A stretch of 64,000 bases of DNA from Luteolibacter sp. Y139 (GTDB taxonomy: Bacteria > Verrucomicrobiota > Verrucomicrobiia > Verrucomicrobiales > Akkermansiaceae): the NCBI RefSeq assembly GCF_038066715.1, contig NZ_JBBUKT010000001.1, positions 620,001-684,000 on the forward strand. Direction: 5' to 3'. Shown here piece by piece: positions 1 to 64,000 of this stretch. The position numbers and the translations under genes are program-made. The notes below the pieces were generated by a model. The model was not told the DNA's origin and made no database searches. It saw nothing but the letters and a program-made list of their open reading frames with translations. Each line of letters opens with the position of its first letter. The stretch's first letter is position 1.

Positions 1-1347
1 TGCCTCGGCGGCAAGACGGTCGACACCGCGACCGCCACGGCGATGATCGATGCCTTCCTCGCCACCCCCTTCGAAGGTGGCCGCCACGAGCGCCGCGTCT
101 GCAAGTCCTCCGGCTCCCGCATCGCCGAGACCGATCCCGATCTCTACGCCGCCATCGTCGCCGAGGAAAAGCGTCAGCGGAATAACATCGAGCTGATCGC
201 TTCGGAAAACTTCGCCTCGCCCGCCGTCATGGAAGCCCAAGGCTCCGTGCTCACCAACAAGTATGCCGAAGGTTACCCCGGCAAGCGCTGGTATGGCGGC
301 TGCGAAAACGTCGATGTCGTCGAGCAACTCGCCATCGACCGCGCCAAGCAGATCTTCGGTGCCGAGCACGTCAACGTGCAGGCTCACTCCGGCTCGCAGG
401 CGAATACCGCCGTCTATTTCTCCGTGCTGAAGCCCGGCGACAAGATCCTCACCATGGACCTCTCGCACGGCGGCCACCTCACCCACGGCCACAAGGCGAA
501 CTTCTCCGGCAAGTTCTACGACGTCACCCACTACGGCGTGAGCAAGGACGACGAGCGCATCGACTACGATCACCTCGCCGAGCTCGCCCGTGAAGTGAAG
601 CCCGCCCTCATCACCGTCGGTGCCAGCGCCTACTCGCGCATCATCGACTTCGAGCGCATGGCCCAGATCGCCCGCGAGGTCGGTGCCTATCTCTTCGTCG
701 ATATGGCCCACATCGCCGGCCTCGTCGCCGCCGGTGTGCACCCGAATCCCGTGCCGCACGCCGACTTCGTCACCTCCACCACCCACAAGTCCCTGCGCGG
801 CCCGCGCGGCGGCATCATCCTGTGCAAGGAAGAGTTCGCGAAGAAGATCGACGCGCAGGTGTTCCCCGGCATCCAGGGCGGCCCGCTCATGCATGTCATC
901 GCCGCCAAGGCCGTCTGCTTCGGCGAAGCGCTCAAGCCCGACTTCCGCGCCTATCAGGAGCAGATCGTGAAGAACTCGCAGGCCCTCGCCGCACGCCTCA
1001 CCCATCACGGCTTCCGCATCGTCTCAGGCGGCACCGACAACCACGTGATGATGGTAGACCTCCGTCCGAAGGGCCTCAATGGCTCCGATGCCTCGCACGC
1101 GCTCGATGAAGCCGGCATCACGGTGAATAAGAACTCCATCCCCTTCGACACCGGCACCCCGATGAAGCCCAGCGGCATCCGCATCGGCACCCCGGCCGTC
1201 ACCACCCGTGGCATGAAGGAAAAGGACGTCGAGCAAGTCGCCGACTTCATCGCCGAAGCCCTCGCCGCCATCGGCGACGAAGCCAAGCTCCACGCCATCC
1301 GCGACAAGGTCTTCGCCTTCAATCGCGCCTTCCCGATGCCGATGTAA
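1..1347 (+). CDS. glyA: RpiB-GlyA fusion: ribose-5-phosphate isomerase B C-terminus joined to serine hydroxymethyltransferase (5' partial)
   Basis: Serine hydroxymethyltransferase is a cytosolic PLP enzyme that converts serine and tetrahydrofolate to glycine and methylene-tetrahydrofolate. The reading frame is open from the first base of the window. Its first ~38 residues (CLGGKTVD, then [19 protein letters not shown]) match the C-terminal end of RpiB, the pentose-phosphate isomerase. The complete GlyA domain follows: [11 protein letters not shown] near its N-terminus, substrate and PLP residues in AHSGSQAN, the PLP lysine in [12 protein letters not shown] (codon 787-789), and PFDTGTP near the end. 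The linker (about codons 115-165) has no in-frame ATG, GTG or TTG that would let GlyA start by itself, so this appears to be a true fused polypeptide. An ATG exists at 43 but lies inside the RpiB part. Function of the GlyA half is certain. The RpiB half is only seen as its tail because the gene begins outside the window. Confidence 0.95.
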
Positions 1348-1377
1348 GCAAGAGAGCCAAAGCTCATCTGAACTTCC

Positions 1378-1420
1378 AAACGCCCCCTTGGCTCACTGCT
1401 AGCCTCGGGGGCGTTTTCTT
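1378..1420 (+). terminator. Rho-independent terminator after rpiB-glyA
   Basis: Perfect 10-bp arms AAACGCCCCC / GGGGGCGTTT with an additional inner GGCT/AGCC pairing, followed by TTTTCTT. It lies 31 bases after the glyA stop, on the same strand. Confidence 0.9.
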
Positions 1421-1430
1421 ATCTCTAACA

Positions 1431-1530
1431 GCCCCAACGGGGCGACATCCCTAAGCCCGGGGCAAGCGCAGCGTCGCCCTGGGTCAGAAGACGCAAACCA
1501 TGTGCGGCCTGAAGGGCCGCGAGACCGGAC
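1431..1530. repeat. Dispersed intergenic repeat, family A, copy 1
   Basis: Begins with the palindrome GCCCCAACGGGGC, continues with CCCTAAGCCCGGGGCAAGCG and CGCCCTGGGT, and ends near GCGGCCTGAAGGGCCGCGAGA. The same order of blocks recurs at 12044-12140, with point differences and small indels. No protein reading is supported. It occupies most of the gap between the terminator and the next convergent gene. Confidence 0.75.
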
Positions 1531-1579
1531 AGGCCGCCCTCAGGTTGAGCGGACATCTCCCCAGCGAGCCCAGAGGCAA

Positions 1580-2494
1580 TCAATCCCTTTTCCCATCCAC
1601 CATCCGGTCCAGAAACCCATTCACCTCGCGCTCATACGTCGCCGGATCACCCTCCCGCAAATTATAGTGTCCCCCGTGGGCGATCGGCACGAAGTGGTAG
1701 TTCGGCCCTTTGTTCGCATGGCTCGCAATCCGCCAGCCTTGCGAAATCGGAATCAGCGGATCCGCTTCACCGTGCAAGTGAAGTACGGGCACATGGACAT
1801 TCTCGATCGCCTTCTCCGGCGCCACCTCCCCGGGATCGAATGAAGCCATCCTGCCCGCCGCGTTGATGAAATACGGACCGAGCCCGCTTACCGGCAACGT
1901 CGTCCGCATCGTCACCTGATCCCGCGCCACCTCACGCAGGTCGGCGAAGGTGCTCTCGATGATCCCGAAGTCGAACTCCTTGTCCGCGCCCATCGCCTGC
2001 AAGGCCACCGCACCGCCGTAAGACGTTCCCCACAGCCCGACACGGATGCCCGGGAACTCCTTCTCCACCGCCCGCCGCAGCGAGGTCAGATCCTTCTTCT
2101 CCAGATAGCCATAGGTCGCGAATTTCCCGCCGCTGTCCCCATGCGCCCGGAAATCCGGTGCCATCGCATACACCCCTCGCCTCGCTAGGAAACGCAGCGT
2201 CTCCACTTGGCTCGCCTTCGAGTCCGCCACCCCGTGCAGGACCAGGATCGCCGCCTTCGGCAGTTCGTTCGGCCGTGCCTCCCAGACGCGCATCTCCACC
2301 TTGTCCGGCAGCACGAAAGTCCGCGCGGCCAAATCATCCGGCACATGCGCCCCCACACCCTTGCGAGCCGGCTGCACGATCGCATGGGAAACCCACTCCG
2401 TCGTCGCGCCACAGCCACCCAAGCCGAGAGCCGCGGTGATGATCAGGAAACGCCGGAGCCGCCGACGCCGCAGGGAGACGATCCAGGCTACCAT
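1580..2494 (-). CDS. Alpha/beta-hydrolase lipoprotein
   Basis: A 304-residue alpha/beta-fold serine hydrolase, substrate unknown. The start chosen is the ATG that puts a basic N-terminus (SLRRRRLRRF), a hydrophobic stretch and a lipobox ending LGGC in order; a longer frame reaches 2578 but would hide this signal. Catalytic elements in order: oxyanion region LHGVAD, nucleophile elbow GTSYGG, acid in EADPLIP, and histidine in IAHGGHYNL. The family includes esterases, lipases and peptidases of the BAAT/dienelactone-hydrolase type, so the reaction cannot be fixed. It is likely anchored to a membrane facing the periplasm. It lies downstream of ppk2 and a small lipoprotein on the same strand, with an 88-base gap. 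Confidence 0.8.
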   Translation of the reverse strand: MVAWIVSLRRRRLRRFLIITAALGLGGCGATTEWVSHAIVQPARKGVGAHVPDDLAARTFVLPDKVEMRVWEARPNELPKAAILVLHGVADSKASQVETLRFLARRGVYAMAPDFRAHGDSGGKFATYGYLEKKDLTSLRRAVEKEFPGIRVGLWGTSYGGAVALQAMGADKEFDFGIIESTFADLREVARDQVTMRTTLPVSGLGPYFINAAGRMASFDPGEVAPEKAIENVHVPVLHLHGEADPLIPISQGWRIASHANKGPNYHFVPIAHGGHYNLREGDPATYEREVNGFLDRMVDGKRD

Positions 2495-2582
2495 ACCGGG
2501 GGAAGATACACAGCGGCCCGGGCAAATCCATCCGCCAAAAAAAACGATGTTCCCATCCCGATTACCGATGGAAGCCAACCGC

Positions 2583-2996
2583 TCAGCCTTCTGGCTTGAG
2601 CACCGTCTCCTCGTGCATCTTCCCGTCGATCAGCTTCCGGTTCCGGTAGAGCGCAACGATCCTGCCCTCGGAATCGACCACCGGCGAAAGCCCGCAAGTC
2701 AGGGAAGTATAGCGCGTCGGCAGGAATTCCGACTGCTCGCCGAACCAGTCGTCGATCTTGCTGTCCTTCTTGAAGTCCACGAACTTCATCCCCACCGAAA
2801 CCCCGAGCGCCCCCAGATCGAGCAGCATCTGCTCCTTGGAGCGCTTCGAGTAGATCACGGTGTTGATCCGGTTCGCCATCACCGGGCGATAGGGATCCAG
2901 CTCCTCCTCTGCCGGCGGTGGCTTGGGCTTCATGCCGCCGCCACAAGCCGCGAGCACCAGGGTCAACGCGAGAGCTGAGAACGAGCGCCGCTTCAT
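2583..2996 (-). CDS. Small lipoprotein of unknown function
   Basis: 137 residues. MKRRSFSALALTLVLAAC is a clear lipoprotein signal peptide with the modified cysteine at residue 18, followed by a Gly/Pro/Lys linker. The mature part has no motif I recognise. It contains one further cysteine (SLTCGLSP) and a segment VDSEGRIVALYRNRKLIDGK that reads like a beta-rich surface. It starts one base after the ppk2 stop, so the two are very probably co-transcribed. Function unknown. Confidence 0.75.
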   Translation of the reverse strand: MKRRSFSALALTLVLAACGGGMKPKPPPAEEELDPYRPVMANRINTVIYSKRSKEQMLLDLGALGVSVGMKFVDFKKDSKIDDWFGEQSEFLPTRYTSLTCGLSPVVDSEGRIVALYRNRKLIDGKMHEETVLKPEG

Positions 2997-2997
2997 G

Positions 2998-3822
2998 TCA
3001 CTCGATCACCACCGACTTCGGATCCCAGGTCACGCTCGGAAAGTCCATCTTCAGGCCACGCAGCACATCCACCATGATCCGCGCCACCACCAGATTGCGA
3101 TACCACTTGCGATCGCCGGGAATGATGAACCACGGCGACTGCTCGGTGGCGGTCTTCTCGATCAGGTCCTCGTAGGCCTTCTGGAATTCATCCCAGCGAG
3201 CCCGGTCGGAGAGATCATCCGGATTGAATTTCCAGTACTTCGCCGGATTGGCCAATCGCGACTCCAGCCGACGCTTCTGCTCGTCCTTCGAGATGTGGAG
3301 AAACATCTTGATGATCGTGGTCCCCTCCTCCGCCAGCATCCGCTCGAATTCGATCACATGGCGGTAGCGGCGTTTCCAGACATCGTCGCCGAAAAGCTTC
3401 TTCACCCGCACCGCGAGGATGTCCTCGTAGTGGCTGCGGTTGAAAATGACGATCTGCCCGTTGCCCGGCACATGCGGATGCACGCGCCACAGGAAATCAT
3501 GCGCCAGCTCTTCCTCGCTCGGCTTCTTGTAGGCCTTCACGTTCACGCCCTGCGGATCCACCCGCGAGAACACATGCTTCACGCAGCCATCCTTGCCGCC
3601 GGTGTCCATCGCCTGGAGCACGATAAGGATGCGGTGCTTGTTCTGCGCATACAGCACCTTCTGCAGCGCTTGGAGCTCATCCCGCAGTTGGTCGAAGAGC
3701 TCCACCGAGGCCGCCTTGCCACCCTCCGGAAAAAGCGAGAAGTCACCGGCATCGATGGCCGAAAGGTCCAACTTCTCGCCGGGCTTCACCCGGTAGCGTT
3801 TCAGCGCGTCGCCGATTTTCAT
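2998..3822 (-). CDS. ppk2: Polyphosphate kinase 2 family, polyphosphate:nucleotide phosphotransferase
   Basis: PPK2 enzymes transfer phosphate from inorganic polyphosphate to AMP, ADP or GDP in the cytosol. The 274-residue length is typical of the single-domain forms. Walker A is DTGGKDG at residues 73-79. The Walker B-like FNRSHYED is at 127-134. The lid region VIEFERMLAEEGTTIIKMFLHISKDEQ and the RLESRL arginines follow, with WKFNPDDLSDR after that, all in the order usual for PPK2. Whether it prefers AMP, ADP or both cannot be decided by eye. It is divergent from ppx and ppk1, which together make a polyphosphate locus. Confidence 0.93.
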   Translation of the reverse strand: MKIGDALKRYRVKPGEKLDLSAIDAGDFSLFPEGGKAASVELFDQLRDELQALQKVLYAQNKHRILIVLQAMDTGGKDGCVKHVFSRVDPQGVNVKAYKKPSEEELAHDFLWRVHPHVPGNGQIVIFNRSHYEDILAVRVKKLFGDDVWKRRYRHVIEFERMLAEEGTTIIKMFLHISKDEQKRRLESRLANPAKYWKFNPDDLSDRARWDEFQKAYEDLIEKTATEQSPWFIIPGDRKWYRNLVVARIMVDVLRGLKMDFPSVTWDPKSVVIE

Positions 3823-3906
3823 CGGGCTCCATGTTCCGGGCGCGCCCCCGCACTGGCAAGCATGGACTCATTTCCATTTCCGGTAGGCTCCGTCACACAT
3901 TCGTCA

Positions 3907-3942
3907 TTGAAAGCCGGGAGCTCCCGCGCTGTCTTCGGGCGA
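3907..3942 (+). promoter_or_regulatory. Candidate ppx promoter directly abutting the start codon
   Basis: TTGAAA (3907-3912), a 17-base spacer, TGTCTT (3930-3935), then only six bases to the ATG at 3942. If real, the mRNA is leaderless or nearly so. It also supports the ATG at 3942 over the upstream in-frame ATG at 3831. Confidence 0.5.
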
Positions 3943-5495
3943 TGCCTGACTCGCCCGCTTCCGACGCCACCGGTTCGCTCGTCACCGCGATCCACGTCGG
4001 GGCCAGTTCCGTGTCGATGATGGTCGCGGAAACCCAGCCGGACGGCACCCACAAGGCGGTCGATTTCCTCGAGCAGCCCGCTCCCCTCGCCCGCGACGTC
4101 TTCCGCCATGGGAAAGTCAGTGCCGAGACCACCGAGCGCATCGTCGAAATCCTCCACGACTACCAGAACGCGCTGGCCGAATATGGTGCCGACGGCCGCA
4201 AGATCACCCGCGCCGTGGCCACGAACATCCTGATCGAGGCCACCAACCACGATATCTTCCTCAATCGCATCCGCATCGCCTGCGGCCTCTCGATCAATCC
4301 GATCGACGACGGCGAGATGACGCGCCTGATCTATCTCAAGACCCGCCGCCGCCTGAAGGACACCCCGGCCATGAAGCGCCGCTGCGCGCTGGTCGTCCAC
4401 GTCGGCCCCGGCAATACCCGCGCGCTCCTCTTTCAGGACGGCGCCATCACCCGCTACACCAGCTACCGCCTCGGCACCCACCGCACCCGCGAGGCGACCG
4501 ATGCCTCCCACGCCGAAGGCCCCTCCATGCTCCGCGTCATCCGCGAGCACACCTCCGGCAATCTCGCCCAGATGCGCTTCGATTACCACGATATCGAGCT
4601 CGAAGGACTGGTGGTCATCGGCTACGAGATCCAACAGATCGCCCGCCAGCTCACCAGAGGCGCCGCCGGCACCGCCGTTTCCACCAAGGCGCTCCAGAAG
4701 CTCTCGATCGAAGCCTCCCAGATGAGCGAGCTCGATTTGGTCAATCGCTACCAGATCGACTACCAGACCGCAGAAGCGCTGCTACCCGCCCTGGAAACCA
4801 ATCTCGCCATCGCCGAAACCTTCGGCCTGAAGGAATTGCACGTTCCCGCCAGCGACTACGAGCAGGGCATCCTGCTGGATCTGTTAGTCTCCGGCAGCCT
4901 CGCCGGCACCTTGGACCAGGAAGTGCTGCGCTCGGCGAAGATCCTCGCTTCCCGTTACCAGTCCGACCCGCGCCACGGCGAGCACGTGGGAAAACTCTGC
5001 CACCACCTTTTCACCGAGCTGCAGGACCTGCACGGCATGACGAAGCACGATGCCATGCTGCTCCAGGTCGCCGCGATCCTCCACGAGGTCGGCACCTTCG
5101 TCAGCCCGCGCGCCCATCACAAGCACTCGGAATACATCATTCTCAATAGCGAGATCTTCGGACTCGACCGGCTGGACATCGACATGATCGCGATGATCGC
5201 CCGCTATCACCGCCACTCCGGGCCCCGCATCGATCACCCGAACTACCGCGACCTCGACACCGTCGACCGCATCCGCGTCGCCAAGCTCTCCGCGATCCTC
5301 CGCGTCGCCGATGCCCTTGAGCGAACCCACGACCAGCGGGTGCACGAAATCATCGTCCGCCGCGACGACCGCCGCCTCCGCCTCACCCTTCCCGGCCTGA
5401 ACGATGCCGCCGTGGAGCGCCTCGCGATGGCATCCAAGGCGGACCTGTTCGAACAAGTCTTCGGCCTTGAGGTCGTGATCGATGACGCAGGCTAA
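3942..5495 (+). CDS. ppx: Exopolyphosphatase, Ppx/GppA family with HD-type C-terminal domain
   Basis: Removes terminal phosphates from polyphosphate, or hydrolyses pppGpp in the GppA branch. The 517-residue product has the ASKHA-fold N-terminus (TAIHVGASSVSMMVAE), the second phosphate-binding block near VVHVGPGNTRALLF, and a C-terminal HD-like domain containing LHEVGTF, HHKHSEYI and IARYHRHSG. The length matches canonical Ppx of about 510 residues. The glycine-rich block VHVGPGN differs from the usual DIGGGS-type signature, so activity needs testing. It starts 12 bases upstream of nothing else on its strand and ends 12 bases before ppk1, so ppx-ppk1 is a probable operon. The start was chosen at MPDSPASD because the promoter-like boxes end just before it. 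Confidence 0.85.
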   Translation: MPDSPASDATGSLVTAIHVGASSVSMMVAETQPDGTHKAVDFLEQPAPLARDVFRHGKVSAETTERIVEILHDYQNALAEYGADGRKITRAVATNILIEATNHDIFLNRIRIACGLSINPIDDGEMTRLIYLKTRRRLKDTPAMKRRCALVVHVGPGNTRALLFQDGAITRYTSYRLGTHRTREATDASHAEGPSMLRVIREHTSGNLAQMRFDYHDIELEGLVVIGYEIQQIARQLTRGAAGTAVSTKALQKLSIEASQMSELDLVNRYQIDYQTAEALLPALETNLAIAETFGLKELHVPASDYEQGILLDLLVSGSLAGTLDQEVLRSAKILASRYQSDPRHGEHVGKLCHHLFTELQDLHGMTKHDAMLLQVAAILHEVGTFVSPRAHHKHSEYIILNSEIFGLDRLDIDMIAMIARYHRHSGPRIDHPNYRDLDTVDRIRVAKLSAILRVADALERTHDQRVHEIIVRRDDRRLRLTLPGLNDAAVERLAMASKADLFEQVFGLEVVIDDAG

Positions 5496-5507
5496 CAGAA
5501 TTTTCCC

Positions 5508-7598
5508 ATGTCGATTCCCTTCATCAACCGCGAGCTGTCCTGGCTGGAGTTCAACCAGCGCGTCCTCAACGAGGCACTGCGGGGCGACCTGCCATTGTTA
5601 GAGAGGGTGAAGTTCCTCGCGATCACCGCCTCGAACCTCGACGAGTTCTTCCAGGTCCGCGTCGGCAGCCTGATGCTGCTGCGCCGCAGCGGCCGCAAGA
5701 ATCCGGATCCTTCAGGCCTCACGCCTGTCCAACAGCTCACCGAGATCCGCAAGCGCATGCAGCGGATGATCGAGGATCAATACAAGCTCTTCACCACGGT
5801 CCTCTGCCCCGCATTGCAGGAGGCCGGCATCCGTCTGGTAGACTCGAAGAATCTTTCTCCAGCGCAGGCGAACAAGGTCGCGGAGGCCTTCCACGATTCC
5901 ATCTCACCGCTGCTCACGCCGCTGGCGGTCGTATCGGGCGAGGAGCCGCCGCTGGTGCCCGCACTGCAGTTGATCGTCGCCTGCCGCATCGCCGACAGCG
6001 AGACCGGTGCCATCCGCCACGCCCTGATCCCCATCCCCGATGGTCTCCCGCGCCGCGTTTCCGTGAGCGATGGCGATGGCGTCTCCTTCGTCCTGATCGA
6101 GGACGTGGTCGCCCGCCATGCCAGTGAATTGTTCCCCGGTGAGGATGTCGAAGCCACCGCCTGCTTCCGCGTAACGCGCAATGGCGACATCGCCGTACAA
6201 GAGGACGATGCCGCCGACCTCGCCGGTGAAATGGAAGAAGTCCTCGCCGCCCGGAAGCTCTCCGACACCGTGCGTCTCGAGCTTCCCGCCAGCCTGCCGC
6301 GCGACTTGGCGAAGGTGATTCAGGAAGTCTGCGGCGCCCCCTCCGAAGGCACCTACCGCGTCGCCGGGCCGCTCGCTCTTTCCGGCTTCATGGACCTCGC
6401 CTTCACCCCGGGCTTCGATAACCTGCGCGACGAAGACTGGCCATCGCAGCCCTCGCCGGACATTGAACCCGGTGATTCCATCTTCGATGCCGTTGGCCGC
6501 CGCGATGTGCTGCTGCACCACCCCTACGAGAGCTTCGAGCCGGTGATGCGCTTCATCGAGGAAGCCGCGGACGACCCACAGGTCGTCTCCATCAAGCAGG
6601 TCCTTTATCGCACCGCGAAACAGTCCCGCATCATCGATGCCCTGATCCGCGCGGCGGAAAACGGCAAGGCCGTCACCGTCCTGGTCGAGCTCAAGGCCCG
6701 CTTCGACGAAGCGCGCAACCTGCTCCGCGCCGAAGAACTCCAGCGTGCCGGCGCTCAGATCGTCTACGGCGTGAAGGGCCTCAAGACCCACGCCAAGATC
6801 TGCCTCGTCGTCCGCCGCGAAGACGGCCGCCTGCGCCGCTACGTTCACCTTGGCACCGGCAACTACAACGAAAGCACCGCCCGCCTCTACACGGACATTT
6901 CCCTGCTCACCTGCCGCCCCGAGTACGGCGCGGATGCCTCGCTCTTCTTCAACGCCGTCACCGGCCGCTCGAAGCTTCTGCGCTTCCAGCGCTTGGTTCC
7001 CGCGCCGACGGCCATGAAGCCGCGCCTGCTGGACCTGATCGCCTCCGAGGCCGAGCGCGCCCGCCAGGGCGAACCGGCGCGCATCTACGCCAAGGTCAAC
7101 TCGCTCCAGGACCCGGACATCATCGCCGCGCTCTATCAGGCGTCGAAGGCCGGCGTGGAAATCAATCTCAACGTCCGCGGCATCTGCTGCCTGAAAACCG
7201 GCGACGCCCGCCACTCGAAACACATCCGCGTCGTCTCGGTCATTGATCGCTACCTGGAGCACGCCCGCATCTTCTACTTCCACCACGGTGGCGACCCCGA
7301 GATCTTCATCGCCTCCGCCGACTGGATGGGCCGCAATCTCGACCGCCGCGTCGAGTTGATGGTGCCCATCGAGGACAGCCGCGCCCGCCGCCGGCTGCTG
7401 CGAATCCTGGAGTCGTTCTTCCAAGACAATACCCAGGCCTCGAAGATCCTACCCGATGGTTCCTCCGAACGCCTTAAGCCAGCCGCCGGCGAAAAGAAAT
7501 TCCGCGCCCAGGAGCACTTCTTCAAGGAAGCCCGCCGCTCCGCCAAAGCCCGCGATCACGAGCGCGCCATGACCTTCGAGCCCCACCGCCCGAAATAG
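5508..7598 (+). CDS. ppk1: Polyphosphate kinase 1
   Basis: Makes polyphosphate from ATP, reversibly. All parts are present in 696 residues: the N domain begins INRELSWLEFNQRVL, followed by ASNLDEFFQVR; the two catalytic histidines lie in GLKTHAKICLV (His428) and RYLEHARIFYF (His585); the signature YVHLGTGNYNESTARLYTD and SADWMGRNLDRRVELMVPI follow the known order. These histidines correspond to E. coli His435 and His592 from family knowledge. It lies 12 bases after ppx. The C-terminal tail (KKFRAQEHFFKEARRSAKARDHERA) is charged and slightly longer than usual. Confidence 0.97.
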   Translation: MSIPFINRELSWLEFNQRVLNEALRGDLPLLERVKFLAITASNLDEFFQVRVGSLMLLRRSGRKNPDPSGLTPVQQLTEIRKRMQRMIEDQYKLFTTVLCPALQEAGIRLVDSKNLSPAQANKVAEAFHDSISPLLTPLAVVSGEEPPLVPALQLIVACRIADSETGAIRHALIPIPDGLPRRVSVSDGDGVSFVLIEDVVARHASELFPGEDVEATACFRVTRNGDIAVQEDDAADLAGEMEEVLAARKLSDTVRLELPASLPRDLAKVIQEVCGAPSEGTYRVAGPLALSGFMDLAFTPGFDNLRDEDWPSQPSPDIEPGDSIFDAVGRRDVLLHHPYESFEPVMRFIEEAADDPQVVSIKQVLYRTAKQSRIIDALIRAAENGKAVTVLVELKARFDEARNLLRAEELQRAGAQIVYGVKGLKTHAKICLVVRREDGRLRRYVHLGTGNYNESTARLYTDISLLTCRPEYGADASLFFNAVTGRSKLLRFQRLVPAPTAMKPRLLDLIASEAERARQGEPARIYAKVNSLQDPDIIAALYQASKAGVEINLNVRGICCLKTGDARHSKHIRVVSVIDRYLEHARIFYFHHGGDPEIFIASADWMGRNLDRRVELMVPIEDSRARRRLLRILESFFQDNTQASKILPDGSSERLKPAAGEKKFRAQEHFFKEARRSAKARDHERAMTFEPHRPK

Positions 7599-7608
7599 GA
7601 CTGGGAGC

Positions 7609-7624
7609 GCGGAATTCATTCCGC
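7609..7624. repeat. Short perfect hairpin between convergent genes
   Basis: GCGGAAT-TC-ATTCCGC, 7-bp arms with a two-base loop, centred in the 39-base gap between the ppk1 and DUF2237 stops. It has no T-run in either direction. It could still act as a bidirectional transcript end or be a dispersed repeat; only one copy was seen here. Confidence 0.5.
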
Positions 7625-7637
7625 TTGGACGGTTGGC

Positions 7638-8006
7638 TCACCGCAGCGCATGCGCCCGCAGATCCTCCAGATCCACGAACTCCAGCGCTGACTCATGCGT
7701 CGCCTCCAGCATCACCGCCGGAGCGTGGCCTGCATCCAGCGCTTCCTTCCAACGGGCGGCGCACAAGCACCAGCGATCGCCGGGATTCAGCCCGGGAAAA
7801 TCGAACTCCGGCCGCGGCGTGCTCAGGTCATTCCCGCGCGCCTTCGACCACGCGAGAAACTCCTCCGTCACGCTGGCACAGACGACGTGCACGCCTACAT
7901 CCCCGCGACCGGTCCGGCAGCAACCGTCCCGGAAAAAGCCGGTCATCGGCCGGGTCGAGCAAGTTTGCAGGACTCCACCCAATACGTTGCGTCTCTCCGT
8001 GGCCAT
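7638..8006 (-). CDS. DUF2237 family protein
   Basis: 122 residues, cytosolic, function unknown. The family pattern is clear: NVLGGVLQTCSTRPMTGFFRDGCC, then GRGDVGVHVVCASVTEEFLAWSKARGNDLSTP and a C-terminal PGDRWCLCAARWKEAL. Five or more conserved cysteines in a small protein suggest metal binding, which is inference. The start is the ATG just before ATERRN; another in-frame ATG lies three codons upstream at 8015, and a purine-rich AGGATGG sits before the chosen one. The frame stays open further upstream only through a palindromic repeat, which is not coding. Confidence 0.8.
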   Translation of the reverse strand: MATERRNVLGGVLQTCSTRPMTGFFRDGCCRTGRGDVGVHVVCASVTEEFLAWSKARGNDLSTPRPEFDFPGLNPGDRWCLCAARWKEALDAGHAPAVMLEATHESALEFVDLEDLRAHALR

Positions 8007-8072
8007 GACATCCATCCTAACCGCGCCCCGCATTTCGTCCAATAGGACGTTGGTGACATTAAAGGATAAGGA

Positions 8073-8093
8073 GTGTCGACGTTCCGTCGACAC
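8073..8093. repeat. Palindromic REP-like element, family B, copy 1
   Basis: GTGTCGACG-TTC-CGTCGACAC: perfect 9-bp arms and a 3-base loop. The surrounding AAGGA on the left and G on the right are also shared with the second copy at 39083-39103. Confidence 0.8.
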
Positions 8094-8116
8094 GTCCAAG
8101 CAACCCCCGAAAGCAA

Positions 8117-8144
8117 AAAGACCGCAGGGAATCTCTTCCCTGCG
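8117..8144 (-). terminator. Rho-independent terminator of the rpmH-rnpA-yidD-yidC run
   Basis: Perfect arms CGCAGGGAA / TTCCCTGCG (8123-8131 and 8136-8144) with a 4-base loop. Read on the minus strand, the stem is followed by GTCTTTTTGC. It lies 43 bases after the yidC stop. Confidence 0.8.
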
Positions 8145-8187
8145 ATCTCTGTGATCTTTGCGGCTAATTCCGCTTTCGTGGGCCTCT

Positions 8188-10059
8188 TCAGCCCCCCGTC
8201 CGCGGCGGACGCTTCTTCGACGAACCGGGATCCTCATCATTGGAATCCACCACTCGCCCGCGGGCCTGGCGCATCCGCTCCATGTCGGCCTGCTTTTCCG
8301 CCATCCGCTCCACCCAGCTCTTCCCGCTGCCACCAGCTTTCGTCTTGAGCTCAGGCTCAGGCAGGCGGTTGGACAGCCAAGTCTGGCCGATCGAGAACAG
8401 GTTCGAGACCGTCCAGTAAAGCGCCAGCGCCGAAGCGAAATTGTAGCACATGAACAGGAAGACGAACGGCATCATCTTCATCATCGTCTGCTGCGTCTTG
8501 TCCCCGCCGGTATTCGGCATCATCGCCATCTGCGTCACGCTGGTGATCGCCATGATGATCGGCAGAGGGTTGATCGGAATCCCGGCGAGATGCGCCACGG
8601 TGTCCGGCTGGGAAAGGTCATGCACCCAGTAGAGGAAAGGAGCACCGCGCATTTCCACCGCGTGCTGGAGCATCGAGAAGAAGCCGAAGAAAATCGGCAG
8701 CTGGGCGAACATCGGCAAGCAGCCGCCGAGCGGGTTGATACCGAACTTGCGGTACAGCCCCATCATCTCGGTGTTCATCTTCTGCGGATCGTCTGGATAC
8801 TTCTCCTTCAGCTTGTCCATCTCCGGCTTCAGCTTCGCCATCCGCTTCATCGTCCGGTTGGAGCGGTTGTAGAGCGGCCAGATCGCCGTGCGCAGGAGCA
8901 GGGTCAGGGCGATGACGGACAGGCCCCAGGACCATTTGCCGGAGATCTTTTCCATGCCGGCGTGGACCCACCACAGCGACCAGTTCATGAAGCGGCTGAA
9001 CGGGCTGAAAAAGCCGTAGTTCATCAGCGAGCCCCAATCGTCGCCCATCTTGCGGAGCATGCGGTTTTCCTTCGGGCCGGTGAAGACCTGGTAGCTGATG
9101 CCGCGCTGCTCGCCAGCCGCCAGCGTCACCGCTGGAAGCTGCAGCCCGGCACGGATGGCTTTGACCGGCTTCTGGCCCGCCACGAGATCGACGTCGGCAA
9201 TCTTGGCCCACACCAGCGACTTGCCCGGCTCGACCGGCTTCACCGCGGTCGCGAAAAACTGGTTCGTGACACCGGCGAAATCCGCCTTCTCGAGCGTCTC
9301 CCTGATCTCCGTTTTCTCCGGCTTGAACCAGCCCTTGGCAAAGCTCGAGTTCGGCGTGAAATGGAACTTGCCGTCATCATGCCAGACGAAGCCCGACTGG
9401 GTCGGATACTCGACATGGTCGAGCGGCGAGGAGCTGCCGAGGAAGAGGCTGAATTGGTCGAGATTGACCGGATTCGGGGTGCCGTTCTCCATCTGGAGCT
9501 TGAAGTCCAGCACGTAGGAGGCACCAGGCTTGTCGCTTTCCACCAGCGACCAGGTTTTCTTGGCCCACAGCCCGGAAGGCAGCTTGCCACGGAAGACCAC
9601 CGTCTTGTCCTTTACGGAGTCCTTTTCGACAAACTCGTAGGAAACCGATTCAAGGCGGTCCGGACCGTCGGAGATCGCCCCGATCGGGCTGCTGCCGTGG
9701 CGGTTCATGCGCACCGGGCCTTCCAGGCCGGGCTTCTGCTCCTTGAACTCGGCAAACTTCAGGCCGCCGCCGATCGAGGTGAAGGTGAAGATCGTCTTGT
9801 CCGTCTCCAGCGTGACCAGCTGCTCCACCATCTGGGGCTGCGGCTCGGCCTCGACCAGCGAGCCCGGCTTGTCGCTCGCGGGCGCTCCGTCAGGGGTGGC
9901 GGGTTTTTCCGGCGTCGCCGGCTTCTTGGCGGCTTCCTCGGCGGCCTCGCGCTGCTTTTGTTCAGCGAGCAGGCGGGCGTTCTTCTGCTGATAGACGACG
10001 TTGACCGCCAGCAAGATGCTACAGGCGATAACGGCTATCCAAGTCTTGCGGTCGTACAT
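8188..10059 (-). CDS. yidC: Membrane protein insertase YidC
   Basis: Inserts and folds inner-membrane proteins, alone or with SecYEG. The 623 residues follow the Gram-negative layout: an N-terminal membrane segment (WIAVIACSILLAVNVVY), an Ala/Pro/Lys-rich linker, a large periplasmic beta domain, then the conserved core of membrane segments starting near YGFFSPFSRFMNWSLWWVH. The core includes the arginine in ALTLLLRTAIWPLYNRSNR, the cytosolic hairpin LKPEMDKLKEKYPDDPQKMN and GGCLPMFAQLPIFFGFF. The C-terminal tail is rich in Lys/Arg/Ser. It is the last gene of the ribosomal L34 cluster, 29 bases after yidD. Confidence 0.97.
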   Translation of the reverse strand: MYDRKTWIAVIACSILLAVNVVYQQKNARLLAEQKQREAAEEAAKKPATPEKPATPDGAPASDKPGSLVEAEPQPQMVEQLVTLETDKTIFTFTSIGGGLKFAEFKEQKPGLEGPVRMNRHGSSPIGAISDGPDRLESVSYEFVEKDSVKDKTVVFRGKLPSGLWAKKTWSLVESDKPGASYVLDFKLQMENGTPNPVNLDQFSLFLGSSSPLDHVEYPTQSGFVWHDDGKFHFTPNSSFAKGWFKPEKTEIRETLEKADFAGVTNQFFATAVKPVEPGKSLVWAKIADVDLVAGQKPVKAIRAGLQLPAVTLAAGEQRGISYQVFTGPKENRMLRKMGDDWGSLMNYGFFSPFSRFMNWSLWWVHAGMEKISGKWSWGLSVIALTLLLRTAIWPLYNRSNRTMKRMAKLKPEMDKLKEKYPDDPQKMNTEMMGLYRKFGINPLGGCLPMFAQLPIFFGFFSMLQHAVEMRGAPFLYWVHDLSQPDTVAHLAGIPINPLPIIMAITSVTQMAMMPNTGGDKTQQTMMKMMPFVFLFMCYNFASALALYWTVSNLFSIGQTWLSNRLPEPELKTKAGGSGKSWVERMAEKQADMERMRQARGRVVDSNDEDPGSSKKRPPRTGG

Positions 10060-10088
10060 GGGGATGTTGGAAAAGGAAAAGGCCCGCG

Positions 10089-10373
10089 TCAGGCGTCCGG
10101 CCCGGCGGGACGGTGGTGGTGATCAGGAGTTTCGCCACCCGGTTTCGGCGGGACGGGGTCATAACCATAGCCCCCCCACGGATGACAGCGGAAAATCCGG
10201 CAGACCCCGAGCCATGAACCTTTGAGGGAGCCATGGGCCTCCACGGCCTGCAGGAAGTAGTTCGAACAGCTCGGCGTGAAGCGGCAGCCACTGTTCGGCC
10301 CGCCCAGCGCCTTGAGGACGGGGTTGAGGAAAATCTGGTAGCCTCGGATGGCGATGCGGATGAGGCGCTTCAT
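10089..10373 (-). CDS. yidD: Membrane protein insertion efficiency factor YidD
   Basis: 94 residues. The typical sequence is [22 protein letters not shown], then [19 protein letters not shown], and [12 protein letters not shown]. Family members sit at the inner membrane and help YidC. The start at MKRLIR was chosen because it matches the family N-terminus, although the frame is open further upstream. It lies between rnpA and yidC, the usual order. Confidence 0.95.
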
Positions 10374-10429
10374 CGGAGCGGGCGATTCCTTTACTTCCTC
10401 CGGGAACAAACGGCAGGTGGAACTTTTGA

Positions 10430-10777
10430 CTACGAAAGTAAGCCCAGCCGTTTCGCCTGCTTCAGCCAATCGGCCTCCAGCTCGGCGTAGGTGGCCGTGG
10501 CCGACCCCGGTCGCGGGATCGTGACCAGCAGCCGCTTCGGATCGGCGATGCGCTCGCCGTGGAGCTGCAGGATCGCCCGGATCCGCCGGCGCAGCAGGTT
10601 CCGGTCATGCGCCTTCCCCACCTTCCGGGTGGTGATCACCGCATATTTCAAGTGCGGCAGCGCCGGATCGGCGAGACTACTGAGCACGACAAAACGGCCG
10701 GCTTTCGCCTGACCGTCTTTTCGCGCGCGGGCAAAGTCCGCGCGGTGCGTCATACTGTGCTTCCGCGGGAGGCGCAT
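10430..10777 (-). CDS. rnpA: Ribonuclease P protein component
   Basis: The protein subunit that assists RNase P RNA in removing tRNA 5' leaders. 115 residues beginning [15 protein letters not shown]. The RNR-type signature is present as [16 protein letters not shown], preceded by [12 protein letters not shown]. It follows rpmH by 26 bases. An alternative start is the internal ATG of MTHRADF (10753). A GTG/ATG further upstream would overlap rpmH and is unlikely. Confidence 0.93.
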
Positions 10778-10803
10778 GGGCCGGGCGCGGCGCGCAGTGA
10801 AAA

Positions 10804-10986
10804 TCAAACCCCGTGCTGGGTGGTGTGACGCTCGTAGTGGATCTCGGCGCCCTTCGGGATGAGACGCTTGCGGCCCTTCTGGCGGCGGCGCTTGATGATG
10901 TCGCGGCCGGCCTTGGTCGCCATGCGAGCGCGGAAACCGTGCTGGCGCTTGCGGGTGCGCTTGGATGGCTGGAAGGTGCGTTTCAT
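10804..10986 (-). CDS. rpmH: Ribosomal protein L34 with a C-terminal extension
   Basis: [20 protein letters not shown] and the basic core [10 protein letters not shown] are diagnostic for bL34 of the large ribosomal subunit. The usual protein ends about ten residues after GRKRL or earlier, at 44-50 residues. Here [18 protein letters not shown] adds about 16 residues, giving 60. It is the first gene of the cluster and divergent from a GNAT gene. No dnaA is found beside it, unlike many bacteria. Confidence 0.97.
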
Positions 10987-11114
10987 GGCAGTCTCGGGAA
11001 AAAGGCGTTTCTGGTAACCGCACCGGGCGTCCGGCTCGGGCGGGCGCGCACTCTAGGAGTCGGACCCTGCTTGTCAATCCGCCAAATACCACCGACAGCG
11101 GAATTTTTTTCGTA

Positions 11115-11654
11115 ATGCCCGGGAAATCGCGTGCCGCTCCCCCACCACCGTGGCACGGTCCCGCCGTGAGCCAAGGATCTTCCTCCAGCGCCGTCGCCAA
11201 CCGGCCCAAGGTCGTGCCTGCGACGATCGAAGACCTTCAGGGACTTACCGATCTCGTGATGGAGCTGTTCGCCGAGTCCGACGAGTTCACCTCCAATCAC
11301 GATGTCCAGGAGCGCGGCCTAGCCCTGATCCTGGAGCAACCGAGCCGCGGCCGCATCTTCCTGGTGCGGAACGAAACCCGGATCATCGGCATGGTGAACC
11401 TTCTGTTCACCATTTCCACCGCCATGGGCGGATTCGTGATCCTCATGGAAGACGTCATCGTTCACCCGGCCCACCGCGGCCAGGGCTACGGCGGCATGCT
11501 GCTGGACCACGTCATCGAGTTCGCCAAGCAGAAGGACTTCAAGCGCATCACCCTGCTGACCGACAAGATCAGCGCCGAGTCGCAGAATTTCTTCCGCAAG
11601 AATGGCTTCGAGTATTCCAACATGATCCCCATGCGGCGGATCATCACCGGCTGA
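11115..11654 (+). CDS. GNAT family N-acetyltransferase
   Basis: The acetyl-CoA binding motif A is clear: LMEDVIVHPAHRGQGYGGMLLDHVIEFA, followed by KDFKRITLLTDKISAESQNFFRKNGFEY, which is motif B. The product is 179 residues from the ATG at 11115. The first ~17 residues are a Pro/Arg stretch unlike the family, so the GTG at 11166 (giving 162 residues, SQGSSSSAV) is a serious alternative. The substrate is not known. It overlaps nothing and is followed 14 bases later by a small membrane protein gene. Confidence 0.85.
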   Translation: MPGKSRAAPPPPWHGPAVSQGSSSSAVANRPKVVPATIEDLQGLTDLVMELFAESDEFTSNHDVQERGLALILEQPSRGRIFLVRNETRIIGMVNLLFTISTAMGGFVILMEDVIVHPAHRGQGYGGMLLDHVIEFAKQKDFKRITLLTDKISAESQNFFRKNGFEYSNMIPMRRIITG

Positions 11655-11668
11655 CAAGCCAAGGCGCC

Positions 11669-11938
11669 ATGAGCCACCATCTCGGAATCGTCCCTGCCGC
11701 GGATGGCTTCGCCATGGCGATGGTGGTCATCCTGGTCTTCAGCCTCGGCATCGTCGCCACTCTGATCGTCGGCATCTACCGCAGCGGCAAACGCCACGAA
11801 AACGAAGTCGAGAAGCTCCTCGAAGAACTCCGCCGCGACGAAGAAGAGGAAGAGCGCCAGCGCAAACACCCCGCCTCCCCCACCGGCACCCAAGACCGCG
11901 AGCCCTGGGAAAAGGAAGCCGACTGGTGGAAGCAGTAG
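11669..11938 (+). CDS. Small single-pass membrane protein with a charged coiled tail
   Basis: 89 residues. A membrane segment (MAMVVILVFSLGIVATLIVGIY) is followed by a strongly charged helix KLLEELRRDEEEEERQRK and a tryptophan-containing end (EADWWKQ). The layout suggests an N-out, C-in anchor with a cytoplasmic helical tail. No family recognised. It begins 14 bases after the GNAT stop and is probably co-transcribed with it. Confidence 0.65.
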   Translation: MSHHLGIVPAADGFAMAMVVILVFSLGIVATLIVGIYRSGKRHENEVEKLLEELRRDEEEEERQRKHPASPTGTQDREPWEKEADWWKQ

Positions 11939-11954
11939 GAGCGCAAAATAAGGA

Positions 11955-12036
11955 GCGGGGACACTCTTGTCCCCGCCGCCATTCTCCGGCCGGCACCAAC
12001 TTCTCTAGCCAGCACCATTCTCCAGCCGGCACTAAC
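11955..12036. repeat. Hairpin GCGGGGAC/GTCCCCGC followed by three short tandem units
   Basis: A perfect 8-bp inverted repeat (11955-11962 and 11969-11976) with loop ACTCTT is followed by three imperfect ~18-base direct units: TTCTCCGGCCGGCACCAAC, TTCTCTAGCCAGCACCA and TTCTCCAGCCGGCACTAAC. The hairpin could also end transcription of the GNAT operon, but it lacks a T-run. Confidence 0.65.
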
Positions 12037-12043
12037 TTCCCCA

Positions 12044-12140
12044 GCCCCAACGGGGCGAAAGCCCTAAGCCCAGGGCATGCGAAGCGCCGCCCTGGGTTTG
12101 AAGCCCACAGGCCAAGGCGGCCTGAAAGGTCGCGAGATGG
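12044..12140. repeat. Dispersed intergenic repeat, family A, copy 2
   Basis: Starts with the same palindrome GCCCCAACGGGGC as the copy at 1431, then CCCTAAGCCCAGGGCATGCG, CGCCCTGGGT and GGCGGCCTGAAAGGTCGCGAGA. It directly follows the tandem units, so three repeat types are stacked in a gap of 290 bases. Confidence 0.75.
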
Positions 12141-12228
12141 GCGTGGCGTGAAGAAGCAACGCAAGCCGGTCTCATTCCTCTGCTGAGTGGTGCGGAACGA
12201 CGGCTTCTGCAAGAAGCCCCGTCAGGCA

Positions 12229-12690
12229 TCAGTCCCGGAAATCAACGCTCATGAATGCCGTTCCGCTATCGGCGTCATACCAGCCGTCCATGGCGCTCCA
12301 GCCCGCGATGTCCGGGGAACCTTCCTTGTGGTAAGTCTGCTGGGAACGGGGAGGACGCACCCACCAGCTGGGGTCATTCGGGTTACCCTCCACTTCACAC
12401 CTGCCCCGGTCAATTTGGACGGTGGCGCTCTCAGAAGCATCCGGCTTCAAGGCGAGCTTCGCCGTTGCGTCCAGGAACACTTCCCGGGTACATCGAAACC
12501 TATAATATTCCCCGTAGGTATCTCCGATTTGAATGTCGGCAAACTCCCAGTCAGTGACGGACGCAGGCAGCGTAATCCCGGTTCGTGATTCGAATACCGA
12601 TCGAGCGGCACTCCCGGACCTTTTGCTCGAACTCGTGCAGGCGCTCAATGCCACAGCGGCTGCGACGGCGAACAGAGTCGGGAGCTTCAT
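12229..12690 (-). CDS. Lipoprotein of unknown function
   Basis: 153 residues from the ATG giving MKLPTLFAVAAAVALSAC, a standard lipoprotein signal with cysteine at residue 18 followed by TSSSKRSGS. The mature part has a GDTYGEYYRFRCTREVF segment and ends in AGWSAMDGWYDADSGTAFM. No known domain is recognised. The frame extends upstream to 12837 but the signal peptide fixes the start. Isolated gene, with trpB upstream on the same strand about 230 bases away. Confidence 0.7.
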   Translation of the reverse strand: MKLPTLFAVAAAVALSACTSSSKRSGSAARSVFESRTGITLPASVTDWEFADIQIGDTYGEYYRFRCTREVFLDATAKLALKPDASESATVQIDRGRCEVEGNPNDPSWWVRPPRSQQTYHKEGSPDIAGWSAMDGWYDADSGTAFMSVDFRD

Positions 12691-12919
12691 TGGAATCGGA
12701 CAGGGGAACGAGTCAGGCGAACGTTGAATTTTCCCGAGCGGCGAGCAACCCAGTATTGCTGGAGAAACTCTGCGGATAGGCGTCACCATCCTTGTCCGCA
12801 CACCCCGCAGCTTCGCGCGGAAATCCGTTAGAAGCATGTTCTCGGCATGCCTTTAGACTTCGCGTCTTTCCGCCAAGCAGCGACCACCTGCGCGGCGGTC
12901 ACTGCTTCAACGCAAATCC

Positions 12920-14119
<1,200 letters not shown>

Positions 14120-14453
14120 CGCGGCGGGAAGAAATCACAGCCGCTCCCCGATGACAGCGGAAAAAATCCGACGCCCCTCTACCGTCCCACGTTCAAAATC
14201 CCCCCGAACGAAAAATTATTCACACCCTCGACAGGCACTTCGGACACCCGGATGACCCCATTTGCCGAAATTCCAACCCATAGGCAGAACCACGCAGACA
14301 TGCAAAATGCCTTATATAAGGCGGCTCAGCGGAGATGTCCCTAATTTACGCTTAGTATCAGCATCACCGATTCATCGAATTGTGTTATTCATCCGCGTAG
14401 GTTTGAAGTCCGGCATACCTAGTTAATAACCTCTTGCTCAACGACTTACGATC
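14120..14453. promoter_or_regulatory. 334-base AT-richer divergent intergenic region with a 14-bp palindrome
   Basis: No coding frame is supported. The half nearer to the membrane-protein genes is much richer in A/T than the surroundings (for example around 14340-14430). It holds the perfect palindrome GCCTTATATAAGGC (14309-14322), a good dimeric operator candidate. It lies between trpB (minus) and two membrane protein genes (plus), so it must hold both promoters. I could not fix either one, and saw no T-box or trp-leader peptide. Confidence 0.5.
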
Positions 14454-14900
14454 ATGCTTTCTAACGGAAGCATGACGTTCGCCCCCCCCGTTCCGTTACT
14501 GGCTGCCACCACCCCCGCTCTCCGCCCGGTCTTCCTGATCGTGATGGGCGCGTTTCTCCTTCTCACCGCGTGGCGCATGACCCGCGGCACCCGTGGCTGG
14601 ACCCCTCGTATCATCCTGACCGGCGCCTCCCTGCTGGCCTTCGGCTACGCCGTTGTGAGGCCGCTCTACGATGTCGGCATCCTGATCCCGCTCGAGCGAA
14701 TTGGCACCATGGGCACCGATCCCGACGCCGTCATCCTGTGGCATGCGGTCAAGCTGATCACCATGAATGTCGGCTGGCTGATGTTCGGCCTCGGCATGGC
14801 GCTCCACGCCGGTCTCTTCGAAACAGCCAAGTCCACCGCTCCGGTCCAAGTCCCACGCACCTCCCCCCGCACCTCCCCGGTTCATGAGCCTGTTGCTTGA
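14454..14900 (+). CDS. Membrane protein of unknown function
   Basis: 148 residues with three or four membrane segments: LRPVFLIVMGAFLLLTAW, IILTGASLLAFGYAVV, and ITMNVGWLMFGLGMALHAG, followed by a Pro/Thr/Ser-rich hydrophilic tail. An alternative start is the ATG at 14472 (MTFAPP). No family recognised. Its end overlaps the next gene by 17 bases, so the two are almost surely translated together. Confidence 0.6.
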   Translation: MLSNGSMTFAPPVPLLAATTPALRPVFLIVMGAFLLLTAWRMTRGTRGWTPRIILTGASLLAFGYAVVRPLYDVGILIPLERIGTMGTDPDAVILWHAVKLITMNVGWLMFGLGMALHAGLFETAKSTAPVQVPRTSPRTSPVHEPVA

Positions 14901-15222
14901 TTTCCTCATTAAAGGCGGATTCCTCCTCGATGCCCTCGGCGTGATTGGCCTGGGGATGGTCGGAATGGCCGCCGTGCGCCTCGCCAATCGCTACCGCTCG
15001 TGGGGCGGCTCGCTGCTGGCGAGTGGCGCGCTGATGCTGCTGCTCGGCCGCATCTGGACCCTCGCCGCGCAGCAACTGCTGACGCCCGATACCAAGTTCA
15101 CCCTCGGTGAGTCTTGGAATACCGTCTTTTCCATCGTGCCCATGGCTCTGCTGACCATGGGAATTGCTGCCGTCGTCTGGGGGCTCTGGGGCCACGAGCA
15201 GTGGCTTCGAGAGGAACGCTGA
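14884..15222 (+). CDS. Membrane protein of unknown function
   Basis: 112 residues, nearly all membrane: LIKGGFLLDALGVIGLGMVGMAAV, GGSLLASGALMLLLGRIWTL, and IVPMALLTMGIAAVVWGLWG, with a short hydrophilic end EQWLREER. It overlaps the gene upstream by 17 bases and is followed by a strong terminator, so the two form a two-gene transcription unit. Function unknown. Confidence 0.6.
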   Translation: MSLLLDFLIKGGFLLDALGVIGLGMVGMAAVRLANRYRSWGGSLLASGALMLLLGRIWTLAAQQLLTPDTKFTLGESWNTVFSIVPMALLTMGIAAVVWGLWGHEQWLREER

Positions 15223-15251
15223 GCAAAATAAACGGATTTTCCCCCGGATAG

Positions 15252-15291
15252 GGCGGCACCTGTCTTTCATGGCGGGTGCCGCCTGCTTTTT
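15252..15291 (+). terminator. Rho-independent terminator of the two membrane-protein genes
   Basis: Perfect 9-bp arms GGCGGCACC (15252-15260) / GGTGCCGCC (15275-15283), followed by TGCTTTTTG. Confidence 0.85.
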
Positions 15292-15317
15292 GTCAGGATG
15301 GAGTTAATCCAATGCCA

Positions 15318-15656
15318 TCAACGGGCGGCCCGGATCATCACCACCTTCGCCATCGGGATCCAGTTCTCGTGGTAGCCGTCGCGCAGGACCACCCACTGGT
15401 CATCCAGCCGGATCAAGGTGCCACGGGCCGTGTCCGGAGCGAAGAATCCGGAAATGGCGTTCGCTTCGCCGGGGAATTCCGGCTTCGGACCCACGCGCGG
15501 GTCCACGGTGACCACGCAGGTGCTATTCAAGGGCAGATCGACCTCTGGGGCCGGAACTCCCGGGACCGGAGCGGCTGTGTTCGAGGATCCGGCCGTCCAT
15601 GCCGGAGCCGTGACCAATAGCGCCGCACACCCGGCCAGAAGCAGGGTTGCTTTCAT
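15318..15656 (-). CDS. Small exported protein, paralogue 1
   Basis: 112 residues with an N-terminal signal peptide (MKATLLLAGCAALLVTAPAW, likely cut after the Ala-rich part). The mature domain contains STCVVTVDPRVG and ends GYHENWIPMAKVVMIRAAR. The gene at 16692 codes for a protein with the same pattern (RCVVTLNPEV ... NYENWIPRDKVLSMRVSR), so they are duplicates separated by two other genes. The shared CVVT-x-(D/N)P and (H/Y)ENWIP-xx-KV motifs look structural. No known family was recognised. Probably periplasmic. Function unknown. Confidence 0.65.
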   Translation of the reverse strand: MKATLLLAGCAALLVTAPAWTAGSSNTAAPVPGVPAPEVDLPLNSTCVVTVDPRVGPKPEFPGEANAISGFFAPDTARGTLIRLDDQWVVLRDGYHENWIPMAKVVMIRAAR

Positions 15657-15763
15657 ATTCGCAGGGGGTTGGGGTTGAATGCCGCCGCCGGGGGTCGACT
15701 GCGGTCAATCGGCAACCGTAGCACTGATTTTCAAAGGGCTAACGGAATTTCCGCCCTCTCGCC

Positions 15764-16267
15764 TCAGGACGCCCAGTGGACATCCCACTCGATGTCCTGC
15801 CACACGATCTCCTCTTCCCCGTCGAAAATGAACCGCCCGTAAAACTTCCGGCCATCCAGCATCTGCGGCAGCCAGTGGATGTCATCCCTCCACATCCGGT
15901 CGTAGGGAATGTCCGCCAGCCGGCACCACAGCGGCTTCGCCTCCACCGTCTCCACCGGCCGCCCCTCGAAAGCGTGCGCCAGGTAGACGTGGCACAGGAT
16001 GTCCGGGATCGTCCCCATCGCGAAATGAAGCTCGCCCATCTTCACCGGCCGCAGCGCAGTGATGCCGAGCTCCTCATGGGTCTCCCGCACCGCGCACTCC
16101 AGCGGCGTCTCACCCGGATCGATCTTGCCACCCGGGCCATTGATCTTGCCCATCCCGATCCCGCGCTTCTTCTCGATCAGCAGGATCTCCCCGTCCTTGA
16201 CGATGAACAGCAGCGTGGCGTGGATTTCCGCGCGCCAACTGGCCCAATCGATCGGGGATGGAGACAT
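15764..16267 (-). CDS. NUDIX hydrolase, 8-oxo-dGTPase (MutT)-like
   Basis: 167 residues. A full NUDIX box G-x5-E-x7-R-E-x2-E-E-x-G-I is seen in GGKIDPGETPLECAVRETHEELGI. FIVKDGEILLIEKKRGIGMGKINGPGGK before it is typical for the MTH1/MutT-like branch, which cleans oxidised nucleotides. The start was chosen at MSPSPIDWASWRAEIHA; the frame is open further but does not look coding. Substrate preference is not visible. It lies 107 bases from the exported paralogue 1 and on the same strand as its neighbours. Confidence 0.85.
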   Translation of the reverse strand: MSPSPIDWASWRAEIHATLLFIVKDGEILLIEKKRGIGMGKINGPGGKIDPGETPLECAVRETHEELGITALRPVKMGELHFAMGTIPDILCHVYLAHAFEGRPVETVEAKPLWCRLADIPYDRMWRDDIHWLPQMLDGRKFYGRFIFDGEEEIVWQDIEWDVHWAS

Positions 16268-16323
16268 GCGCGGATTCAGGGGGAACTCCTCTGGAGAGGC
16301 AAGAGCAAGGCTCTCAATCGCGG

Positions 16324-16668
16324 TTAGTCGTAATCGATCTCGAAAACGATCCCGCTCCCACTCAGATGGCTCATAATCTCGGCCGACTCCTCTGCGGACC
16401 AGCCATCGAGCCACACCCGAATCGTCTCTTCCTCAAAATCGCGGACAAGATTCAGGTCATTGCCGGCACCTCTCCAAACCTGGATTCCCACGCCGATTCG
16501 GAAGGCGTCCAAACCCGCATCGATATCCAGGAATACTTGGCGCCCTTCCTCCGACCATCCCGAGATCTCCTCCGAAGCCGGGTTCACAAAGGTAAATCCC
16601 AACTCCAAAAGACTGGAGAACAGGGATTCCTCCTGCCCTTGCGGAACAACGACAATCTCTTTGGCCAT
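16324..16668 (-). CDS. Small acidic protein of unknown function
   Basis: 114 residues, acidic, with no signal peptide or membrane segment. It has alternating beta-type segments such as VFLDIDAGLDAFRIGVGIQVW and ETIRVWLDGWSAEESAEIMSHL. No family was recognised. It starts 23 bases after the stop of the exported paralogue 2 gene, so it may be co-transcribed. A coding call is supported by a regular amino acid composition and a clean start (MAKEIVVVPQG), but not by homology. Confidence 0.5.
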   Translation of the reverse strand: MAKEIVVVPQGQEESLFSSLLELGFTFVNPASEEISGWSEEGRQVFLDIDAGLDAFRIGVGIQVWRGAGNDLNLVRDFEEETIRVWLDGWSAEESAEIMSHLSGSGIVFEIDYD

Positions 16669-16691
16669 GGAAGGTGAACCCCGTAGAGCAA

Positions 16692-17027
16692 TCAGCGCGA
16701 GACGCGCATGGAAAGCACCTTGTCCCGCGGGATCCAGTTCTCGTAGTTACCTTCCTTGAGCACCAGCCACTCCGAATCGATGGTGAGGAAGTCGCCCTGG
16801 ACCTTGTTGTCGAGCACCTCAAAGGTGTCGCTGTTGGTTCCGCCGGATCGCTTGGTAGCCGCCACTTCCGGATTCAGGGTCACCACGCAGCGAACGCCTG
16901 TGGGATAGGACACCGTCCTTACCGCCGGACTTCCAGAAGGCTGCTGGGCCACGGATGGCTGGGTGAAAAACGGAACGGCCACCGCCACCGCGGCAGCCCC
17001 GGCAAGCAGGGACAGGATAGATTTCAT
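16692..17027 (-). CDS. Small exported protein, paralogue 2
   Basis: 111 residues. Signal peptide MKSILSLLAGAAAVAVAVPF, then a variable linker and the same domain as the protein at 15318: RCVVTLNPEV, FLTIDSEWLVLKEGNYENWIP and DKVLSMRVSR. It is upstream of the unknown acidic gene and the NUDIX gene on the same strand. A long hairpin lies in front of it. Function unknown. Confidence 0.65.
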   Translation of the reverse strand: MKSILSLLAGAAAVAVAVPFFTQPSVAQQPSGSPAVRTVSYPTGVRCVVTLNPEVAATKRSGGTNSDTFEVLDNKVQGDFLTIDSEWLVLKEGNYENWIPRDKVLSMRVSR

Positions 17028-17072
17028 CCCGCGCAGCCTAGCACGCGCGGCAACTTCCCGAATCGGAGATTA

Positions 17073-17113
17073 CTCCGCTAATTCCAGTATATAGGCATAC
17101 CGGAATAGCGGAG
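17073..17113. repeat. Long imperfect hairpin between gcvP and the exported paralogue 2 gene
   Basis: Arms CTCCGCTAATTCCAGTAT and ATACCGGAATAGCGGAG pair with one bulge and one mismatch. It lies 16 bases after the gcvP stop and 46 before the next gene. It has no T-run. It may end gcvP transcription, stabilise its 3' end or act as an operator. Confidence 0.6.
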
Positions 17114-17128
17114 TGAATTTTGCACGAT

Positions 17129-19957
<2,829 letters not shown>

Positions 19958-20026
19958 GGCGGCGCGCCCTCCATAAAGGAAATCCCCCACCACGCAATCC
20001 CCGCCGACAAATCCGTCACAAGAGCG

Positions 20027-20061
20027 GCAGATTTTTGACCGGATGCGGCAAATCGATTGCC
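20027..20061 (-). promoter_or_regulatory. Candidate shared control element upstream of gcvP
   Basis: On the plus strand TTTTTGACCG, then ATGCGGCAAATCG. The gcvT upstream region has TTTTGACCG, then ATTCGGGCAATTTG in the same orientation and at a similar distance (roughly 70-100 bases) from its start. The matching block begins with an exact 9-base TTTTGACCG. It may be a protein site or a promoter element. Confidence 0.5.
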
Positions 20062-20092
20062 GGGGGCGGCCAATTCTCCACTCCCTTGATAC

Positions 20093-20136
20093 CGTGAAAA
20101 ACAGAGGGCCCGATTCCGCAACGGAACCGGGCCCTC
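20093..20136 (-). terminator. Rho-independent terminator after gcvH
   Basis: Arms GAGGGCCCGATTCCG (20104-20118) and CGGAACCGGGCCCTC (20122-20136), with one mismatch in 15 pairs and a 3-base loop. On the minus strand the stem is followed by TGTTTTTC. It separates gcvH from gcvP. Confidence 0.9.
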
Positions 20137-20160
20137 CTTGAAAAACAAAAAGACTGTCGA

Positions 20161-20538
20161 TCAACCGATCAGCGCCTCGTAGCCAGCGGCATCCAGCAGC
20201 GCTTCCACCTGGGCAGCGTTCTTCACCTTCAGCTTGAAGATCCAGCCCTTGCCGTAGGGGTCGGTATTCACCAGAGCGGGATTGGCCTCCACCTCGTTGT
20301 TCACTTCCACCACTTCACCGGAAATCGGAGCGTAGATGTCGCTGGCGGCCTTCACGGATTCCACCACGGCGGTCGGGTCGCCCACATCGACGGTCTTGCC
20401 GACCGGAGGGAGCTCGACGAACACCACGTCGGTGAGTTCTTCCTGGGCGTGGTCGGAGATGCCGATCGTGGCGACGTCACCTTCAAGGAGGACCCACTCG
20501 TGGGACGTATTGTAACGGAGGTTTTGCGGAACGTTCAT
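20161..20538 (-). CDS. gcvH: Glycine cleavage system H protein
   Basis: The lipoyl carrier of the glycine cleavage complex. 125 residues. The lipoylation site is the lysine in [21 protein letters not shown], and the N-terminus is [36 protein letters not shown], both standard. It starts 14 bases after the gcvT stop, so the two are one unit, and is followed by a terminator. Confidence 0.97.
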
Positions 20539-20552
20539 CGGGTGTAGCTAGC

Positions 20553-21647
20553 TTATGCTTTCGCGGTGGCGGGCTTGTAAAACGGTTTCTTCACGACCTT
20601 CGCCGGGAACTTGCGGCCGCGGACATCGACAAAGAGTTCGGTGCCCAGTTTCGACAGCGCCGAGGGCACGTAGGCCATCGCGATGCCCTTCCCGAGCGAT
20701 GGCGAAAGCACGCCCGAGGAAAGCTCGGAGATCACATTCCCGGCGGCGTCTTCCAGCGGGTAGTGCGAGCGTGGCGGCGCGCCCTTGTCGGTGTATTCGA
20801 GTGCCACCAGCTTCTGCTCCAGACCCTCCGCCTTTTGGTTGGCCAGCGTGTCGCGGCCAATGAAGTCGCCCTTTTCCAGATCCACGAAAAACCCGAGCCC
20901 AGCCTCGATCGGCGTGCGCTCCGGTGAGAGGTCGGAGCCATTCAGCGGGTAGCACATTTCCAGCCGCAGCGTATCGCGCGCACCGAGCCCGCAGGCCTTC
21001 GCCCCGCTCTCGATGAACCTCTCAAACCACGCCTCGCCCTTCTCTGCCGGGCAGAAGAACTCGAAGCCATCCTCACCCGTATAGCCGGTGCGGCAAACCA
21101 CCGCATCGCCGCCCTCGACCGGGAACCGCACGATGCCATTCCGCGGCGGCAGCGTCTGGCCCGGACAAGCCTTCGCGAATGCAGCAGCCGATTCGGGTCC
21201 CTGCACCGCCATGCCCGCCCACAGCGCGCTTTCATTCCGCAGCTCCACGTCTTCCGGCTGGTGCTTCGCCATCCATGCGAAGTCCTCGTCGATCATCGAG
21301 GCATTCACTACGAGGAAGAAGTCGCTATCGCCGGTGCGATAGACGATCAGGTCGTCGATCACGCCGCCGGCCTCGTTGAGCAGAAAGGAATACTGGCCCT
21401 GCCCATGGCCGAGCTTGGCGACATTGTTCGCCAGCATCTTGTTCAGCCACTCCAGCGCACCGGGCCCACTCACGAGGAATTGGCCCATGTGGGAAATATC
21501 GAAGATGCCCGCCGCACCGCGCACCGCGGCGTGCTCGTCCATGATGGAAGTGTATTGGACGGGCATGTTCCACCCCGCGAAGGGCACCATTCGGGCGCCA
21601 AGGCGGACGTGGAGGTTTTCCAAGGGCGTGCTCTGGATGGTGCTCAC
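20553..21647 (-). CDS. gcvT: Glycine cleavage system T protein (aminomethyltransferase)
   Basis: Transfers the methylene group from GcvH to tetrahydrofolate, releasing ammonia. 364 residues, full length. Motifs: PFAGWNMPVQYTSIMDEHAAVRGAAGIFDISHMGQ near the N-terminus, LPRRNG-type RFPVEGGDAVVCRTGYTGEDGFEFF in the middle, and LGARDTLRLEMCYPLNGSDL. The aspartate that activates folate lies in the VIDDLIVYR segment in the family. It is the first gene of gcvT-gcvH. Confidence 0.97.
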   Translation of the reverse strand: MSTIQSTPLENLHVRLGARMVPFAGWNMPVQYTSIMDEHAAVRGAAGIFDISHMGQFLVSGPGALEWLNKMLANNVAKLGHGQGQYSFLLNEAGGVIDDLIVYRTGDSDFFLVVNASMIDEDFAWMAKHQPEDVELRNESALWAGMAVQGPESAAAFAKACPGQTLPPRNGIVRFPVEGGDAVVCRTGYTGEDGFEFFCPAEKGEAWFERFIESGAKACGLGARDTLRLEMCYPLNGSDLSPERTPIEAGLGFFVDLEKGDFIGRDTLANQKAEGLEQKLVALEYTDKGAPPRSHYPLEDAAGNVISELSSGVLSPSLGKGIAMAYVPSALSKLGTELFVDVRGRKFPAKVVKKPFYKPATAKA

Positions 21648-21706
21648 TGCGATGGAGCGTGAGAAGCCCGCCGGAAGCTGTCAAACCACCGGCAGGAAAC
21701 GGGCGG

Positions 21707-21734
21707 AGTTTTGACCGATTCGGGCAATTTGGGC
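21707..21734 (-). promoter_or_regulatory. Candidate shared control element upstream of gcvT
   Basis: TTTTGACCG followed by ATTCGGGCAATTTG on the plus strand, matching the block upstream of gcvP. It lies about 62-88 bases before the gcvT start. Confidence 0.5.
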
Positions 21735-21834
21735 GCATGCTCCATGCCGTAGCCTTCACCCCGCTTGAAAAACAGCTGGCCAAGCTGCCGTGCCTTCACA
21801 AAGGGTCATCCACTTGGATATCCCCATTACCTGA

Positions 21835-22371
21835 ATGAATCGCTTCCCCCTTCTTCCCGTGCTGGCATGCATGCTTGTTGTTTCCACCTCCGCGCAGGCC
21901 CGGCTGGGCGAATCCGTGGCAGAATGTGAGGCCCGGTATGGTATGCCTACGCTCGTCCAGGATACCACCGTGACGGGCTGGGAGGGAGTATGGTTCCGGC
22001 AATACTCGTTTGAAGGCTACAAGGTGATCGTTTCGTTTCTCAACGACCGGAGCGCTAGCGAAATCTTCCTCAGGAAGGCCAAGGACGCCCAGGGCAATTG
22101 CAAGATGCCGGTGGCGGAACGGGATGCCATCCTGTCAAAGAATCTAGGCGAAGCCTACAAGGCACCCGCGACTCAGAAGCCCACCGATTCTCTCCTGACG
22201 TGGACGAGCAGCGGGCGACAGGCAAAATTCATCGAAACCGACGCAGGGGATATGCTGGTCGTCACCAATGACGACTACCTCGCCTACTGCCAGGATCCCG
22301 CTTCGAAGGCAAAGCCGGTTGAGAAGAAGGCTCCGGAGCCTGCGGAGAAGAAGAAGGAGAAAAACTTCTAA
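21835..22371 (+). CDS. Exported protein of unknown function with a lysine-rich tail
   Basis: 178 residues. Signal peptide MNRFPLLPVLACMLVVSTSAQA, then a mature part that starts RLGESVAECEARYGMP, a pattern common in small exported Verrucomicrobial proteins that carry a Gly-containing loop and a Tyr-Gly pair. The tail is rich in Lys/Pro/Glu (KPVEKKAPEPAEKKKEKNF). No enzyme motif. Probably periplasmic. Isolated, and convergent with the next gene. Confidence 0.65.
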   Translation: MNRFPLLPVLACMLVVSTSAQARLGESVAECEARYGMPTLVQDTTVTGWEGVWFRQYSFEGYKVIVSFLNDRSASEIFLRKAKDAQGNCKMPVAERDAILSKNLGEAYKAPATQKPTDSLLTWTSSGRQAKFIETDAGDMLVVTNDDYLAYCQDPASKAKPVEKKAPEPAEKKKEKNF

Positions 22372-22409
22372 CACCCTGACAAGCGCCGGCGATCGGCCAT
22401 GCCATCCGC

Positions 22410-23909
22410 CTACCGCTTCTTGCGCGGCTCGTAGGCCTTCTGCATCGTATCCAGCACCTCGGTGAGGCGGTCGGTGCGCTTCGCGCGGGGGCGGAGTTCC
22501 AGCTCCTTCTTCAGACGCATGTAGTCGTCGAATTCGCCGCTGAGATCGCGGGCGCGCGAGATCTCGAAGAAGTCCAGGTAGTCACGCGCACGGGTCGCAC
22601 GCTCCGAGCGCACCACGCGCTGCTCCGAGAGTTCGGCCAGGCGGGCCTCGATCTTGTCCTCCTTTTTCCCGGTCACGATGTCGCGGAGGATCTGCTGATA
22701 CTCCTGGATGATCGGCCGGTAGGAGGGAAAGCAGCGGTAGGAAAGCCGCACCAGGCTATCCTCGGCCGGGCGCACTTCTTCGCCGCGCTCGGTATCCTTC
22801 AGGGCGGCGATTTCCTTCCATGCCTCGATGCCGCGGTCGACTGCATTGCCATCGGCATCGCGGGTGTGGAACTGGAGTGCAGCGGTCAGTTCGCGCTCGG
22901 TCTCCAGCACCGGCAGCACTTCCGTGAGCGTCGGCTGGACAAGCTTGGCGAGCGTCAGCGCCCACCACTTCGCCAGGCTTTTCTCCGAGAGATTGAGATC
23001 GGGGAAATGCTTCCGCATCAGCACCGGCATCTCCCCCGAAAAGCGGGCGGCTTCCGAACAGAAATTGCGAAAGGCTTCCTTGCCCTGCGGTTGCTCGAGC
23101 AAGGCCATCACCAGCGCCCCGGAAAGCGCGCGGAAGGAGAGCCGCGAGGCGCTGTCGAGCTGCAGGAAACTTCGCTCCGAAAGCTCGAACAACTCATCCA
23201 TGGTAAAGCCGCCGCCCTTGCGAAAGACGCCCTCATAGAGTCGTCGATCGGCGCTGCCCTCGCTCCACTTGCGCGCTTCCACCAGGCCCTCCACGAGCCA
23301 CGGGCGGATGACCAGCGGATCTTCCAGCTCACCCTCCTTCAGCGTCCGCAGGGAGCGTTCGTAGAGGATCACGGTCAGGGCGGCGCGCTCCAGCTGATCG
23401 TTGTCGATTCCCGGATCGGAATAAATGCGGATGCTCAGCGAGAGGTGGTTCTCGGCATTGACCAGTCCGAACTCAACCGGCCGCGCAGGAGGAGGAGCAT
23501 CCTTCGCCAGATCGACGATCTCCACGTTGACCGGCACCTTGAACTTGTCCGTGGCCTTGGCCGTCGCCTCCTTGAAAGCCCCGCGCTTGCCATCGGTTCC
23601 CTCCGGAACGGTCCGGTCGCGCACGAGATCCAGAAATTGCTCACGGACCTGCTCCAGATGAAGGGCCACGGACGAGCGGCGCAGCGCATCACCACCCCGC
23701 ACTCGGAACATCCCGGAACGGCTGATCGCTTCCTCCACCGGCTTCGGCCGCGGCACGTTTCCGCCCGGAGCGACCGGCACCGGTTCCGCGGGTGTCGGCT
23801 CCACAGGCACTGCCGGTTCCTCAACCGGAACAGCCGCCGGCGGCGCCTCCTGGCCACGGAGCGCCGCACAGGAAAGCAGGCACAAGCTGACGGCGCGGGC
23901 GAACATCAC
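22410..23909 (-). CDS. Large exported protein of unknown function
   Basis: 499 residues. Signal peptide MMFARAVSLCLLSCAALRGQ, then a Pro/Val/Glu-rich linker to about residue 60, then a long mainly helical part. It includes IRPWLVEGLVEARKWSEGSADRRLY, a layout reminiscent of gluzincin-like peptidase folds, but there is no HExxH. A second half follows (ERELTAALQFHTRDADG ... RLSYRCFPSYRPIIQEYQQILRDI). The C-terminus is basic (RPRAKRTDRLTEVL). It starts 5 bases after the stop of the membrane protein upstream, so they work together. I do not recognise the family. Confidence 0.7.
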   Translation of the reverse strand: MMFARAVSLCLLSCAALRGQEAPPAAVPVEEPAVPVEPTPAEPVPVAPGGNVPRPKPVEEAISRSGMFRVRGGDALRRSSVALHLEQVREQFLDLVRDRTVPEGTDGKRGAFKEATAKATDKFKVPVNVEIVDLAKDAPPPARPVEFGLVNAENHLSLSIRIYSDPGIDNDQLERAALTVILYERSLRTLKEGELEDPLVIRPWLVEGLVEARKWSEGSADRRLYEGVFRKGGGFTMDELFELSERSFLQLDSASRLSFRALSGALVMALLEQPQGKEAFRNFCSEAARFSGEMPVLMRKHFPDLNLSEKSLAKWWALTLAKLVQPTLTEVLPVLETERELTAALQFHTRDADGNAVDRGIEAWKEIAALKDTERGEEVRPAEDSLVRLSYRCFPSYRPIIQEYQQILRDIVTGKKEDKIEARLAELSEQRVVRSERATRARDYLDFFEISRARDLSGEFDDYMRLKKELELRPRAKRTDRLTEVLDTMQKAYEPRKKR

Positions 23910-23914
23910 ATCGG

Positions 23915-24640
23915 TCAGAACGTTTCACCGGGCATCAGCGACGAGCCGCCATCGGCACGCGGATCGAGCACCAGCTTGCCTTTCTCCAGCTTGATCCGGG
24001 ACATTTCCTCGAAGCCGAGGTGAAGCTCCTTTTCGTAAAGCGTCGCGAGTTTTTCGAACTGCGGCATCACCAGCAGCAGGAAGCCCTGCGGCACCACCAG
24101 CTGGCCGAAGCGGCCGCCTTTGGCGAATCTCTCGGTCCGCTCCACCTGCGGGAAGAAGGGACCGCCTTCGCGGGCGATCATCGTCCGGGTCTTGCCGTGG
24201 ACATCGATCTGCTGCTCCACGCGGACATACATCGAAAGCGTGATCGGCCGCCCGGCGATGGTGCGCTCGGTGATGATCTCGGCGCGGCCTTCCTCCAGAC
24301 GCACGCTTACGCCATTCAGCGAAACCTGCGAGCCGAGGAAGCCGCCCTGCTTCGAGGCGAGGGTCTGGCGGATGTAGAGATTGATTTCCTCCTCGGTGAT
24401 CGTCAGCGGATAATTGCGATCCACCGAGTTCTTCAGCACCGCGGCCAGGTCGCGGGTCTTTGGTGCCGGCGTCAGGCCGGACGGGCGCCCCTTGATATCG
24501 GAAAGATCTTGCGGCTGCGTGATATAGAACACGGCCACGCCAAGCCCCGCCACACCGGCGAGGGAGAACAGGGCCACGAGCTTGCCGAGGCAACTGCCCT
24601 TGGGCTTGGAGGGCGGGGGTGGGTTTTTGTCGTCGGCCAT
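23915..24640 (-). CDS. Membrane-anchored protein of unknown function
   Basis: 241 residues. Charged Pro-rich start MADDKNPPPPSKPKGS, one membrane segment (LVALFSLAGVAGLGVAVFYI), then a periplasmic-type domain including TITEEEINLYIRQTLASK, GVSVRLEEGRAEIITERTI and VPQGFLLLVMPQFEKLA. The layout (short cytoplasmic tail, one anchor, single beta-rich domain) resembles lipid-binding or LmeA-like domains, but this is only a guess. It is followed closely by the 499-residue exported protein gene and preceded 48 bases upstream by an FmdB-type gene. Confidence 0.7.
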   Translation of the reverse strand: MADDKNPPPPSKPKGSCLGKLVALFSLAGVAGLGVAVFYITQPQDLSDIKGRPSGLTPAPKTRDLAAVLKNSVDRNYPLTITEEEINLYIRQTLASKQGGFLGSQVSLNGVSVRLEEGRAEIITERTIAGRPITLSMYVRVEQQIDVHGKTRTMIAREGGPFFPQVERTERFAKGGRFGQLVVPQGFLLLVMPQFEKLATLYEKELHLGFEEMSRIKLEKGKLVLDPRADGGSSLMPGETF

Positions 24641-24688
24641 GAGGATGAGGCGAGCGGTAGCAAAGGGCTCAGGGTTTGGGAAGAACGC

Positions 24689-24988
24689 TCACTCGGACGC
24701 CTTCGAAGGAGCCGGTGCCGCCGCAGGCGAGGCAGCCGGGGCGCTGCTCTCCGCTGGCTTGGACGCGGCGGAATCACTCTTCGCACCGGCCTGATACGAA
24801 TTCGAACGGTAGTCGGTCTGGTAAAAGCCCGCACCCTTGAAAAGCAACCCGGCACCGGTGCCCAGCAGCCGCTTCACCTTGCCGGCGCATCCTTCCTGCG
24901 GGCAGTCCTGCAGCTTCGCGTCATTCATGCTCTGGAAGACTTCAAAGCGGTGCCCGCAGGTCTCGCAGACATAGTCGTAGTTCGGCAT
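24689..24988 (-). CDS. FmdB-type zinc ribbon protein
   Basis: 99 residues. The N-terminal zinc ribbon has the FmdB pattern: MPNYDYVCETCGHRFEVFQSM, then CPQEGCAGKVKRLL, giving four cysteines. The Ala/Pro/Ser-rich tail (AASPAAAPAPSKASE) is low complexity. Family members are cytosolic and of unclear, regulatory-type role. First gene of a minus-strand run with the two exported proteins. Confidence 0.85.
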   Translation of the reverse strand: MPNYDYVCETCGHRFEVFQSMNDAKLQDCPQEGCAGKVKRLLGTGAGLLFKGAGFYQTDYRSNSYQAGAKSDSAASKPAESSAPAASPAAAPAPSKASE

Positions 24989-25167
24989 CGGGCGGCACCC
25001 TTATCATTCCCGGGCCGCGGCGCAAGCCCGGTGCTCCCGGCCCGGCCCGTCACTCCGACGGCGGAAAGCACGTAGAAGCACGGATTCATGGAATCGGATG
25101 CTTCGCGGATTCTCTCCGAAGGGCGCACCACCGCCGCCACTGCCAAAACAAGTCCGGGCACCGGTCC

Positions 25168-25198
25168 TTGACCCGCAGGGGCTTTCGCGGTTTATAAT
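25168..25198 (+). promoter_or_regulatory. Sigma70-type promoter of the YkuD transpeptidase gene
   Basis: TTGACC (25168-25173), 19-base spacer, consensus TATAAT (25193-25198), then 18 bases to the ATG. No ribosome binding site is visible in the short leader. Confidence 0.7.
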
Positions 25199-25216
25199 AC
25201 GCCCATCCGAAACACC

Positions 25217-25822
25217 ATGAGAGCCTGCATCGCCATTTCAGCACTTGTTCCCCTCGCCTTCACTTCCTGCTTCGACGGCGCCGGCATGCGCGGCGAGTCG
25301 CACTACATGGCCGGCTACTCGCAAAAGCGGGAGCACGATTGGAAATCCAGCCCGCTCCCGGACGACGTCTCCTACTGGGACGGCGACCAGCTGACCGGCC
25401 CCGCCGCGATCCGGATCAATCTGACCCAGCAAAAGGCCTTCTTCTACAAGGGCGGCACCCTCGCCGGCGTGTCCCGCATCTCCACCGGCAAGGAAGGCCG
25501 CGTGACCCCGCCCGGCAACTACAAGGTCCAGCTCAAGGACAAGTATCACCGCTCCTCCAGCTACGGCGTCTTCAAGGAAAAGGGCACCGACCGCGTGGTG
25601 GACGATGACGCCGAGGCGCAAAACGAGCCGGTGCCACCGGGCTGCTACTACGAGGGCGCGCCGATGTTCAACTTCCTCCAGTTCGCGCCGTCCGTCGGCA
25701 TGCATACCGGCTACCTGCCCGGCTATGCCGCTTCCCACGGCTGCGTCCGCATGCCTGACAAGATGGCGATGAAGTTCTTCGACAACGCCGTGGTCGGCAC
25801 GCCGGTCACCGTCGAGCGATGA
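25217..25822 (+). CDS. L,D-transpeptidase (YkuD) lipoprotein
   Basis: 201 residues. Lipoprotein signal ending LAFTSC, so likely anchored in a membrane facing peptidoglycan. The YkuD domain contains INLTQQKAFFYKGGTLAG, TPPGNYKV, and the active-site block MHTGYLPGYAASHGCVRMP with catalytic Cys176 and His in SHGC. Family members cross-link peptidoglycan stems 3-3 or attach proteins to it. It overlaps the rhodanese gene by four bases (ATGA). Confidence 0.9.
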   Translation: MRACIAISALVPLAFTSCFDGAGMRGESHYMAGYSQKREHDWKSSPLPDDVSYWDGDQLTGPAAIRINLTQQKAFFYKGGTLAGVSRISTGKEGRVTPPGNYKVQLKDKYHRSSSYGVFKEKGTDRVVDDDAEAQNEPVPPGCYYEGAPMFNFLQFAPSVGMHTGYLPGYAASHGCVRMPDKMAMKFFDNAVVGTPVTVER

Positions 25823-26160
25823 GCGATTTACTTCCGGACCCGGAGACGGGCATCGAAGTCACGCCCGTGCAGGTTGCGGAGCTGCTGCCTGCCATCCAAC
25901 GCGGCGAGATCGCCCTGATCGATTGCCGCGAGGACGATGAGTGGCGGTTCAATCGCATCGAGGGCGCACGATTTGTTCCGCTCTCCCGCTTCGCCGAAGC
26001 ATCGCCACCCGAAGTGCCAGCGATCGTCTACTGCCACCACGGCATGCGATCGCTGCGCGCGACAAACTATTGGCGCCAACGCGGCGTCGAAGCCTGGTCG
26101 ATGAGCGGCGGCATCGATCAATGGTCGGCGCAGATCGATCCAGCGGTGCCGGTCTACTAG
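25819..26160 (+). CDS. Rhodanese-like domain protein
   Basis: 113 residues, a single rhodanese domain. The active cysteine is Cys72 in [35 protein letters not shown] is the standard N-terminal half; SGGIDQW closes it. Likely moves sulfur or acts in thiosulfate chemistry in the cytosol; the acceptor is unknown. The ATGA overlap shows tight coupling with the transpeptidase gene, though a functional link is not obvious. Confidence 0.9.
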
Positions 26161-26167
26161 ATTCATC

Positions 26168-26620
26168 GTGCGCGCCATCCTCCAACGCGTTTCCTCCGCC
26201 TCCGTGACCATCGAAGGCGAAGTCGTTTCGTCGATCGGCACCGGGCTGTTAGTCCTGCTCGGGGTCGAGGATGGCGATGGCGAGGAAGACGTCGCGTGGC
26301 TCGCGCCGAAGATCGCGAAGATGCGGATCTTTCCCGACGAGGGCGGCTTGATGAACCTCTCCCTAACCGACTGCGCTGGCGATGCGATTGTGGTCAGCCA
26401 GTTCACGCTGCATGCCTCAACCAAGAAGGGCAACCGCCCCTCCTTCATCCGAGCCGCGCGACCGGAGATTTCCGAACCCCTCTACGAACGCTTCTGCGAA
26501 TCACTCGGCACCGAGCTCGGAAAGCCGGTCGGCAAGGGCCGCTTCGCCGCCGACATGAAAGTCGCGCTCGTGAACGATGGCCCGGTGACCATCGTCATCG
26601 ACACGCGGAACCGCGAGTAA
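26168..26620 (+). CDS. dtd: D-aminoacyl-tRNA deacylase
   Basis: Removes D-amino acids mis-attached to tRNA in the cytosol. 150 residues. The start codon is GTG ([17 protein letters not shown]). The two conserved blocks are [17 protein letters not shown] and [15 protein letters not shown], the latter with the cross-subunit GP motif of DTD. It follows the rhodanese gene by seven bases. Confidence 0.97.
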
Positions 26621-26776
26621 AGGGACCATCGCCTGCGGCTGACAGGTTATGGATAAGGGTGAGAGGCCAACCCAATGACCTCCCACCCTTGACCTCGTCC
26701 CTTGGCAGAGGCTTGTCCCACCCGGGATTTCGCCTGCCAGAGAATGGATGGAACTAGCGAATGAACCGGTGAGCGA

Positions 26777-29700
26777 TCAGGGCTCGGTGGCACTGAGACG
26801 CCCGAAGAGCTTGCCGCTGGTCGCCTTGGCAGCCGGGATGGTAATGACGACCGTATCGGTATCGGCATCAGGGCTGTCTTCGGTGATATCCACGACGATG
26901 GTGTCGGTGGTGGAATCCGTCGCCCCGACCGGGACGTTATTGGCCGCGGGGAAGGTCAGGTCTGTCGACCACTGGAAGGTCAACGTGATACCGGATTCAG
27001 AGAGATCCTTCCGCTTGAACGAGAATACCAGATTGCCGCCCGATGATGACACCACCGGTAACAGCGCCGCGGAGTTCGAGCCCGGGTTGGCAGGATTCGG
27101 TTCACCGCCGAGCACGAACTCGAGGCCGTTGCTGAGGCCGTCATGATCGGGATCCGCGCCGAAGGCAGCATCGGCACCAGCGAGGCCCTTCGAGCTGGCC
27201 CAGGCACTGAAGCCACCGCCGCTGCTGGTCAGCGTGAGCACGCCGGTCGCCTCGTCGAAGGAGTAGGTCTTGCTGCCCACCGTCTTGGTCCACACGTCAC
27301 CGGTGGCAGTCCACGCGGTGGTGCCACTGAGGACCTGGAAGGTGGCGCCATACAAAGAGGTCACATTCTCAAGGGTCCAGGAACCGGAGCTGAAGGCGGT
27401 ATCGGCAAAGGAAGTGTCGATGTTGAAGTCGCCATTGATCGAGGCCTGCCCTCCGCCGGAGATGCCATTGGTGGTGACACCGACGGCAAAGCGGAGCTGG
27501 GCATTGTCTGAGAGCACCAGTCCGGCTCCGCCGGCGATGGTGGTGTCGCCGGTGTAGGTATTGAGACCACCCAAGGTCAGCGTGCCGCTGGAGATCGCGA
27601 GACTCGTCTTGCGGGTGCCGCTGCTCACGGCATTCGCAATGACGCCATCGTAGGTGGAGGTGCCGGTGGTGGTGAGCACGGAGTCCGCGGTGGTGGAACT
27701 GTTGCCCACGGTGGCCGCGCTCGTGCTCTTGATGATGCCTGCCAACGTCTGGTTCCTGCCCGCGAGATCAAGGGTGGCACTGCCGCTGGCACCGAGGGTG
27801 ACGGTGGCGGTGGTGGCGAGGCCATTGTTCGCGCCGAGGCGAGCGGTGCCCGTCACGGTCATGGCGGTGTAGCCAGTGCCGCCACCCCAGTAGTTGATGG
27901 CACCACTCCGGTGAATGACCGGCACCGAGGAAGTGATGACACTCTTCACATCAAAGGTCCCGCCGGAGGATGCGTTGATGAAGTGGCCGCCACCCGCCGG
28001 GCTGGCGGTGATGTTCACGGGGCCTTCAAGCGTCGCGGTGCCGCTGACGGTGGACGAGGCTTCGAGAATACCGGCTCCCTGCGGGCTGGTGTTGGCACCG
28101 ATGGTGATGGCATTGGCCAGGGTCACGCCATCGCCGAGGCTGAGACGGACACCGCCATTGATGGCGACCGTACCGCTGCCCACCGCGGTGGAGCTATTCG
28201 CCTTCACCACACCGCCACTGATGGTGGTCCCACCGCTGTAGCTGCTAGAGCCGCCGAGCGTGAGCGTGGAGGAGCCACCCTTGACCAGTGCCAGCGTGCC
28301 CGCGCCGTTGCCGAGGGTTCCATCGTAGCTGCTGCTCGTGGTTCCGGAAATGGTCAGGAGCCCCGCACCTGCAACCCCGCGGCTGATGGAGCCGGTGGCC
28401 GCACCGCTAAGGGATTCCTTGGCAAGGTCCATGTTGAGATTCAGCGTTCCATCCACCAGCAATGGACCTGTACCCAGGCCGCCACTGTTGACGGTAAGCG
28501 TGCCACCCGACTCCACCGCACTGACAGAGGTGCAGACCAGACTGCCGGTTGCCAGCGTGGCATTGGCGCCAGAGAGGACGTCCAGCCCGGTGCCGAATTC
28601 ATTCAGGATCGTCAGCGTCTGCGCTCCACCCACCGCGGCAGTGCCGGAATCGAAGGTGAGACTGTTGATGCTGAGGTTGCCACCGAGGGTCGTGTTCGTG
28701 TTGGCCGCCGAGGTGGCGGAGAAGTGCACATCGGTGATGGCTCCCGGGATCTGGCCCGCATCGGGGGCACCGGAGCTATCGGTCGCCCAGTTGCTGTTAG
28801 GCGCAAGCGAGCCATCGTTCCAAACCGAGCTCACATCACCTCGCCACCATGCGGTGGTCGGGGTGGCGGCTCCGGTGACATTCAGCACGTAGCTGTTTCC
28901 CTGGATGCTTCCGTTGTAAGAAACAGGAAAACCGGACGGCGTGACACCGCTGGTATTCAGCACGAAGGTGCCGCTCAGAGGTCCACCCGACCGGATGAGT
29001 TCGTAGCTGCCCACCGGCGTGCTGCCGAAGAGCTTCAGCGTGTTGGTGCCCGTGGCGGTGACACCTACCGCATCGATCATGTCCGGCGAGGCATTCAGGC
29101 CGAACTCCAGCGTGGCTCCCGACAAGGATAGATTGTTCACCAACTGGCTTCGCACGGCCGTGCCCTTGCGGAGATCAAGGGTGCCGGAGCTGACGGTGAC
29201 GTCACCGGTCGCAGGCAGCACGCCGGTGGTGCCAAAGGAAAGCGCGCCTCCGCTGATGGTCGTGTTACCGGTGTAGGTATTGGCGCCGGTCAGCGTCTGC
29301 CTTGCCGTTCCCGATTTCACCAGGTTGATGTTGCCGGAGATCACCCCGGAACCGGTCTGGTCCGCCGAAGTGTTCAAGGTAAGCGTGGCAGGTCCGGTGA
29401 CGCCGTTGGCAAAGCCGACCTTCACGTTACCGCTCAAGCCGGCGATCGTCTGGTCATAGGTGGTGGTAGCCGCCTGATTGTTCAGTTGCAGGGTGCCGCC
29501 CACGGTGGACGTCACGATCCCGCTGGGCGAGAGGGTATTGGTCGCGCCGACGGTGACGATCGCGCCGGCGTTGTTGACGTCGAGCGTGCCCCAAGTGTTG
29601 GACGCATTGCTGAGCTCCCACCTGCTGGTGTCCAGAAGCTCCAGATAACCAGTGGAAAGGGAAAGCGAGCCGGTGACCTTGCCGAAATTGTTGCTGGTCC

Positions 29701-31195
29701 GCAGGGCAAGGGTCGGGTTGTTCGCATTGCCGACGCCAAGGGTGCTGACCCCAATGTTTCCGGAAACAATCGCCGCCGTCGCGGTCGTCGTCGCACCCGT
29801 CATGATGGCGGCGAGACCGCTGCCGCTGGTGTTGTCGATTGTGATGTTGCCGCTCCAGTTGCTGTTGGCAGCCAGGGAGAGCAGCGCCCGGCCGCTTCCC
29901 GCGTTGCTCCGCTTCAGAGTCAGGGCATTGGTCATGGTCAGGCCGGTATTGACCGAGAGGCTGGCAGAGAACTGCTGGGCGCCGTTGACCAGCACCGCGC
30001 CGGAGCCAAGAGCAGCAGCGTTCGCGACCGTGATGCCCACGGAGTCATTCCCCTGGCTGACGACCGTGCCGCCGGAGTAGGTATTGGTGCCGGAAAGGGT
30101 CAGCGTGTTGCTACCCACCTTGACGAGTCCGAGAGGACCTTGGGCGGTATTGCCAAGATTGGCCGAATAGGCTCTCGCCGCGGCGGTGGTGTCGAAACCA
30201 ATCAATGCGCCCGAGGCGAAGTTGGTGGTTCCGAGCATGGTGGTGATGTTCGCATCGGTCACCGCATTCCCCACCGCAAGACCGGCTCCGCTGGCGACGG
30301 AGTAAGCGCCATTCGTGCTGAATCCGGACGAAGGCAGCGCGGTGGTTGCGGAGATCGAGAGCACGCCACCGGAAATCGTGGTGACACCGCCATACGTGTT
30401 GGCTCCGCCGAGCGTGAGCATACTCGGGCCCGTCTTGGTCAAACCTGCCGCGACACCACTGGTGATAATTCCGTTATACGTCACCGGACTGTTCACCGTG
30501 AGCGTGCGCGTGGCGGACCCCAAATTCGTATTGTTAGTGAAGGTCAGCGTGCCGTTGCTGGTGGCATCGCCGAGGGTGACATCGCTGTTCAGGGTGATGC
30601 CGCCGGGATACTTGTTCGTGAGGTCGCGGGCGGCGGTACTGTTGGAGCGGATGGTGCCGCCGTTGATGGTCAGGGTATTTCCCGCAGCACCACCCATGGC
30701 ATTCACGCCGCCAACTGCGACGGTGCCTGCATTGAGCGTGAAGCCGCCTCCGTACTGGTTCCCATTGGCCAGCGCCCAGGTGCCCGGACCGTTCTTGATA
30801 AAGCCGGTGCCTGCGGCGGTGGAGAGCGCTTGTCCGGCGAAGTCGAGGGTCTTGTCAGCTGCGACCGTCACGCTTGCGACCGTGCCGCCGGTGGCGAGCG
30901 TGCCGCTCGCGGTGACCGTCACGTTTTCATTGGCCGTGATGGAAGCGAAGTTGGTGGTGGCACCCGTGATGGTGAGTGCGGTGCCGCCATTGTCTTCGAA
31001 GGTGACGTCGGATCCGGCGACCCACGCGTCGGTGTAAGGGCCGCCCGGAGCGCTGCCCCAGAAAGCGCCGGACCAGGAACTGGCGGCGCTGGTCTTCCAA
31101 TACTGCGTGCCAGCGGAGGCCATCGTGACGGTTACGACCGAGACGGCGATGATCGGCAGAGCGGAAGCTCGCGTCTGATAAGAGGGTTTTTTCAT
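26777..31195 (-). CDS. Very large exported protein with autotransporter-associated beta-strand repeats
   Basis: 1472 residues. Signal peptide (MKKPSYQTRASALPIIAVSV and on), then a Gly/Thr/Ala/Ser-rich repeat region. At least six copies of the repeat are recognisable, for example TLGGANTYGGVTTISGGVLS, TLSGTNTYSGGTVVSQGN, TLTGANTYTGNTTISGGALS, TLGGSSSYSGGTTISGGVVK and TLGGLNTYTGDTTIAGGAG. These form parallel beta-helix passengers. There is no C-terminal outer-membrane barrel. Instead the end has a calcium-loop-like DPDHDGLSNGLEFVLGGEPN and a beta-rich module ending SGKLFGRLSATEP, which is common in Verrucomicrobial exported proteins. I see no PEP-CTERM tail. It probably faces the outside as an adhesin or polysaccharide binding scaffold. 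It is divergent from a GntR/LacI regulator. Confidence 0.9.
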   Translation of the reverse strand: MKKPSYQTRASALPIIAVSVVTVTMASAGTQYWKTSAASSWSGAFWGSAPGGPYTDAWVAGSDVTFEDNGGTALTITGATTNFASITANENVTVTASGTLATGGTVASVTVAADKTLDFAGQALSTAAGTGFIKNGPGTWALANGNQYGGGFTLNAGTVAVGGVNAMGGAAGNTLTINGGTIRSNSTAARDLTNKYPGGITLNSDVTLGDATSNGTLTFTNNTNLGSATRTLTVNSPVTYNGIITSGVAAGLTKTGPSMLTLGGANTYGGVTTISGGVLSISATTALPSSGFSTNGAYSVASGAGLAVGNAVTDANITTMLGTTNFASGALIGFDTTAAARAYSANLGNTAQGPLGLVKVGSNTLTLSGTNTYSGGTVVSQGNDSVGITVANAAALGSGAVLVNGAQQFSASLSVNTGLTMTNALTLKRSNAGSGRALLSLAANSNWSGNITIDNTSGSGLAAIMTGATTTATAAIVSGNIGVSTLGVGNANNPTLALRTSNNFGKVTGSLSLSTGYLELLDTSRWELSNASNTWGTLDVNNAGAIVTVGATNTLSPSGIVTSTVGGTLQLNNQAATTTYDQTIAGLSGNVKVGFANGVTGPATLTLNTSADQTGSGVISGNINLVKSGTARQTLTGANTYTGNTTISGGALSFGTTGVLPATGDVTVSSGTLDLRKGTAVRSQLVNNLSLSGATLEFGLNASPDMIDAVGVTATGTNTLKLFGSTPVGSYELIRSGGPLSGTFVLNTSGVTPSGFPVSYNGSIQGNSYVLNVTGAATPTTAWWRGDVSSVWNDGSLAPNSNWATDSSGAPDAGQIPGAITDVHFSATSAANTNTTLGGNLSINSLTFDSGTAAVGGAQTLTILNEFGTGLDVLSGANATLATGSLVCTSVSAVESGGTLTVNSGGLGTGPLLVDGTLNLNMDLAKESLSGAATGSISRGVAGAGLLTISGTTSSSYDGTLGNGAGTLALVKGGSSTLTLGGSSSYSGGTTISGGVVKANSSTAVGSGTVAINGGVRLSLGDGVTLANAITIGANTSPQGAGILEASSTVSGTATLEGPVNITASPAGGGHFINASSGGTFDVKSVITSSVPVIHRSGAINYWGGGTGYTAMTVTGTARLGANNGLATTATVTLGASGSATLDLAGRNQTLAGIIKSTSAATVGNSSTTADSVLTTTGTSTYDGVIANAVSSGTRKTSLAISSGTLTLGGLNTYTGDTTIAGGAGLVLSDNAQLRFAVGVTTNGISGGGQASINGDFNIDTSFADTAFSSGSWTLENVTSLYGATFQVLSGTTAWTATGDVWTKTVGSKTYSFDEATGVLTLTSSGGGFSAWASSKGLAGADAAFGADPDHDGLSNGLEFVLGGEPNPANPGSNSAALLPVVSSSGGNLVFSFKRKDLSESGITLTFQWSTDLTFPAANNVPVGATDSTTDTIVVDITEDSPDADTDTVVITIPAAKATSGKLFGRLSATEP

Positions 31196-31365
31196 AGCGG
31201 TAATGAGAAACGAAGTGAGGTCAGGAACGAGGTGGAGGTCAGGAATGGGCGATCCAGTGCTTTCGCCGATATCTGTCTGACGACTTGAAACAAAGGGCTT
31301 TGTTCTTGCCCACTGTCCGGAAAATCAGGACGGTTTAACTCGACTCACGTCACCTTTGCTCACCT
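31196..31365. promoter_or_regulatory. Divergent control region with three symmetrical elements
   Basis: Between the repeat protein and its divergent regulator. Three elements: (1) direct repeat GAGGTCAGGAA at 31217-31227 and 31235-31245, period 18; (2) inverted repeat AACAAAG-GG-CTTTGTT at 31289-31304; (3) near-palindrome GTCCGGAAAATCAGGAC at 31315-31331, with six of eight pairs matching. Elements 2 and 3 are fitting operator candidates for the LacI-type regulator. Confidence 0.45.
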
Positions 31366-32451
31366 GTGCACCCTTTTCGCCAACGATCGGTCATTGAGCA
31401 GGTCGCGGATCACTTGTGGCAGGGCTTTCGCAACGGTCATTGGCGCGGGCAGCTTCCCGGCGTGCGATCCCTGGTGCAGGAGCTGGGCGTCTCGAAGGAC
31501 ACCGTGGAGGCGGCGCTACGGCTGCTGGAAAGCGAAGGAAGTCTCAAGTCCGCCGGTCCGGGCCGCCGCAAGGAGATCGTAATGGCTCGCGATTCGACCG
31601 AAGACCGCACGCTGCGGGTGGGCGTGGTGATGTCGGATACCCTCAAGCTCATCAACCTGCATTCGCAGCAAATGATGCTCGATGTGATCCGGCGGATCGA
31701 GAATGCCGGCCACACCTGCTTCACCGCCGAGCGCAGCCTGCGGGAACTCGGCTACAAGGTCACGCGGGTCACCCGCATGATCGAGTCCGCGAAGGCGGAT
31801 GCGTGGGTCGCCTACTCTGCCACGCGTGAAGTGCTGGAGTGCTTTGTCTCACGCTCCATTCCGGTGATGGCAGTCGGCGGTGGCTTCGCCGGACTCCCGG
31901 TCGCCAGTACTTCCACGAAGATCGATGATGCGATCCGTGATTCTGTTAGGACATTGAGCGCACTCGGGCACCGGCGGATCGTGGCGATTTCCCCCGACAG
32001 CTGGCGGTTGCCGATGCCAAGCCAAACCGGCATGGCCTACCTCACCGCCCTCGAAGAATGCGGCCACACGCCGACTAGCTACAACCTCCCGTCATGGGAC
32101 CAGACTCCGGAAGGGCTGGAGAAGCTGCTGGAGTCGCTGTTCATGATCACGCAGCCAACGGCATTGATCTTCGTGAACCCCGCGCCCTACGTGGCGGCGC
32201 TGGAGTTCCTCGGACGGAAAGGCATCCGCGTGCCGCGCGATATTTCGGTGATCGGCATGACCACCGGCCCGATGTTCTCACTGCTCCCGCGCAGCCCTGC
32301 GCACTTCAAGTGGCCCATCGACGAACACGTCCGCCGCGTGAACCGGTGGGTGAAGAGCCTGGCCAAGGGAGAAACGGATCTCGCCCAGACGACATTCCCG
32401 GCGACATTTGAGCCGGGAGAAACGATCGCGGAAGCCAAGGGACAGAAGTGA
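31366..32451 (+). CDS. GntR-type winged helix/LacI-type sensor hybrid transcription regulator
   Basis: 361 residues from a GTG start. Residues ~8-75 are a GntR winged helix (QLPGVRSLVQELGVSKDTVEAALRLLESEGSLKSAGPGRR). From ~80 a periplasmic-binding-protein-like effector domain of the LacI type follows: LRVGVVMSD, GHRRIVAISP and PRDISVIGMTT. This hybrid is common in Verrucomicrobiota and often regulates adjacent carbohydrate-related genes. Divergent from the beta-strand-repeat gene. The effector is probably a sugar, by family analogy; unproven. Confidence 0.88.
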   Translation: MHPFRQRSVIEQVADHLWQGFRNGHWRGQLPGVRSLVQELGVSKDTVEAALRLLESEGSLKSAGPGRRKEIVMARDSTEDRTLRVGVVMSDTLKLINLHSQQMMLDVIRRIENAGHTCFTAERSLRELGYKVTRVTRMIESAKADAWVAYSATREVLECFVSRSIPVMAVGGGFAGLPVASTSTKIDDAIRDSVRTLSALGHRRIVAISPDSWRLPMPSQTGMAYLTALEECGHTPTSYNLPSWDQTPEGLEKLLESLFMITQPTALIFVNPAPYVAALEFLGRKGIRVPRDISVIGMTTGPMFSLLPRSPAHFKWPIDEHVRRVNRWVKSLAKGETDLAQTTFPATFEPGETIAEAKGQK

Positions 32452-32460
32452 GGGCTGCCC

Positions 32461-33231
32461 CTACTTCACCGGCTCGCGGTGCACCACCGCCTTCAGCGGC
32501 TTGCGCGGCTGCACGCCATCCGCGCGATAGATCACGACCAGGCTCCGCTCGCTGGGATTCTGGAAAATCGAGCCGGCGTAAAACCGATCCAGGCCGCCGT
32601 CACGGATTTCCGCGCCGAGCTGGAACTCGTTGTCTTTTCCCACAGGCACGCTGCGCTGATAGAATTTCCCGGCCTCCAGCTTGATCTTCTCGCCACCGAA
32701 GACGACCGCGACCGGCACCGGTGAGAGATTCACGAGGCGGACCTTGCCGGCAGGCGCAGACTCGGGATCGTCCGGCAGCACCAGCGAGCGCGCCGTGTTC
32801 CAATTCCCCTTCGCGGATTCCCGCCACAGCAGCACGAGAAAGTCGCCGCTCTCCGGACGATTCACCTTCAGCCACGGCTCCGCCTCGGGCGCATCATCGA
32901 GCTTCCGGACCTGCATGAGACCTTCTCCCCCGGGTGCGGAAAGCGGCAGGGTGACCTGGCCTAACAAAAGCGGCACGGCATTCTTCTTCTCGTCACCAAA
33001 GCCGACCATCACCTGGCGCGGCGGGATACTGCCGGCCGGCGGCTCCAGCTCATACGCCACACCATCGCGGATATCCTGCTGGAAAGGCGGCGCGTCCCCG
33101 ACCGGCAGGAACCGCACATGGCGGCCGGCCACGGGCTTCTCTTTTGCCTTTGGATCCGGAGCGGTCTCCTGCGCGGAAAGCGGTAACCCGCAAACCAAGG
33201 CGAGCAGACCGGCGATGAACGACAACTTCAT
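32461..33231 (-). CDS. Exported protein of unknown function, partner of the Verru_Chthon A gene
   Basis: 256 residues. Signal peptide MKLSFIAGLLALVCGLPLSA. The mature protein has several beta-strand segments (HVRFLPVGDAPPFQQDI, VKVNRP-type VNRPESGDFLVLLWRES, VRLVNLSPVPVAVVFGG, RSLVVIYRADGVQP). It looks like a beta-sandwich. It starts 13 bases after the stop of the Verru_Chthon A-type gene, so it is translated from the same message. No family was recognised. Confidence 0.7.
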   Translation of the reverse strand: MKLSFIAGLLALVCGLPLSAQETAPDPKAKEKPVAGRHVRFLPVGDAPPFQQDIRDGVAYELEPPAGSIPPRQVMVGFGDEKKNAVPLLLGQVTLPLSAPGGEGLMQVRKLDDAPEAEPWLKVNRPESGDFLVLLWRESAKGNWNTARSLVLPDDPESAPAGKVRLVNLSPVPVAVVFGGEKIKLEAGKFYQRSVPVGKDNEFQLGAEIRDGGLDRFYAGSIFQNPSERSLVVIYRADGVQPRKPLKAVVHREPVK

Positions 33232-33244
33232 GGACCGGTCACTA

Positions 33245-36200
33245 TCAGATCTCCGAGGGAGATAGCCAGCGGAAGGACGCGATGATGAAGCGGCGGCCGA
33301 AGTCGCCGGTCTTGCCTGTGTTCTTGGAATCGAGGCCGCTGTCATCCGGCACCAGTGGCTCGGGGATGCGTTGCACCGTGGCCTCGCACCACACGCGCGC
33401 CTGAACATTGCCCGCCTCATCCACCGAATCCCCATAGGCGCGAATCACAAAGCTATCCGAACGGGCCGACAACGACGGGCCGATGACTTGCAACACGTCG
33501 GCCTGGGTCAGGTAGGACGGCGCGCCCCATGCCTTGGAATTCGGCTTGAGCATTTGTTCCAGCCGGGTGGCGTCGCGGAGATTGTCGGGATGCTTGTAGT
33601 CCGGCAGTGAATTGCGGTTGTCGAGCGGGTAGGCTTGGATTTGCTCCGCATTCAACCCGGCCTTCTCGATGGCTGCCTGCAGCGCACCCATCCGGCCGGT
33701 TTCATTCTCAGCCAGACGACGGTTCACAAAGTCGGCCATCGAGATGAACGGCCCGCGCAGCTTCACCTGCTCCACAATCGCTTCGGCCAAGCGCTGGATC
33801 TCTTCATCCGTCAGCTCGCGATAGCCATCCCACGCGCTGTCGTCGGATGCCTGATCGCCGGTCTTCCATGCCGGTCCCGGCGGATTCAGCACGCGTGGGA
33901 AGGGCGTGCCACCCGTGCCATAGCCGGTGAGCTTCGTCGAACCGAGCAGCGCCTTCCACGCCTCGACCCGCGTCGAGTTCACATTGAAAGCACCATCCAC
34001 CATCAGCTCGGAAGCCGCCCGGTGGAAGTCCTTCAAGCCCGCCAGATCGACCGATGCTCCCGGTGCCGGCCGCATGCGGGAATTCGGCAGCGGATTCACC
34101 AGCGGATCGCCGAGGAAGCTGCGCTTTTGCTCCTCCGTTCCGCTTGAGAGGAAGAAGCGATCCCACAGCCCTTGGTTCGCTTCGAAGGACAGGTCGTAGA
34201 CCAGATTGTCACTCGCGGGTGCCTCGCCGAGGATGGCACGGGCACTGATCGCCCAATCAGCACGGGTCTTTCCACGCGCGGTATCGGCCGACCAGCCAAG
34301 TTCATTTTCATGAAAGCCACCCAAGCCCGCACTGGTCTGGTCGCCGGCCAGGGCCGCAGTGCGGTTCAAGCCGGAGTTCCCACCGGTGCCCAACCGCGGA
34401 TCTGCAAGGGAGTTTGCGATCGCATAGGAAGGGTGCCAGACCAACTCCGACAACTTCACATGCTGGAACTGGGCCAATGACAGGACGCCGGTCTCCTGAC
34501 GTGGCACATCGAAGAGAACGTAGTTCTTCAGACCTTCCTGTGGCGGGCCGAAGGGATTGCCATGGTAGCGACCATCCCGTGGCACCGGCACCTGATCCGG
34601 CCAACTCACCGCCTGGTCGAAAAGATCCCGCGTGTAGGCACCGAAGAACCAAGGGCCTCCCGCGCTTCCGCTGCTCGGCATCTTTCCACCGACATTGTCC
34701 CACGGCGAACGGACCACGTAGCCAGCCCGCGGGTTCCAGTTCGCCAGCAAGGCTTCTTCCAGATAGGGGGTGTTAGCCAGAGGGCCGGAGTTGATGAGGT
34801 TCGTATAGTGCTCAGTGAACCACCGCAGCCGGATTCCCTCGCGCGTGCGAACATTCGGCACCACCGTCGGCCTCGGCTCGAGGCGATCCAATAACTGCAT
34901 CGGCATGCGCTCGTTGACGTTCCACGCGATCCGCGGTTCCTTCCCTGCTCCGAATTGAAGTGACGCAGAAAGCACCGACAGCTGTGGCAGGGTGTCGAAG
35001 GACTCGAACGTGACAGTGCTGGTAGCATCCACCCGCTTCATGATGGCACGAGTGTCGTCGCTCTGGTTCACCACGCCCGACTTTCCGTCCACGTACCAAA
35101 GGCTCGGTGCATACCAGAATTGCTTGGGCAGAAAATCGATCCCCCCATCGATATCGCTGCCGGAAACATAGTAGGATCGGGAGACGTCCGGAGGGGAAGC
35201 GCAGGTCAGTTCATTGGCGTTGAGGTTGTATGGGCCGGGGCGATACGCACTCAGCCCATTGTACTCCGCCGATTTTGCCGGCGAAAACACCAGACATTCT
35301 CCGGGTTCAATACGTGTGGCCGGAACGGAGAAGTAGTAAGAGCCCATGTAGGGATCCTGATACCCTTCGGATTGGGTGATCGATCCACCGAAGGACGTGC
35401 TACGACCGCCCTCGAAATTCAGCCATGATGTCTGCGGCTGAAAGTATTTGGGCGACTTCAGCTTGTTGTAGTCCTCGTTCTGGGTCCACATTTCCTGTCG
35501 GCCGTTGCCTTGGATCATCACAATCCGGCGATCCATCTCGAGAGAGACGTTGTAGGGATTCCAGAGGACCACCCGCGGATACATCAGCTGGCGGATTTGG
35601 AAAAGCTGGAGCGGATAGCTCTTTCCATCACTAGCCACGTAGGACGTCATCCTGTCGGCATAGGTGCTCATCTGGATGAAGTTCGTGGCTTCCACCAGGA
35701 TCGGCTGCAGATCCGCCTCCTTGCCGGCGAGCTTGATCGGGGTCTCGTTGGCCAGGGCGAGTCTGCGGCTGGTAGAGGCCGAGCCACCGCCGGTCTCGGC
35801 CAGCCGGGAAGGAACTCCCGAACTACGAAAAGCCGCGGAATTCCGCGCCCAGCCCCGTAACAGTCCGAACCGGGGGCCCGCATTGCGATAGCGGGAAAGT
35901 GCATTGGCATTAGCCGATCCAGCAGTTCCTCCGATGATCCTGTCGTCATCCGTCAATCCCGCGCGCGTGCCGAGTGCTGCCTCCGACCCATTGCCGGACA
36001 GATACGCCGTGAGGTCGCGCTTCAGTCCACCCTCGGCGACGTCCGCCAGCACGCCACGGGACGCCACGGTGAAATCAAAGCCGTGCTGCTTGCTCCACTC
36101 GGGACCATCCATCGCCAGCGCCGAGGTGCCGGGACTGACAAGCCGCGCACCATCCTCCCTTTCCACCGTCCTTGCGCCGTCCATCATCGCCACGTCCGGT

Positions 36201-36901
36201 GCTGCAGCCGCCAGCATCCGGAACATGCCGCCATCGGACGGTGTCGCGCGATTTGCCGGAACGTCCGCCCGCGGATCGGTCGTCGCGATATTTGCCCGCA
36301 CGCCCAGATCGCCGGTCCACCAGCCATAGTGGCCGGAAAGTTCCTTGCCTTCGCCAACCTTCATCAGCGGCACCTTCAGGGGTTCGCTTTGGGTCAAGGA
36401 ATCGCCCTGGCCCATCGAGTCAGCGCTCATCATCGGCACGGTCTCGCCGGTCGGATCCGCCAGCGGATTCCCGTCTCCGCTCACGAGCCAAGCCAGCGCC
36501 TTTTCTTTTCCTTCGTGACCGGCGCGCGCGTCGCGAAGGCCGCCATTGAGATCGTCCCGGGTGAACCATGAGTTGCCATTCGCCTGCCGGGTGCGCCAGA
36601 CACCGGTCCACTGCGGCTGCTTGACGCCCTCGCCGAGGATTTCCGCGGTGGCCGAGACGCGCTGGTCCGGCCCCAGGGTCTCCTGCAATTGCCCGATCGC
36701 CGTGACCAGGGCCATCCGTGCATTGGCACGCGCGGTGGCCGCGTGTTCCTCACGGGTCGAGCGCCTCAGTTCGAGAGAGGAAAGGCTCATCAACCCCAGC
36801 GCCAGCACCATCAAGAGCACCGTCACGAGCAAGCACGCCACAATCGCGAATCCGCGTGAGGATTCCCGGGGGGTAGCTCTGCGACGGCGAGGACCAGTCA
36901 C
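33245..36901 (-). CDS. Verru_Chthon cassette A-type pseudopilin-like giant protein
   Basis: 1218 residues from a GTG start (VTGPRRRRATPRES). The N-terminus then has a prepilin-like segment: RGFAIVACLLVTVLLMVLAL, with a LELRRSTREEHAATARANARMALVTAIGQLQ region behind, as in type II/IV pilin-like proteins. The rest is a very long exported domain with no other motifs. This matches the Verru_Chthon cassette protein A family, which is typically encoded with shorter pilin-like B, C and D proteins. None of those is next to it here. The frame extends to 37126 but would overlap the LysR gene, and no ATG lies closer. Function: unknown, maybe a secretion-linked surface protein. Confidence 0.75.
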   Translation of the reverse strand: MTGPRRRRATPRESSRGFAIVACLLVTVLLMVLALGLMSLSSLELRRSTREEHAATARANARMALVTAIGQLQETLGPDQRVSATAEILGEGVKQPQWTGVWRTRQANGNSWFTRDDLNGGLRDARAGHEGKEKALAWLVSGDGNPLADPTGETVPMMSADSMGQGDSLTQSEPLKVPLMKVGEGKELSGHYGWWTGDLGVRANIATTDPRADVPANRATPSDGGMFRMLAAAAPDVAMMDGARTVEREDGARLVSPGTSALAMDGPEWSKQHGFDFTVASRGVLADVAEGGLKRDLTAYLSGNGSEAALGTRAGLTDDDRIIGGTAGSANANALSRYRNAGPRFGLLRGWARNSAAFRSSGVPSRLAETGGGSASTSRRLALANETPIKLAGKEADLQPILVEATNFIQMSTYADRMTSYVASDGKSYPLQLFQIRQLMYPRVVLWNPYNVSLEMDRRIVMIQGNGRQEMWTQNEDYNKLKSPKYFQPQTSWLNFEGGRSTSFGGSITQSEGYQDPYMGSYYFSVPATRIEPGECLVFSPAKSAEYNGLSAYRPGPYNLNANELTCASPPDVSRSYYVSGSDIDGGIDFLPKQFWYAPSLWYVDGKSGVVNQSDDTRAIMKRVDATSTVTFESFDTLPQLSVLSASLQFGAGKEPRIAWNVNERMPMQLLDRLEPRPTVVPNVRTREGIRLRWFTEHYTNLINSGPLANTPYLEEALLANWNPRAGYVVRSPWDNVGGKMPSSGSAGGPWFFGAYTRDLFDQAVSWPDQVPVPRDGRYHGNPFGPPQEGLKNYVLFDVPRQETGVLSLAQFQHVKLSELVWHPSYAIANSLADPRLGTGGNSGLNRTAALAGDQTSAGLGGFHENELGWSADTARGKTRADWAISARAILGEAPASDNLVYDLSFEANQGLWDRFFLSSGTEEQKRSFLGDPLVNPLPNSRMRPAPGASVDLAGLKDFHRAASELMVDGAFNVNSTRVEAWKALLGSTKLTGYGTGGTPFPRVLNPPGPAWKTGDQASDDSAWDGYRELTDEEIQRLAEAIVEQVKLRGPFISMADFVNRRLAENETGRMGALQAAIEKAGLNAEQIQAYPLDNRNSLPDYKHPDNLRDATRLEQMLKPNSKAWGAPSYLTQADVLQVIGPSLSARSDSFVIRAYGDSVDEAGNVQARVWCEATVQRIPEPLVPDDSGLDSKNTGKTGDFGRRFIIASFRWLSPSEI

Positions 36902-37008
36902 GAAACGGTAGTTACAACGTAGACTCGTTCTTCGCGAGCGGGAATTTGTGAGGAAATGGCGCGAAAACCTTGCCGGATGCACGTTTTCCGGCCGAAACCG
37001 CGCCGAAG

Positions 37009-37911
37009 TCACCTCTTCTTCGACGCCGATTTTTCCTCTTCCGCTGCCACCGCCTTCAGCTCGGCCACGAAGACCGCCGTCACCGGCGTGGCCTCCTTGC
37101 CCGCGGCAAGCCCGGCGGAGACACACACCGCCTCCGGATCAGGATCCAGCGCCAGCAGGGCCACCCGCTCGATCCTGCTTCCGGCCGCCACCAAGGCGAC
37201 TCCCAGGCCCGCCTCGACCGCCGACCCGAGGCTGGTCACGCCGTCGAATTCGCCGGCCACCTTCGCGTCGATACCGTGGTCACGGAACAGCCGCGTCACC
37301 GCCTGCCAATACTCTGGGTAGTCATTGCGGGAAAACAGCAGCAAGCGCTGCCCGTTGAGCTCGGAGAGTTTTACTTTTTCGCGCCCGGCGAAGGCATGCG
37401 AGTTGGGCACCGCCAGTCGCATCGGATGGCGGCGGATCGCGGTCCACTGGACCGAGTTCGCGTCGCCTTCCCACGGCACCGTCACCACCACGTCGAATTT
37501 CCCCTGCGCCAGGCCATCCCGCATCTCCGCACTGGAGCAGTCGTAAAGCTGCACCCGCACCCGCGGATGGACCTGCGAAAAGCGCTCCAGCGCCAAGCCC
37601 AACAGCGGCCCCGCCAACGACGGAGCGTAGCCGATCCGCAGCGGCTCGCCCGCCGACTCCGCCCGCACCGCTTTCACCACTCGCTCGGCCCGCTCGATCA
37701 GCTTCTTCCCCTCCTCCACCAGCACCCGTCCCGCCGCGGTCAGCGCCACCGAATGCGCGCCGCGGGTGAAAAGCTCAGCGTCCAACTCCTCTTCCAACGC
37801 CTTGATCTGACGGCTCAGCGCCGGCTGGGTCAGGTTCATCTTCCGCGCCGCCGCGGTGATGCTCCCCTCCTCTGCCGCCGCGAGAAACAACTGCACTTGC
37901 CGCCATTCCAT
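37009..37911 (-). CDS. LysR-type transcriptional regulator
   Basis: 300 residues. HTH at the N-terminus (VQLFLAAAEEGSITAAARKMNLTQPALSRQIKALEEEL), linker helix, then the substrate-binding fold with LRIGYAPSLAGPLLGLALERF. Full length. Divergent from the M42 peptidase gene, which it may control; upstream of the Verru_Chthon A gene on the same strand, with 107 bases between. The effector is unknown. Confidence 0.93.
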   Translation of the reverse strand: MEWRQVQLFLAAAEEGSITAAARKMNLTQPALSRQIKALEEELDAELFTRGAHSVALTAAGRVLVEEGKKLIERAERVVKAVRAESAGEPLRIGYAPSLAGPLLGLALERFSQVHPRVRVQLYDCSSAEMRDGLAQGKFDVVVTVPWEGDANSVQWTAIRRHPMRLAVPNSHAFAGREKVKLSELNGQRLLLFSRNDYPEYWQAVTRLFRDHGIDAKVAGEFDGVTSLGSAVEAGLGVALVAAGSRIERVALLALDPDPEAVCVSAGLAAGKEATPVTAVFVAELKAVAAEEEKSASKKR

Positions 37912-37964
37912 GCCCCCTTCTAGCAGGTCATCGCGCGGCGGTCACATGATTGTCACGATCCGCA

Positions 37965-37992
37965 TTGCACCCCGCATCGCGGCCGGTAGCCT
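37965..37992 (+). promoter_or_regulatory. Candidate promoter of the M42 peptidase gene, abutting a GTG start
   Basis: TTGCAC (37965-37970), 16-base spacer, TAGCCT (37987-37992), then seven bases to GTG at 38000. It supports GTG over the ATG at 37946 and suggests a leaderless message. Confidence 0.45.
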
Positions 37993-37999
37993 CGACCGC

Positions 38000-39079
38000 G
38001 TGAAAGCGAAGGCGATTTCCCTGCTGCAGGAATTGACGGATGCCCATTCAGTGCCCGGCCACGAGAATGAGGTGCGCGCCATCTTCATCAATGAGCTCGA
38101 AGACTGCGGCGAACTCTCCGCCGATCGCTCCGGCTGCGTCTTCTGCGAACTCCCCGGCGAAGGCCCGCGAGTGCTTGTCGCGGGTCACATGGATGAGGTC
38201 GGCTTCCTGGTGCAAAACATCACGCCGGATGGCTTCCTCCAATTCTTGCCGGTTGGTGGCTGGTGGGAGCACAGCCTGCTTTCGCAGCGCGTCCAGATCC
38301 GCACCCGCAGCGGTGAAAAGATCATTGGTGTGGTCGCCTCGAAGCCGCCGCATTTCCTGCCGGAAGCGCAGCGCCGCCAGGTGATGACCATCGACCAGAT
38401 GTTCATCGATGTCGGTGCCACCTCGCGCTCGGAAGTGGAAAACGACTTCGGCATCGCCCTCGGCGATCCGATCGCACCCTTCTCGGAATTCACCGCGATG
38501 AAGCGCGAGGATTGGTTCATGGCAAAGGCCTTCGACAACCGCGTCGGCATGGCTGGCACCATCCAAGCGGGCCAACAACTCGCCGCGGCTGCCCGACCGA
38601 ACAAGATCCTGCTCGCCGGCACCGTGCAGGAGGAAGTCGGCCTGCGTGGTGCCAAGACCGCCGCCGTCCACTCCCACCCGGATGTCGCCATCATCCTCGA
38701 AGGCCCGCCCGCCGATGACACCCCCGGCTTCAGCCGCGCCGAAAGCCAAGGCCGCCTCGGCGGCGGCGTGCAGATCCGCCTCTTCGACCCGAGCGCGATC
38801 ATGAACCCACGCTTGGCCGAGATCGCCATCCGCACAGCAAAGGAAGAAGGCATTCCTCATCAAGTCACCGTCCGCCGCAGCGGCGGCACCGATGCCGGCT
38901 CCTTCCACCTCGCCGGCAACGGCATCCCCTCCGTCGTCCTCGGCGTTCCATCGCGTTACATTCACTCGCACAACTCGATCATCGACGTGAACGACTACCT
39001 GCATCTGGTGGCGCTCACGACCGCACTCGTGCGGCGACTCGATGACAGCACCGTGCGCGGGCTGACGAGGTTCCTTTAA
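38000..39079 (+). CDS. M42 family metallo-aminopeptidase
   Basis: 359 residues. The two-metal site is complete: VAGHMDEVGFLV (His, Asp), KAFDNRVG (bridging Asp), TVQEEVGLRGA (two Glu), IILEGPP (Glu) and YIHSHNSIID (His). These cytosolic enzymes, relatives of glutamyl aminopeptidase and FrvX, clip N-terminal residues from short peptides in large assemblies. GTG at 38000 was chosen because KAKAISLLQELTDAHSVPGHENEV matches the family start and a promoter ends just before it; ATG at 37946 would add 18 residues. A palindromic repeat begins four bases after the stop. Confidence 0.9.
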   Translation: MKAKAISLLQELTDAHSVPGHENEVRAIFINELEDCGELSADRSGCVFCELPGEGPRVLVAGHMDEVGFLVQNITPDGFLQFLPVGGWWEHSLLSQRVQIRTRSGEKIIGVVASKPPHFLPEAQRRQVMTIDQMFIDVGATSRSEVENDFGIALGDPIAPFSEFTAMKREDWFMAKAFDNRVGMAGTIQAGQQLAAAARPNKILLAGTVQEEVGLRGAKTAAVHSHPDVAIILEGPPADDTPGFSRAESQGRLGGGVQIRLFDPSAIMNPRLAEIAIRTAKEEGIPHQVTVRRSGGTDAGSFHLAGNGIPSVVLGVPSRYIHSHNSIIDVNDYLHLVALTTALVRRLDDSTVRGLTRFL

Positions 39080-39082
39080 GGA

Positions 39083-39103
39083 GTGTCGACGTTCCGTCGA
39101 CAC
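39083..39103. repeat. Palindromic REP-like element, family B, copy 2
   Basis: Identical 21 bases to the copy at 8073 (arms GTGTCGACG/CGTCGACAC), including AAGGA on the left and G on the right. It starts four bases after the M42 peptidase stop codon. Confidence 0.8.
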
Positions 39104-39192
39104 GACACCTGCTGCATACCGAATGCCCCCGCAAATACTGTTCTTTTGAACATTTTATTTGCGCGCGCACTTGAGGTGGTCAAGGCTCCCCC

Positions 39193-40242
39193 ATGGACCC
39201 GCACCGCGGCCGGGGCGCTCAGGAAAATCCCGCCAATCGCTTCGAAGCCATGCGCTTCGAGACCGATGATGACGCGTGGATCGACGACGATCCACGTCCC
39301 CTGAAGACCACCTTTCTGCGCGATGACTCGCAGAGCATCCTCAACCGCGTCACCGCGGACGACCTCTCGTTCGACTACAGCGTGAACCCCTATCGCGGCT
39401 GCGAGCACGGCTGCTCCTACTGCTACGCGCGTCCCTACCACGAATACCTCGGCTTTTCCGCGGGCCTTGAGTTCGAGTCGAAGATCGTCGTCAAACTCGA
39501 TGCGCCGGAGCTGCTGGAAAAGGAACTCGCTCGCCGCAAGATCTGCCCGGGAATTATCGCGATGAGCGGCGTGACCGATTGCTACCAACCCGCCGAGCGC
39601 AAACTGGAGATCACCCGCCGTTGCCTGGAGGTGATGTCGCGCTTTCGCCAACCCGTCGGGCTCATCACCAAGAATGCCTTGATCGCCCGCGATGTGGATC
39701 ACCTCGGCGAACTCGCCCGCCATCAGGCAGTGTGCGTGTTCCTTTCCATCACTACGCTCGATCCAAAGCTCGCCCGTATCCTCGAACCGCGCGCCTCTTC
39801 CCCACGAGCCCGGCTCGACGCCATCCGCGCCCTCGCCGACGCCGGTGTGCCCGTCGGCACGAATGCCGCGCCGATGATTCCCGGCCTCAACGATCACGAG
39901 CTGCCCGCCATCCTAACAGCCGCGAAGGAAGCCGGTGCCAGTTTCGCCGGCTACACCATGGTGCGGCTGCCCGGTGCGGTCGCCACTGTCTTCGAAAGCT
40001 GGCTGGATCGCCACTTCCCCGACCGGAAGGAAAAGATCCTCAATCGAATTCGCGACGCGAGGGATGGAGCGCTCAATACCTCCACGCCCGGAGTCCGGAT
40101 GCGCGGCAGCGGTGAAGCCGCCGGGCAACTCCGCGCCCTGCACCACGCCACCTGCCGGCGTCTCGGTCTGGCAACACGTCCACCGAAACTGAATACATCA
40201 GCCTTCCGTCGCGTGCTCCCCGGGCAGGCAGAGCTGTTCTAA
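39193..40242 (+). CDS. Radical SAM protein, PA0069/SplB-related family
   Basis: 349 residues. The 4Fe-4S cluster motif is CEHGCSYCYARP, preceded by YSVNPYRG. The N-terminus RGRGAQENPANRFEAM is characteristic of this family, and a LITKNALIARDVDHL segment follows. Relatives are annotated as radical SAM proteins of unknown substrate that resemble spore photoproduct lyase. It may repair DNA or nucleotides; this is inference. It begins 113 bases after the M42 peptidase stop. Confidence 0.88.
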   Translation: MDPHRGRGAQENPANRFEAMRFETDDDAWIDDDPRPLKTTFLRDDSQSILNRVTADDLSFDYSVNPYRGCEHGCSYCYARPYHEYLGFSAGLEFESKIVVKLDAPELLEKELARRKICPGIIAMSGVTDCYQPAERKLEITRRCLEVMSRFRQPVGLITKNALIARDVDHLGELARHQAVCVFLSITTLDPKLARILEPRASSPRARLDAIRALADAGVPVGTNAAPMIPGLNDHELPAILTAAKEAGASFAGYTMVRLPGAVATVFESWLDRHFPDRKEKILNRIRDARDGALNTSTPGVRMRGSGEAAGQLRALHHATCRRLGLATRPPKLNTSAFRRVLPGQAELF

Positions 40243-40250
40243 GCCTGCAC

Positions 40251-40281
40251 AAAAAAAGCGCCGCTCTCCATGGAGCGGCGC
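40251..40281 (-). terminator. Rho-independent terminator of csbD-like gene
   Basis: Arms GCGCCGCTC / GAGCGGCGC with a six-base loop; on the minus strand the stem is followed by seven T. It lies 16 bases after the CsbD-like stop. On the plus strand it has no T-run. Confidence 0.9.
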
Positions 40282-40297
40282 CAGCTTGCTTCGGACA

Positions 40298-40498
40298 TCA
40301 GCAACCGCAGTCGTTCGACTCCTTGATCGCCTTCTCGATGTCCTCGCGGGCCTGTCCCGTCCTCTTCTGGATCCGGCCGACCAGTTCATCTTCCTTGCCC
40401 TCGACATAGTTGAGATCGTCATCGGTGAGATCTGCCCACTTCTGCTTCAGCTTGCCCTTGGCGATGTTCCAGTTTCCTTTGATTTGCAGGGTATTCAT
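40298..40498 (-). CDS. CsbD-like stress protein
   Basis: 66 residues, full length for CsbD: NTLQIKGNWNIAKGKLKQKWADLTDDDL and YVEGKEDELVGRIQKRTGQ. Family members are small cytosolic stress-induced proteins of unknown function. The end ESNDCGC has two cysteines, which is unusual for the family. Monocistronic with its own terminator. Confidence 0.93.
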   Translation of the reverse strand: MNTLQIKGNWNIAKGKLKQKWADLTDDDLNYVEGKEDELVGRIQKRTGQAREDIEKAIKESNDCGC

Positions 40499-40775
40499 CG
40501 GTTTGTTCGGTTATGGTTTGAATGAGTTGCTGCCCAAGACTCGAGCGGCAACCCTTGTCCAACTCCTTCAACGCGTCTCATGCCAAAGCGTGGCAGCGCG
40601 ATCCCGGGACCCCTAGACCGCTCGCAATCCCTGCAATCATGAGGGATTCCAAGCTCCGCACGCCTCGTGAGGCTTTCCGGATCGAGAAAGACCATCTTGC
40701 AGGATTCCCCAAGCGGCGTGCGGCCTGCATCCCCGGCACTTGCCGTCACCAGCACGGCCCATCTATCCTTCCCAC
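40499..40775. other. Divergent intergenic region between csbD-like and DUF4359 genes
   Basis: 277 bases. No coding frame is supported. Apart from the promoter boxes for the DUF4359 gene at its right end, I see no repeat or hairpin with enough pairing to report. Confidence 0.5.
40740..40769 (+). promoter_or_regulatory. Candidate promoter abutting the DUF4359 start
   Basis: TTGCCG (40740-40745), 18-base spacer, TATCCT (40764-40769), six bases to the ATG. As with ppx and the M42 gene, it implies a leaderless transcript. Confidence 0.45.
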
Positions 40776-41063
40776 ATGAAACGGCTCGCGATCTTGGGAG
40801 GAATTGTCGTGGTGGTGCTTGCGTTGACCAATCCCAACGAAGCGGCTTTCCGGGATTATGTCCGGGAAAAGCAAGGAATCGCCGGCAGCCTCGGCTTGGC
40901 CGTGACTGACCTCCTCTCCGGTGGCAAAGGTGGCATCCGGCGCGACAACTACCTCGTCGCCAGCCGCTTCTACCTCGGCGGAGATGGTATCATCCCGCGC
41001 CAGGATCTCGGCTGGGGCATCGCAGGCAAGATCTTCGAATCCGGGAATTCCCGCCGCCGATAG
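40776..41063 (+). CDS. DUF4359-like exported or membrane-anchored small protein
   Basis: 95 residues. MKRLAILGGIVVVVLALTNPN is an N-terminal membrane anchor or uncleaved signal, followed by EAAFRDYVREKQGI and a segment LVASRFYLGGDGIIPRQDLGWGIAGKIF. TNPNEAAFRDYVREK fits the DUF4359 pattern. Function unknown. A hairpin follows the stop. Confidence 0.7.
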   Translation: MKRLAILGGIVVVVLALTNPNEAAFRDYVREKQGIAGSLGLAVTDLLSGGKGGIRRDNYLVASRFYLGGDGIIPRQDLGWGIAGKIFESGNSRRR

Positions 41064-41084
41064 AGGCGGCTACCTCTTGTTAGA

Positions 41085-41113
41085 GCGGGGCGTTCAACCA
41101 ATGAACACCCCGC
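41085..41113. terminator. Hairpin after the DUF4359 gene, possible terminator
   Basis: GCGGGGCGTTCA pairs with TGAACACCCCGC (11 of 12 pairs), 5-base loop. No T-run follows on the plus strand. It lies between convergent genes (clpB on the minus strand). Confidence 0.45.
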
Positions 41114-41125
41114 CCCGATCAAGTT

Positions 41126-43702
<2,577 letters not shown>

Positions 43703-43860
43703 GGATTTCGCGGATTGAGCGGGAAACTAAGGCCAAGCGTGGCGCCTCGCCATGCTTCCCTTGTGTTTTCTTCCTCATCAGATGCCATAGCATTCACTTT
43801 ATTCAAATTTTTTGATTCAATCTTTTGCTATGAAACAAGCCCGAAAACCTCCTCAGCCGC
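43703..43860 (-). promoter_or_regulatory. AT-rich clpB upstream region
   Basis: 158 bases. A low-GC patch around 43785-43845 has two copies of TTGAAT (minus strand) 8 bases apart, in a poly-A/T context. Candidate promoter of clpB. I found no CIRCE element (TTAGCACTC inverted repeat) and no unambiguous heat-shock -10. Confidence 0.35.
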
Positions 43861-44538
43861 CTACGGATCAAGCCGGTAGCCCGCTCCTCGCACCGTGATC
43901 AGGTGCCGCGGATTCGCCGGATCCTCCTCCAATTTCGCCCGCAGCGTCGCGATGAAATTGTCCACCGTCCGCGTGCTCGGGTAGGCATGATAGCCCCACA
44001 CCACATCCAGGAATTTCTCCCGGCTGACGACCTCGCCGGCATGGGTCGCCAGCAGCCGCAGCATGCCCGCTTCCTTCTCGGAAAGCTCGTGCCGCACCTC
44101 TCCCCGCAGCAACTGCCGCTTCGGGAAATCGATCACCGCCGGGCCGATGCGAAAATCATCACCCACCGTCTCCTCCCGCTCACGCCGCCTCAGCAGCGCC
44201 CGCACCCGCGCCAGCAGCTCCTTCAGCGAAAACGGCTTCACCAGATAATCGTCCGCGCCGTTATCGAGACCTTCGACTCGATCATCCACTTGCCCTTTCG
44301 CGGTGAGCATCAGCACCGGCATCGTGCGACCCCGCTTCCGCAACTCCCGGCACACGGCAAAGCCATCCAGCCCCGGCATCATCACATCCAGCAGGATGAG
44401 ATCGAAAGCCTCCGTGCATGCGAGTTCCAGACCACTCACCCCATCCTCGGCGGCGAGCACGCGATAGCCCTCCGCCTTCAGGGTCTCCACCAGCGCCGTG
44501 CGCATCGGCGCTTCGTCTTCGATGACCAGCAGTCTCAT
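43861..44538 (-). CDS. OmpR/PhoB-type response regulator
   Basis: 225 residues. Receiver domain: acid pocket IEDEAP, phospho-acceptor Asp51 in LILLDVMMPGLDG, Thr in LMLTAKG, Lys in YLVKPFS. C-terminal winged helix: LSEKEAGMLRLLATHAGEVVSREKFLDVVWG and VDNFIATLRAKLEEDP. It overlaps the kinase gene by four bases, so it is its partner. Third gene of an operon with an ankyrin/beta-grasp protein. Confidence 0.97.
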   Translation of the reverse strand: MRLLVIEDEAPMRTALVETLKAEGYRVLAAEDGVSGLELACTEAFDLILLDVMMPGLDGFAVCRELRKRGRTMPVLMLTAKGQVDDRVEGLDNGADDYLVKPFSLKELLARVRALLRRREREETVGDDFRIGPAVIDFPKRQLLRGEVRHELSEKEAGMLRLLATHAGEVVSREKFLDVVWGYHAYPSTRTVDNFIATLRAKLEEDPANPRHLITVRGAGYRLDP

Positions 44539-46148
44539 GCGGAAAGAGGAAATGTGAGCGTGAAGGCACTGCCTTTTCCGGGATCGCTCTCAACCGCCAC
44601 CGACCCGTGATGCGCCTCGACGATCGATTTCACCAAGCTCAGGCCGATGCCCGTACCCTGCGTCTCGCGGCGCAGCTCATCGCCGGGCCGGTAGAAGCGC
44701 TCGAAGATCCGCGACTGCTCCTCCTTCGGGATGCCCGCGCCTTCATCGCGCACTGATAGCTTCCAACGGCGGCGCTCGTCGTCAGACGCCAGCGCGATCA
44801 CAACAAGCGAGCCCTTCGGCGAGAACTTGATCGCATTGTCGAGCAAGTTGACCAGCGCCTGCTGGATCGCATCCGCATCCGCGGTGGCTTCCGCCGGCGA
44901 AAGCTCCTGCTTCAAGGTTATGCCCCTCTCCTGTGCGAGCGGTTCCATCACGCGCACCGTGTCTGCCACCAGCGAGGTAAGATCGCACGGCTCCATCCTC
45001 CACACCTTCCTCCCCTGCTCGATCCGTGCGTGGTCGAGCACATTGCCGACCAGCGTCGAAAGCCTCGCCCCCTCGCGCGCGATCAGCCGGTGAAACTCCT
45101 TCGCCGTTTCCGGTGCCACCTTCTCCGCCTCCAGCGCATCCGCCATCAGCCGGATCGACGCCACCGGCGCCCTCAGCTCGTGCGACACGCTGGCCACGAA
45201 TTGGCTCTTCATCTCACTCAGCTGCCGCTCGCGGCGCAGCGTGCGGTGGAAGAAGAACAAGCCGAACAAGCAAACCCCGGACGCCAAAGCCAGCAGGCAG
45301 ATACTCCAGACCTGTTGCCGGATGATTCCGTCGGAGAGCGCCCCCAAATCCGTGGGATACACCTCCGCTTTCAAACCGCTGCCGAAAGGAACAACCGCCG
45401 TGGCAAACGGCCGTGTGCTACCCGCGCCGCGCCTGCCCACCGATGGAATCACGTTGAATCCCGGAGGCATGGAAGACCGGATCAACCGGAAAACGAGATC
45501 CGCCTCCGGACAGGAGATAAAGGCAATGTGATCCTCCGCCGGTCCAATCCACAGCAAGTCGCCATCCTCCAACATCCATCCGCCGGCCGGGTTCGTCTCA
45601 AGCAGGCTCGCCGCCTTCGCGTAGTCACGCCAATGCTCCACCTCCGGCGAATCCCCGGGACTGAACCAATTTTCCAAGGCCTTTTGGGTAAGCACCGAAG
45701 GACACTCCTTCGTCAGCAGCCAGGCGATCCTTCGGCCCTCGTCCGGATCTCTCGATAGACGCTCCGAATCCAGCTCCAACAAACGCAACGCAGCCACCGC
45801 ACGCCGCGGCAGTCCGGCCGGAGAGATTCCGGCAACCGGTGACTTGCTCAATGCATCCAGCGCCTGCAAATCCTTCCCCTCCAAAACCGCATCGAGGGGC
45901 GAAGCGCTTCCCGGCATCGGAGGATCCGGAAAGCGCGGGAACCGCACTTCGATGCGCTCGAACTCGCGAGCCCACAAATCCGCCGCGACTTTCGCAGCCC
46001 GGTCTGCCTCCTCCTGCTTCGCAGCCCAGGCGGCCTTCGCCTGGGCATTCAATCCAGCGACCGCCAGCGCGATCAACACCACCAGCGGCAGCACCACGGC
46101 AAGCGTGAGCCAGTGCAGTGACCATGACCTCGAACTCCTGCGCGACAT
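44535..46148 (-). CDS. Sensor histidine kinase with a large exported sensor region
   Basis: 537 residues. First membrane segment near 13-33 (WLTLAVVLPLVVLIALAVAG), an exported region of about 240 residues with no domain I recognise, second membrane segment near 280-300 (CLLALASGVCLFGLFFF), HisKA with His323 in SVSHELRAPVASIR, then the ATPase with NLLDNAIKFSPKG, DEGAGIPKE and GTGIGLSLVKSI. Four-base overlap with the regulator gene and a 3-base gap from the exported ankyrin protein upstream. The signal is unknown; the partner protein suggests one. Confidence 0.95.
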   Translation of the reverse strand: MSRRSSRSWSLHWLTLAVVLPLVVLIALAVAGLNAQAKAAWAAKQEEADRAAKVAADLWAREFERIEVRFPRFPDPPMPGSASPLDAVLEGKDLQALDALSKSPVAGISPAGLPRRAVAALRLLELDSERLSRDPDEGRRIAWLLTKECPSVLTQKALENWFSPGDSPEVEHWRDYAKAASLLETNPAGGWMLEDGDLLWIGPAEDHIAFISCPEADLVFRLIRSSMPPGFNVIPSVGRRGAGSTRPFATAVVPFGSGLKAEVYPTDLGALSDGIIRQQVWSICLLALASGVCLFGLFFFHRTLRRERQLSEMKSQFVASVSHELRAPVASIRLMADALEAEKVAPETAKEFHRLIAREGARLSTLVGNVLDHARIEQGRKVWRMEPCDLTSLVADTVRVMEPLAQERGITLKQELSPAEATADADAIQQALVNLLDNAIKFSPKGSLVVIALASDDERRRWKLSVRDEGAGIPKEEQSRIFERFYRPGDELRRETQGTGIGLSLVKSIVEAHHGSVAVESDPGKGSAFTLTFPLSA

Positions 46149-46151
46149 GGA

Positions 46152-49100
46152 TCAGCGGGGGGCCGGAACGATGTTTCTCGGACGAGGCGGACGCACCGAC
46201 GGAGCCTGCGGTGGAGGGACCACCCGGGACGGGGCATTCGGCATTTCGGAAATCTCCACGACATCGCCATCACGGAGGAAAAGATCCTCGGCCGAATCGT
46301 AGGCCTTCTCATCCGTGCCACTGCGCGCGAGTCCGACACTTCTTCTACCCTGACCGAGCGCTACCGCTGCCGTCAGGGATGCGACCCCTTCCTCAGGTCG
46401 CATCGGAATCCACTGCCCGGCCACCTCCACGAACCGCGGCGATTGGTAATGGATACGGCGCATCTCCATCCCGCCCTGGTCCGAGGTGACATGAATGCGG
46501 CAGTCCAGCGCCTGCGCGAAAAACCGGCCCTCCTGTTCCGAAGGCCCCGGCCACGGCTTGCCAGCCATCCCGGCGAGCTGCGGGATTTCGACAATGTCGC
46601 CCGGCTTCAGCTCCACGTCTGCAGCCCGCGCGGTTTCTTGCGAGACATCCGCCCCCGCCTTGGCGATGGCCGCGGCAAGATCCACCGGCATGCGAGTGTC
46701 CGTGCCATCATCCTGAAGCCGGCGGATGACGATCTTCGAGAGATCCGGATGCGGCAGCAGCTGGAGCGGCACAATCAAATTGTCATCGTACGGACGCAGG
46801 CCGATCAGCACTGCCGGATCAGCCTGCGGCGACCCAATGGCATTCGCCCACCACCCGGTGAGATCGGCGATCGCTTGAAGCAAGGTCGGCCGGTTGATCA
46901 TACGTCCCGACATCTCGTTGAAGTAGCGGCTGAAGGGAAGGCCCGCACCGGTCACTGCGATGTACTGCTTCCGCCGGATGAGTTCATCCTCGTGTCCCAA
47001 CGGGAAGGTCTTGACGATCACCGTGTCGCCCGGCTCGAGCGGACAATCGGTCTTCGACGTCCGGTCCCAATCCACTTCGATGGAAGGCCAGCCCTTGCGC
47101 ATCACGGAGACCTTCGGAGACGGCCCGCCCTGTGGATTGATCTCCGGCTGCCACAGCAGCTTCGCCAAGCGTGACGCGCCCACCAGTGGCACCACGTCCG
47201 AACCTGGATCGAAGATGAGCCGGTCGCCCTGCATCGTGAGCTGGCGGCTCTTCCCGTCGATCTCAACGGTCACCGGAAAGGCGATGCGTTTCATCAACTG
47301 CCAGCGGATCGCCGCCGGTGCCTCGGAGGAGTATTCGACGTTGTAGTTCCGCATCCTGCCATTCTCACCCCAATCGGGTCCGAGCTCGACGACATCTCCC
47401 CACTTCAAGACCGGCAGTTCTTTCTCGCCATCCAGTCGTGCCGCCATGGTTTCAATCCCATCGCCCTCCTTCCGAAACACGGTGACCTGCATGGGGTATT
47501 GTCCCCCATTGGCTAAGATGTTGGTCCACTCCATCCGCCGGTTCAGGAGCAGATAGGCCAGCGGCAACGGTGCCGCATCCCCTCCTCCCGCCGCCAATTC
47601 CCGGGGACCCTTCCCCCAAGACTCCGGAGTGATCAGGGTGACCGCATTCCGTTCCAACAACGACGGCACCACGAAGCGATGGTAAAGCAGCGGCCGGTTT
47701 TCTGCCCGGGCTCCTTGGAAATCCCGGTCGCGCCATTCAGCGTCCGGCTTGGCACCCAGATCGATCAGCAGCTGAGTCTTGTTCTTGTCGCTGTCGCTTT
47801 CCGCGGCGACCAGAAGAGGCGTGAGATTGTTATGCGCAGGAGCAGCCGCACTCGGATCGGCACCTGCTTCCACGAGAAGACGGATCATGTCGTCATCGCC
47901 GTTGCCGACGGCCCACAAGAAGACATCGGGCGAAATCACCGGCTTCTTCGTGGCAGCCAACAGCACCCGGACGAGTTCCGTGCGCTTGGTCTGTACCGCT
48001 TGAACCAGCAAGTTGGGATCGGCAGTTGAGGCCCCGGCTTTGATCAGCCACCGTGTGGCCGCGAGATGACTCTCCTCGATCGCGACTCCCAGCGGTGTAG
48101 TCCCCTTCGGAATGAGATCGGATCTTCCCCCTCCTGGCTGCGAAGTGCCCATGGCGGCCATGTTCGCAGGCTTTGGCTCCGCCGGCTCCTGGGCGGTCGT
48201 CGGGGCATCCAGTACCGCTCCCTTCTCGACGAGCGCTGCCAGGATCGCCTCGCGCTGTTCTTCCGGGACGAGATAACTCCGGCGGGCTGCCGAATGAAGC
48301 GCCGTGTAACCGGTTGCCGGGGAAGCCACCTTGGGATCGGCACCGCGCTCTAACAAGAGCCGCGTGATCTCCAGACTGCACACGACCGCATCGTGGAGCG
48401 GCGTGCCCATGGGATGACCGGGCATCACATCATTCTCAAACGTCAGCCGCTCCTCCATGCGGGCGGCCAGACAATTCGGATCCGCCTTGTGATCCAGCAG
48501 CATCTCGCACATGGCCACGTCCCGCTTTCGCACGGCCACGTGCAGTGGAGTCATAAACGCCTTGGTCTGCGAGGGAGGTCGTACGCTCTCGCTGATCTGG
48601 TAATAGCCCTGTTGAGTCGGACCGGGATTCGGATTCACCCCATGATCCAGGAGTAGCCGGACGACATCGTGGAACTCCAGGGTGACAGCCAGGAAAAGCG
48701 CGCCGTCTTCCCCCCGGGTTTCCTTGAATGGATAGTCCATCAGCAGGGAAATGGTCCGGAGGTTACCGGTCTTCACCGCTTCTTCCAGCAGCTTCCATGG
48801 TTCGCAGGCCGCCCCGGCCTTGAGCAGGAACTCGATCGCCTTGAGGTGACCCGCTTTCACCGTGGCCATCAGGAGTTCCGGGTCCTTCAGCTTGTCGGGG
48901 CTGGACTCCACCTGCTGCTGGAGCCGGCGAAGCTCGCGGGCTTCGTCATCTTCTGGCTGGGCTTCAGCGGGAGCGGCCTCGGCGCCGAGCGCCGTCAGGT
49001 TTTCCCGGGCGAGTTTCGTTTCCACGGCCGCCTCGGGAAAGCGGGCGAGCAGTTTCTGATAGAGCGCGATCGCCTCGTCCTTCCGGTCCTGCTTCCGGCG

Positions 49101-49337
49101 GACTTCGGCCAGGCGGAACAGCGCGCTCGCGGCGAACGCGCGCTGGGCATCGTGCTGCGAGAGCAGCGCTTCATACTGCTTCGCCGCAGCATCGGGGTCA
49201 CGGGTGACTTCCTCGGTGTAGAGCGCGTCGCGGAGAAGTTCGCGGAGATCCTTCTCGTCCTCCGCGGAAAGCGGCGAGAGCGGAAGCAGCAGGGACAGGA
49301 GCACGAGGCCGGTGCGGCGGATGGAGTTTCGTGTCAT
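46152..49337 (-). CDS. Exported TPR-ankyrin-beta-grasp repeat protein encoded with a two-component system
   Basis: 1061 residues. Signal peptide at the N-terminus (GLVLLSLLLPLSPLSA), a TPR-like helical block (AAKQYEALLSQHDAQRAFAA, RKDEAIALYQKLLARFPEA), then at least five ankyrin repeats such as MTPLHVAVRKRDVAMCEMLL, GTPLHDAVVCSLEITRLLLE, YTALHSAARRSY and GTTPLGVAIEESH. The C-terminal 400 residues hold about four modules, each closing with a GD motif: KWGDVVELGP, LEPGDTVIVK, LKPGDIVEIP and LRDGDVVEIS. These resemble SLBB-type beta-grasp modules, which in polysaccharide export proteins bind soluble ligands. Three-base gap to the kinase gene. Likely a periplasmic sensor or co-receptor; inference. 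Confidence 0.85.
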   Translation of the reverse strand: MTRNSIRRTGLVLLSLLLPLSPLSAEDEKDLRELLRDALYTEEVTRDPDAAAKQYEALLSQHDAQRAFAASALFRLAEVRRKQDRKDEAIALYQKLLARFPEAAVETKLARENLTALGAEAAPAEAQPEDDEARELRRLQQQVESSPDKLKDPELLMATVKAGHLKAIEFLLKAGAACEPWKLLEEAVKTGNLRTISLLMDYPFKETRGEDGALFLAVTLEFHDVVRLLLDHGVNPNPGPTQQGYYQISESVRPPSQTKAFMTPLHVAVRKRDVAMCEMLLDHKADPNCLAARMEERLTFENDVMPGHPMGTPLHDAVVCSLEITRLLLERGADPKVASPATGYTALHSAARRSYLVPEEQREAILAALVEKGAVLDAPTTAQEPAEPKPANMAAMGTSQPGGGRSDLIPKGTTPLGVAIEESHLAATRWLIKAGASTADPNLLVQAVQTKRTELVRVLLAATKKPVISPDVFLWAVGNGDDDMIRLLVEAGADPSAAAPAHNNLTPLLVAAESDSDKNKTQLLIDLGAKPDAEWRDRDFQGARAENRPLLYHRFVVPSLLERNAVTLITPESWGKGPRELAAGGGDAAPLPLAYLLLNRRMEWTNILANGGQYPMQVTVFRKEGDGIETMAARLDGEKELPVLKWGDVVELGPDWGENGRMRNYNVEYSSEAPAAIRWQLMKRIAFPVTVEIDGKSRQLTMQGDRLIFDPGSDVVPLVGASRLAKLLWQPEINPQGGPSPKVSVMRKGWPSIEVDWDRTSKTDCPLEPGDTVIVKTFPLGHEDELIRRKQYIAVTGAGLPFSRYFNEMSGRMINRPTLLQAIADLTGWWANAIGSPQADPAVLIGLRPYDDNLIVPLQLLPHPDLSKIVIRRLQDDGTDTRMPVDLAAAIAKAGADVSQETARAADVELKPGDIVEIPQLAGMAGKPWPGPSEQEGRFFAQALDCRIHVTSDQGGMEMRRIHYQSPRFVEVAGQWIPMRPEEGVASLTAAVALGQGRRSVGLARSGTDEKAYDSAEDLFLRDGDVVEISEMPNAPSRVVPPPQAPSVRPPRPRNIVPAPR

Positions 49338-49405
49338 GGCGTGAAGATGGCAGCTTCCGGTGTCCGGTTTGTCATGGAATGGTCATGAGTGCAAGGGAGC
49401 TAAAA

Positions 49406-49489
49406 CGTAGGCGCGTTCGTGAGAACGCGGAAGGAAGGGTGAAGTCCGCTCTGCTCGCAGCTCCCCGCGCTGTCACCAGCGCGCCTACG
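49406..49489. repeat. 84-base element with 10-bp terminal inverted repeats
   Basis: CGTAGGCGCG (49406-49415) and CGCGCCTACG (49480-49489) are perfect inverted repeats flanked by AAAA on both sides. A second, smaller hairpin is CGCGTTC-GTGA-GAACGCG. It has no coding frame and lies in the 251-base gap before the barrel gene. It has the shape of a small non-autonomous mobile repeat; a second copy was not found here. Confidence 0.6.
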
Positions 49490-49588
49490 AAAACCACCGC
49501 GAGCAAAATACGCGCAGCCTCGCACGTCCCGCGGTTAGATCGCAGGCCCCACATCGGACAAGTTCGTGGCGTTCCCAATGAACGCATC

Positions 49589-50530
49589 ATGAAAGCCGCT
49601 ACCTTACTCTCCCTGTCCGCCCTGCTCGGTACCGCCATGGCCGGAACCTTCATCACACAAACCACGCCAGTCGCCACTACCGGCTTCGAAAACGCCCGCC
49701 GGCCGATCAGCAATCCGACGCTCTTCGACCTCGCCCTGCCCACCACGAACCTGCACCCGATCTTCATGTATCAGAACCTGCCGGAATCGGTGAATACCAC
49801 CGCCGGTCCTCTGCCCATGGGCGGCGACGTGCAGGTCTATGCGCTCCAATTCGAAGTCGCGCTGAATGACCGGCTCTCCGTCGTGGCAACCAAGGACGGC
49901 TACGTGGACATCAATCCCAAGACCGAGCCGCTGTGGGGAAACGAGTCCGGCTTCGCGAACATCGCCGCCGGCCTGAAGTATGCCTTCATCTACGATCCAG
50001 CTAGTAGCACCGCCGTGAGCGGGACCATGACCTTCGAATTCCCCACCGGGAATCACGACGTCTTCCAGGGAGAAGGCGATGGCGCGGCCAACCTGATCGC
50101 CTCCGGCCTAAAGCTGTGGGATAATTTCCAGCTCGCCGGTGCCGCGGGCGTTCACCTGCCCTTCGACGGGCAGATGGCGACCACCTCATTCCTCAGCGCC
50201 CATGCCAGCTACGAGGTGAATCGTTGGTTCATCCCACTGGTAGAGTTGAACTGGCACCACCTGCTTGATGCCGGCAATGGCCGTCCGAATTTCTTCGACC
50301 AAGCCGGCGGCGGCGTGCCGGTGGTGGCGGCTTTCGAGGGCTACGACCTGCTGAACTTCGGCGCCTCAAATGCTACCCATAATCGCGACCTTGTGACCGC
50401 TGCGGTCGGCTTCCGCTCACGACTGACGGACGCCATCGACCTCGGCTTCGCCTACGAGCTGCCGCTCACCAACAAGGAGGACAGCGTCATGGACGACCGC
50501 TTCACGGTGGACTTGGTCTGGACATTCTAA
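49589..50530 (+). CDS. Outer-membrane beta-barrel-type protein of unknown function
   Basis: 313 residues. Signal peptide MKAATLLSLSALLGTAMA. The mature protein is built of alternating amphipathic strands and ends in an aromatic residue (TVDLVWTF), as outer membrane barrels do. Strands with a YALQFEVALNDRLSVVATKDGYVDI pattern and GFRSRLTDAIDLGFAYELPL support a barrel. It could be a porin-like or transport protein; the substrate is unknown. It stands alone with a terminator behind it. Confidence 0.75.
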   Translation: MKAATLLSLSALLGTAMAGTFITQTTPVATTGFENARRPISNPTLFDLALPTTNLHPIFMYQNLPESVNTTAGPLPMGGDVQVYALQFEVALNDRLSVVATKDGYVDINPKTEPLWGNESGFANIAAGLKYAFIYDPASSTAVSGTMTFEFPTGNHDVFQGEGDGAANLIASGLKLWDNFQLAGAAGVHLPFDGQMATTSFLSAHASYEVNRWFIPLVELNWHHLLDAGNGRPNFFDQAGGGVPVVAAFEGYDLLNFGASNATHNRDLVTAAVGFRSRLTDAIDLGFAYELPLTNKEDSVMDDRFTVDLVWTF

Positions 50531-50546
50531 CGGGACAGTCGGCTCG

Positions 50547-50592
50547 GCCGCCGGGTATCCGCGCATCGGTGCCCGGCGGCTTTCCTCTTCCT
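50547..50592. terminator. Terminator between convergent genes
   Basis: Perfect 9-bp arms GCCGCCGGG (50547-50555) / CCCGGCGGC (50572-50580), followed by TTTCCTCTTCCTC on the plus strand, so it serves the barrel gene. On the minus strand it could also stop the MBOAT operon, but without a T-run. Confidence 0.7.
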
Positions 50593-52109
50593 CAGAACTG
50601 GAAGTAAATGAACTCGCTCAGCTGATCGAAGTCCCGGCCCACGGCATAGAGGAGCGCCAGCGTGAAAAGCAGCCACAGCCAGGTCGGCCGCCACTGCCAC
50701 CAGCGGTGCGGGCCGGTGCGGGTTCCTGTGGCTTCCTCGATATCGAGTGCAGGCCGGTAGCGCCGCAAGAACTGCTGCGTATTCGGCAACACCCACACGA
50801 CCAGCAATCCGGTGATGACCGGCACCATCGCGCGCTTTCCTTTCACCACCACCACCGCATCCGGCGGCCAACCGTCGAAGCCATTGAACCCGAACATCGA
50901 GGCGAGCATGCGGGTGGCACTCTCGAAGTGATGGGCGCGGAAGAAGACCCACCCGATGATCACCGCGATGAAGGTCAGGCCGATCGCCAGCGGCTTCGGC
51001 AAAGCGCGCCACGCCATCTTCTTCCGGAAACCGAACCACGCGTGATTGATGCAGAGGTAGAGGCCGTGCAGCGCGCCCCACACGATGAAGGTCCAGCCAG
51101 CTCCGTGCCACAGGCCGCCTAACAGCATCGTGACGAATAGGTTCACATACCGGCGCGCCGGCCCCTTGCGATTGCCGCCGAGCGGGATGTAGAGGTAGTC
51201 GCGCAGGAACCGGGACAGCGTCATGTGCCAGCGCCGCCAGAAATCGACCACCGAGACCGCCTTGTAGGGCGAGTGGAAATTCAGCGGGAAGCGGATGCCG
51301 AACATCCGTGCCGCCCCAAGCGCCATGTCAGAGTAACCGGAGAAGTCGAAGTAAAGCTGCAGCGTGTAGGTCACTGCACCCGCCCAGGCCTCGAGCATCG
51401 TCGGCGCACGACCATGCGCCGCGGCGAGGTCGAAGATCGGGGTGGAGGTGCGGGCCGCGTAGTCGGCGAGCACCACCTTTTTGAAGAGACCCAGCGCCAG
51501 CATGGTCGCACCGACAGCGAAGTCCTGCGACCTCAGCCCGCGGTCCTTGTTCCGCTCGAACTGCGGCATCATCTCCCGATGATGGATCAGCGGGCCCGCG
51601 ATCAGGTGCGGAAAGAAGGTGACGAACAGCAGGTAGTCCGTGAAGTGATACTCCTCCGTCTCCCCGCGATAAGCATCCACGAGGTAGGCGATCTGCAGGA
51701 AGGTGAAGAAGGAGATCGCCAGCGGAAGCACGATCACCGGAATCGCAGCAGGCCAACCGGTCGTGTCGTGAAGGATGCCACCGAGGAAGCCGGCATACTT
51801 ATAGTAGCCGAGCAGCGCCAGGTTCGCCGTCACGCCACCGGTCAGCAGCAGCTTGCCGGGACGGCTGAACTTCAGCGCCGACAATCTACGACCCAGGTAG
51901 TAGTTGAAGACACAGGAGCCAAGGATCAGCCCCAGGTATTTTGGCGACCACGGCTGGTCCGGATCCGGATTCCAGATCCCGTAGAAGAACAGCGAGGCGA
52001 GTACCAGCCACGCAAGCGAGAGACGAGCCGGAGCCTTCCTCAGCAGGTGGTAGCCAAGCAGCACCACCGGCAGGAAGATGAAGAGGAAGAAGTAGGAATT
52101 GAACAGCAT
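50592..52109 (-). CDS. MBOAT family O-acyltransferase, AlgI-like
   Basis: 505 residues, about 10-12 membrane segments. The MBOAT active site histidine is in MLLGGLWHGAGWTFIVWGALHG (near residue 334), preceded by YFDFSGYSDMALG and SVVDFWRRWHMTLSRFLRDYLYIPLGG, all standard for the AlgI branch. These proteins pass acetyl groups across the membrane to an exported partner that acetylates a polysaccharide. Its partner is the SGNH-like protein directly upstream; six bases separate the two genes. Acceptor polysaccharide unknown. Confidence 0.95.
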   Translation of the reverse strand: MLFNSYFFLFIFLPVVLLGYHLLRKAPARLSLAWLVLASLFFYGIWNPDPDQPWSPKYLGLILGSCVFNYYLGRRLSALKFSRPGKLLLTGGVTANLALLGYYKYAGFLGGILHDTTGWPAAIPVIVLPLAISFFTFLQIAYLVDAYRGETEEYHFTDYLLFVTFFPHLIAGPLIHHREMMPQFERNKDRGLRSQDFAVGATMLALGLFKKVVLADYAARTSTPIFDLAAAHGRAPTMLEAWAGAVTYTLQLYFDFSGYSDMALGAARMFGIRFPLNFHSPYKAVSVVDFWRRWHMTLSRFLRDYLYIPLGGNRKGPARRYVNLFVTMLLGGLWHGAGWTFIVWGALHGLYLCINHAWFGFRKKMAWRALPKPLAIGLTFIAVIIGWVFFRAHHFESATRMLASMFGFNGFDGWPPDAVVVVKGKRAMVPVITGLLVVWVLPNTQQFLRRYRPALDIEEATGTRTGPHRWWQWRPTWLWLLFTLALLYAVGRDFDQLSEFIYFQF

Positions 52110-52115
52110 GTCACT

Positions 52116-53330
52116 TCACTTCTTCTTCGCCTCGCCTTCCGCGATCCATTGTTCCTTCAGCGCCATATCCCCCACCCCGGGCCCGGTGAGGTAGGCCTTG
52201 TAACCCTCGCGGACGTGATTGAACCACGGCTCGATGGTCTCCGCCGTCAGCTTCGTCCCGTAGTTCTCCGCCCCGGGGATCGGCACCGGCCAGCCCATGA
52301 TGCGGCTCTGGATCACATTGCCGACTTCGATCGAGTAGTGCCCGAGGTCACCCCAATGCGGCATCACCGCCTCGCGGTCTTGCGGCAGCGGGTCGCAATT
52401 CAACGGATGATAGTCGGCAAAGTCCCACACCTCCACCGGCGGGCCGTCGAAGGTCTCACGATTCACCTTTTGTGCGAGCTCCAGCACCGCACGGCGCTCG
52501 TGCTCGAAGACGACCGGCGGATTCGCGGCATCGGCAGCGCGGGAGTTCATAAGCGCGTGGGTCGGGTGGATGAAGGTGATCAGGTGCACTCCCCTTTGCC
52601 GGGCATCCCGCATCATGTCCTCCAGCACGCGGGCCTTGGCGGGATTCACTGCGGGCTTGGACGTATCGGGCACATCGAACTCGGCCTCGCCCTGAATGCG
52701 ATCCTTGATGAAATCCAACTGGCTGCGCTTGCCCTTCTTCTTGGGGTGCGCGCGCAGGCCCTTCGGCGAGTACTGCGTTTGCTCGTGTTTCGAGGCACGC
52801 TTGAGCGTCTCCATGGATGCCTCGAACGTGGAAACGCCGATCATATAGCGGATCTCCCGATTGAAACGGTCTTCATTTCCCGCCAGAGGCGAAGAGTGAT
52901 AGTCACCCATCGGCCGGGTATCGGTCGTCGAGCTCAGGTCACCCGGGTCCACGCCGAAAAGGATCAGCCCCACCTTCCGCTCCTCCATTAGGTAGCGGGC
53001 CAGCGCGGTGCTTTCATAAATGAAGCCGCCGCTGCAGCCGAGGTTCACCACGGACTGGCCTTGCCAGCCGGGGAATTCGGGATCGAGGCCATTGGCCACT
53101 CGCGAGGAGCCTACCAGACCCACGTCGATCTTCGGGTTCGCACGGACGATGCCCGCCTTGCCCGTGCGGATCTGCGAGGAAATGTCGCGATACGGGTCGA
53201 GCTTCTGCGACGACCACGGCGTCGGTGTCACCCGCCACGGGTTCACCGTCGTGTTCACCGCGAAGGACACCAGCGAGGCCACCGCAATCACGGCGACCAG
53301 ACCGATCGAATATCCCCTAAAGGCGCGCAC
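52116..53330 (-). CDS. SGNH-like exported partner of the MBOAT acyltransferase
   Basis: 404 residues. One N-terminal membrane segment (GLVAVIAVASLVSFAVNTTV), then an exported domain with IDVGLVGSSRVANGLDP (serine nucleophile candidate near residues 75-76) and a later PLNCDPLPQDREAVMPHWGDLGHYS containing a plausible Asp/His pair. The order fits AlgX/AlgJ-type acetyltransferases in MBOAT pairs. First gene of the operon. It could be an acetyl acceptor or catalytic partner; the exact chemistry is inferred from the pair. Confidence 0.8.
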   Translation of the reverse strand: MRAFRGYSIGLVAVIAVASLVSFAVNTTVNPWRVTPTPWSSQKLDPYRDISSQIRTGKAGIVRANPKIDVGLVGSSRVANGLDPEFPGWQGQSVVNLGCSGGFIYESTALARYLMEERKVGLILFGVDPGDLSSTTDTRPMGDYHSSPLAGNEDRFNREIRYMIGVSTFEASMETLKRASKHEQTQYSPKGLRAHPKKKGKRSQLDFIKDRIQGEAEFDVPDTSKPAVNPAKARVLEDMMRDARQRGVHLITFIHPTHALMNSRAADAANPPVVFEHERRAVLELAQKVNRETFDGPPVEVWDFADYHPLNCDPLPQDREAVMPHWGDLGHYSIEVGNVIQSRIMGWPVPIPGAENYGTKLTAETIEPWFNHVREGYKAYLTGPGVGDMALKEQWIAEGEAKKK

Positions 53331-53390
53331 GGACGGGGTATGAAGGACCGCCCGCCGGGGGTCAAACGTCTTCCGCGTCGGGATTCCCCC

Positions 53391-54464
53391 TCACGCGAAA
53401 TGCCGCTCCAGCAGCCGGGCGACCTGGGTGAAATCCGCCGAATCCACCGGCGGCACCGGCGCATTCGCTGTCAGCAGCGGCACCCGCTCCCGGGTGTGGT
53501 CGGTCCCGTGATGATAGGGATCATTCCCGTGGTCCGCCGTAATCAGCAGGAAATCCTCCCCCACCTTCGGCAAGAACCCGCCCAACCACGCATCGAACTC
53601 GCGCAGGCACTGCGCATAGCCTGCCGGATCGCGGCGGTGGCCGAAGAGCATGTCGAAGTCGACCAGATTCGCGAAGATCAGGTGCGGCTGCGGCCGCTGC
53701 TCCGCCCACAGCTTCTCGATCACCGCCATGCCATCGGCATTCGATTTCGTCGGATGGCTTTCGGAAATTCCCGCCCCGGCGAAAATGTCGGAGATCTTCC
53801 CCACCCCGATCGTCTCCACGCCCACCGCCTGCAAGCGATTGAGTACCGTCTCGGGTGGCATCAGCGAGTAGTCGTGGCGGTTCGAGGTCCGCTTGAAGCT
53901 CGCCGCGCTGTCGCCGAGGAATGGCCGCGCGATCACCCGGCCGATCCGAATGCCGCGCTTGTCTAACACCTCACGGGCTTGGTGGCATAGCGCCCACAGC
54001 TTCTCCAAACCATAGCGCTCTTCATGCGCGGCGAGCTGCAGTACCGAGTCGGCACTCGTATAAACGATCGGATGGCCGGTGCGGAGATGTTCTTCGCCGA
54101 GCTCGGTGAGGATCTCGGTTCCTGAGGCCGCCTTGTTTCCGAGGAACGGACCACCAATCTCATCTAACAAATCCTGCGGGAACGACTCGAAGGTGTCGAA
54201 CGCCTGCTCCAGCACGCAGCCCGCCAGCTCCCAATGGCCGGTGGTTGTATCCTTGCCGGCCGAAGCCTCGCTCATGATCGCGGATGCCGCATTCGGATAT
54301 GAGGCGGAACTTCCCAAACCAAGCTTGGCAAGATTCGGCAACTCCAGCCCCTCTCGCTCGAACAAATGCCCCAGCGTGTCCGCGCCCTCGTCACCATAGT
54401 CCGCCGCATCCTTCGCCGCGCCGCAGCCCACGGAATCCAACACAATCACGAGCGCCCGCTTCAC
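53391..54464 (-). CDS. deoB: Phosphopentomutase
   Basis: Interconverts ribose-1-phosphate and ribose-5-phosphate, in nucleoside salvage. 357 residues. The start is GTG, giving VKRALVIVLDSVGCG, the normal N-terminus; the frame runs further to an ATG at 54497. Metal-binding and core motifs: DSVGCG, DADTLGH-type ADTLGHL, NLVDFDMLFGHRRD, ADHGNDP and GTDHTRE. Slightly shorter than the E. coli enzyme. It follows the Wzz-like gene by 37 bases on the same strand and may be read from the same message. Confidence 0.95.
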   Translation of the reverse strand: MKRALVIVLDSVGCGAAKDAADYGDEGADTLGHLFEREGLELPNLAKLGLGSSASYPNAASAIMSEASAGKDTTTGHWELAGCVLEQAFDTFESFPQDLLDEIGGPFLGNKAASGTEILTELGEEHLRTGHPIVYTSADSVLQLAAHEERYGLEKLWALCHQAREVLDKRGIRIGRVIARPFLGDSAASFKRTSNRHDYSLMPPETVLNRLQAVGVETIGVGKISDIFAGAGISESHPTKSNADGMAVIEKLWAEQRPQPHLIFANLVDFDMLFGHRRDPAGYAQCLREFDAWLGGFLPKVGEDFLLITADHGNDPYHHGTDHTRERVPLLTANAPVPPVDSADFTQVARLLERHFA

Positions 54465-54501
54465 GGAAAGTGATGCTTGCCCAAAGCAGCCTCGCACCCA
54501 A

Positions 54502-55332
54502 TCAAAAACCGAGGCCAGCCACCGGCACGACGCGGCGGGGCTTCAGGAATTCCAGCAGGTAGGCAAGAAACACCGCACCAAACAGCCCCACACCAAATCC
54601 TCCCGCCCCGTGAAGCCCGAGCATCCCCAACCGCCCGAAGGGCACCGCCGGCGTTGCGGGATGAGGAGGAGAAATCAGGGCCACCCTCTCGAAAAAGGAG
54701 GTCGAGCACATTTGCCCCATTTCCAGCCGCTTCTGCGTCTCCCGCGCATGGTCCAATTCCGACAACACGGCTTTGACGCCCCGCTTTCCATCCGGGGAAC
54801 CGGGCTCAAGGGAAGCCACCTCGGCTTCCAAGCGACTCACCTTTCCTTTGGCCGAATCGAGCTCCACTTGATCGGACACGCGTTGCTCTTCCACTGCGAT
54901 GGCCCAGGCAGCGTCGTAAATCGCCATCCATGTTTCGCGGGCGGCCTTTTCCCCGCGCCCTGTCACCGTCATCTTGAGAGTGGGCATTCCCATCGTCGCA
55001 TCGATCTCCACCTTCTGCTGCCGACGGATGACATCGACGTCGGCGCTCACTCCCCACGTCTCCGAACGCTCCACACGGTTCGCCGCCCTTTTCAGCACCC
55101 TCTCTGAAGTCATGAATTCCATCCCCTCGCGGGCGACTTCCTCATTGCCGGCTGATGAGGTCTTTCCGGAAAAGTAGGCAATCGATCCGGGCACCGAAGT
55201 CTCCCTGAACTGCTGAAACAAAAACCACGCCACTCCCATCACCACCCCGAGCAAAGGCAGCATCCAGAACAGACGCCGCCAGCGCATGGCGACAAATCCC
55301 GGATTCCAGCGGCGGGTAGCAAGCCCTTCCAT
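54502..55332 (-). CDS. Wzz-like two-pass membrane protein
   Basis: 276 residues. Two membrane segments flank a helical periplasmic domain: FWMLPLLGVVMGVAWFLFQQF near the N-terminus, and HGAGGFGVGLFGAVFLAYLLEF near the C-terminus. Between them are a coiled-coil region (ELDSAKGKVSRLEAEVASLE) and a Ser/Gly-rich start (SIAYFSGKTSSAGNEEVA). This matches polysaccharide co-polymerase/chain-length determinants in layout, but no tyrosine-kinase or PxxP signature is seen, so the role is not certain. ATG at 55332 was chosen; GAGG lies 9 bases upstream. It follows the 320-residue gene after 11 bases. Confidence 0.65.
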   Translation of the reverse strand: MEGLATRRWNPGFVAMRWRRLFWMLPLLGVVMGVAWFLFQQFRETSVPGSIAYFSGKTSSAGNEEVAREGMEFMTSERVLKRAANRVERSETWGVSADVDVIRRQQKVEIDATMGMPTLKMTVTGRGEKAARETWMAIYDAAWAIAVEEQRVSDQVELDSAKGKVSRLEAEVASLEPGSPDGKRGVKAVLSELDHARETQKRLEMGQMCSTSFFERVALISPPHPATPAVPFGRLGMLGLHGAGGFGVGLFGAVFLAYLLEFLKPRRVVPVAGLGF

Positions 55333-55343
55333 TTCCACTATCC

Positions 55344-56306
55344 TCAATGCCTCTCGCCTTCGCGCAAGCTCGCAAGGAGTCCGGTGCGGCGGGAAGAATC
55401 CGGCAGGCCCTCTGCCCACTCGATGCCCGCCGCTTTCCCGGCGGGATCGAGCGATTGGATCACCTCCGCTGCCACCTTGACGAATTGTTCCTCAGGCAAC
55501 CCGGCATCGAGCAAAATTTGCCGTGCCACCGCCGGATCACGGTGACGTGCCAAGGTGCCGCCGATGATGTGCACGCGATTGCCCTCCGGGAGTTTCGAGT
55601 CGAGCGAAACCCGATGGAGAACATTGGAGAGATCCCCGGGCGTCTGCGTTGCGGCAAATTCCCAGAGCGCAGACAGGCACAGTTTCGCATCCGCACCTAA
55701 AAGCTCGTCGATCCCCGCTGGATCGGCGGCGACTTTCGCGGCCAACAACAGCGCCGGGAAATCAAGCTCCCCGCGATTCTTGAATTTCGGCGGGCTGATT
55801 CCCTCCAGCCAAGCCGCCGCTGCTGCGGCATCCGCGCTCAGCCACGTTCGCATGACCGTCCGGAATGGACTCCCATCGTTACCGTCCACGACCAGTTCGG
55901 CCGCCAGCTTGGGATCGCTCTCCGCCACACGGGGCCCGATGGATACCAGAATGTCCTTCTTCACTTCCTCCGGCAACTCGCTGTCGCGCAACATCAACGC
56001 CCACTGTTTCAATTCGTGCCCCGATGCCGCCGCGATCTGATCGCGGAGAAGCATCCGCTCCTTCTCGGTCAAAGGGACGCCCTCCTTCAGCGACTTCGCG
56101 ATCAAGGCCACAAAGCCCGCACCATCCAGCACCGGCCTGGCCTCGCGCTGCGAGGACTTTGTCGCGCCGTTCTCCACGGCCGCGCCGGTCTTGCCGGAAA
56201 CCGCGCGCAATTCGGCTTCACGCTGCTTCAGGCGGGAGAGTTCCTGTCCCTGCCACCATCCCGTGGTGATGGCGACAAGCACGATGATGAGCAAGGTGGC
56301 CTTCAT
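55344..56306 (-). CDS. Membrane-anchored helical-repeat protein, partner of the sigma fusion
   Basis: 320 residues. An N-terminal anchor (ATLLIIVLVAITTGWWQGQ) is followed by a coiled-coil (LSRLKQREAELR), then helical repeats with the pattern D-P-x-x-A-x-x-W, for example SADAAAAAAWLEGIS and ESDPKLAAELVVDG. The same pattern occurs in the C-terminal half of the sigma fusion upstream and in the 524-residue protein. Its start lies four bases after the sigma gene's stop. It probably acts at the outer face of the inner membrane with the sigma fusion; inference. Confidence 0.75.
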   Translation of the reverse strand: MKATLLIIVLVAITTGWWQGQELSRLKQREAELRAVSGKTGAAVENGATKSSQREARPVLDGAGFVALIAKSLKEGVPLTEKERMLLRDQIAAASGHELKQWALMLRDSELPEEVKKDILVSIGPRVAESDPKLAAELVVDGNDGSPFRTVMRTWLSADAAAAAAWLEGISPPKFKNRGELDFPALLLAAKVAADPAGIDELLGADAKLCLSALWEFAATQTPGDLSNVLHRVSLDSKLPEGNRVHIIGGTLARHRDPAVARQILLDAGLPEEQFVKVAAEVIQSLDPAGKAAGIEWAEGLPDSSRRTGLLASLREGERH

Positions 56307-56310
56307 GACT

Positions 56311-58284
56311 TCAAGGTTTGCGAGGGATGAGACGGTCGATTTCCTCCTGAGCCATGCCGCCCTTGCGAGCGAGCTCCCGGGCGTCTTCACGCTCTCTTGA
56401 GGAAAGCAGCATCATCTGCAGTGCCGAATCACGCAATGAGCGGTCCGTGATCAGCTGGCTGCGCGGGATCGCATCGAGGATCCGGTCCTCACTGAACATG
56501 CAGCGGCTGATGTAGGTCGCCAGCATCCGCTCATCGGGATGGCGTTCCCATTCGGCATCCAGCACCTCCTTCACCCGGTTGGGCACGGCATAGCCAACCC
56601 CATCCAGGAAAACGCCGGCCGCCTCCGAAGGATCGAGACCTGCCGCCGTTTCACGCACCCAATCGAGCTTCTTCGCGACCTGTTCCAGCGACATCTCTTG
56701 CGTGAATCTTCCCGCTGCCAGGGAGATCCATTGAGAAGCCTCGCTGTTGGACGGTTGCAGCTGGTCGATCCAACCACGGATTTCCCCGGTCGATCGCTCC
56801 CCGGCCGTGGAAAATATCTGATTGAGCGCCTGCCCGCGCTGCACCGGATCGCTCATCTCTCCCGCCAGTCCCACCATCACCTCGGGATGCTTCAAGCCCG
56901 CCCCTCCACCGATCACCGCCTGCCGCCGCTCATCACTCAGGCTCCGGAAAAAAGCAGCAGCATCCTCCGGACTCCTGAGATACAGCCCGTCAAAGGCGCG
57001 TGCGCCGACGACCGCCGCATCCGCGGACCGGGAAAGGCTGCTATTCTCTCGGTACCATGCGGCCGCTTCTTCGGGGTTCTGATCCGCCCAGCGATTCAGA
57101 TTGTCGCCAGCAAGATTCCAGATCGACCCGTCGCCCGGCTTCATGAACGGGGACAGGCGCAGGGCGAGGCCGACGACCCGCTCGGACGGCAAGCCGGACA
57201 CTTGGGCGCGGAGGCAAAATTGCCGGTAAAGGGCGTAGACGAGGGCATTGCGCTGCTCCGGACCAAGTTCGAGGGACGTGGATTCCACAAGCAGTCGCTC
57301 GAGCTCATCGGCGCTCATCGCTTCGACTTTCTTCTCGGTTGTGAATCGCTTCACCAGATCGCCTTCCTTCGCGGCCAGCAAGGCATCGGCCAAGACAAGG
57401 AGATTCACCGGCGCTGCACTCCGGTCCGATGCTGGCGTTTGCCGCGAAGATGACCCCGACGAAACGACGAGGTTACTGCTCTCCAACAAAGCGATTCGTT
57501 GCCGTGCATCGGAGATTGCCATCGCCTGCATGCCGAGCGGAGCAAGCGAGAGAAGCAAGACGGCCGCAATCACAACGGCGGGTTTGATTTTCATGAGATG
57601 GAGGGAGTGAAGGGTTAGCGTTTTCCAGGAAAGAGCGGCCACCGCCGCGGGAGTGGCGCCCAGTGATGCTGCCACCGCGGGAGGAGCGGCTTGCGTCAGC
57701 GAAGTGCCGAGCCCGCTGCCAAGAGCGGCGGAGCTCACGGCGATCCCGCGTTTTGTCAGGGAAAGCCGCAGCCGTTCGACCGCTCGCGATCCACGCTGAC
57801 GCCACGCCGCCGGCTCTCCGCCGAATTGACGCGCCATCTGCTCGAAGCTCAGGCCATCGAAGTATTTCAGGAAGATCACCTGCCGGTCCTTCTCCGGCAG
57901 ATCATCGAGTGCTTGATCAAGAAGCGGCGCGGCATCCTTCCATGCGGAGTCGCCATCATCATCGGGAAGCGGGAGATGTTTCATGCGCGCTTGGTGCCGG
58001 CTTTCGCGGCGCAGGAGTTTCGAGGCTTCGTAGCAAGCGGTGCGGTGAAGCCAGCCCGCGAGAGTCGGCAGATGGGTCAGCCGTGGCGCCTTGCGGGCGA
58101 GAATGAGCAGCGAGTTCTGCGCGGCTTCACCGGCCAAGTCATCGCGACCCGTCCTTCGCAACGCCGCGTGGTAGAGCAGCCCGCCATAACGCCGGGCGAG
58201 GACCGCGAAGGCTTCCTCGGAGCCTTCGGCGGACCACGCTTCCAGCAGGGAGGCATCGGGGCGGTCACTCATTTCAACCATCAT
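56311..58284 (-). CDS. ECF sigma factor fused to a membrane anchor and exported helical-repeat domain
   Basis: 657 residues. Region 2 lies at ~20-97 (AFAVLARRYGGLLYHAALRR, GWLHRTACYEASKLLRRESR) and region 4 at ~120-175 (LPEKDRQVIFLKYFDGLSFEQM, QRGSRAVERLRLSL). An Ala-rich linker and a membrane segment (KPAVVIAAVLLLSLAPLGMQAM, 234-256) follow, then coiled coil (ARQRIALLESSN) and ~400 residues of helical repeats (NPEEAAAWYREN, SPEDAAAFFRSL). So sigma and its likely regulatory sensor are one protein. It could start at the ATG at 58272 (MSDRPDA). Related fusions occur in Planctomycetes and Verrucomicrobiota. There is no separate anti-sigma gene beside it. Confidence 0.88.
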   Translation of the reverse strand: MMVEMSDRPDASLLEAWSAEGSEEAFAVLARRYGGLLYHAALRRTGRDDLAGEAAQNSLLILARKAPRLTHLPTLAGWLHRTACYEASKLLRRESRHQARMKHLPLPDDDGDSAWKDAAPLLDQALDDLPEKDRQVIFLKYFDGLSFEQMARQFGGEPAAWRQRGSRAVERLRLSLTKRGIAVSSAALGSGLGTSLTQAAPPAVAASLGATPAAVAALSWKTLTLHSLHLMKIKPAVVIAAVLLLSLAPLGMQAMAISDARQRIALLESSNLVVSSGSSSRQTPASDRSAAPVNLLVLADALLAAKEGDLVKRFTTEKKVEAMSADELERLLVESTSLELGPEQRNALVYALYRQFCLRAQVSGLPSERVVGLALRLSPFMKPGDGSIWNLAGDNLNRWADQNPEEAAAWYRENSSLSRSADAAVVGARAFDGLYLRSPEDAAAFFRSLSDERRQAVIGGGAGLKHPEVMVGLAGEMSDPVQRGQALNQIFSTAGERSTGEIRGWIDQLQPSNSEASQWISLAAGRFTQEMSLEQVAKKLDWVRETAAGLDPSEAAGVFLDGVGYAVPNRVKEVLDAEWERHPDERMLATYISRCMFSEDRILDAIPRSQLITDRSLRDSALQMMLLSSREREDARELARKGGMAQEEIDRLIPRKP

Positions 58285-58581
58285 CCCCCGCTCATCGGAA
58301 AAGTGTGACAGGAAAAATGCGGCTCATGCGAATGCCCTGAAGTTTCAAACGGGGGTGAGCTGTTAGATCCCATTTCCTGCCGAAACCCGCCCAAACGAAG
58401 CAGGGGAAGAGGACAGTCCTGCTTCGATATTCCCGGATTTTTTGAATCACGAATCGTCACTAAATTCGGCCGAAAATCTCAGCACATGAATCGGCCGTGG
58501 CATGTGGGGTGCTAAATCGGACAACGCACCCCCCGGCGTCCCACGGCCAGCGCCGGAGGGTCTCTCGAATGCGCTGATTTC
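58285..58581. promoter_or_regulatory. Divergent region between the sigma fusion and the amidase
   Basis: 297 bases, no coding frame. It contains a perfect 9-bp inverted repeat CGAAGCAGG (58396-58404) / CCTGCTTCG (58418-58426) with 13 bases between. It should contain both promoters and is where a self-regulated sigma site would be expected. I could not pick promoters with confidence. Confidence 0.4.
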
Positions 58582-60651
58582 ATGCATATGAAGACCCCAT
58601 CTACTCCACCACTCATCCTATCCATCTGTCTCGCAGGCATTGCATCCGGCACCGCTGGTACACCTGCCGAACCACCGGTCGCAGTCATCAAAACCTTCGA
58701 ACTCGAAACGGCCACCTTGGAAGACGTCCAAGAGGCCATGCGTCTTGGAGAGCTTACCAGCGTCGAGCTCACCCTGCTCTACATGAACCGCATCGCAGCC
58801 TACGATAAGACCACGGGCCCGATCGGTCTCAACACGGTACCCGTGCTGAATCCGAACGCGATCGCCGAGGCGGCCAAAGCGGACAAGCTTCGTCGTGAAG
58901 GCGTTGAACTCGGACCGCTTCAGGGAGTTCCTTTCACCGCGAAAGGCAACTACAGCTTCAAGGGGCTGGCGACCACCGATGGCCTCACCCTTTGGGCGGA
59001 TCTCATCGCGCCGTACACCAGCCACGTCATCGAAGCATTGCAGGAAAAGGGCGCCGTCTTCCTCGGTCACAACAACCTCGACACCTTCCAAGCTTCCACC
59101 AGTTCCACGACCTCTCAGACCTTCGGCCTAGCAAGAAACGCCTACAACCGTGACTTCGTCACCGGCGGATCGAGCGGTGGTTCCGGCTCTTCGGTGGGAG
59201 CCAATCTGACCTTTTTCGCACTGGGTGGTGAGACCGGTGGCTCGGTGCGCAGCCCCTCCGAACGCGCCGGCATCGTCGGCTACAAGACCAGCCAGTCATT
59301 GATCTCCGTCCGCGGTCTGGCACCGCTCGCCTGGGATCGTGATGTGGTGGGTCCCATGACCCGCTATGCCGTGGACAATGCGAAGGTGATGGAAGCCGCC
59401 TCGAAGCCCGATCCTGCCAATATCTGGTCCAGCGTCACGGTCGTCGATGGCAGGCCGCGTCCAACAGGCTTCGCAGACCAGGCTACCGCCTCCACTTTGG
59501 TCGGCAAGAAATTCGGCGTCCTCACCAACTCCGTCGGAACGGTGGACACCGGCATCCCCGGAGCGATCAAGACCGTCTTCGCCGAAGCAAAGGCCACACT
59601 CGAAGCGGCCGGCGCGACCGTGGTCGAAATCACTGCCCCGCCGGAACTGGACATCACCTTCACCGGTCGCCGTAGGACGCTTCCCGTCGATGTCGTGACG
59701 CCACCGACGCGCAAGCTCTACTCACCAGCCACGACTGATACCACCGGCAACATGGTCGCTGGATCTCGGGCCTATCCCTTCAAGACCTTTCTCGAGAGTA
59801 TGGTGACGCTGCCAGGCGATACGGCCGATCAGATCCATGACAAGGTCGTCGCCCGGATCAGCCCGGTGACTCAGTTGCCTCAGGTTTACCGCACCGCGAT
59901 CGCCGACAAGACCACCTTTGGTCCGGAGCACCCGGACGTAGCGGAGCACTTCCAGGCGACGAAATATGCGATCCTCGATTACGAACTCTTCCTTCAGGAG
60001 AACGGAGTGGATGCGATGATCTTCCCAACCGTCACCAACAAGACCTCGTCAGGCCTGACGCTGCCGCCTCTCACCCGCTCGCTGGTGAATTCATTCGCCC
60101 TGCCGGCGGTAACCGTGCCAATGGGATCGGTCGACATGGGCAGCGGATCGATCGAGCCGACGACGATGCAGTTTGTCGGACGTTTCCTGCAGGACGACAA
60201 GCTGCTCGCGCTCGCCGCTGCCTTCGAGCGCGCGAGCCACAAGCGGATGGTCTCGCCTCAGGTGCCACCGCTCGATGGCGAAAACTTCGAGATCACCATG
60301 GACGACTATGTCGATGCCAATGATCCCTACGCTCCGCCGCTCCTCGTGGTGTCCAAGCAGGGCGTGGCGAAGAAGACCGCCGGCGTGAAGCGGCTCGAAG
60401 TCGGCGGACAGATCAAGGCCAAGGCGGATGTTTCCTCCATCCGCGCATGGATCAATGGCCAGTCGGTGCCGGTGGCCATCCAAGGCAAGAAGTGGAAAGG
60501 CTCGGTCGCCTTCGAAGAGATCCAGCCCTATGTGATCCCCGGATCCAAAACGGTGGAACTCAGCATTCTGGCCGAAGACAGCGAGGGAAATACGAATGCC
60601 ACGGTGGTTCCCATTCGCGTTCCGAAGTCCCTCACCCTCGCTCCCAAATAA
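58582..60651 (+). CDS. Exported amidase-signature enzyme
   Basis: 689 residues. An N-terminal signal peptide (PLILSICLAGIASGTAG) precedes the amidase signature domain. The catalytic triad is visible: Lys121 in PFTAKGNY, cis-Ser197 in FVTGGSSGGSGSS, and nucleophile Ser221 in LGGETGGSVRSPSERAGI. A C-terminal beta module of about 90 residues (VKRLEVGGQIKAKADVSS...) is added. Substrate unknown; relatives hydrolyse amides, and the export signal suggests a peptide, cell-wall or polyamide substrate. Divergent from the sigma fusion. The next gene is 35 bases behind and encodes repeats of the same kind. The alternative start is two codons later (MKTPST). Confidence 0.9.
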   Translation: MHMKTPSTPPLILSICLAGIASGTAGTPAEPPVAVIKTFELETATLEDVQEAMRLGELTSVELTLLYMNRIAAYDKTTGPIGLNTVPVLNPNAIAEAAKADKLRREGVELGPLQGVPFTAKGNYSFKGLATTDGLTLWADLIAPYTSHVIEALQEKGAVFLGHNNLDTFQASTSSTTSQTFGLARNAYNRDFVTGGSSGGSGSSVGANLTFFALGGETGGSVRSPSERAGIVGYKTSQSLISVRGLAPLAWDRDVVGPMTRYAVDNAKVMEAASKPDPANIWSSVTVVDGRPRPTGFADQATASTLVGKKFGVLTNSVGTVDTGIPGAIKTVFAEAKATLEAAGATVVEITAPPELDITFTGRRRTLPVDVVTPPTRKLYSPATTDTTGNMVAGSRAYPFKTFLESMVTLPGDTADQIHDKVVARISPVTQLPQVYRTAIADKTTFGPEHPDVAEHFQATKYAILDYELFLQENGVDAMIFPTVTNKTSSGLTLPPLTRSLVNSFALPAVTVPMGSVDMGSGSIEPTTMQFVGRFLQDDKLLALAAAFERASHKRMVSPQVPPLDGENFEITMDDYVDANDPYAPPLLVVSKQGVAKKTAGVKRLEVGGQIKAKADVSSIRAWINGQSVPVAIQGKKWKGSVAFEEIQPYVIPGSKTVELSILAEDSEGNTNATVVPIRVPKSLTLAPK

Positions 60652-60686
60652 CCTGACGGCTGTCCCTCGCTCCACACTTCACCGTC

Positions 60687-62261
60687 ATGATTGCTTTGTT
60701 GAAATCCACGAAGGTTCGCCTCGGCCTGGTTCTCCTGGCGTTGGCCGCAGTCACGTGGTGGATGGCCGTGCCGCGCAATCCGGAAGTCGTTTTCGGAAAG
60801 ACGGACGACCGGCCCGTGGTAAAAGCGGGCAAGTGGAGTGGCCATGACGGTGCCACCCGGTTCGCCGTGGCAGTGGCTGCGGCGAAGCCGGGCGAGTGGG
60901 CGCAGCTCGTGCGCGAGGCCCTGGACTCGGGCAACGAGGAGATCATCAAGGAGATGCTGCCAGATCTCCTGCGTCGCTGGATGCAGGCGGACATGCGTGG
61001 CTTCCTTGCCTTCATCAACGAGATGGAGGTGCTCGACGCGGACGGCCATCGATGGGCGATCCTGGGACCGATCCTGCTGGATGTGATTCCCGAGCTCGGT
61101 GAACGGGCGATTACGTCTCCCACGCTTTCAACCATCATTCATCGCACGATCCTCAATGTGGCCCGCCACGACCCGGACGCGGCATTGGATTGGGCGCAGC
61201 AACGGCTCGCAGGAATCGAGAAGGACCGTGCCATCGCCGGCATCGTGCCTCACCTCGTGGAGAAGGATGTGGATGCTGCCCAGCGCCTGACAGCGGGCAT
61301 CGAATCCACGCCATCCCGATTGGCTGCCCAACTGGCGATCGGCAACTATCTCGGAGCTCAGGACTCCGAGGCGGGTCTTGCATGGGCCCGCTCGTTGGGT
61401 CACGAGGGCGATCGCGCTTATGCGCTCGCTGCGGTGCTGTCCTCCATGGCGGAAGCGAATCCACAGGGTGCGGGCGAGATCTATCGCGAATCGGTTTCGA
61501 AAATGCAGCAGGCCTTCACCAGCAAGGTGCTGGCAGAGCGCAACGAGATGGGGCTGTCCACGGGTGGTGAATTCGAAGACATGACCCCGGCCCAAGCGGA
61601 GCGGGCCTTGCGAGCGCTTCCTGATCCAAATCTCCAGTACTTCGAACGCGCCGCGGTCGAAATTGGCACTGCCTTGGTGCGTGACGATCCGGCTGCTGCC
61701 TTGGAGTGGGCTCGCGCACTTTCATCCCGCGAAGGAGGAGAGGCAGCACTCGCCGGAGTTTACGGCTCTTGGGTGAGCATCGCTCCAAGTGACGCCTGGA
61801 ACTCACTTCGCGCGGAATCGAATCCCCCTAACAGGGTCGTTTCGGACTTCTTCGAATCATGGGCCACGAGCGATCCAGCAACGGCTTCGAGCGCGGTTGC
61901 CGAGCTCTCCGGAGCCGCCCGGCTTGCCGCGATCCCCGCTACCGTTGCTGGATGGGCTGAGGCAGGCGGAACGAGCGGCGACTTGGTTGGCTGGGTGAGA
62001 ACACTCGACGGGCAGCAAGAGCAGGATCAAGCGCGCGGCGCGATTGCTTCGACCGTGGCATTCAACGATCCAGTGGTGGCGTGGCAACAAGTCCAACAAA
62101 TGAAGGACCCGCAACGGCAGGCAGCAGCTTTCAACGAGGTCTTTCCAAGCTTGGCCGATGTCCAACCGCTGCTCGCGCAAAAGGCAGTCGCAACCCTGCC
62201 ACTCTCGCAAGTTCAGAGGGACTATTTCAACGACTTGCTGGAGCCCTTGCTGAATCCGTGA
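60687..62261 (+). CDS. Membrane-anchored helical-repeat protein
   Basis: 524 residues. An N-terminal anchor (GLVLLALAAVTWWMAVP) is followed by helical repeats of the pattern D-P-x-x-A-x-x-W-A: DPDAALDWAQQRL, DSEAGLAWARSLG, DPAAALEWARALS, DPVVAWQQVQQM. The repeat type is shared with the sigma fusion and the 320-residue protein nearby. Encoded just behind the exported amidase, probably in one unit. It probably acts as a periplasmic scaffold; inference. Confidence 0.75.
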   Translation: MIALLKSTKVRLGLVLLALAAVTWWMAVPRNPEVVFGKTDDRPVVKAGKWSGHDGATRFAVAVAAAKPGEWAQLVREALDSGNEEIIKEMLPDLLRRWMQADMRGFLAFINEMEVLDADGHRWAILGPILLDVIPELGERAITSPTLSTIIHRTILNVARHDPDAALDWAQQRLAGIEKDRAIAGIVPHLVEKDVDAAQRLTAGIESTPSRLAAQLAIGNYLGAQDSEAGLAWARSLGHEGDRAYALAAVLSSMAEANPQGAGEIYRESVSKMQQAFTSKVLAERNEMGLSTGGEFEDMTPAQAERALRALPDPNLQYFERAAVEIGTALVRDDPAAALEWARALSSREGGEAALAGVYGSWVSIAPSDAWNSLRAESNPPNRVVSDFFESWATSDPATASSAVAELSGAARLAAIPATVAGWAEAGGTSGDLVGWVRTLDGQQEQDQARGAIASTVAFNDPVVAWQQVQQMKDPQRQAAAFNEVFPSLADVQPLLAQKAVATLPLSQVQRDYFNDLLEPLLNP

Positions 62262-62297
62262 TTTGGAATCAGGTGATTTTGGAAGTTCCCTGAAGTT

Positions 62298-62642
62298 CTA
62301 GTCCCAACCCAGGAGGAACCTCATCCAGCAGATTCCGGAGGCCACAGCAAAAATCCAAGTCCACTTCCGGACGCGGATGAAGAACAGCGACCCGTCCTGA
62401 TCGAGCGCGAACTCCTCCCCCGTCTGCTTGTCGATCACCATTCTCTTGGGCTTCTTGTCGAGATACCTCGCGAAAAGAAAATTCCCGACTGCGCCGAGCA
62501 GGAAACTACACGCAAACATCATGTCACGGTCTTGCTCTGGCGGCTTGAGCCCGCTCGCAAATTCATAAACTCCCTGCGAAACGCCCATACTCAGAAGGAG
62601 TATTATCAATGTCAGGATTCCCTTGCCGGACCAGAAGATCAT
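62298..62642 (-). CDS. Small membrane protein of unknown function
   Basis: 114 residues. Three membrane segments: GILTLIILLLSMGVSQGVYEF, FACSFLLGAVGNFLFARYL, and WTWIFAVASGICWMRFLLG, with a charged loop KKPKRMVIDKQTGEEFALDQDGS between the second and third that reads like a cytosolic hairpin. No family was recognised. Convergent with the 524-residue gene, with 36 bases between. Confidence 0.65.
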   Translation of the reverse strand: MIFWSGKGILTLIILLLSMGVSQGVYEFASGLKPPEQDRDMMFACSFLLGAVGNFLFARYLDKKPKRMVIDKQTGEEFALDQDGSLFFIRVRKWTWIFAVASGICWMRFLLGWD

Positions 62643-62770
62643 TTTTGTAGTATCTTAAAGCTGTGCCAGCCACGGCTGGGCCGTGACTACTTCCACATTC
62701 AAGCAGGTCCGATCCTCGCCGCAAGAATACAAGAAAGGCCTTCAAAAATCTGATCGAGAGATCCTGCCTT

Positions 62771-64000
62771 TCACTCTTGGACCTGTGACGAGACCGCGAG
62801 TTTCAAGTCTGCCACGAACTGTCGGAACTCAGCCTCCTTCCTCAGTTCGTCGACCCGCAGCAAGTAGGAAGGGTGAACGGTCAGCACCACCCGGCTCGCG
62901 ATCTGCGGTGCGGCAACAAGACCGCGGTGCTTGGTCACTTGGACGTCGGGCCCCAGCAATGACCGCGCGGCCGTGCCACCTAACAGAATCACGATTTCTG
63001 GCGCAACCTTCGAAAGCTCAGCCAGCAACCACGGCTTGCATGCTTCGATTTCCCCAGCTCCGGGCTTCTGATGCAGGCGAAGCTTCCCTCGCGGCGTCCA
63101 CTTGAAATGCTTCACCGCGTTCGTGACATAGCAGGTGGAGCGATCAAGACCCGCCTCCACCAAGGCGCGATCCAAGAGCTGGCCCGCAGGACCAACGAAA
63201 GGCCGGCCTTCCAAGTCCTCGCGATCGCCGGGCTGTTCGCCTACGATCATGATGTGCGCATTCTCCGGCCCCTCTCCCGGCACAGCGGCGGTTGCGTGTT
63301 CCCATAGCGGACACTGTCGGCAAGCCTGCGTCATCCGCGCGATGTCATGGAGGCTTGTCGAGGCTGCCGGATCCGCGACAGGAAAGGAGGACAGATCCTG
63401 AAGCTTGCCGAGGTAGGCATTGGCGGGCGCCCGCTTTACCGGACGCAGAGGCTCCTCGATCATACCGTGCGTGCGTGCGGTGCTTTCGCGCGAGAGCTCG
63501 TCGATGAGATCGGCCTCCGGCAGATTCTTCCAATAGCGTCGCGGCATCTCCGACTGCATCGCCTTCATCTTCAGCCGAGCGGGATTGAAGATGCTGCGAT
63601 AGTAGGTGCGCCAGATGCCTTCCATGACATCCGGCTGGTCACAGGGATCGCGCGGCACTCCGGGGCTCATCTTGAATTCCCCAGCGATCCAGTGCGCACA
63701 TCCCTTCGGCGTGAAGATCGACCAATCCATGTTCGCGAAGCGCTTGCGGAAAAATGGCGCCGCTGCCTCGACAATGAAGTGATCCGGCTCGAACCACGCC
63801 ACGAATCTCTCTCGTCCGTCGTCCGCCTCACCGGCTTTCCGGAAGCGGACGAACGCATGCATCTTGTGAATCTCGCGGCGGACATTCTTGGCCAGACGAT
63901 GCGCCATCGCCACATCCGGATCGCTGGCGATTTCCAAGACATGCCGCTCGCCGCTTTTCACGATCCGCCACAGCAGGCGATAAAGCAGCTCCCAACGCCG
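62771..64000 (-). CDS. DUF4130-UdgX fusion, uracil-DNA glycosylase-like (5' partial)
   Basis: The frame is open to the last base; the first visible codons (RRWELLYRLLWRIVKSGERH) match a DUF4130 interior, so the gene starts outside the window. The visible part is 409 residues. DUF4130: DPDVAMAHRLAKNVRREIHKMHAFVRFRK and MDWSIFTPKGCAHWI. UdgX half: cluster cysteines in ACRQCPLWE, STCYVTN and EACKPWL; GEQPGDREDLEGRPFVGPAGQ; the UdgX-specific loop reads GKLRLH instead of the usual KRRIH but keeps the histidine. UdgX proteins bind uracil DNA covalently via this His. Fusions of the two are usually next to a radical SAM repair protein, likely just outside the window. Confidence 0.9.
   Translation of the reverse strand, partial: RRWELLYRLLWRIVKSGERHVLEIASDPDVAMAHRLAKNVRREIHKMHAFVRFRKAGEADDGRERFVAWFEPDHFIVEAAAPFFRKRFANMDWSIFTPKGCAHWIAGEFKMSPGVPRDPCDQPDVMEGIWRTYYRSIFNPARLKMKAMQSEMPRRYWKNLPEADLIDELSRESTARTHGMIEEPLRPVKRAPANAYLGKLQDLSSFPVADPAASTSLHDIARMTQACRQCPLWEHATAAVPGEGPENAHIMIVGEQPGDREDLEGRPFVGPAGQLLDRALVEAGLDRSTCYVTNAVKHFKWTPRGKLRLHQKPGAGEIEACKPWLLAELSKVAPEIVILLGGTAARSLLGPDVQVTKHRGLVAAPQIASRVVLTVHPSYLLRVDELRKEAEFRQFVADLKLAVSSQVQE

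Follow-up and report, generated by a model that had tools for sequence, protein, structure and literature searches.

A recurring gene pair in Verrucomicrobiota encoding a putatively membrane-tethered ECF sigma factor and a solenoid partner, with a candidate self-type promoter and a proposed internal start

In Luteolibacter sp. Y139 an ECF sigma factor, a membrane helix and a helical solenoid are encoded in a single gene (P0001), which is followed by a gene for a membrane-anchored solenoid protein (P0002). Comparison with relatives indicates that these two genes form a putative signalling cassette recurring in Verrucomicrobiota and that the locus described here is one copy of it. The explanation we favour for the data as a whole, with moderate confidence, is a tethered sigma factor that drives its own expression and is accompanied by a sigma-less isoform and a solenoid partner. 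New in this analysis are a position-locked, candidate promoter element and the proposed internal start. The genes are located in a window of 64,000 nucleotides, the whole stretch of DNA analysed, and have the following features in window coordinates (P0001 residue numbers refer to the 657-residue ORF):

54502..55332, minus strand: two-helix membrane protein, 276 aa, accessory; the name 'Wzz-like' is unsupported
55344..56306, minus strand: partner P0002, 320 aa, with an N-terminal hydrophobic helix and a homologous solenoid
56311..58272, minus strand: fused gene P0001, ECF sigma-linker-membrane helix-solenoid (ORF start in the first-pass annotation, 58284)
56314..57402, minus strand: predicted alpha-solenoid of P0001, residues 295-657 (AlphaFold2 model m4edb873404a8)
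57520..57576, minus strand: membrane helix of P0001, about residues 237-255 by hydropathy (predicted helix 235-271, low confidence)
57592..57594, minus strand: proposed internal start codon Met231, which would yield a 427-residue TM-solenoid protein without sigma
57769..57921, minus strand: sigma region 4 of P0001, residues 122-172 (Pfam PF08281, E 8.3e-11)
57997..58200, minus strand: sigma region 2 of P0001, residues 29-96 (Pfam PF04542, E 6.8e-5)
58283..58317, minus strand: proposed ECF-type bipartite promoter of the sigma gene, aligned upstream in 7/7 orthologues
58582..60651, plus strand: amidase-signature enzyme, signal-peptide-like N-terminus (by eye), outside the conserved unit
60687..62261, plus strand: P0005, third membrane-anchored solenoid protein, travelling with the amidase and not with the sigma pair

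All five ORFs of the first-pass annotation were found at their places, and its view that sigma factor, membrane anchor and helical C-terminal part are one protein is borne out by Pfam and TIGR02937, hydropathy and AlphaFold2. P0001 contains regions 2 and 4, the layout of an ECF sigma factor (sigma-70 family, group 4), after which come a linker rich in Ala, a single membrane helix and the helical solenoid. The region 2 match is weak, with 23.0 bits below the Pfam cut-off of 24, and the NCBIfam model TIGR02937 scored 55.4 bits, above its cut-off of 42.9. The Pfam scan gave no match to region 3; at E up to 1 it listed for P0001 three sigma models, a weak DUF3319 match and nothing else. The sole Foldseek match at E up to 0.001 was SigE of M. 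tuberculosis (9m9e_F), with AlgU and E. coli sigmaE next in the ranking at weaker E values. Structure prediction, which had been suggested as a check, gave a helical solenoid for residues 295-657 in the AlphaFold2 model, where most blocks have a pLDDT of 84-95 and the lowest 66 (whole model: pLDDT 76.6, pTM 0.52). Hydropathy reveals one hydrophobic helix near residue 237, and by the topology inferred for the chain the solenoid should lie outside the cytoplasm. The sigma ORF had originally been started at 58284; the best candidate for the true start is the Met at 58272, since this residue is invariant across 7/7 orthologues and a conserved block, CGGRGG, overlaps or directly borders the ATGATG upstream.

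The sigma fusion and the anchored solenoid gene are paired at 7/7 orthologous loci, so that this part of the gene order described earlier holds in other genomes, whereas the amidase and P0005 are not consistently found beside it. One scan identified two loci in named relatives, Haloferula sp. BvORR071 and a Verrucomicrobiales MAG. The genome of Luteolibacter sp. Y139 encodes at least nine fused ECF sigmas, and a partner ORF is located downstream of 7/9 fused sigma genes. The reported gap of four bases between P0001 and the next gene is correct, the ATG of the latter being at 56306; in 23 of 40 copies the partner gene overlaps the fused sigma gene by 4 bases. To describe the association we used 65 sigma ORFs, nine from Luteolibacter sp. 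Y139 and 56 from relatives, a sample biased to P0001-like proteins because it was drawn from high-scoring P0001 matches; two of them are incomplete fusions (L043 and the L070 fragment). Partner counts cover 55 of these ORFs, with nine whose DNA ends too early and the short fragment left out. A partner was present for 31/35 fused sigmas with a C-terminus matching the partner-protein HMM and for 9/20 of the others (p 0.001). A seven-sequence profile of the P0001 solenoid showed no partner association (10/13 versus 23/35, p 0.73), and a larger contrast (39/43 versus 1/12) involves some circularity, since proteins with partners had served to train that profile. The strength of the sigma-partner association depends on the profile chosen. 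Eight of the 40 partner ORFs, including two in Luteolibacter sp. Y139 (L016 and L017), have no match to the solenoid profile.

An ancestral split form, consisting of a shorter ECF sigma and a separate solenoid gene, was not seen: no solenoid gene lies beside the shorter ECF sigmas at 19 loci of Luteolibacter sp. Y139 (0/19, 4-6 kb read at each). In one locus of this genome (L024), a separate ECF sigma ORF is located directly before a gene for a Ser/Thr kinase-membrane-solenoid fusion. This kinase-solenoid protein matched 34 PADLOC families, and 25 among the matches listed fit its kinase part; PADLOC returned no matches for P0001, P0002, P0005 or one partner. No anti-sigma gene was recognised by Pfam among the five genes of the locus, as the first-pass annotation had stated, and literature searches on these fused ECF sigmas found no paper.

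By broad profiles, the solenoids of P0001, P0002 and P0005 fall into one family: an HMM from the fused-protein solenoids detects P0005 at E 4.4e-22 and P0002 at E 5.2e-8, and the partner-protein HMM detects P0005 at E 1.8e-14. With narrow ortholog profiles, hhalign gave 97.7% for P0001 against P0002, just 59% for P0002 against P0005 and 4.8% (E 0.0025) for P0001 against P0005. The idea of the same repeat type in three proteins thus stands with broad profiles, whereas the links of P0005 are weak with narrow ones, and the D-P-x-x-A-x-x-W motif ascribed to the repeats occurs literally twice in P0005 and not at all in P0001 or P0002. Foldseek gave no match for the partner at E up to 0.001, and no solved homologue of the solenoid was found by sequence at E up to 0.1 with the partner profile. 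For the third gene, the description as 'Wzz-like' was not upheld by any Pfam or NCBIfam match (E up to 1) or by PDB sequences. Membership of the Wzz or polysaccharide co-polymerase family was rejected for this protein: no family profile matched, and the PDB hit was weak and unrelated (E 0.03).

The amidase, the identity of which is confirmed (Pfam E 2.8e-65), and P0005 appear to be a transcription unit of their own and not part of the sigma unit. Judged from N-termini and topology, the amidase and the solenoids would be exported. Both genes are absent from the stretches around the orthologous sigma pair at 4/7 loci (L062, L063, L064 and L065). In G006 they occur together without a sigma fusion in the stretch read, and the amidase is incomplete (matched from residue 154, one internal stop), and in G008 the amidase is cut to a C-terminal remnant beside an intact sigma pair. 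Because of this gene order in relatives the amidase was ruled out as a component of the system, and the proposed self-contained locus including it finds no support elsewhere. That the 8 kb are a single system, with the amidase producing or removing the signal and all three solenoids involved, would fit the homology of the solenoids by broad profiles and the divergent orientation of amidase and P0005 to sigma, found here and in G011, but in view of the loci just listed we regard it as very unlikely.

Upstream of the sigma gene, where a search for a binding site had been suggested, a candidate bipartite element is present. Its blocks are TTTTTCCTGTCACACTT (58317-58301) and, 13 bases after TGTCACA, CGGGGGAT (58290-58283). 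A position-locked T-tract-TGTC is found about 40 bases before the ATG in 48/64 fused sigma genes, with the TGTC at -34 to -49 (one of the 65 ORFs was dropped, its upstream DNA being missing). In Luteolibacter sp. Y139 the element precedes 9/9 fused genes versus 2/20 shorter ECF genes (p 5e-6), the 20 being our choice among 58 sigma matches. No sigma-70 type promoter or terminator was detected within 58200-58700, and Rfam gave no match within 52000-64000. The position-locked element suggests an autoregulated ECF promoter, and we infer with good support that the sigma drives it. The first block is alike in many paralogues and the downstream block differs, which might also be expected if another regulator or sigma bound the TGTC element and controlled the whole fused class instead of each sigma controlling itself. 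This is unlikely in our opinion, since group-specific downstream blocks would fit separate sigmas better and since ECF sigmas in general autoregulate, according to passages of PMC3426412.

The strict motif TTTCCTGTCAC had 21 matches in six genomes, of which six mark this operon, one per genome; one precedes another fused sigma gene (G009), 12 are inside predicted ORFs and two are not followed by a convincing gene start. The regulon search with strict promoter patterns established no second target, and the other matches examined (exclusive of one from one pattern run and three from another) were judged to be chance; reversed-pattern controls gave 5 and 1 matches.

In 47/59 aligned fused sigmas (64 sequences aligned, one of less than 450 aa dropped, 59 with a residue at this column) a Met is kept immediately ahead of the membrane helix; 12 have no Met at the column, and nine aligned proteins have one within six residues. 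Folding of the mRNA around the Met231 site is weaker than in synonymous shuffles, and there is an enrichment of AAA lysine codons. The z value in this folding test is negative at 7/47 Met sites. We infer with good support that Met231 is an internal start yielding a sigma-less isoform. Alternatively, the conserved Met and the weak folding might serve membrane insertion, through targeting or decoding speed, with one product only. The site precedes a membrane helix in the sequences shown, the folding signal reaches some way upstream of the Met and does not fall cleanly there (+0.38 at 24 codons before), and a Shine-Dalgarno sequence is absent at Met231 (mean duplex energy +0.15 versus -2.7 at other in-frame Met codons), the last point being judged uninformative because true starts here differ little from random in this signal. 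The controls speak against such a role: 156 other internal membrane helices gave z values of -0.04 and -0.13, 31 non-sigma proteins with the first membrane helix beyond residue 100 gave -0.06 and 186 other in-frame Met codons 0.00, and, in small groups, fused sigmas without a nearby Met (7) gave -0.24 +- 0.40 and those with a shifted Met (9) +0.76 +- 0.33. A role restricted to membrane insertion thus seems rather doubtful to us.

The nearest precedents of P0001 are IutY and the groups ECF48, ECF52 and ECF53. IutY of Pseudomonas putida (ECF243), a sigma/anti-sigma hybrid, spans the membrane as a single chain, with an ECF sigma in the cytoplasm and a further domain in the periplasm, and by inferred topology P0001 likewise carries its sigma, its membrane helix and an outer domain on one polypeptide. 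In contrast to IutY, the outer part of P0001 is an alpha-solenoid without a FecR-like anti-sigma domain of the IutY type (Pfam, E up to 1), the next gene encodes a homologous partner, we propose an internal start, and no receptor is present among the five genes scanned here. ECF48, ECF52 and ECF53 (Actinobacteria, e.g. SCO4117) also continue at the C-terminus into a membrane extension, which can reach several hundred residues; P0001 differs in phylum, in the solenoid that replaces the carbohydrate-binding domain and in the partner gene, and has no Pfam match to their zinc-finger anti-sigma domain. ECF41 sigmas share a C-terminal extension and the -35 sequence TGTCACA, but P0001 is membrane-anchored, with a membrane helix instead of the SnoaL-like domain (no Pfam match), and the ECF41 promoter TGTCACA-n16-CGTC compares with TGTCACA, 13 bases and CGGGGGAT here, where a CGGRGGAT block replaces CGTC. 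ECF42 also carries helical repeats in its C-terminal extension, whereas those of P0001 sit behind a membrane helix and have no TPR match in Pfam. ECF01-Gob and related planctomycetal ECF sigmas, from a related phylum, have C-terminal membrane parts and are tethered. For the kinase-solenoid fusion beside an ECF sigma in L024, the kinase-controlled sigmas of the EcfP/PknT type described in passages of PMC8999054 are relevant; unlike these, the P0001 sigma is itself fused to a solenoid and no kinase is encoded by the five genes.

The mechanism we favour would work as follows. The outer solenoids of both P0001 forms, long and short, and of the partner would bind each other and/or an envelope ligand, and this complex would hold the sigma at the membrane. 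A change in the complex would free or expose the sigma, most likely via regulated proteolysis (S2P), and the freed sigma would drive its own promoter and thereby amplify the operon. The internal start would supply the sigma-less TM-solenoid isoform, and the sigma-less solenoids would set threshold and shut-off. The signal, the proteolytic step and the regulon are inferred parts of this scheme. Release by proteolysis is possible by analogy with IutY, and an S2P protease is encoded in the genome of Luteolibacter sp. Y139 (Pfam M50, E 2e-48). The fused sigma might also act while still tethered or through a change of conformation, with no proteolytic step, as has been suggested for extensions of the ECF41/ECF42 type. 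No protease is found among the five genes and the TGTCACA block is identical to the -35 consensus of ECF41 given in passages of PMC3426412, but a membrane tether would be expected to hinder promoter access, and for IutY, the one fused sigma whose activation by proteolysis has been characterised experimentally, passages of PMC8999054 and PMC5411451 name Prc and RseP as the releasing proteases. We therefore consider activity without proteolysis conceivable and the weaker option.

It is an evenly balanced question whether the fused sigma genes of Verrucomicrobiota have dual starts and, with their coupled solenoid partner and self-type promoter, constitute a titratable, self-amplifying switch free of anti-sigma factors, and whether the kinase with the same membrane-solenoid module near an ECF sigma points to a general sensor cassette used for different outputs. 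If so, the cassette would couple envelope sensing to transcription without an anti-sigma, and the internal start would let a single gene provide the switch as well as its own competitor. The promoter element would provide a direct handle on the regulons.

The five open reading frames described in the first-pass annotation were all found at their positions, and its claim that an ECF sigma factor, a membrane anchor and helical repeats are joined in a single protein agreed with the Pfam and TIGR02937 matches, hydropathy and the AlphaFold2 model. This protein, P0001, is encoded as follows:

56311-58284, minus strand: fused sigma gene, with ECF sigma regions, a hydrophobic helix and a solenoid

Sigma region r4_2 was recognised by Pfam with E 8.3e-11 and region r2 with E 6.8e-5, slightly below its cut-off, and the TIGR02937 match (E 5.4e-15) exceeded the cut-off. 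A single hydrophobic helix lies at about residue 237, and the C-terminus is an alpha-solenoid (residues 295-657) modelled with a pLDDT of 84-95 in most blocks and 66 in the lowest; the linker and the membrane helix were modelled poorly. SigE of M. tuberculosis was the sole Foldseek match at E <=0.001, followed in rank by AlgU and E. coli sigmaE. The downstream partner, P0002, indeed starts (ATG at 56306) 4 bases past the P0001 stop and consists of an N-terminal helix and a solenoid that is homologous to the one of P0001 across its length (hhalign 97.7%, E 1.1e-11; all six column-shuffled control profiles stayed at <=0.1%). From the topology, the solenoids are predicted to be located outside the cytoplasm.

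The pair is conserved. Orthologues of P0001 were found in six of the genomes compared (G008, 68%; G011, 61%; G009, 51%; G003, 45%; G015, 44%; G036, 37%); the host genome (7.1 Mb, 31 contigs) belongs to the same genus group as G015. In all six and in the host genome a P0002-like gene directly follows, so that the proposed linkage of sigma gene and next solenoid gene is kept at 7/7 orthologous loci, with a weaker partner in G036 (blastp E 8e-5; fused-solenoid HMM E 5e-25). P0002 itself was detected in 8 of 57 genomes, every one in the same genus. Among 12 stretches compared, the gene after P0002 (54502-55332), called Wzz-like in the annotation, adjoins the sigma pair in G008 (51%), and in G015 a weakly similar gene (25%, E 3.5e-9) precedes another sigma fusion. 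A further gene is located downstream of the operon:

53391-54497: gene with a homologue after the sigma-partner pair in 4/7 loci, presumably a phosphopentomutase

Since its homologue trails the pair in these loci, it may be co-transcribed with the operon.

The amidase had been assigned to one locus with the sigma system, but gene order in other genomes sets it apart, together with P0005, the divergently encoded third solenoid protein. Both adjoin the sigma gene in the host genome and G011; in G008, P0005 is retained and only a C-terminal part of the amidase is left:

L060:8663-8953: amidase remnant in G008, about the last 96 codons, adjoining the intact sigma pair and P0005

In G006 the two lie side by side with no sigma fusion within the 16 kb read, the amidase being incomplete (ORF of 464 amino acids, match beginning at residue 154, one stop). 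Neither was found in four of the orthologous sigma loci (L062, L063, L064, L065), and in L062, L063 and L064 a different gene, which we take to be ClpB, occupies the divergent position. Because the two are missing from these four loci, occur together without a sigma gene in G006, and the amidase has decayed to a remnant in G008, they are, judged by gene order, a unit separate from the sigma pair. The claim that all three proteins share one repeat type holds strongly for P0001 and P0002; broad profiles place P0005 in the same solenoid family (E 1.8e-14 with the partner HMM, E 4.4e-22 with the fused-protein HMM), but narrow ortholog profiles tie it weakly (hhalign 59% to P0002, 4.8% to P0001). 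The repeat motif ascribed to all three does not stand, as literal DPxxAxxW is confined to P0005, in 2 copies.

P0001 is one of nine clear fused sigma genes in the host genome, seven of which have a downstream partner ORF, with a 4-base overlap in L013, L015, L016 and L018; the partner ORFs of L016 and L017 did not match the solenoid profile. The shorter ECF loci of this genome had a solenoid gene in 0/19 (4-6 kb read). Including relatives, a partner ORF is present at 40 of 55 assessable sigma ORFs, overlapping by 4 bases in 23. It accompanies 31/35 fused proteins whose C-terminus matches the partner-only HMM and 9/20 of the others (p 0.001); a stronger split (39/43 versus 1/12) came from a profile trained on partner-bearing proteins and is thus partly circular, and with the seven-sequence P0001-solenoid profile match and partner were not associated (p 0.73). 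The fused-protein solenoid HMM matches 32 of the 40 partners, and 34 have an N-terminal hydrophobic stretch. Seven carry a lipobox-like motif, which opens for example those of L089, L099 and L102; these may be lipoproteins. Fused sigmas are also present outside this family and class; of 115 phylum-wide genomes, 11 matched at E 1e-20, the host genome counted. The solenoid also occurs elsewhere:

L198:2803-5034 (G000:C9, host genome): solenoid protein of the same family, 743 residues, HMM E 7.7e-58; no sigma match within the 6 kb read

Nine genes (L012, L014, L074, L082, L087, L088, L097, L098, L103) form a second class of fused sigmas of about 520-580 amino acids. The solenoid profile finds no match in their C-terminal part, and none has a partner ORF; all have TGTC about 40 bases 5' of the ATG and a Met ahead of the membrane helix, in L012 displaced by two. 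Close pairs of fused sigma genes, less than about 10 kb apart, occur in L080, L095, L099 and L101 (in L070, with a fragment), on the same strand in L080, L099 and L101, which suggests local duplication.

Upstream of the seven orthologues we found TTTTTCCTGTCACA or variants, with CTGTCAC in 7/7, located 38-39 bases 5' of the aligned ATG; CGGRGG follows 13 bases beyond this first block (spacing by eye for the six beside P0001). TGTC is present 34-49 bases 5' of the ATG in 48 of 64 fused sigma genes, usually with a T-tract before and [CA][GC] after it, and the T-rich scoring form in 25/64, versus 1.2% of simple base shuffles. In the host genome, 9/9 fused sigma genes have the element versus 2/20 shorter ECF genes (p 5e-6). 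The second block, about 19-27 bases past TGTC, is weaker and varies between groups. Among fused sigmas of distant families only 1/14 has TGTC at the expected place, and several show TTGTGCGG or TTGTTCGG there (by eye). The first block is identical to the -35 element of the ECF41 group, TGTCACA, as given in PMC3426412. We read the element as an ECF promoter that leaves only a very short leader and is probably driven by the fused sigma itself; strict promoter patterns established no second target.

When 64 fused sigmas were aligned, 47/59 had Met in the column directly before the membrane helix, and adjacent columns varied; of those lacking it, 9 have a Met within six residues. Many partner N-termini look alike: Met and a basic residue (Lys or Arg) lead into a hydrophobic helix. 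mRNA folding is weak around the conserved Met (mean -3.3 kcal/mol), compared with -4.9 for the starts of partner genes and -9.2 for the remaining in-frame ATG codons. The site is less folded than synonymous-codon shuffles (mean z +0.78, n=47; positive in 40/47 sites and 26/30 clusters at 45% identity), most so three codons further on (+0.97); the effect has vanished by 15-18 codons downstream and declines more slowly upstream (+0.22, +0.38 and +0.11 at 15, 24 and 30 codons). Controls gave 0.00 (186 other in-frame Met codons), -0.04 and -0.13 (156 other internal membrane helices) and -0.06 (31 non-sigma proteins with the first membrane helix past residue 100). Shifted-Met proteins gave +0.76 (n=9) and Met-less ones -0.24 (n=7), both small groups, and a further 13 fused sigmas of other families (one more protein, without a Met-helix pair, was left out) gave +0.82 (12 positive). 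Of the lysine codons at the five positions following the Met, 38 are AAA and 18 AAG; the whole genes have 393 and 827 (p 3e-8). Against internal initiation stands the lack of a Shine-Dalgarno signal at the conserved Met, though starts here rarely carry one. On these sequence data, initiation at this Met (Met231 in P0001) has an even to slightly better than even chance. A literature search, not exhaustive, returned no paper on solenoid-fused sigma factors of Verrucomicrobiota, nor any describing internal initiation in genes of fused ECF sigmas.

The domain order, the partner, the conservation, the promoter element and the RNA-level signal are seen directly in the sequences. In the working that we propose, the solenoids of the long form, the putative short form starting at Met231 and the partner would interact with each other, and an envelope signal would alter this interaction. 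The sigma would then be freed, perhaps by an S2P protease, as in IutY, the sigma/anti-sigma hybrid of Pseudomonas putida, whose sigma is released by Prc and RseP according to PMC8999054 and PMC5411451. The host genome encodes a member of the S2P family. It also contains a kinase carrying the same solenoid:

L024 9863-12292 (region 8750-12292 = G000:C4 341749-345291): Ser/Thr kinase-solenoid fusion, Pkinase E 1.7e-51

Here the kinase is joined via hydrophobic helices to the solenoid of the fused sigmas (residues 468-798), and Met-Lys precedes the hydrophobic helix, with z +0.77 at this position. Since an ORF with a sigma region 2 match (8750-9841) ends 21 bases ahead of this gene, the solenoid sensor module may work with a kinase-controlled sigma factor as well.
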